A stretch of DNA of 23,006 bases from Pseudomonas sp. PGPPP3. GTDB taxonomy: Bacteria; Pseudomonadota; Gammaproteobacteria; Pseudomonadales; Pseudomonadaceae. The notes below the pieces were generated by a model. That model did no database searches. It worked only from the letters and a program-made list of their open reading frames with translations, and was not told the DNA's origin. Positions within the stretch are counted from its first letter, which is position 1. Each line of letters starts with the position of its first letter. The DNA is taken from the NCBI GenBank assembly GCA_002256055.1, contig NKIE01000002.1, positions 1,646-24,651 of the forward strand, read 5' to 3'. The position numbers were made by a program, and so were the translations under genes. Of the stretch, positions 1-23,006 are shown piece after piece.

Positions 1-1646
1 AGATGATCCGGCGCGTGAAGAGCATGCAGCCACCAGCCGCGGCGGCGGTTGTTGTTGTTCGGGTCGAAAGCAGCGCTGTAGTTGACGTCCGTGATCGGCA
101 GTGCGGCGCGGCTGATGATTTCCTGCTGGTTCGCTGCGGTGGTGTAGGCCAGCAGCGAGGGCGAGGGCACGGTGAACTGCTCGTCGATCCAAGTACTGTA
201 GGCTGCGGTCTGGTTTCCTCCGGCATTGGCGACCCGGGTCTGGAGATCCGTGATCAAGGCCGGGGTCGGCCCGAAGGTCGCCTGTGTCAGGAAGCGCACG
301 ATGTCCCGATCCAGCGCGGTGCCCGAAAGCGTTCCAACAGGCGTGGCCGCCGGTGGAGTCTGGAAGGTTGTGGAGCCGTTGGTGGCAAGGAACGGTGCCT
401 CGATTTCCCCGCTCACATTCGCCATGGTGTAGACGCCGAGCTTGACGCTGCCGCTCAGCAGGGCATCGAGCACCGACTGGTCGGTGGTGAACGACTGGCT
501 GGCGCGGATGAACCAGAGTTGTCCGCCGTAGGCGAATGGGGGAACGGATTGCAGGATCAAGGCGGAGGTGTTCACCACCTGCACCGAGTTCACCGGTGAG
601 TTGAGGTTTGAGAAGGAAACGGCGACCGTGGCGAAGTCATTGTCGCCTTCGAGCAGGATCGTTGCGATGCCCCTGCCCAAGGTGCTGACACCAGGACTGG
701 CGCCGAGGTAGGCGACGAGCAGTCGCTGGTTGGCTTCCAGCGGTTTGGCGTCTGCGATCGCAACCGCGCCCTCCAGTGTCGAGCCGCCGATGAGGACCCG
801 GAGTTGTTCGGGGACCTCGGCCCTGGTGGCGGTGGTTGGCGTGATGGAAAGTGACGTGGAGAATTCTCCAGCAGGGATCACCAGGCGGGTCGTCACCTGA
901 TTTGAGGAATCCTTCAGCGCATAGTCGTCGCCGGCGGCGGAGGACTTGGTTGAATTGGTCGTGCCCGCCGATTTCAGGAAAAGCGTCATCGGGTAGCCCG
1001 GCGCGCTGGAGCGGGAAACGGTCAGCGCTGCCGCCTCGTTTTCCTTTTCATAGGCGGTGGCCGCAGTGACCTCGATCGAGACATTGCCATCCCGCAGCAT
1101 CTGCAGCATCTCGGTGGCAACGGCGAGGTCGTTTCCCGGAACGCCTCCTCCGAAGGTATCCGCCGTGGTGGGATCGAAGCCCGTCAACTGCCGCTCGGCC
1201 CAATCGTTCAAGCCATCGGCATCGGCATCCAGATCGGCGACCGCGACGCGGAAGAAGCCCTTTCCTGTCGCTGCGGGAGCCGTGAGGACAAGCGCGTTGC
1301 CGTTGCCGGGGATGGCTGATCCGACCGGCAGCCAGGGACCATCCAAGGTCAGGCAGGAAGTGAGTTGATAATTCTTCCCGAGCTGGCTGACCACGCTGAT
1401 CTGAAACGTTCCGGCCTGCGAGGCGATCGACGCGGCATGGCGGGAGTTGGCATCGAAGGGATTCGTTCCGGCCTTCGATTCGTCCGCGTTTGAAATGCCA
1501 TCCCCATCCTCATCCGCCCCCGGAAGCAGGGTGCTGGCGTGATAGCGAGCCTCCCAGACATCGCACATGCCATCATTGTCCACATCCAATGCCAGCAGCG
1601 GCAAAGTCGTGAAAAGGAACCCGAAAGCGGTGGAGATGCGCATCAT
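1..1646 (-). CDS. Secreted DUF1800 family protein with Calx-beta-like region, 3' end outside window
   Basis: The minus-strand frame is open from an ATG at 1646 to the left edge (548 codons), so the C-terminus is missing. Residues 1-20 look like a signal peptide (hydrophobic GFLFTTLPLLALD after an arginine). Acidic DxDxDGxxD loops follow (DVDNDG, DEDGDG, DLDADADG), resembling thrombospondin type 3 calcium sites. Residues of roughly 190-300 resemble a Calx-beta domain. From about residue 446, DRDIVRFLTQATFGPT and later RRRGWWLHALHAP match the start of DUF1800, a family of unknown enzymatic role common in secreted proteins of Verrucomicrobiota and Planctomycetota and often paired with DUF1501 proteins. 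An in-frame ATG at 1682 would add 12 residues; 1646 was preferred because it puts the signal peptide at the N-terminus. Function beyond export is unknown. Confidence 0.85.
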   Translation of the reverse strand, partial: MMRISTAFGFLFTTLPLLALDVDNDGMCDVWEARYHASTLLPGADEDGDGISNADESKAGTNPFDANSRHAASIASQAGTFQISVVSQLGKNYQLTSCLTLDGPWLPVGSAIPGNGNALVLTAPAATGKGFFRVAVADLDADADGLNDWAERQLTGFDPTTADTFGGGVPGNDLAVATEMLQMLRDGNVSIEVTAATAYEKENEAAALTVSRSSAPGYPMTLFLKSAGTTNSTKSSAAGDDYALKDSSNQVTTRLVIPAGEFSTSLSITPTTATRAEVPEQLRVLIGGSTLEGAVAIADAKPLEANQRLLVAYLGASPGVSTLGRGIATILLEGDNDFATVAVSFSNLNSPVNSVQVVNTSALILQSVPPFAYGGQLWFIRASQSFTTDQSVLDALLSGSVKLGVYTMANVSGEIEAPFLATNGSTTFQTPPAATPVGTLSGTALDRDIVRFLTQATFGPTPALITDLQTRVANAGGNQTAAYSTWIDEQFTVPSPSLLAYTTAANQQEIISRAALPITDVNYSAAFDPNNNNRRRGWWLHALHAPDH

Positions 1647-1750
1647 TTGGCAAAATCGATCATTTAGAGGTATTTCGTTCATACCCCCTCAAAGCCGATC
1701 AGTCGCGCAAAAAATGTGTCCCCTCCCTGCGTGAAACTGCGAGCCTCGAT

Positions 1751-2935
1751 CTACTTCGTGGAATTCTGACGAAACACGAACACGCCGTTCTTGTTCGCCA
1801 CGACGACGTCGGCCTTGCCATCACCGTTGACGTCGGTGGCGGTGACCTGGGTGCCTACTCCCGAGTTGCGGTCGATCTCATGCGGAATGATTTCCGCGCC
1901 GCCCTTGCCGTCGCGCTTGGTCTCGAACCAGTAGAGCACCGAGTCGCTGTTTGGCTCCGGGTCGCCATTCGGGCCGTGGGCCCAGTGGCGTTTTCCTGTG
2001 ACGAAGTCAGTGACACCATCACCATTGAAATCCGCAGCGGCCAGGGCATGGAGCTGGGAAAAACTGATCGCTCCCGGGGTCTTGATGGCTTCCGGGGGGA
2101 GGATCTGGTGGTCGGTGAAATTTCCATCCGCCGTCTGCTCGAACCAGCCGAGGCCGTATCCGTGGGCGTTGTAGGCGGTGACCACGTCGTTTTTGCCATC
2201 GCCATTCACATCGAAGACGAGCATCTGCGCGCCGCCGTTTTGCTGGGGCGGGCTGAATTTCACCGGGTGAAAGGCCCAGGCTTTTCCGGCTTCGGCGGGC
2301 TGTTCATACCAGCCGTCCTTTTCCAGCAGATCGATGCGCTTGTCACCGTTCAGATCGCCCGCTCCGTAGCCGTGGGTGTAGCGCTGGAAGCGTTTCGGAT
2401 TGGAAGGAGCGACGGCTTGGAATTTCGAAGGTTCACCGGGTTTTCCCCAAGCGATTTCAGCGTAGCCGGGGGAGCCGCCGCTGAGGGCGAGGATCTCCGG
2501 CTTGCCGTCGCCCGTGACGTCGCCGAGCGCGGGCGATTCGCCGTCGGTGGAGTCCAGCAAGGAGTGGCGCGGCCAGAGTTCGCCGGGCTTTCCGGGATTG
2601 AGGAAACCCCAGGTCTGCTTGCCCGGGTAATCGAAGACGACGATGTCCATCTTGCCGTCGCTGTTCAGGTCGGCGCTGTCAGCGAGGAAGTAGTTCGAAT
2701 AGCCCTTGGCGCCATCATAAGGCGTGGCGGGTGGAGTGGTGTAGGCGACCCGTTGGTCGAACTTCGGCCCGAGCCACAAGTAGGCCCCGGCGGCGATGTC
2801 CTTCGTTCCATCGCCATTGAAATCGGCGACCGCTGCGCCTTCCGCGACGAACTCCTCGGAGACGACTTGTTTCGTGAAGGTGACATCGCCCGCGTGGACG
2901 CAGGGGACAAGGGCGAGAAGGAGGATGCGTTTCAT
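1751..2935 (-). CDS. Secreted FG-GAP/VCBS repeat protein
   Basis: 394 residues beginning with a short signal peptide (MKRILLLALVPCVHAG). At least seven loops of the form D-x-N-x-D-G-x-x-D are spread through the protein (ADFNGDGTKD, ADLNSDGKMD, GDVTGDGKPE, GDLNGDKRID, FDVNGDGKND, ADFNGDGVTD, TDVNGDGKAD). This spacing is typical of FG-GAP/VCBS blades, which fold as a calcium-binding beta-propeller resembling integrin alpha chains. No catalytic domain is visible, so it is likely an exported binding or structural protein. It is on the same strand as the DUF1800 gene, about 100 bp upstream of it, and may be co-transcribed. The family is very abundant in Verrucomicrobiota and Planctomycetota, which agrees with the rest of this part. 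Substrate is unknown. Confidence 0.9.
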   Translation of the reverse strand: MKRILLLALVPCVHAGDVTFTKQVVSEEFVAEGAAVADFNGDGTKDIAAGAYLWLGPKFDQRVAYTTPPATPYDGAKGYSNYFLADSADLNSDGKMDIVVFDYPGKQTWGFLNPGKPGELWPRHSLLDSTDGESPALGDVTGDGKPEILALSGGSPGYAEIAWGKPGEPSKFQAVAPSNPKRFQRYTHGYGAGDLNGDKRIDLLEKDGWYEQPAEAGKAWAFHPVKFSPPQQNGGAQMLVFDVNGDGKNDVVTAYNAHGYGLGWFEQTADGNFTDHQILPPEAIKTPGAISFSQLHALAAADFNGDGVTDFVTGKRHWAHGPNGDPEPNSDSVLYWFETKRDGKGGAEIIPHEIDRNSGVGTQVTATDVNGDGKADVVVANKNGVFVFRQNSTK

Positions 2936-2979
2936 CGGCGACGGATACTGGTCGAGGTGCTGGATTGTTTCTCAGGAAG

Positions 2980-3768
2980 TCACGCGAGCGGAGTGAGGAC
3001 GAACCAGCGCATCCGGGCGGGCCGGCCCTCGTTCATCAACGGCAGCACGCGCTGGCGCAGGTCATCGGAAAGCGGCAGGCCACGGGTGTCGTCCAGGGTT
3101 CGTGGTTGGGAAAGGATGTCCTCGCAGTGATGGGTCGCTTGGAAACGCTGGCGGAGCAATTCGTCCAGACCGGGCTCGAAGCAATCGTGGACCTCCACCA
3201 CGATCACCGTGCGGGAAAGCGCCGGGATCGCCTCGGGATCGAGCAGCTGCCGTTCGCCGCCTTCCACGTCCATCACCAGCAGCGGTCGACCGCTTTCCGG
3301 CAGGACGGCCCGTAGATCCGCAGGTTCGCAGAAGCCGCGGTTGTCGAGGCGCCCGCTGAACTCGTTCGCCAGCGCCATTTCCGCGACGGCGGTCTGGCCA
3401 TCGGGGTCGGCCTCGAAGCACACGATCCTGGCGGATGGAAACCGCCGGGCCAGCCCGCCGACGTAGTAGCCTTCGCCCGCGCCGACGATGATGATGTCCT
3501 GAAACGTCGTGTTTGCCAGACCTTCGAACGTCGGGTGAAGCTCCAGCTCGTAGGTGCCGAGTAGCTTGGGGAAATACTCGCTGCCGATGCCGTAGGTGGG
3601 ATAGCGGAGGCCCTTGAACGGCCCGCTCAGGACTGTGGGATTCTTGTCACGGCCGAGTTTCAACCGGGCCGCGAGGCCGGGGCCGCGATACTTGTTGAGC
3701 CGCATCCGGACGGTCCTCGGGATCAGCCGCCGTGCGAGTTTGAAGAACAGGGCGGCGAGGGGATTCAT
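2980..3768 (-). CDS. FkbM-like SAM-dependent methyltransferase
   Basis: 262 residues from the ATG at 3768. The frame is open 29 codons further upstream to 3855, but that stretch is Pro/Ala/Thr-rich and looks non-coding. The core has a Rossmann-type SAM site (DIIIVGAGEGYYVGGLARRF), an acidic end of strand 2 (VCFEADPDG) and a later LLVMDVEGGERQLLDP that fits the conserved DVEG segment of FkbM-type methyltransferases. FkbM relatives O-methylate sugars or natural products, often in surface polysaccharide clusters, but no such cluster is present here, so the acceptor cannot be predicted. The N-terminus is basic (KLARRLIPRTVRMRLNKYR), without a clear signal peptide. It precedes the FG-GAP gene on the same strand by 44 bp. 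Confidence 0.75.
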   Translation of the reverse strand: MNPLAALFFKLARRLIPRTVRMRLNKYRGPGLAARLKLGRDKNPTVLSGPFKGLRYPTYGIGSEYFPKLLGTYELELHPTFEGLANTTFQDIIIVGAGEGYYVGGLARRFPSARIVCFEADPDGQTAVAEMALANEFSGRLDNRGFCEPADLRAVLPESGRPLLVMDVEGGERQLLDPEAIPALSRTVIVVEVHDCFEPGLDELLRQRFQATHHCEDILSQPRTLDDTRGLPLSDDLRQRVLPLMNEGRPARMRWFVLTPLA

Positions 3769-3863
3769 CGGCGTTGGAGCGGACGCAGGCTTAGTCGGCG
3801 CTGAAAGTTCCGTAAACCTCAAAACAGCATGGCCATCGCCCGCCCCTCCGATCATCCTCGGGC

Positions 3864-4079
3864 ATGAGATTGCAGCAAGGCCAGCTTTGGCGGACCAAAA
3901 CGGGCTACATCCGGATCACCTACTTGGAACGGTTCGGCGTGGAGTACAAGAGAATCGCGGACCTTGAAGACGGTGCGGGTGAGCACCATGAAGCGACGAA
4001 GAAAGAGTTCTGCCGCCTGCTGAAAGGCGCCACTCTGCTGGAGCCGAAGCCTGAGGAGCCGGCGAAACCGGACGCCTGA
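3864..4079 (+). CDS. Small hypothetical protein (71 aa)
   Basis: An ATG at 3864 opens a 71-residue frame that fills the gap between two minus-strand genes. The N-terminal half (QGQLWRTKTGYIRITYLE) has the alternating pattern of a small beta fold; the C-terminal half is helical and charged and ends in a Pro/Glu-rich tail (EPKPEEPAKPDA). It resembles short proteins of unknown function I associate with verrucomicrobial genomes, but I cannot name a family. It is divergent from the methyltransferase gene and convergent with the protease gene, whose stop is 9 bp away. Codon third positions look like those of neighbouring genes, which supports it being real. No function is proposed. Confidence 0.6.
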   Translation: MRLQQGQLWRTKTGYIRITYLERFGVEYKRIADLEDGAGEHHEATKKEFCRLLKGATLLEPKPEEPAKPDA

Positions 4080-4088
4080 GGCCGTGTT

Positions 4089-6344
4089 TCAGCGAACCGG
4101 CTCGGGCTTCTTCTCGCTGCCTCCCGCGACGGTCTTGCCGTTTGTTAGATCGACCAGATCCATCAGCACCTTGAAGCCTTCGCGCTTGATCGGATCGAGC
4201 CCGCTCGGCCATTCGGGCGTGTCGTTCAGTTCGGCGATGGGATCTTTGGCACGGCGCAGGTAATCGGCGGTTTCCTTGGTGGGGTCGAAGGCGTGGAAAG
4301 GCGCACCAGCCGCGAGATCGGCGAGAGTGATTTTCGAAAGCTTCACGTTCTTCGCGTCCTCGGCCTCCAGCATCTTGAATCGCTCACGGCGCTCGGCATT
4401 GCGCTGGCTCAGCCGCGCATCCAGCTCGCTCAGCTCCTTGCGGCGCTCGTCGAGATTGAGTGAAACGGAGTTCTTCTTGCGCAGCTCCTCAGATCGCTTG
4501 GCGTCCTCAGCGTAGTAGTTGAAGTCCTTGTCCGCCTGCACCCGCTTGGCGCTGAACTCCTTGAGCTGCGGCAGGAACAACTGCTTCTGATCCATTGGAC
4601 AAAATCCCGGCGCAGGCTTGATCGCGTCGTGGGGGAATGCGTGATCGAGGAACTTTTCGCCGAACTCCATCGAGTCCGCCGGTCCTGGCAGCACGATGTC
4701 GGAGGCCACGCCCTCAAGCTGGGTCGACGAACCGGATGGGCGGTAGAACTTGCGCGTCGTGAGCTTCAGCATCCCGGCTCCATCGCGATCCGAGAAAAAC
4801 GGCAGCATCTTCGAGACATCGAGCGCTTCCTGCACGGTGCCTTTTCCAAAGGTGGACGAATCGCCAACAATGACCGCCCGGTTGCAGTCTTGGAGCGCTC
4901 CGGCGAGGATCTCGCTGGCGGAGGCACTGGCCTTGTTGATCAGCACGACCATCGGTCCCTTGTAAATCGCCTCCTGATCATCGGCATCGGACGCCTTCAC
5001 CTGACCGAGTGTCGTCTTCTCCTGCACTACCGGACCGCTGCCGGTGAAGAAGCCCGTCATCCTGCGGACTTCTTCCAGCGAGCCGCCGCCGTTGTCGCGC
5101 ACGTCGAAGACCAGGCCGTCGATTTTCTCCGCGACGAGACGCTTCAGGAAGCCTTCGACATCCTTCGCGCAGCGGATTTTTGGATTGGAGAAATCGGCAT
5201 AGAAGGAAGGAAGTTGGATCCAGCCAAGACGACGTGGCGCGCCGTCGGATGATTTGGTATCGAGGATCCCGGCACTGGCCTGAGTGCCCTTGATCTCCAC
5301 CTTGCCACGTGGAATGACCACGATCTTCGTGTCCCCGGCAGCCGCGGTGGCGGGCTGGACTTTGAGCCGGACCGTCGTGCCGGCCTTGCCGCGGATCAGA
5401 TCGACCACCTTGTACTGATCCATGAACTTGATGTCCGTGAAGCTGCCGGAGTTGTTCGTGTCGACCTCCAGAATGCGGTCGCGCAATTGCACCGTGCCCT
5501 CGCGATCCGCCGGTCCGCCGATCATGATGCCCATCACCCGCGTGGTGCCGTCATCGTCGGCCCTCAGCTCCGCGCCGATGCCGACCAGTTCGTTTCGCAT
5601 GCTGTCGTTGAAACGGCTCGCCTCGCGGTCGATCATGTAATCCGTGTGCGGATCGTAGGCGCGGGCCACCGCTTGGAGGAGACCATCGGCGATGTCATCC
5701 TCGGCCGCGCCGCTGACGCTGGTGAGGTAGCGTTGATAGCGGAGGGTGACCTTTTCCTTCGGCGGCACCTCGCTCTGGGTCGGGTCGGGCTTGCCCTGAT
5801 CCTTCGCCATCTTCGCCTGCAGCTCGCGCACCACGATTTCGGAAAGGACCGCCTCCTTCAGCATGGCCCTCACGCGGGAATCCGCTTCGGCATCATCCTT
5901 CGGCCAGGGGGTCTCGTCGCGGTCGCGCGGGGTCGTTTCCTTCGCGCTGAAATCCAGTTCCGTGTCCTTGAGGAACTTCTTCGCCATCTCGCCCCGCGTG
6001 GCCACTCGTGTCTTGAAGGTTCCATGGACATCGTTCGCCACCTCCATCGTCTTGCTGGAAATGAGCAGCTTGAAGAGCTTGTCGCCGTAGAGCTCGCCGA
6101 AGTGATCCACATCCTTCTGCGTGAAATACATCTTCGAGGGATCGAGCTGCTTCAGATACTCCGCCAGGAATCGGCGGCTGGTCTCCTCATTGAACGGCAG
6201 CCGCGCGAAATGGGCGTTCTGCAGCATGATTGCCACCTGGCGGCCCACTTCATTGAAATTGGCCTGATCGGCACGGGCATCTGCGGAGAAAGTGGCAAGC
6301 GCCACCGCGGCAAGCGCGGCACGGCGGAAAACGGAAGGTTGCAT
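4089..6344 (-). CDS. prc: Carboxy-terminal (tail-specific) protease, S41 family, Prc/Tsp type
   Basis: 751 residues from the ATG at 6344, chosen because it begins a signal peptide (MQPSVFRRAALAAVALATF, cut near ADARA); the frame is open upstream to 6437, but that part lacks signal features. Order of parts: Tsp N-terminal helical domain (about 30-200), PDZ domain (about 250-340, ELVGIGAELRADDDG onward), S41 catalytic domain with VFDVRDNGGGSLEE and KASASASEILAGAL, and a long charged C-terminal helical region matching the Prc/Tsp C-terminal domain. The Ser-Lys dyad is intact: Ser about residue 477 (before Glu in SASASEI) and Lys about 501 (FGKGTVQ). Prc proteases degrade periplasmic proteins with nonpolar C-termini and help control peptidoglycan hydrolases. 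Length is in the usual Prc range. There is no Shine-Dalgarno sequence before the start, as for several genes in this region. Confidence 0.93.
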   Translation of the reverse strand: MQPSVFRRAALAAVALATFSADARADQANFNEVGRQVAIMLQNAHFARLPFNEETSRRFLAEYLKQLDPSKMYFTQKDVDHFGELYGDKLFKLLISSKTMEVANDVHGTFKTRVATRGEMAKKFLKDTELDFSAKETTPRDRDETPWPKDDAEADSRVRAMLKEAVLSEIVVRELQAKMAKDQGKPDPTQSEVPPKEKVTLRYQRYLTSVSGAAEDDIADGLLQAVARAYDPHTDYMIDREASRFNDSMRNELVGIGAELRADDDGTTRVMGIMIGGPADREGTVQLRDRILEVDTNNSGSFTDIKFMDQYKVVDLIRGKAGTTVRLKVQPATAAAGDTKIVVIPRGKVEIKGTQASAGILDTKSSDGAPRRLGWIQLPSFYADFSNPKIRCAKDVEGFLKRLVAEKIDGLVFDVRDNGGGSLEEVRRMTGFFTGSGPVVQEKTTLGQVKASDADDQEAIYKGPMVVLINKASASASEILAGALQDCNRAVIVGDSSTFGKGTVQEALDVSKMLPFFSDRDGAGMLKLTTRKFYRPSGSSTQLEGVASDIVLPGPADSMEFGEKFLDHAFPHDAIKPAPGFCPMDQKQLFLPQLKEFSAKRVQADKDFNYYAEDAKRSEELRKKNSVSLNLDERRKELSELDARLSQRNAERRERFKMLEAEDAKNVKLSKITLADLAAGAPFHAFDPTKETADYLRRAKDPIAELNDTPEWPSGLDPIKREGFKVLMDLVDLTNGKTVAGGSEKKPEPVR

Positions 6345-6449
6345 GGAAAGTGGAGGTGAGGCGTTCCCGGCGTGGGCTTGGCCAACCATGAAGCGTCCGG
6401 GCGGCGGAGTCTTCTCTAAAAATTCCCCGGGCCTCACCCATTCACCGGA

Positions 6450-6481
6450 TTGACGGAAAGATGGATTTACCGTATTTACGG
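6450..6481 (+). promoter_or_regulatory. Probable promoter and palindromic operator of toxin-antitoxin pair 1
   Basis: TTGACG at 6450-6455 is followed after 17 nt by a weak -10 (TATTTA, 6473-6478). The -10 lies inside a perfect palindrome CCGTA-TT-TACGG (6470-6481) that ends 4 nt before the antitoxin ATG. VapB-type antitoxins repress their own promoter by binding such palindromes, so this is the likely operator. The role is inferred; the symmetry is read directly. Confidence 0.5.
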
Positions 6482-6485
6482 CAGC

Positions 6486-6737
6486 ATGAAAACAACGGTG
6501 GTTTTGAAGGATGATGTTTTCCGAAGGGCGAAGTCGCGCGCGGCCCTGCTTGGGAAGCCTTTGAGCCTTTATCTGGAAGAGTGCCTGGAGGCCTCACTCG
6601 AAGAGGGCGAGCCCGCGTCGTCGCTTGCTGAATGGGCACTGAGTCTGCCGACGGTTTCAAAAGCCGCTTCCAAGGATCTGAAAGCCGCGCTTTCGGCAAA
6701 GGATTTCCGGCCAGTCGAACCCGGGATGTGGGAATGA
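6486..6737 (+). CDS. vapB: VapB-like ribbon-helix-helix antitoxin
   Basis: 83 residues from the ATG at 6486; the frame is open 12 codons further upstream, but that lies in the promoter/operator. The N-terminus MKTTVVLKDDVFRRAKSRAA has the beta strand followed by helix seen in ribbon-helix-helix DNA-binding antitoxins, and LGKPLSLYLEECLEASLEE would be the second helix. The C-terminal part (about 45-83) is probably the flexible toxin-binding tail, with a terminal PVEPGMWE. Its stop overlaps the toxin start by 4 nt (ATGA at 6734-6737), a common arrangement for co-translated toxin-antitoxin genes. The antitoxin would neutralise the PIN ribonuclease encoded next and repress the operon with it. Family assignment rests on pattern and partner. 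Confidence 0.75.
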   Translation: MKTTVVLKDDVFRRAKSRAALLGKPLSLYLEECLEASLEEGEPASSLAEWALSLPTVSKAASKDLKAALSAKDFRPVEPGMWE

Positions 6738-7111
6738 TCCTCGATACCAATGCACTTTCCGCACTCGCGGACAAGGATTCAGAGCTGTTGGCCAAGCTGT
6801 CATCGGCCAGGGTGCTGGCAGTGACCTATGTGACGGTCGGCGAATATCTCTTCGGGATCCTGGCCTCGAAGAAGCGCCGCGAACTGCAGTCGTGGCTGGA
6901 GGCATTTCTGGAGCGGGCGAAGATCCTCCATTGCGACCATGCCACGCTGCTGCACTACGCGCAGATCCGGGACGAACTCAAGAAGGCCGGAACGCCGATT
7001 CCCGCAAACGATTGCTGGATCGCGGCATTGGTCAGGCAGCACAAGATGGAGATTCTCAGCAAGGACCGTCATTTCGATCGCGTCGCAGGCATCAAGCGGA
7101 TCGAGTGGTAG
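6734..7111 (+). CDS. vapC: VapC-like PIN-domain ribonuclease toxin
   Basis: 125 residues starting at ATG 6734, which overlaps the antitoxin stop. It has the PIN fold signatures: MILDTNALSAL with Asp4, VTVGEYLFG with Glu37, PANDCWIAALV with Asp93 and SKDRHFDRV with Asp111. These are the four acidic residues that bind metal in VapC toxins, so the active site looks intact. VapC proteins cleave specific RNAs, most often initiator tRNA or the 23S rRNA sarcin-ricin loop, and stop growth when freed from the antitoxin. The target cannot be read from sequence. The frame is open upstream to 6632 but that is the antitoxin gene in another frame. Confidence 0.88.
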   Translation: MILDTNALSALADKDSELLAKLSSARVLAVTYVTVGEYLFGILASKKRRELQSWLEAFLERAKILHCDHATLLHYAQIRDELKKAGTPIPANDCWIAALVRQHKMEILSKDRHFDRVAGIKRIEW

Positions 7112-7144
7112 CCTGTTTCGCAATACCAACTGGAATTGTTGATC

Positions 7145-7765
7145 TCAAATCACCTCCGCGTCCCAAATCCTTGCCAGTTCGTTGACCGACCTCGCCTCCT
7201 GCCAAGTTTCCATTCCTTCCGTCCAGACCAGCGACTCGGGAAGCAGGCGACCCCGACGGACGCCCAGTCTGAGATCGTTGATCGTCACCGGGCCGTGCCG
7301 GGCATCACCACCGTCGTTCCAGAACCAGATGGCAGGAGCTTCTTCAATGCGGGGTCGGGTCGGATGGATCGGTGCCGGGCGGGCGGCCGACTTTGCCATC
7401 GGCAGCGCGGGCGGCATGAGCCGCGAGGATTTGGGTTCCAGCGGCGGGGCCAGACTCCGGCTGTCCATTCCCAACGCCCGGTCATGTTGATCGAGGCGGG
7501 AAAGTGTGTGATTGGAAAACCCCTCGACCTTCTGACGTGTTCTTTGTCCTTGATCCCGCAGCCGACGGTTCATCTCCAACTGCGCATTGAGGATCGCCCG
7601 CTCGGCATTCAGGTTGCTCAGGGCAATGATGATGATTAGGCCGATGAACGAGAGAAAGAAGCCGCAGCAAAACCAGCCAAAGGCATTCCGCCCCTTGGAG
7701 TTCGCGATCAAAGCACAGATGCCTCCCATCAGGCACATGAAGAAAAGCGGTCCGATTCCATCCAT
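7145..7765 (-). CDS. GYF_2 (DUF4339) domain membrane protein
   Basis: 206 residues from the ATG at 7765; a TTG at 7774 in the same frame would add three residues. The N-terminus holds two hydrophobic helices separated by a short charged loop: GPLFFMCLMGGICALIA and, after NSKGRNAFGW, FCCGFFLSFIGLIIIIAL. A charged, probably coiled linker follows (about 50-90), then a Pro-rich stretch, then a C-terminal GYF_2 domain (about 148-200) marked by IWFWNDGGDARHGPVTINDL, LLPESLVWTEGMETWQEA. GYF_2 domains bind proline-rich peptides, and in bacteria are usually attached to membrane segments; the partner is unknown. It converges with the toxin gene of pair 1 (33 bp apart). Confidence 0.8.
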   Translation of the reverse strand: MDGIGPLFFMCLMGGICALIANSKGRNAFGWFCCGFFLSFIGLIIIIALSNLNAERAILNAQLEMNRRLRDQGQRTRQKVEGFSNHTLSRLDQHDRALGMDSRSLAPPLEPKSSRLMPPALPMAKSAARPAPIHPTRPRIEEAPAIWFWNDGGDARHGPVTINDLRLGVRRGRLLPESLVWTEGMETWQEARSVNELARIWDAEVI

Positions 7766-7807
7766 GACAGCCAAGCCCTTAAATCATCCACCAGCAGATG
7801 CCAAACC

Positions 7808-7849
7808 ATTCTATTCCGGCAAACGGTCGACGGAATAGAATCTCGACCG
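7808..7849. repeat. Two interleaved inverted repeats between divergent genes
   Basis: ATTCTATTCCG (7808-7818) is perfectly complementary to CGGAATAGAAT (7831-7841), 11 bp with a 12-nt loop. CGGTCGA (7824-7830), inside that loop, is perfectly complementary to TCGACCG (7843-7849). The two hairpins interleave, so they probably exclude each other. They lie in the approximately 220-bp gap between the divergent GYF_2 and LRR genes, upstream of both. They could be an operator or a leader switch; nothing in the sequence decides. No T-run follows, so a terminator is unlikely. Confidence 0.6.
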
Positions 7850-7986
7850 GAGATACGATGAAGGTGACGAGTCCGTGGCAACACTTGAATTTCGGAACCT
7901 GGCCCTTTTGGTTACTCGTTGAGAACAGGCGGGCTCGATTGGAATTTACCATCCCTTGACAGACAAAACGGGCCCAAGAAGGCATC

Positions 7987-9372
7987 ATGCAACCTCTTGA
8001 AGTAATCACGCTGATGACCAAATCCATTGCCACCCTCGTCGCCATGCTCATGGCAGCCTTCATTTCACACTCCTTCGCCGCCGAGGAGAACCAGAGGCGC
8101 GAGAAGAAGTTCAAGGGGGTGGAGCTCTATGCCCGCTACGACAAGGACAAGAACCAGTGGTGCTTCGGAATGCTTTCCGGGACGAATCGCGAAAAGCAGG
8201 CGAACGAAGTGAATGAATCCCTGACCCTCAACGGACTCGATGCCCTCCTCGCGGAAATGAAGCAGCTCGCACCCCAGGAAGAGGTGTTTCTGGTCTCGTC
8301 GGGTTGGAACGATTTGCAGGTAAGTCCGCTGGACGAGGACACTCAGAAGAAACTCGTCGAGTTCTGCGCGAAGCACGAGATCATCCTCAGCGGCGAGGGA
8401 AAATGGCTGCAACAGCCCAACCGGACGATTGCCGCGATGGAGGCATCCGCCACCCTTCGCGAGCTGATCCTTTCCCAGACTGAAATCGACGGCAAGGGAC
8501 TGGCGATGATCGCGGAGAAATTCCCCGCCCTCGAGTCGCTGGAGCTTTCCTACTGCGGGATCACCGATGCGGACCTTTCGCCTCTGGGCAAACTCAAGGC
8601 GCTCCAGACGCTGAAGATGAACGACAACTACGAGATGACTGGCAACTCGTTCGGTTTCGTGGCGGATCTGAAAAACCTGCGCCGTCTTAATCTGGACCAG
8701 TGCGTGAAACTCACCGACGAGGCAGTTGCCGGGATTTCCAAATCCTCCACCATCGACTCGCTCAACCTCGGCTCCTGCAAGAGCCTGACCGCAGCCTGTG
8801 GCCCTCATCTGGCCGCCATGACAGGCCTGAAGGAACTGGCGGTTCCGGGGATCGGACTTCCCGATGCCTCCATCAAGGACCTCGTGAAAATCAAAGGCCT
8901 GACCTCGCTCGACATCGCAGTGAGCAAGGTTTCGGATGAGAGCCTGGCCTTGATCTCCACCCTGCCGAATCTCAAGCGCCTGGACCTGCGGGCCTGCCGG
9001 AGCCTGACCTTCAATGGCATCAAATCCCTGGCTCCTCTGCACTTGGAATCCCTCGACCTGAACGTGGTCGGGAGTGAGAGCGAGCCGCTTGACGAGAACG
9101 AATTGATCAAGTTCGCCAAGGAAACCTGGCCAAGATGCGAGGTCTATACCACGCACAAGCATATCAAGCCGCGATTGGACTTCGGCTTCCGTCCCGCTGG
9201 TCGGGTACCTGCAGGCAGCGGTTCAAGGTGCCGCGAATCTACCTGCTATGCCCATAGCCGGGTCAGACCGCCAAAACTCCCAGTGCCCATGGTTCCGTCG
9301 GCCAGCCGCAGTCACTCTCGTTCGGAAAGTTCAGATTTCTGCCAAGGATTTCCCAGTCGGCGTGTCATCTAG
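7987..9372 (+). CDS. Secreted leucine-rich repeat protein with an anomalous C-terminal tail
   Basis: The start at 7987 is preceded by AAGAAGG four bases away; an in-frame ATG at 8014 would place the signal peptide (MTKSIATLVAMLMAAFIS) at the very N-terminus and is equally possible. After export the protein has an N-terminal domain of unknown type (about 35-150) and then leucine-rich repeats (about 155-370), for example LRELILSQTEIDGKGLAMIA, LESLELSYCGITDADLSPLG, LRRLNLDQCVKLTDEAVAGI and LKRLDLRACRSLTFNGIKSL. The Cys/Asn and LTDEA pattern resembles AMN1/F-box-type LRRs. The last approximately 70 residues, after about 9180, are rich in Arg, Ser and Pro with no repeat pattern and look like read-through into non-coding DNA. 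The protein probably mediates protein-protein contacts outside the cytoplasm. Confidence 0.82.
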   Translation: MQPLEVITLMTKSIATLVAMLMAAFISHSFAAEENQRREKKFKGVELYARYDKDKNQWCFGMLSGTNREKQANEVNESLTLNGLDALLAEMKQLAPQEEVFLVSSGWNDLQVSPLDEDTQKKLVEFCAKHEIILSGEGKWLQQPNRTIAAMEASATLRELILSQTEIDGKGLAMIAEKFPALESLELSYCGITDADLSPLGKLKALQTLKMNDNYEMTGNSFGFVADLKNLRRLNLDQCVKLTDEAVAGISKSSTIDSLNLGSCKSLTAACGPHLAAMTGLKELAVPGIGLPDASIKDLVKIKGLTSLDIAVSKVSDESLALISTLPNLKRLDLRACRSLTFNGIKSLAPLHLESLDLNVVGSESEPLDENELIKFAKETWPRCEVYTTHKHIKPRLDFGFRPAGRVPAGSGSRCRESTCYAHSRVRPPKLPVPMVPSASRSHSRSESSDFCQGFPSRRVI

Positions 9373-9392
9373 CATGAACTCCATCACACGCC

Positions 9393-10847
9393 ATGAGAAA
9401 CCACCGCTTCATGACCCTCCGCCGCCTTGCCGGCCTCTCCCTGCTCGGCACCGCCGCCACCGCCAGCGCGGATCCCTCACTGACGATCTACAACCAGAAC
9501 TTCGCCGTCGTCCGCGATACCCTGCCGCTCGACCTCAAGGCCGGCGTCAATGAAGCCCGCTTCTCCGGCATGACTGGCCTGGCGGAAACCGATTCGGTGA
9601 TCCTGCGCGACTCGGCCGGAAAGGCGAAGTTCCAGATCCTCGAGCAGGCCTATCGCAACGATCCCGTCTCCTCCGGCCTGATGCTCCAGCTCAACGAGGG
9701 CAAGACCATCGACTTCTTCGTCCGCGAGCCGAACAAGCCCGACCGCACCGTGCAGGGCACCATCATCCGCAGCGGCTACTCGCCCGGCGGGCAGATCACC
9801 CAGCCGATCATCGAGGTGGAAAAGAAGCTCCAGTTCTCCCTGCCCGGCGAACCGATCTTCCCGGCCCTCGGCGACGACACCATCCTCAACCCCACTCTCA
9901 CCTGGACCCTCAACTCCGCCGAGCCCGCCAAGTTCGATGCCGAGATCGCCTACGTCACCGGCGGCCTCTCCTGGAAGTCCGATTACAACATCGTCGCCGC
10001 CGACAAGGGTGACACCATCGACCTCGTCGGCTGGATCACCTTCAACAACCAGAGCGGCACCGGTTTCAAGCAGGCCAAGGTCAAACTCATGGCCGGCGAT
10101 GTGAACAAGGTGCAGCCGCAGGCGATGTCCATGCGCGCAATGGGAGGGATCAAGAGGGACATGGCAGCGGCCGCGATGGACGAACCGGTCAGCGAGAAAT
10201 CCTTCGCCGAGTTCCACCTCTACACAATCGGCCGCCCGGTCACCCTGCGCAGCCAGGAGACGAAGCAGGTCGAGTTCATCCGCAGCACCGGCGTCAAGGC
10301 TCCGAAGATCTATGTCTATGACGGCGCGACGATGAACTACGGCGCGTGGAACTACTATCGCGGCGAGGGCGAATACGGCGTGCCGACCAACAAGAAGGTC
10401 TGGACGCTGCGCGAGTTCAAGAACAGCAAGGACAACAACCTCGGCATGGCCCTGCCCAAAGGCCGCCTGCGCTTCTACAGCCAGGATGACGACGGCTCGC
10501 TTCAGTTCACCGGGGAGAACAACATCGACCACACCGCCAAGGACGAAACCGTCCGCGTCTACCTCGGCAACTCCTTCGACCTCGTCGGCGAGCGCCGCCG
10601 CACCGCCTACAAGGTGGATTCGTCCAACAAGTGGCTCGACGAGACCTTCGAGGTCAAACTCCGCAACCACAAGAAGGAGCCCATCGAGATCCGCGTCGTC
10701 GAGCACCTCTCACGCTTCGACAACTGGGAGCTGAAAGAGAAGTCCGACGACTTCCGCAAGCTCGACAGCCACACCATCGAGTTCCCCGTCACCGTCAAGC
10801 CGGACGAGGAAAAGATCGTGACCTACAAGGTCCACTACACCTGGTGA
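9393..10847 (+). CDS. DUF4139 domain-containing secreted protein
   Basis: 484 residues with a signal peptide (MRNHRFMTLRRLAGLSLLGT, cleaved after ATASA). The mature protein starts with a beta-rich segment (LTIYNQNFAVVRDTLPLDL) and continues into DUF4139 from about residue 180, recognised by AEIAYVTGGLSWKSDYNIVA, GWITFNNQSGTGFKQAKVKL and HLYTIGRPVTLRSQETKQV. Related proteins occur across bacteria and eukaryotes; the mucoidy inhibitor MuiA-like family shares this domain, but no biochemical activity is established. The gene begins 20 bp after the LRR stop and may be co-transcribed with it. Downstream, it converges on the hom/toxin-antitoxin region, with a strong hairpin 11 bp past the stop. Confidence 0.88.
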   Translation: MRNHRFMTLRRLAGLSLLGTAATASADPSLTIYNQNFAVVRDTLPLDLKAGVNEARFSGMTGLAETDSVILRDSAGKAKFQILEQAYRNDPVSSGLMLQLNEGKTIDFFVREPNKPDRTVQGTIIRSGYSPGGQITQPIIEVEKKLQFSLPGEPIFPALGDDTILNPTLTWTLNSAEPAKFDAEIAYVTGGLSWKSDYNIVAADKGDTIDLVGWITFNNQSGTGFKQAKVKLMAGDVNKVQPQAMSMRAMGGIKRDMAAAAMDEPVSEKSFAEFHLYTIGRPVTLRSQETKQVEFIRSTGVKAPKIYVYDGATMNYGAWNYYRGEGEYGVPTNKKVWTLREFKNSKDNNLGMALPKGRLRFYSQDDDGSLQFTGENNIDHTAKDETVRVYLGNSFDLVGERRRTAYKVDSSNKWLDETFEVKLRNHKKEPIEIRVVEHLSRFDNWELKEKSDDFRKLDSHTIEFPVTVKPDEEKIVTYKVHYTW

Positions 10848-10858
10848 TCAGCCCTCAA

Positions 10859-10885
10859 GGAGCGTGGGCAGGATGCCCACGCTCC
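10859..10885. terminator. Perfect 12-bp hairpin with 3-nt loop, probable bidirectional terminator
   Basis: GGAGCGTGGGCA (10859-10870) and TGCCCACGCTCC (10874-10885) are exact reverse complements around GGA. It lies just after the DUF4139 stop and just beyond the hom-derived remnant on the other strand, so it sits where two convergent transcripts would end. No uridine run follows on either strand, so it may act as a barrier or be a dispersed intergenic palindrome rather than a textbook Rho-independent terminator. Confidence 0.6.
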
Positions 10886-10890
10886 CTGAA

Positions 10891-10936
10891 TCAAATCTTC
10901 TCGATCCGGAACACCACCGGCGTGCTGTTGATGCAG
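10891..10936 (-). pseudogene. Remnant duplicate of the 3' end of homoserine dehydrogenase gene
   Basis: These 46 bp match 11777-11822 at 44 positions. On the minus strand they encode CINSTPVVFRIEKI plus a TGA stop, exactly the C-terminus of the intact hom gene 840 bp away. The two differences (GTG for GTC, CGG for AGG) are both synonymous. No other part of hom is present. The remnant ends 5 bp from the toxin stop codon. Confidence 0.85.
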
Positions 10937-10941
10937 CTGAG

Positions 10942-11361
10942 TCAGGGTGCGAGGATTTCCGGATCCCCGGAGCGGTGGAAGGAGAGGAAATCGCGGAGAT
11001 TCAGAGTGAAGAGGCGCTTCGCTCCGGCCTTGCGGGCGGCGACGAGATGCAGGTAGTCGTGAATCGCTCCGCCACGGACGCCACGAGACTCCGCCTCTTC
11101 GAAGGCGCTCAGAAGGTCTGCCGGGCTCAGTGAATTACTGACGAGCTTGGGTGAGACCTGCAGGCGTAGCAGAGCAGCGGCGTCAGAAGGGGCGACACGA
11201 AAGCCAAGCCTACCGCCGGTCAGGGTACTGAAGGCCTCCGAGTAGGCGTGATCGAAGACGGTGGTCCGACTGGTGAGGAGCGCTTTCCGACAGGCGGCAT
11301 GGTCGGGATCATCGGCGCAGAGCGCGGAGATGAGGACCGAAGAGTCGAGAGCGGACTTCAT
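10942..11361 (-). CDS. PIN-domain toxin (VapC-like) of pair 2
   Basis: 139 residues from ATG 11361, overlapping the antitoxin stop by 4 nt. PIN signatures are present: MKSALDSSVLISAL with Asp6, HAYSEAFSTL with Glu42, GGAIHDYLHLVAARKAGA with Asp102, and LFTLNLRDF with Asp124. This set matches the PIN subgroup that includes VapC toxins paired with AbrB-type antitoxins. The active site appears complete, so the protein should be an RNase able to arrest growth when unrestrained. It has little similarity to the pair 1 toxin outside the catalytic positions, so the two are not a recent duplication. The stop is only 5 bp from the hom-derived repeat, placing this gene at one boundary of the apparent insert. 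Confidence 0.88.
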   Translation of the reverse strand: MKSALDSSVLISALCADDPDHAACRKALLTSRTTVFDHAYSEAFSTLTGGRLGFRVAPSDAAALLRLQVSPKLVSNSLSPADLLSAFEEAESRGVRGGAIHDYLHLVAARKAGAKRLFTLNLRDFLSFHRSGDPEILAP

Positions 11362-11639
11362 TTCCGTTTCACGCGTGTGGTCGCCCGCTCGTCGCGGAAA
11401 TCCCGATCTGCTTTAAGGGCCTGCACGATGCTGCCGCGTTTGAGGGGAGGGCCACCTTGGATCACAGGGAATCCATCCTTGAGCTTGATGCTCACCGGAT
11501 CCGGCTCAGGTGCCGCGTGGAGTTTGCCGCCCTGGACTTCCAGTTTCAGTCGGCTGCCTTCGTGCAATCCGAGACTGTCGCGGATGGACTTCGGCACGAC
11601 CAAGCGTCCGGATTTGCCAAGGGTGATGGTAATGCCCAT
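11358..11639 (-). CDS. SpoVT/AbrB-fold antitoxin of pair 2
   Basis: 93 residues from ATG 11639; an upstream extension to 11675 would add 12 residues (MRSATKNGNSIA) that do not fit the domain. MGITITLGKSGRLVVPKSIR followed by DSLGLHEGSRLKLEV is the swapped-hairpin AbrB/MazE DNA-binding fold, seen in VapB and MazE antitoxins. The remainder (about 45-93) is Pro- and Lys-rich and probably wraps the PIN toxin. Its stop overlaps the toxin ATG (11358-11361), antitoxin first. An inverted repeat centred on its start codon is a likely autoregulatory site. Confidence 0.85.
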   Translation of the reverse strand: MGITITLGKSGRLVVPKSIRDSLGLHEGSRLKLEVQGGKLHAAPEPDPVSIKLKDGFPVIQGGPPLKRGSIVQALKADRDFRDERATTRVKRK

Positions 11640-11656
11640 GGCAATTGAATTACCAT
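11626..11656. promoter_or_regulatory. Inverted repeat spanning the pair 2 antitoxin start, probable operator
   Basis: ATGGTAAT (11626-11633) and ATTACCAT (11649-11656) are exact reverse complements separated by 15 bp, with the antitoxin ATG (11637-11639) between them. AbrB-fold antitoxins bind AT-containing palindromes in their own promoters, so this is a reasonable operator. The spacing of arm centres is 23 bp, about two helical turns. The role is inferred. Confidence 0.45.
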
Positions 11657-11776
11657 TTTTTGTGGCACTCCGCAATGAGCAATGTCGTCAGGCGCAAGTG
11701 ATTCACCTCGAAGGGCGGGAAGCCAGAGACGCTTGATGCTTCTGCGCTTTCTCCCTCTCTTCCCTGAAATCTCTCT

Positions 11777-11822
11777 TCAAATCTTCTCGATCCTGAACAC
11801 GACCGGCGTGCTGTTGATGCAG
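11777..11822 (-). repeat. 46-bp direct repeat, copy within the intact hom 3' end
   Basis: This is the partner of 10891-10936 (44/46 identical, same orientation). The copies bracket 840 bp containing only the PIN/AbrB pair. A short TCCCTGAA also occurs just outside each copy (10883-10890 directly adjacent; 11761-11768 separated by 8 bp), which may be residual homology of the original sequence downstream of hom. Confidence 0.85.
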
Positions 11823-13096
11823 TCGAGGGATTCGATCTGGGCGAGTGCGGTCTTGAGGGTGCCGAACTTGCAGGTGTGGAGCAGGAAGACCATGTCGACG
11901 AAGGCGGCGTCGGGGTTTTCCGGATTCACCGGGGAATGGGTGCCGGAGATGCCGATGCGGTGATCCGCCAGCACGCGGGCGATTTCCGCGACTACGCCGG
12001 GGCGGTCGGTGACATCGAAGCGGACGTAGTAGGCGGTCTCGGTTTCCTCGACGGGCAGAAGATTTCCGGACTCACGGTAGGGGAGGAAACCACGATGGCC
12101 GTTCGGCAGGGCGAGGGAACGCGCGGCCTCGACGAGGTCGGCCACGACGGAGGAGGCGGTTGGGTCCTGGCCGGCCCCACGACCGTAGAAGAGGGCATCG
12201 CCGACGGCATCACCATGGACGGCGATGGCATTGAAGACGCCGTTCACGGAGGCAAGGATGTGCTTTTTCCCGATGAAGGAGGGCTGGACGCGCAGCTCGA
12301 TGTCGCCCGAGGCATGCTCGCGGATGACGGCGAGGAGTTTCACGACGTAGCCGAGTTGCTTGGCGAAGGCGATGTCGATCGGCCGGACCTGCTCGATGCC
12401 GGCGACGTGGATTTTCGCGGGATCGATGGGAAATCCGTAGGCGAGGGTGGCGAGGAGGATGGCCTTGTGGGCGGCGTCCCAGCCATTGACGTCGAGGGTG
12501 GGATCGGACTCCGCGTAACCCAGGCCCTGGGCCTCGGCGAGGGCGGGCGGGTAGTCGAGCCCGGCCTCGGTCATGCGTTGGAGGATGTAGTTGCTGGTGC
12601 CGTTGATGATGCCGACGATGGAATCGAGGCGGTTGCCGACGAAGGATTCCTGGACCGACTTGATGATCGGGATGCCTCCGGCGACGGCGGCCTCGAAGTG
12701 GATCGGGGTGTCGAATTCCCGGGAAATGGCGAACAGTTCGGAGCCGCGTTCGGCGAGGAGGGCCTTGTTGCCGGTGACCACGGGCTTTTTCGCGCGCAGG
12801 GCGGCGGCGACGATCTCGAAGGCATCGGTGGTGCCGCAGATGAGCTCGACGACGAGGTCGACCGCCGGATTTTCCACCAAGGCGCGCCAGTCGGTGGTGA
12901 GGAGCTCCGGGGGAACATCCGAAGCGGTCGCGCGGGTTTTGGCGGGATCGCGGACGAGGATGCTGCGGATGGCAAGCTCGACCGAGCCGCCGGTGCGGTC
13001 GGTGATGAGTCCGCCGTTGCGTTGCAGGGTGTTCCAGACTCCGGAACCGACGGTTCCGAAGCCAGCGAGGCCGATGCCGAGTGTGGAGCAGGTCAC
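11777..13096 (-). CDS. hom: Homoserine dehydrogenase
   Basis: 439 residues from a GTG start at 13096. It reduces aspartate semialdehyde to homoserine with NAD(P)H, the branch point to threonine and methionine. Visible parts: Rossmann site GLAGFGTVG (about 10-17), VVTGNKALLA (about 106-115), AAVAGGIPII, the family signature region GIINGTSNYIL through GYAESDPTLDVNGWDAAHK with the catalytic Lys at about 211, and a C-terminal ACT domain (about 357-430) starting YYVRFDVTDRPGVVAEIARV, which usually gives threonine feedback control. Length is normal for the ACT-containing form. The last 46 bp are repeated at 10891-10936 on the far side of a toxin-antitoxin pair. No other threonine genes are nearby. 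Confidence 0.97.
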   Translation of the reverse strand: MTCSTLGIGLAGFGTVGSGVWNTLQRNGGLITDRTGGSVELAIRSILVRDPAKTRATASDVPPELLTTDWRALVENPAVDLVVELICGTTDAFEIVAAALRAKKPVVTGNKALLAERGSELFAISREFDTPIHFEAAVAGGIPIIKSVQESFVGNRLDSIVGIINGTSNYILQRMTEAGLDYPPALAEAQGLGYAESDPTLDVNGWDAAHKAILLATLAYGFPIDPAKIHVAGIEQVRPIDIAFAKQLGYVVKLLAVIREHASGDIELRVQPSFIGKKHILASVNGVFNAIAVHGDAVGDALFYGRGAGQDPTASSVVADLVEAARSLALPNGHRGFLPYRESGNLLPVEETETAYYVRFDVTDRPGVVAEIARVLADHRIGISGTHSPVNPENPDAAFVDMVFLLHTCKFGTLKTALAQIESLDCINSTPVVFRIEKI

Positions 13097-13163
13097 GGCG
13101 CGACTCTGAGGGCTGACCGGGCCTGCGCCAAGAGCGGAGAATGGGAAACCTGGGGCGGGCGGA

Positions 13164-13415
13164 TTATTCTTCCGCGCCCAGCTGTCGTTCCGCCTCCAGC
13201 CAATCGCCTTCGTGGCTGCCTGGCAGGTCGTTTTCGATCCGGCGGCGGTAGTTCAAATAGGCGGCCTTGGCGATCTCGTCGGTGCTGGGCCGGGCCTTCG
13301 GGACCGTTTTCGCGGCCTTCTTGGCAGCGGCCTTTTTCGCAGGCTTGGGCGCGGCGGCGTCCGGAGATTTCGCGGCCTTCTTTGCCGCTTTCTTGGCAGT
13401 TTTTTTCGCAGCCAT
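13164..13415 (-). CDS. DUF2934 protein with histone H1-like Lys/Ala-rich tail
   Basis: 83 residues from the ATG at 13415; the frame is open to 13457 but MAAKKTAKKAAKKAAK is the natural N-terminus. Residues 1-40 are almost wholly Lys, Ala and Pro with KKAAK and PKPAKKAAAKK repeats, as in histone H1-like bacterial proteins. Residues of about 44-80 (STDEIAKAAYLNYRRRIE and DWLEAERQL) match DUF2934, a short helical domain of unknown role. The basic tail suggests DNA or RNA binding. It is 67 bp upstream of hom on the same strand and divergent from the OmpA-like gene. Confidence 0.8.
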   Translation of the reverse strand: MAAKKTAKKAAKKAAKSPDAAAPKPAKKAAAKKAAKTVPKARPSTDEIAKAAYLNYRRRIENDLPGSHEGDWLEAERQLGAEE

Positions 13416-13486
13416 GAGGACAGGTGGTTGGAGTTGACCCAGCACGACCGATGCCATTTAGCCGGGACGGTCCGAATATCGCATGA

Positions 13487-13514
13487 TTGCAAGTGGGTTG
13501 TGAAGCCGTATAAT
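13487..13514 (+). promoter_or_regulatory. Sigma70-type promoter giving a probable leaderless transcript
   Basis: TTGCAA (13487-13492), a 16-bp spacer, then a consensus TATAAT (13509-13514). The predicted transcription start, 6-7 bp downstream, falls on the GTG at 13521 that starts the OmpA-like reading frame. This would give an mRNA with no leader. There is no Shine-Dalgarno sequence before the GTG. Confidence 0.6.
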
Positions 13515-13520
13515 GCGCCC

Positions 13521-14768
13521 GTGGCAAACGAGTATTCATGGCGAAACGGGAGCAGCGCGGCGGTTTACCGTGAGCCCAGCCATGACCATTTCGGCTGGTG
13601 GGTTCTGGCGGCGCTGCTGCTTTCCCTGCTGCTGCATGTGGTCGCCTTCTTCGCGCTTGATCGCGTGAAGATCGTGCTCGGTTTCCCCACCTCCGAGGAA
13701 ATCCAGACCGGACCGGTGAATGTGGATCGTGTCGAGATCAGCCCGCCAGACGTCGAGGACATTCCTCCGCACGACGAGGCCGTGATGCCACCGAAGGACC
13801 TCGCTCCGCTGCTCGATGAGGTCGATATCCTCGACAAGCTGCCAAAGGACGCCGACATCGACATGACCGCCGATCTCGACAAGCCGGTCTTCAATGTGAA
13901 GATCCAGAGTCCCGTCCAGTCCGGCGACCCGGAGGGCGCGACGGAAACCTCCGCCAAGGGCTTCATTGTCGACTCCGATCTCAAGGATTTCGGTCGCAGC
14001 GAAACAAGCCTGATGCCTGCTGCCGACGGTCAGATCGTGATCGATCCCGGCGCACTCAAGGCCGACGAATACGACAGCACCAAGCTCGTCGATGACCTCC
14101 TGAAAAAGGGCGGCGGTGGAAAGATCGACAAGGGCAGTCTCGAAGGCACGATCGATGACCTGCTCGGCCTTCCGGCGAATGTCCTCGTCGGGAAAACCAC
14201 CACGCTGCCCGGTGACCTGCTGTTCGAATACAACAGCTCCGAGCTTCGCGAGAGTGCCCGCGTCGGACTGATGAAGCTGGGCACGCTGATCGACCTGAAC
14301 CCTGGACTCTACTGCTGGATCGATGGCTACTCCGACCTTTTCGGTGGCGATGATTTCAACTACAGCCTCTCCCAGCGCCGCGCCGAGTCGGTGAAGCGCT
14401 ACCTCACGGAATCCCTGCGGATCGATTCGAAGAGGATTTTCCCACGAGGCTTCGGCAAGATGCAGCCGAAAGTCATGACAGGCTCGATCGACGATCAGGC
14501 ACCCAACCGCCGCGTCGAAATCAAGATGCGCAAGACCACGCCGCCGGAAGTGCAGCGGCCAATTCCGGTGCCGCCGAAAGCGGATCCGGTGCCGGCGGTG
14601 GCTCCTGTCGAAAGTGCTCCGCCGAAAGCGATTCTCGTCAAGCCTGCCCGCGCCCTGCCGGTGGAGGAAGAGCCACCTGCGCCTGTCGCTCCACCGCGTG
14701 CCCGTCCGGTCGAGGAGGCCCCGCGTCCTCCAGCCGCCGTGCCGAGAGCGGAAGCAGTCGAAGAATGA
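13521..14768 (+). CDS. OmpA-like peptidoglycan-binding protein with inner-membrane anchor
   Basis: 415 residues from the GTG at 13521, chosen because a consensus promoter lies 7 bp upstream; the open frame back to 13212 runs through the promoter and is not coding. A single transmembrane segment (about residues 26-47, WWVLAALLLSLLLHVVAFFAL) anchors it, followed by an acidic periplasmic region with Pro-rich repeats (SPPDVEDIPPHDEAVMPPKD). An OmpA C-terminal domain spans about 230-335: LLFEYNSSELRESA, DGYSDLFGGDDFNYSLSQRR and NRRVEIKMRK, with the conserved Asp and Arg that hold diaminopimelate. After this comes a Pro/Ala/Val-rich tail of about 75 residues. It probably links the inner membrane to the cell wall. 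A MotB-like ion channel signature is absent. Confidence 0.82.
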   Translation: MANEYSWRNGSSAAVYREPSHDHFGWWVLAALLLSLLLHVVAFFALDRVKIVLGFPTSEEIQTGPVNVDRVEISPPDVEDIPPHDEAVMPPKDLAPLLDEVDILDKLPKDADIDMTADLDKPVFNVKIQSPVQSGDPEGATETSAKGFIVDSDLKDFGRSETSLMPAADGQIVIDPGALKADEYDSTKLVDDLLKKGGGGKIDKGSLEGTIDDLLGLPANVLVGKTTTLPGDLLFEYNSSELRESARVGLMKLGTLIDLNPGLYCWIDGYSDLFGGDDFNYSLSQRRAESVKRYLTESLRIDSKRIFPRGFGKMQPKVMTGSIDDQAPNRRVEIKMRKTTPPEVQRPIPVPPKADPVPAVAPVESAPPKAILVKPARALPVEEEPPAPVAPPRARPVEEAPRPPAAVPRAEAVEE

Positions 14769-14794
14769 CCGGCCCGGGGTTGCTCCGGTCCGTT
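14767..14794 (+). terminator. Possible Rho-independent terminator after the OmpA-like gene
   Basis: GACCGG (14767-14772) and CCGGTC (14785-14790) form a 6-bp stem with a 12-nt GC-rich loop, followed by CGTTTTC. It overlaps the stop codon of the OmpA-like gene. The stem is short, so the call is tentative. Confidence 0.35.
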
Positions 14795-14813
14795 TTCACG
14801 ACTAGAAGCCCGC

Positions 14814-15611
14814 ATGCAGAGGCTCGATCCGGTTGAGGTGGTTTCCACGGTGCTGTCGTTTGATTTCGATGGCACCCTTCACGATCCGTCCGCCGTGCCC
14901 TCCGTGCCGACCGGTTTTTTCGAACTCATCCGGGAACTTCGGGCAAGCCATGGGGCCGCGTGGGGAATCAATACCGGACGCTCGATGCCGCACGTGGTCG
15001 AGGGCCTGGTGGAGTCCGGTGCACCCTTTCTTCCGGACTGGGTCGTCGCACGCGAGCGAGAGATCTATTTCCCGAATCGCTTCGGCCGCTGGGTGCCGCA
15101 GGAAAAATGGAACCAGCGCTGCGAAAAGGACATCCATGGGCTCTTCAAAAAACATCGCAAGCTGCTCAAGAAGATCCGCGACGAGGTGCTGGCGCACACC
15201 GGGGCCGAGTGGATCGAAATGGAAGGCGAGCCGGCGGGTCTCGTGGCGCGGCGTGTCGAGGACATGGAGTGGATCGAGCCGCGTGTCACCGCGCTCGCGG
15301 CAGAGGCTCCGGACCTCGGCTGGCAACGGAACTCGATCTGGCTTCGCTTCGGTCACCGGAACTACCAGAAGGGTAGTAGTTTGGCGGAGGTCGCCCGGCA
15401 TTACGGCGTGAAGGCGGAGCGCTGCTTCGCCACGGGCGACGGCCACAATGACCTCGCCATGCTCACCCCGGAAGTCGCCGGGCTGCTCGCATGCCCGGCA
15501 AACGCCGTCGAGGAAGTCCGCGCCCAGGTCGCCCGCCACGGAGGCCACGTCTGTGAACAAGGCCACGGCGACGGCGCGGTCGAGGCGTTGGAGAGGTTTT
15601 TTCCGAGCTGA
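14814..15611 (+). CDS. HAD-superfamily hydrolase, Cof/sucrose-phosphatase-like (type IIB)
   Basis: 265 residues with all HAD motifs: motif I SFDFDGTLHD (nucleophile Asp17 and Asp19), motif II INTGRS (Thr54), motif III Lys186 in NYQKGSSL, and motif IV GDGHNDLAML (Asp209, Asp213). The cap region between motifs II and III has the size of a type IIB cap, as in Cof phosphatases and sucrose- or mannosyl-3-phosphoglycerate phosphatases. It should hydrolyse a small phosphorylated metabolite, perhaps a sugar phosphate; the substrate cannot be told. It is followed after 4 bp by a small membrane protein gene, so the two are probably an operon. Confidence 0.88.
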   Translation: MQRLDPVEVVSTVLSFDFDGTLHDPSAVPSVPTGFFELIRELRASHGAAWGINTGRSMPHVVEGLVESGAPFLPDWVVAREREIYFPNRFGRWVPQEKWNQRCEKDIHGLFKKHRKLLKKIRDEVLAHTGAEWIEMEGEPAGLVARRVEDMEWIEPRVTALAAEAPDLGWQRNSIWLRFGHRNYQKGSSLAEVARHYGVKAERCFATGDGHNDLAMLTPEVAGLLACPANAVEEVRAQVARHGGHVCEQGHGDGAVEALERFFPS

Positions 15612-15615
15612 TCCG

Positions 15616-15939
15616 ATGGCCTTCAAGAATCCGTTTTCAAGAGCGATGCCCCCGGACCGTGCGACCCGCTGGGAAATGTCCCGTCAGAGGGGGAGGTGGG
15701 GTTTTGCGCTCCTGAGCGGGGTAGTGGGCTGGGGTATTCCCATGACGATCGGCATGTCCCTTTTCCTGCACGGAAGGCATTCCGAACCGCAGTTTTGGTT
15801 GCAGGTCGTGCCGTTCAATCTTGGTCTCTACTCGCTCGGCGGGCTGCTGCATGGCCTCTGGATGTGGCGCTTGAACGAACGGGCCTATTTGAAATTTAAG
15901 AAGGAAACCGAAGAGCGGTTACCTCCTTCGGATTCCTGA
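15616..15939 (+). CDS. Small membrane protein of unknown function (107 aa)
   Basis: Start ATG at 15616, 4 bp after the HAD gene stop. The N-terminus (MAFKNPFSRAMPPDRATRW) is basic and cytoplasmic-looking. Two hydrophobic segments follow: WGFALLSGVVGWGIPMTIGM (about 29-48) and VVPFNLGLYSLGGLLHGLWM (about 63-82), and then a charged tail with KFKKETEERLPPSDS. I do not recognise a family. The upstream open frame to 15448 is the HAD gene read in another frame. Its stop is 12 bp from the convergent purK stop. Confidence 0.75.
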   Translation: MAFKNPFSRAMPPDRATRWEMSRQRGRWGFALLSGVVGWGIPMTIGMSLFLHGRHSEPQFWLQVVPFNLGLYSLGGLLHGLWMWRLNERAYLKFKKETEERLPPSDS

Positions 15940-15951
15940 TGAGGCTCGGAA

Positions 15952-17076
15952 TTACGAACCCGAGCGACCATTTGCCAGCCACTTCGCCTTCATTGCTTCC
16001 GCGCGTTTAAGGCAGTCTTCGGTGGTGGCTCCGAGGAAATTGGCGTGACCCATTTTCCGGCGACCGATCGCGCGGCGCTTTCCATAAAGATGCAGGAAGG
16101 CTTCGCCATCTTCGAACAGCGGCGCCCAATCGGGCAGGGTGATTTCTGCCGGCCACATGTCGCCTAACAGATTCAGCATGACCACTGGTGAAAGCAGACG
16201 CGTCGAGCCCAGCGGCAGGCCGGCCACGGCGCGCAGATGGTTCTCGAACTGGCTGCACTCGGCGCCTTCGATGGTCCAGTGCCCGGAGTTGTGCACCCGC
16301 GGGGCGATTTCGTTGGCCTTCAGGCCGCCGTCCACTTCAAAGAACTCGAACGCCAGCACGCCGACGTAATCCAAGGCCTTGAGCACCCGACCGACGTAGT
16401 CTTCGGCCAGTTTCTGCAGCGGATGCTGGGTGCTGGCGATCGACAGGTTGAGCACGCCGTTGACGTGGGTGTTGTGCACCAGCGGGTAGAAGCGCGTTTC
16501 GCCATCACGGGCGCGCACGGCGATCAACGACACTTCGCCGCTGAACGGCACGAAGCCTTCGAGAAGGCACGGCACGCTGCCCAGCTCGGCAAAAGCACCC
16601 GTTACATCGGCCGCCTTGCGCAGGACTTTCTGGCCCTTGCCGTCGTAACCCAGGGTACGGGTCTTCATCACGGCCGGCAGACCAATGCTGGCCACTGCGG
16701 CATCAAGGTCGGCCTGGGACTGGATATCAGCGAAATCCGGGGTCGGAATGCCGAGGTCCTTGAACAGCGACTTCTCGAACCAGCGGTCGCGGGCGATGCG
16801 CAGGGCTTCAGCACTCGGGTAGACCGGTACGAACTGCGAGAGGAAAGCCACGGTCTCGGCCGGCACGCTTTCGAACTCGAAGGTCACCAGATCGACTTCA
16901 TCAGCCAGCTGGCGCAGATGGTCGAGATCGCCGTAATCGGCACGGATATGCTCGCCCAGCGCCTGCGCGCAGGCATCCGGCGCCGGGTCGAGGAAGGCAA
17001 AGTTCATCCCCAGCGGGGTCCCTGCCAACGCCAGCATGCGGCCCAGTTGACCGCCACCGATTACACCGATTTTCAT
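15952..17076 (-). CDS. purK: N5-carboxyaminoimidazole ribonucleotide synthase, chimeric reading frame
   Basis: 374 residues from ATG 17076. PurK uses ATP and bicarbonate to carboxylate aminoimidazole ribonucleotide, feeding PurE. The N-terminal biotin-carboxylase-like fold (MKIGVIGGGQLGRML), the ATP-grasp loop TRTLGYDGKGQKVL and metal-binding segment GVLAFEFFEVDGGLKANEIAPRVHN are intact. Residues 1 to about 285 match Pseudomonas PurK closely in my memory of the family. After the conserved NHLRAVAGLPLGST the C-terminus (LLSPVVMLNLLGDMW, HLYGKRRAIGRRKMGHANF) is of the type found outside pseudomonads, where one expects a sequence like KVGESAMLNFIG. The frame is uninterrupted, but the two ends appear to come from different genomes. 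The protein as written should not be trusted. Upstream open frame to 17382 is purE in another frame. Confidence 0.9.
   Translation of the reverse strand: MKIGVIGGGQLGRMLALAGTPLGMNFAFLDPAPDACAQALGEHIRADYGDLDHLRQLADEVDLVTFEFESVPAETVAFLSQFVPVYPSAEALRIARDRWFEKSLFKDLGIPTPDFADIQSQADLDAAVASIGLPAVMKTRTLGYDGKGQKVLRKAADVTGAFAELGSVPCLLEGFVPFSGEVSLIAVRARDGETRFYPLVHNTHVNGVLNLSIASTQHPLQKLAEDYVGRVLKALDYVGVLAFEFFEVDGGLKANEIAPRVHNSGHWTIEGAECSQFENHLRAVAGLPLGSTRLLSPVVMLNLLGDMWPAEITLPDWAPLFEDGEAFLHLYGKRRAIGRRKMGHANFLGATTEDCLKRAEAMKAKWLANGRSGS
16190..16260. other. Probable chimeric junction inside purK
   Basis: The change from the verrucomicrobial-type to the pseudomonad-type PurK sequence occurs around codons 275-295, which encode one of the most conserved parts of the enzyme. 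Genes on the left are verrucomicrobial in content, genes on the right pseudomonad. A conserved stretch is where an assembler or recombination could switch templates while keeping the frame. The exact base cannot be fixed by eye. Confidence 0.7.
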
Positions 17077-17080
17077 CTGT

Positions 17081-17572
17081 TTAGGCCTCGCGTGGATCTG
17101 AGTTGTCCAGCACCGCGTCAGTCTGATCCTGGCGGAACTGCTTGAGCGCGACATGGAACTGCGGGTGTTGGTGACCAAGGATGCTGGCCGCCAGCAGCGC
17201 CTCGGTGACCGCGCCGGCCTTGCCGATGGCCAGGGTCGCAACCGGAATGCCGGCCGGCATCTGCACGATGGACAACAGCGAGTCGACGCCCGACAGCACG
17301 GCCGACTGCACCGGCACACCAAGCACCGGCAGGTGGGTCTTGGCCGCACACATGCCCGGCAAGTGCGCGGCGCCGCCGGCACCGGCGATGATTACTTGGA
17401 TACCACGCGCCTCGGCCTCTTCAGCGTACTGAAAGAGCAGGTCCGGAGTACGGTGGGCGGACACCACTTTGACTTCGTTGGGGATGCCGAGCTTGTCGAG
17501 CATCTCCACGGTATGGCTGAGGGTGCTCCAATCGGATTTGGAACCCATGATCACGCCAACCAGTGCGCTCAT
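17081..17572 (-). CDS. purE: N5-carboxyaminoimidazole ribonucleotide mutase
   Basis: 163 residues, the usual length of class I PurE. It moves the carboxyl group of N5-CAIR (made by PurK) to give CAIR, step six of purine synthesis. Conserved segments: [10 protein letters not shown] (phosphate-binding loop with Ser and Asp), SAHRTPDLL with the catalytic His, and [14 protein letters not shown] Shine-Dalgarno-like GAGG lies about 9 bp before the ATG. purK starts 4 bp after its stop, so the pair is one operon as in pseudomonads. The leader upstream contains a promoter-like -10 and a terminator hairpin. Sequence is pseudomonad throughout, unlike the end of purK. Confidence 0.97.
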
Positions 17573-17608
17573 CGTCTTGCCTCATCTCAGTGCGCCAACC
17601 GGCGCGAC

Positions 17609-17643
17609 AAAAACTAACAAGCCACGCGGTGTGCGTGGCTTGT
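17609..17643 (-). terminator. Rho-independent terminator or attenuator in the purE leader
   Basis: An 11-bp perfect stem (17617-17627 with 17633-17643, ACAAGCCACGC against GCGTGGCTTGT) with a 5-nt loop is followed, in the minus direction, by TTAGTTTTTG. It lies about 45 bp before the purE ATG and about 140 bp after the SPFH gene stop. It can end SPFH transcription, or, if the upstream promoter is real, attenuate purEK. Confidence 0.75.
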
Positions 17644-17688
17644 CATGTGCAGATCAAACCAGCCAGCGGCCAGTTTTTAAGGCCGGGC

Positions 17689-17694
17689 AGTATA
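17689..17694 (-). promoter_or_regulatory. Candidate -10 element (TATACT) of the purEK promoter
   Basis: On the minus strand TTTTCGGTATACTGCCCGG contains TATACT, close to the sigma70 consensus. A -35 is weak (GCGACA with 15-bp spacing). If used, the start would be near 17681, giving a leader of about 110 nt that contains the terminator hairpin before purE. Confidence 0.4.
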
Positions 17695-17783
17695 CCGAAA
17701 AGCCGCGCCTGTCGCGCCCCCGCGATGACCGCTGGTCAAGAGGCGATTAGCGCATGTGGCGCTAACCGCTGCAGGCCTGACGC

Positions 17784-18644
17784 TTACTTGCTGGCGTCGA
17801 TAAACGGCAGGGTGCCGTTGGGCAGCACGGTGGTGGGCAACTTGCCGTCCCAGCGCTCGGCTTTGGTCAGCTCGATCAGCATCGGATTACTGCTCAGGGC
17901 CAGGGTCTTGGCCTTGATCGCATCGGCTTCAGCGCTACCGCGCAAACGCGTGGCTTCGGCATCGGCCTTGGCCTGGGCGACCTTGGAGTCCGCCTCAGCT
18001 TGGGCGCGGGTGACCACGATCTGCGCTTCGACCTGTTCGGTGGCGAGCATCTGTTCGCGGGTTTTCACCTCGACCTCGGCCTTCATGCGCAAGGCAATGG
18101 AGCGCTCGTAGTCATCGGAAAAGTCGATGTTCTCCACCTGCACACCGTCGATGACCACCGGGCCGCTTATTGAGTCCTTGATTGCCTTGGTCACGTCGGC
18201 CACAAACTTGCCGCGGTTCTGCACCGCACTCACCGCGTTGTACTGACCGAAGACGTTCTCCACCTGGGTTGGCACTTGGCGGCTGATCAGGCGCGAGACC
18301 AGACCATCGAGGTCCTGGTACTGCGTGTACACCTTGCCAACTTCCGCCGGCACCACATGCCAGGACACCGAGACATTCAGGGTCGCGGTCTGCTGGTCCT
18401 TGCTGTAAGCCTGCAGCCCTTGGTAGGTGGTGGCATTGCTCTGCACCGAGATGAATTTCACGCTCTCGATAAACGGGATCTTCAGCGACAGCCCCGGCTC
18501 AACAACCCCGACTAGCGCGCCATTGCGTAACAGCACGCCACGCTCAGTTTCATTCACCGTGTACCAAGAGCCCATCAGCACAAGCAGCAACAGCAACGCC
18601 AGCAGCCCGCCGGCAATGGATTTGAGGTTCAGCATCGGATTCAT
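17784..18644 (-). CDS. SPFH/prohibitin-family membrane protein
   Basis: 286 residues from ATG 18644, which has a good Shine-Dalgarno (AGGGAGAA, about 4-5 bp away); the open frame to 18710 lacks one. An N-terminal transmembrane helix (about 9-27, IAGGLLALLLLLVLMGSW) is followed by the SPFH/Band 7 domain (about 28-200), with YTVNETERGVLLRNG and VSVSWHVVPAEVGKVYTQY, and then a charged Ala/Glu/Lys coiled coil (EAQIVVTRAQAEADSKVAQA onward). This is the layout of prohibitin and HflK/C-like proteins, which form rings in the inner membrane and modulate proteases such as FtsH. No hflC- or nfeD-like partner is next to it. Confidence 0.9.
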   Translation of the reverse strand: MNPMLNLKSIAGGLLALLLLLVLMGSWYTVNETERGVLLRNGALVGVVEPGLSLKIPFIESVKFISVQSNATTYQGLQAYSKDQQTATLNVSVSWHVVPAEVGKVYTQYQDLDGLVSRLISRQVPTQVENVFGQYNAVSAVQNRGKFVADVTKAIKDSISGPVVIDGVQVENIDFSDDYERSIALRMKAEVEVKTREQMLATEQVEAQIVVTRAQAEADSKVAQAKADAEATRLRGSAEADAIKAKTLALSSNPMLIELTKAERWDGKLPTTVLPNGTLPFIDASK

Positions 18645-18880
18645 TCGGTTCTCCCTGTGAGGTATCCAGCGTGGCTCCAGCGCCACCCGCTGCCGTTTAA
18701 ACCACATCAACGGCGTTTTTGCACGTCAACACTAGCCAGGTCGCCGAGCCGACGGCGCTGGTACCCAGGCATAACAATCTAATTATGTGATTATTTTCAT
18801 CGTTAATATGCGCTTTTTAATCAATTTATTACGCCTATCATGGACTCCACACCCACCCAGCCCCCACAAGGAGCCACCTC

Positions 18881-19186
18881 ATGAAAAGCCAAGCCTTCGC
18901 CAGCCTGATCCTGGCCAGCCTGTCCTTTAACGCCTTTGCCCTACCCGAAAGCCAACCCCAGCCGCTGCTGGGCGAACTGCGCAGCAGCCAGGCCGACGAG
19001 CAAAAACTCAGCCCCCAGCCGCTGGCCGAAGGCGGCGCCGAGCGCCTGAACAATCGTCGGATTGCCGAAGATGGCGCCGATCGTGTCGGCCGCAAGCGCA
19101 TTGCCGAGGGCGGTGCCGAACGCGTCGGCAACCGCCGTATCGCCGAAGGTGGCGCCGAGCGCTTGCTTAACATGCGCCAGGCCTGA
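18881..19186 (+). CDS. Small secreted protein with four 13-residue AEGGAER repeats
   Basis: 101 residues with a Shine-Dalgarno AAGGAG (18868-18873), 7 bp before the ATG, and a signal peptide (MKSQAFASLILASLSFNAFA). The mature protein has a short acidic stretch and then four tandem copies, 13 residues apart, of AEGGAERxxNRRI (AEGGAERLNNRRI, AEDGADRVGRKRI, AEGGAERVGNRRI, AEGGAERLLNMRQ). Similar small Pseudomonas proteins with AEGGSDR-type repeats are sometimes labelled 'phage infection protein', a name I would not rely on. The alternating acidic and basic residues suggest self-association or binding to a charged surface. The 236-bp gap upstream, shared with the divergent SPFH gene, is AT-rich near 18775-18840 and probably holds its promoter; TATCAT (18836-18841) is a possible -10. 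Confidence 0.78.
   Translation: MKSQAFASLILASLSFNAFALPESQPQPLLGELRSSQADEQKLSPQPLAEGGAERLNNRRIAEDGADRVGRKRIAEGGAERVGNRRIAEGGAERLLNMRQA
19025..19180 (+). repeat. Four 39-bp tandem repeats inside the secreted repeat protein gene
   Basis: Four units of 39 bp encode AEGGAER-type 13-residue repeats. The repeats are imperfect at DNA level but hold frame, so selection appears to act on the protein. They are within a coding gene and not CRISPR. Confidence 0.8.
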
Positions 19187-19215
19187 GCACCGCATGCATC
19201 GGCAGGCCGAGCGGA

Positions 19216-20307
19216 TCAGTCGTGCTGAGACGAATGCATAACCGGCTCAGCGCGATCGGCCATGGTCAGTTGCAGGTCCTCCAACTCGGCAAACACACTG
19301 CTCATGACCTGCACCAGATGCGGATCGAAATGCCCACCGGCATTTTCGAGGATGTAAGCCTGAGCACGCTCGGCACTCCAAGCCTGTTTGTAGGAGCGTG
19401 GCGAGCGCAGGGCATCGTAAACATCACAGAGTGCGACGATGCGCCCGGACAGCGGAATCTCTTCGCCTTTCAGGCCATTCGGGTAGCCGTTGCCATCCCA
19501 GCGCTCGTGGTGGGAAACGGCAATTTCCGCTGCCAGATCGGTCAGCGGTGAACGCTGTTCATCGCGCAGGATGTCGTAGCCGATTTGTGCATGCTGGTTC
19601 ATTCGCAGACGCTCATCACTGTCCAGCCGCCCCGGCTTATTGAGGATGGCATCGGGAATGCCGATCTTGCCAACATCGTGCATCGGCGCCGCCAGGCGCA
19701 GCTGTTCGATCCATTTGGCATCCATCCCCAGGGCCCGGGCAATCAGCGCTGCCGACTCACCGATGCGCAGGATATGGTCGCCAGTCTCGTTATCCTTGTA
19801 GCCGGCGGCGCGCGCCAGGCTGCGTATCACCGACTGATAGCTGGCGCGCAACTGCGCAGTACGCTGCTGCACTCGCTGCTCCAGTTGGTCGCGCTCTTGC
19901 TGCAGGGCCTGGCTGGCCAGGCTCAGCTGCAGGTTGTTGCGCACCCGCAGGAGTAAATCCGGCAGGTCCAGAGGCTTGCAGATGTAGTCGTTGGCGCCCA
20001 ACTCCAGACCGCGGCGGCGCTCATCCAGGCTATTGAGCGCGGTGACGATAATCACCGGCGCGCGACCGCGGTCGCGGTTTTCCAGCTGCTGCAGGATCTC
20101 AAAGCCATTCGGCGCCGGCATGTCCAGGTCCAGCAACAACAGGTCCCAGGGATTGGCCTGCAGCCAGGCCAAGCCTTCGGCGGAATCGCTAAAGGTCTTG
20201 ATCTCACGCAGGCCAAAGGCCTTGAGGCTGGACTCCAGCAGGCGCAGGTTGGCACGCACATCGTCGATCACCACCACGGTGGCAAAACGCAACACATCAG
20301 ACAGCAT
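19216..20307 (-). CDS. Response regulator with HD-GYP c-di-GMP phosphodiesterase domain
   Basis: 363 residues from ATG 20307, inside the kinase 3' end (11-nt overlap); GAGG lies about 9 bp before it. A receiver domain (about 10-125) has ATVVVIDD, phospho-acceptor Asp60 in LLLLDLDMP, Thr89 and Lys111 (CKPLDL). A helical coiled linker (about 130-155) leads to an HD-GYP domain (about 160-340): HILRIGE, APMHDVGKIGIPD (HD at 210-211), AVSHHERWDGNGYPNGLKG (GYP at 274-276) and VALCDVYDALRSPR. All main metal ligands appear present, so it should break down cyclic di-GMP when activated by phosphorylation. Pairing with the overlapping kinase gene makes it that kinase's likely target. It resembles RpfG-type regulators. 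Confidence 0.93.
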   Translation of the reverse strand: MLSDVLRFATVVVIDDVRANLRLLESSLKAFGLREIKTFSDSAEGLAWLQANPWDLLLLDLDMPAPNGFEILQQLENRDRGRAPVIIVTALNSLDERRRGLELGANDYICKPLDLPDLLLRVRNNLQLSLASQALQQERDQLEQRVQQRTAQLRASYQSVIRSLARAAGYKDNETGDHILRIGESAALIARALGMDAKWIEQLRLAAPMHDVGKIGIPDAILNKPGRLDSDERLRMNQHAQIGYDILRDEQRSPLTDLAAEIAVSHHERWDGNGYPNGLKGEEIPLSGRIVALCDVYDALRSPRSYKQAWSAERAQAYILENAGGHFDPHLVQVMSSVFAELEDLQLTMADRAEPVMHSSQHD

Positions 20308-22759
20308 CGGTCGTGACCTCGTGTAGCAGCGCACTTACCAGCCCGCGCAGCTCATCCAGATTGATGGGTTTGGCCAGCAGCCCTTGGCAGTCGAGCATGG
20401 CCAACCGCGCCGTTTCGACAGCTGCGGTCAGCACCACCACCGGCAGCTCGCGGGTTTGTGCATGGCGGCGCAACTCGCGCAGCAAGGCTTCGCCATCCAT
20501 GTCGGGCAAATGGAAATCCAGCAGCAGCAGGTCCGGCGGTGTCGCCAGGATGCGTTCCAGAGCCGCCCGACCATTGCCGGCCACGTGCACCTCAGCCAGG
20601 TCGCTCAGGGCCTTGCGCACCAGAAACTGGCTAGCGGGATTGTCTTCCACATAAAACACCTGACGGCGTACACGCGGGCTCGTCGCGAACGCCTCGACAG
20701 CCTCATCATCAGGGGTGTCGGTCGGGCTGGAGGTCGGCAACAGCGGTAGTTCGATCCAGAAGCTGCTGCCGATACCCGGCTCACTGTGTACGCCCATTTG
20801 CCCCTGCATCAGGCTGGCAAACTCACGGCACAGCGACAGGCCAATACCGGTACCCTGGATCGCGGTATTTTCCCGACCCAAGCGCTGGAAGGGTTCAAAC
20901 AGTTGAGCCTGTAGATCGGCGCTGATGCCCAGCCCCGTGTCCTCGACCAACAGGCGAATATGCCCGGCGGCCACCTGATAGCTGAGGGTGATATGGCCGT
21001 TGACGGTGTTGTACTTGATCGCATTGGACAGCAGATTGATCAGCACCTGACGCAACCGCCGCGGGTCAGCCGGCACCCGCAAAGACTGGTCGGGCAAATC
21101 GAGGTTGAGGTGCAGATCCTGCGCCAGCACCTCAACACGGACCATGTCGGCACACTCATTCATCAACTGGGTGACATCCACTGGCTGCAGCTCGAGCTGC
21201 GGCTTCTCGGCCTGCACACTGGACCAGTCGAGAATGTCGCCAACCAGCTGGTTGAGGTGCGTACTGGCGAGCATGATTTCATCGAGGTAATCGGCCTCGC
21301 TGCTGGCGCTCTCGACCGGGTGCTCTAAGCGCAGCAGCTGAGCAAAGCCGTAGATGGCATTCAGCGGCGTGCGCAACTCGTGGGAGATGCTGGAGATAAA
21401 TCGCGACTTGGCCTGACTGGCCGCCTGCGCTTCAAGGTGCGCCTGGCGCAGGTCGGCCTCGGTCTGCTTGAGCGCACCGATATCCACATGGGTGCCAGCC
21501 AGCATGAGCGCCTGCCCGGTCTGCGGATCGCGCTCCACCACCCGACCACGACTGAGCAACCAGTGGTAATGGCCGCTGGCATCGGCAAAACGAAACTCGG
21601 CCTCGTAACGCTCACTGCCCGAGTCGTCGAGCAATTGCCGCGAGGTGTTCATCCGCGCCACGTCATCGGGATGCACGCGCTGGATAAAAGCGTCATCACT
21701 GATTTCGCTACCTGGCAGGCCGAAGCGCTCGACGAAACGCCCGCGCAAGCTGACCAGGCGGGTATCAAAGTTAAGCTCCCAAAGGCTCTCCGTGGCGCTT
21801 TCCAGGACCAGCTCAAGGCGCTGCTGGACACTCGAACGCTGCGCTTCGCTGTGCTCCAGTTGCGCACCCAGATCGACGGCATGACCGGCCATTTCGTCCA
21901 GCTCGTCGATGTCCGAAGGCACCCGCGCGGGACGCCGGTTACCGCGACCAATCTCGCGCATCATCTGTGAGATACCGGTAATCGGCCGACGCAACTGAGC
22001 ACTCAACTGCTTTGCGCGCACCCACATAAAGCTGAAAAACACGGCATAGAACAGCGCCAGGCCAGCAATCAGCAGGTAGCCGATTTCCTTGTAGCGCTGG
22101 GCCAGGCTGTTGGTCTGGGCAAACACATCCGCCTCGGCCACCACAGTGAGCAAGTGCCAGTCGGTTTGCGCAATGCTGGCCCAGGCCACCAAGTGAGCCT
22201 GGCCACCAAACTGCACGCGCTCGATGCCGGCGGCCTCGGTGGCCACCCGCTCGGCCAGCGCCTGGGTTTCCGCGCGCTTGCGCAGGTTGAAGTCCTCGGG
22301 CTTGAACAGCTCGCGGCGAATGGCTTCGGCGTAGGTGTGCTGGGTCAGCTCGTCGAGACCAAAATCATCTTCGCCCGCCTTGGGCAGGGCCATGATGTTG
22401 AGGTCCTTGCTGACCAGCATGGCGTAGCCGTTCCACGGCACCTGCAGCTGGCCGATCTCCTTGAGAATGCCGTCCACGGTGATGTCGATGCCCACCACGC
22501 CTTCGAGGAAATCGCCACGATAGACCGGGGCGATAGCCGAGGCCATCCAGCCCTGACCCGCCGGGTCGAGGTAGACATCGGTCCACACGACCTGGCGCTG
22601 CGGGTTGTGCTTGGCATCGGCGAGGTAATAGAAGTTGTAGTCGGGGATCACCATGTCATGGGGGTACTGGTCCGGGGTGTTGAACCAGGGGTAGATATGG
22701 TTGAGGCTGTCCCAGCCGTTGAAATACAGCGCCGCCACCAATGAATCCCGATCGATAAT
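20297..22759 (-). CDS. Hybrid sensor histidine kinase, 5' end truncated at a junction
   Basis: The frame is open from 20297 to 22759, where a stop follows; there is no convincing start codon (only TTG at 22741), and the first transmembrane helix and first half of the sensor are missing. What remains, numbered from 22741: distal half of a dCache domain (about 1-205; WTDVYLDPAGQGWMASAIAP, GVVGIDITV), a transmembrane helix (about 220-241), HAMP (about 243-295), PAS/PAC (about 310-430), HisKA with His454 (SISHELRTPLN), HATPase_c with LINLLSNAIKYN, DTGLGIS and GTGIGL, and a receiver domain with Asp742 and Lys791. Homologues would begin with a signal-anchor about 150-200 residues upstream. The end overlaps the HD-GYP gene. 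The gene is broken by the assembly or a rearrangement. Confidence 0.9.
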   Translation of the reverse strand: MIDRDSLVAALYFNGWDSLNHIYPWFNTPDQYPHDMVIPDYNFYYLADAKHNPQRQVVWTDVYLDPAGQGWMASAIAPVYRGDFLEGVVGIDITVDGILKEIGQLQVPWNGYAMLVSKDLNIMALPKAGEDDFGLDELTQHTYAEAIRRELFKPEDFNLRKRAETQALAERVATEAAGIERVQFGGQAHLVAWASIAQTDWHLLTVVAEADVFAQTNSLAQRYKEIGYLLIAGLALFYAVFFSFMWVRAKQLSAQLRRPITGISQMMREIGRGNRRPARVPSDIDELDEMAGHAVDLGAQLEHSEAQRSSVQQRLELVLESATESLWELNFDTRLVSLRGRFVERFGLPGSEISDDAFIQRVHPDDVARMNTSRQLLDDSGSERYEAEFRFADASGHYHWLLSRGRVVERDPQTGQALMLAGTHVDIGALKQTEADLRQAHLEAQAASQAKSRFISSISHELRTPLNAIYGFAQLLRLEHPVESASSEADYLDEIMLASTHLNQLVGDILDWSSVQAEKPQLELQPVDVTQLMNECADMVRVEVLAQDLHLNLDLPDQSLRVPADPRRLRQVLINLLSNAIKYNTVNGHITLSYQVAAGHIRLLVEDTGLGISADLQAQLFEPFQRLGRENTAIQGTGIGLSLCREFASLMQGQMGVHSEPGIGSSFWIELPLLPTSSPTDTPDDEAVEAFATSPRVRRQVFYVEDNPASQFLVRKALSDLAEVHVAGNGRAALERILATPPDLLLLDFHLPDMDGEALLRELRRHAQTRELPVVVLTAAVETARLAMLDCQGLLAKPINLDELRGLVSALLHEVTTDAV

Positions 22760-22777
22760 TTATGCGCAGCCGCGGCG
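22752..22777. other. Probable second junction between unrelated DNAs
   Basis: The kinase frame stays recognisable to about 22755, and the dehydrogenase stop codon is at 22778. No start site, promoter or terminator fits between them, and base composition shifts to lower GC to the right. This is consistent with a join, an in vivo deletion or an insertion. The exact position lies within these approximately 25 bases. Confidence 0.6.
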
Positions 22778-23006
22778 TTAACGCGAACCCCCGTCTATCG
22801 TAAGAATCTGGCCATTCACATTCCTTGCATCGTCACTTGCTACAAAGAGAACGTAATTCACTACATCGTCAACCGAGAGAATGCTGCCTAGCAAGGAATT
22901 TTCTGTTAACCTGCGAACAGCCTCCTGAGACATCTGGCCCAGCATGTCAGTTTCAGTCGCCGAAGGAGCGATTGCGTTGACGCGGATTTTGTAGGGTGCA
23001 AGTTCG
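22778..23006 (-). CDS. Short-chain dehydrogenase/reductase, C-terminal 76 residues (partial)
   Basis: The minus frame enters from the right edge (first complete codon at 23005) and ends at a TAA at 22778-22780. ELAPYKIRVNAIAPSATETD is the region after the catalytic Tyr/Lys of classical SDRs, where N and P contact the cofactor, and VNGQILTIDGGSR is the standard C-terminal ending. Most classical SDRs of this type are about 240-260 residues, so roughly 170-180 are missing. FabG-like 3-oxoacyl reductases or sugar dehydrogenases fit equally; substrate cannot be read. Codon use is visibly more AT-rich than in the rest of the window, which suggests a different source. Confidence 0.88.
   Translation of the reverse strand, partial: ELAPYKIRVNAIAPSATETDMLGQMSQEAVRRLTENSLLGSILSVDDVVNYVLFVASDDARNVNGQILTIDGGSR

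Follow-up and report, generated by a model that had tools for sequence, protein, structure and literature searches.

An in-frame purK hybrid of Pseudomonas and verrucomicrobial sequence in a Pseudomonas bin, very probably an artefact of metagenome assembly

De Bruijn assemblers split reads into words, and paths through the resulting graph can match no real genome; one source calls the k set 21, 33, 55, 77, 99 and 127 canonical and warns of misassembly (PMC8172020). According to the GUNC paper, misassembly yields chimeric contigs in MAGs, although more rarely than mis-binning does, and 8.0% of GTDB MAGs are contaminated (PMC8201837). A primer likewise cautions about interspecies chimeras (PMC2829047).

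Here we describe a contig in which the change from one organism to another falls inside the housekeeping gene purK. The window, by which we mean the whole stretch of DNA that was analysed (23,006 nucleotides), is bases 1646-24651 of contig C108 (27,096 bp). The bin holding this contig comprises 3,698,731 bases (3.70 Mb) in 914 contigs and is 80.98% complete with 3.02% estimated contamination. PurK finds a best match of 80-86% identity in 18 of 18 same-genus genomes, and the named matches of its N-terminal part are from Pseudomonas and close genera; the source of the window is a fragmented Pseudomonas bin. We conclude that the hybrid purK is very probably an artefact of metagenome assembly and not real biology, and that the join within it almost certainly exists in no cell.

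The two halves of purK

The features around the join are as follows.

15952-17076, minus strand: chimeric purK, a single open frame of 374 amino acids
15952-16201, minus strand: verrucomicrobial 3' end of purK, its last 80 residues 96% identical to protein P0003
16202-16222, minus strand: 21-base word CGGCCTGCCGCTGGGCTCGAC, identical in purK of the Pseudomonas genome G250 and the verrucomicrobial genomes G546, G548 and G550, and containing the join
17081-17572, minus strand: purE, in the Pseudomonas arm, directly upstream of purK

The original prediction held that purK is an in-frame hybrid of two genomes, with some 285 N-terminal residues of the Pseudomonas pattern and about the last 80 from another PurK lineage. 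Separate searches, which it had proposed for residues 1-280 and 295-374 and which were made here with residues 1-285 and the last 80, bear this out, the best-match taxa of the two parts being different. Among the best 120 of 8000 matches, residues 1-285 were closest, after the window's own protein (P0002), to P0122, P0123 and P0124 at 98-99%, followed by two proteins at 94-95% and then by proteins of Metapseudomonas, Ectopseudomonas and Pseudomonas at 91-93%. The best 120 of 2418 matches of the last 80 residues were headed by P0003, P0004 and P0005 at 94-96%, and those that carried an organism name were from Luteolibacter, Haloferula or Verrucomicrobiota. Only P0002 was common to these two sets of best 120, and its cluster consists of two sequences, both from one contig. 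Among the matches listed, the same junction was found in no relative, being present in the window's own protein alone, and G250 has a native purK with its native neighbours.

In the PurK alignment the lineage changes at LRAVAGLPLGSTR; the corresponding residues are GLPLGSTR in both P0122 and P0003. By codon, purK is of Pseudomonas type before 285, lies in the shared word at 285-292, and is verrucomicrobial thereafter for 82 residues. The breakpoint was placed with the 514 sites that differ between purK of G250 and purK of the verrucomicrobial G548. Of the 396 sites before the best breakpoint, the window follows Pseudomonas at 375, the verrucomicrobium at 11 and neither of them at 10; of the 118 sites beyond it, 91 are shared with the verrucomicrobium, 14 with Pseudomonas and 13 with neither genome. 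Pseudomonas-type sites end with 16223, and the first of verrucomicrobial type is 16201, so the switch lies between these two positions, inside the interval 16190-16260 for which it had been predicted.

The two arms of the contig

The remaining features divide into two arms, as listed here.

1-16201, no strand: verrucomicrobial (Luteolibacter-like) arm, in which 6.4-10.9 kb is assigned mostly by composition
4089-6437, minus strand: tail-specific protease (Peptidase_S41, TSP_NTD, DUF3340)
11777-13096, minus strand: gene that we take, from a reading of its protein, to encode homoserine dehydrogenase, with 86-97% protein identity in L135-L138 (from the genomes G513, G556, G548 and G550)
14814-15611, plus strand: gene adjoining purK, presumably HAD-type phosphatase-like as its protein reads, with 70-92% protein identity in L135-L138
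16223-23006, no strand: Pseudomonas arm; contig C381 of G250 is collinear with it until C381 ends

Gene content had been described as verrucomicrobial to the left of the join and pseudomonad to the right, and a tetranucleotide profile in 1-kb steps, the check that had been suggested, gives the same division. With a third-order Markov score trained on 21 Pseudomonas-genus and seven verrucomicrobial loci, which are partly homologous to the two arms, all 18 blocks of C108 1-18,000 carry the verrucomicrobial sign, the last of them containing the join, and all nine blocks of C108 18,001-27,000 the Pseudomonas sign. The composition thus flips once, at the purK join, and the left arm scores as verrucomicrobial as far as base 1 of C108, where the contig ends. 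In the controls, four of four loci from two verrucomicrobial genomes outside the training set scored verrucomicrobial, and four of four same-bin loci (on three contigs) and four of four blocks of another contig of the bin, C706, scored Pseudomonas. A further switch inside the left arm was considered and rejected, every block there having the verrucomicrobial sign, with the weakest score (-9.6) at C108 1001-2000. GC content shows no step along the window.

Homology gives the left arm the same affiliation. Homoserine dehydrogenase has 76-82% identity in five of six further verrucomicrobial genomes, the sixth being without a match. Window 1-10,900 has strong matches in all five verrucomicrobial genomes compared; in Pseudomonas, four of five genomes gave short matches (86 to about 300 bases) and the fifth none. 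Within this span, 6.4-10.9 kb matches those verrucomicrobial genomes only at 7191-7808 (70%) and in one 33-base piece, and its four proteins have no match in the seven stretches compared, so that the verrucomicrobial assignment there rests on composition.

The order of genes was checked in four verrucomicrobial genomes. In G513 and G556, on contigs of 5.3 and 5.8 Mb, the protease, homoserine dehydrogenase, an OmpA-like gene, the HAD gene and purK have the same order and strands as in the window, and purE follows in both genomes; the protease directly adjoins homoserine dehydrogenase in these genomes and lies about 5.3 kb from it in the window. G548 has the HAD gene on one contig and purK on another, neither of them near a contig end, so the order differs and is not universal, and in G550 purK is at a contig end. 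Ten further verrucomicrobial purK loci (L010-L015, L017-L019 and L022) have none of the left-arm genes beside purK, except for a weak AbrB match in L019, and the left-arm gene order near purK is therefore far from general.

Two other observations concern this arm. A 46-base direct repeat (10891-10936 and 11777-11822, 95.7% identical), which is the last 46 bases of the homoserine dehydrogenase gene with its stop codon, flanks two genes, one for a MazE-like antitoxin (11358-11675) and one for a PIN-domain protein (10942-11361). At up to nine mismatches there is one copy in the stretches compared from G513 and G556, which are without the two genes at that place, and there are two copies in the stretch from G548, which has them; the stretch from G550, which also has the MazE-like and PIN genes, has one copy at this threshold and a BLAST match of 80% over 81 bases at the second place. 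The repeat may be the mark of an insertion that duplicated the 3' end of homoserine dehydrogenase. At 1751-2935 the arm has a gene for an FG-GAP repeat protein, which also matches Dockerin_1 less strongly.

On the right, a DNA match to the purE-purK stretch is present in 394 of 398 genomes of the genus, the window's own genome counted. Besides the window itself, the best Pseudomonas match is G250, at 96% over 1,402 of 1,411 bases, and, the window's own locus apart, the 14 best Pseudomonas loci are 86-96% identical; the PurE protein has 57-62% identity to verrucomicrobial PurE. Identity to G250 per 300 bases, 94.7-99.3% near purE-purK, drops to 83.4-94.3% in window 17700-22600. A second join near 17.7 kb was considered, but G250 remains the best match over the arm among eight genomes compared and the composition is still that of Pseudomonas, and we therefore take the drop as a sign of faster-evolving genes. 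A small ORF in this arm, at 18881-19186, encodes a protein with repeated AEGGAER-type units.

The orphaned native end of purK

The strongest evidence for a false join is the finding of the native Pseudomonas purK end on C706, in the same bin, where it abuts the right arm in the sister genome G250. When the bin was searched with P0122, a protein of the native type, bases 2-130 of C706 proved 100% identical to its residues 319-361, the other matches being C108 itself, a 32% paralogue on C715 and three weak matches. C706 (4,170 bp; L111) aligns over its full length to C381 of G250 at 96.1% (L114, bases 8266 to 4059, descending). The right arm of C108 matches L114 from 8342 on in the ascending direction, with 95.0% identity across its first 2,157 bases. 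Read against G250, C706 begins 78 bp past the end of the 21-base word, inside the 3' end of native Pseudomonas purK, and the 78 bases that precede it there are missing from both C706 and C108, so that a fork of the assembly graph at the word is seen only indirectly. The PurK-like protein on C715 (2290-3396; 30% identity) was considered as the missing native purK and set aside: 18 of 18 same-genus genomes have such a second copy at 26-29%, and it is probably, as we suppose, the related paralogue PurT.

These contigs bear directly on the possibility of real recombination, in which at least 17.8 kb of verrucomicrobial chromosome entered Pseudomonas at purK and left a functional hybrid. The unbroken frame speaks in its favour, and the shared word could have acted as microhomology. 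A true recombinant must, however, lose or duplicate the native 3' end of purK, and that end is in the bin, in the native continuation that abuts the right arm in G250; moreover, the left arm is verrucomicrobial in both gene order and composition. Nor is there a tRNA in the window, or a mobile-element gene by eye among its ORFs or among the ten proteins scanned with Pfam, and the arm boundary falls within a housekeeping gene. We hold recombination to be highly improbable, and equally so the existence of a living Pseudomonas with a working PurK whose last 82 residues are Luteolibacter-like, acquired by way of the 21-base word along with 17.8 kb or more of adjoining DNA. A plasmid origin was also considered; a search with window 15400-18800 returned five records only (four from Sinorhizobium, one from Tsukamurella), at 5-6% coverage in the purE region, and gave no sign of a plasmid origin.

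A mixed bin would reconcile a real hybrid with a native end, if a minority strain carried the hybrid and the majority the native purK. The N-terminal part of the window PurK and P0122 are unlike at two positions, residues 60 and 171, so related strains do exist. Such a mixture would nevertheless require the same improbable cross-phylum event, and C706 (96.1%) and the right arm near the join (94.7-99.3% per 300 bases) are about equally close to G250; the probability that we give it is close to vanishing. Misjoining of two ordinary chromosomal arms by a k-mer assembler is the most likely explanation.

Origin of the join and comparison with other chimeric contigs

The original prediction placed the join at a conserved segment where short identical stretches between species are likely, and a stretch of this kind is indeed present. 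The 21-base word encodes the GLPLGST segment, and it is the longest exact match of G250 purK with the purK of G548 or G550, the next being of 13 bases. On the upstream side of the word, the window shares 295 of 300 bases with G250, 133 of 300 with G548, 134 of 300 with G550 and 100 of 198 with G546, for which there is less sequence; on the downstream side it shares 39 of 100 with G250, 169 of 200 with G548, 172 of 200 with G550 and 178 of 200 with G546. The verrucomicrobial side of the word is read from these three relatives, which are 82-85% identical over about 330 bases, the parent itself not having been found, and with this reading an exact word of k-mer length, 21 bases, is present at the join. 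The word is absent from purK of G513 and G556 and from L010 and L013.

Other shared words occur when a 14.7-kb stretch of G250 is compared with longer verrucomicrobial stretches. Outside purK-purK pairs, words of 16-20 bases are found in three of six of these, with lengths of 17 in L134, 17 in L138, and 20, 16 and 16 in L136. L133 shares only the 21-base word, and L135 and L137 share no word of at least 16 bases.

A chimera made during library preparation, through template switching in PCR or in whole-genome amplification at this short stretch of identity, and then sequenced and assembled, predicts the same switch at the shared word. But a rare chimeric molecule should not oust the native path unless coverage were very low, and C706 shows the native 3' end to be present in the bin; besides, a match of exactly 21 bases fits a De Bruijn k-mer misjoin well. 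We regard the library chimera as improbable. In all likelihood the join was the work of the assembler rather than of library preparation, with a small k as its probable cause.

The misjoin may be pictured as follows. Reads of Pseudomonas and of a Luteolibacter-like verrucomicrobium in the same data would share the 21-base word in the GLPLGSTR segment of purK, and the assembler would have passed from the Pseudomonas gene through this word into the verrucomicrobial one. The chimeric contig C108 would then have been binned with Pseudomonas, leaving the true Pseudomonas continuation in the bin as C706. This leaves the frame unbroken, since the two purK genes are homologues in which the word occupies the same codons.

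The hybrid purK holds no new biology, and its relevance is to data quality. A Pseudomonas bin with only 3.02% estimated contamination includes one contig of which about 17.8 kb is verrucomicrobial, and the hybrid gene would pass annotation as normal; work on gene transfer, on pangenomes or on the phylogeny of PurK can be misled by this. The contig also offers a compact test case, in which the join is in frame, the parents belong to two phyla, the shared word is known and the orphaned native end has been located.

Compared with native PurK (5-(carboxyamino)imidazole ribonucleotide synthase), each half of the window protein is an ordinary piece in its homologous position; what sets the whole apart is that the best-120 sets of the halves (of 8000 and 2418 matches) overlap in P0002 only. 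As in the interspecies chimeric contigs of metagenome assembly (PMC8201837, PMC2829047), C108 joins fragments of two organisms. It differs from these in that the join lies in frame within a conserved gene and the orphaned native end has been identified in the same bin.
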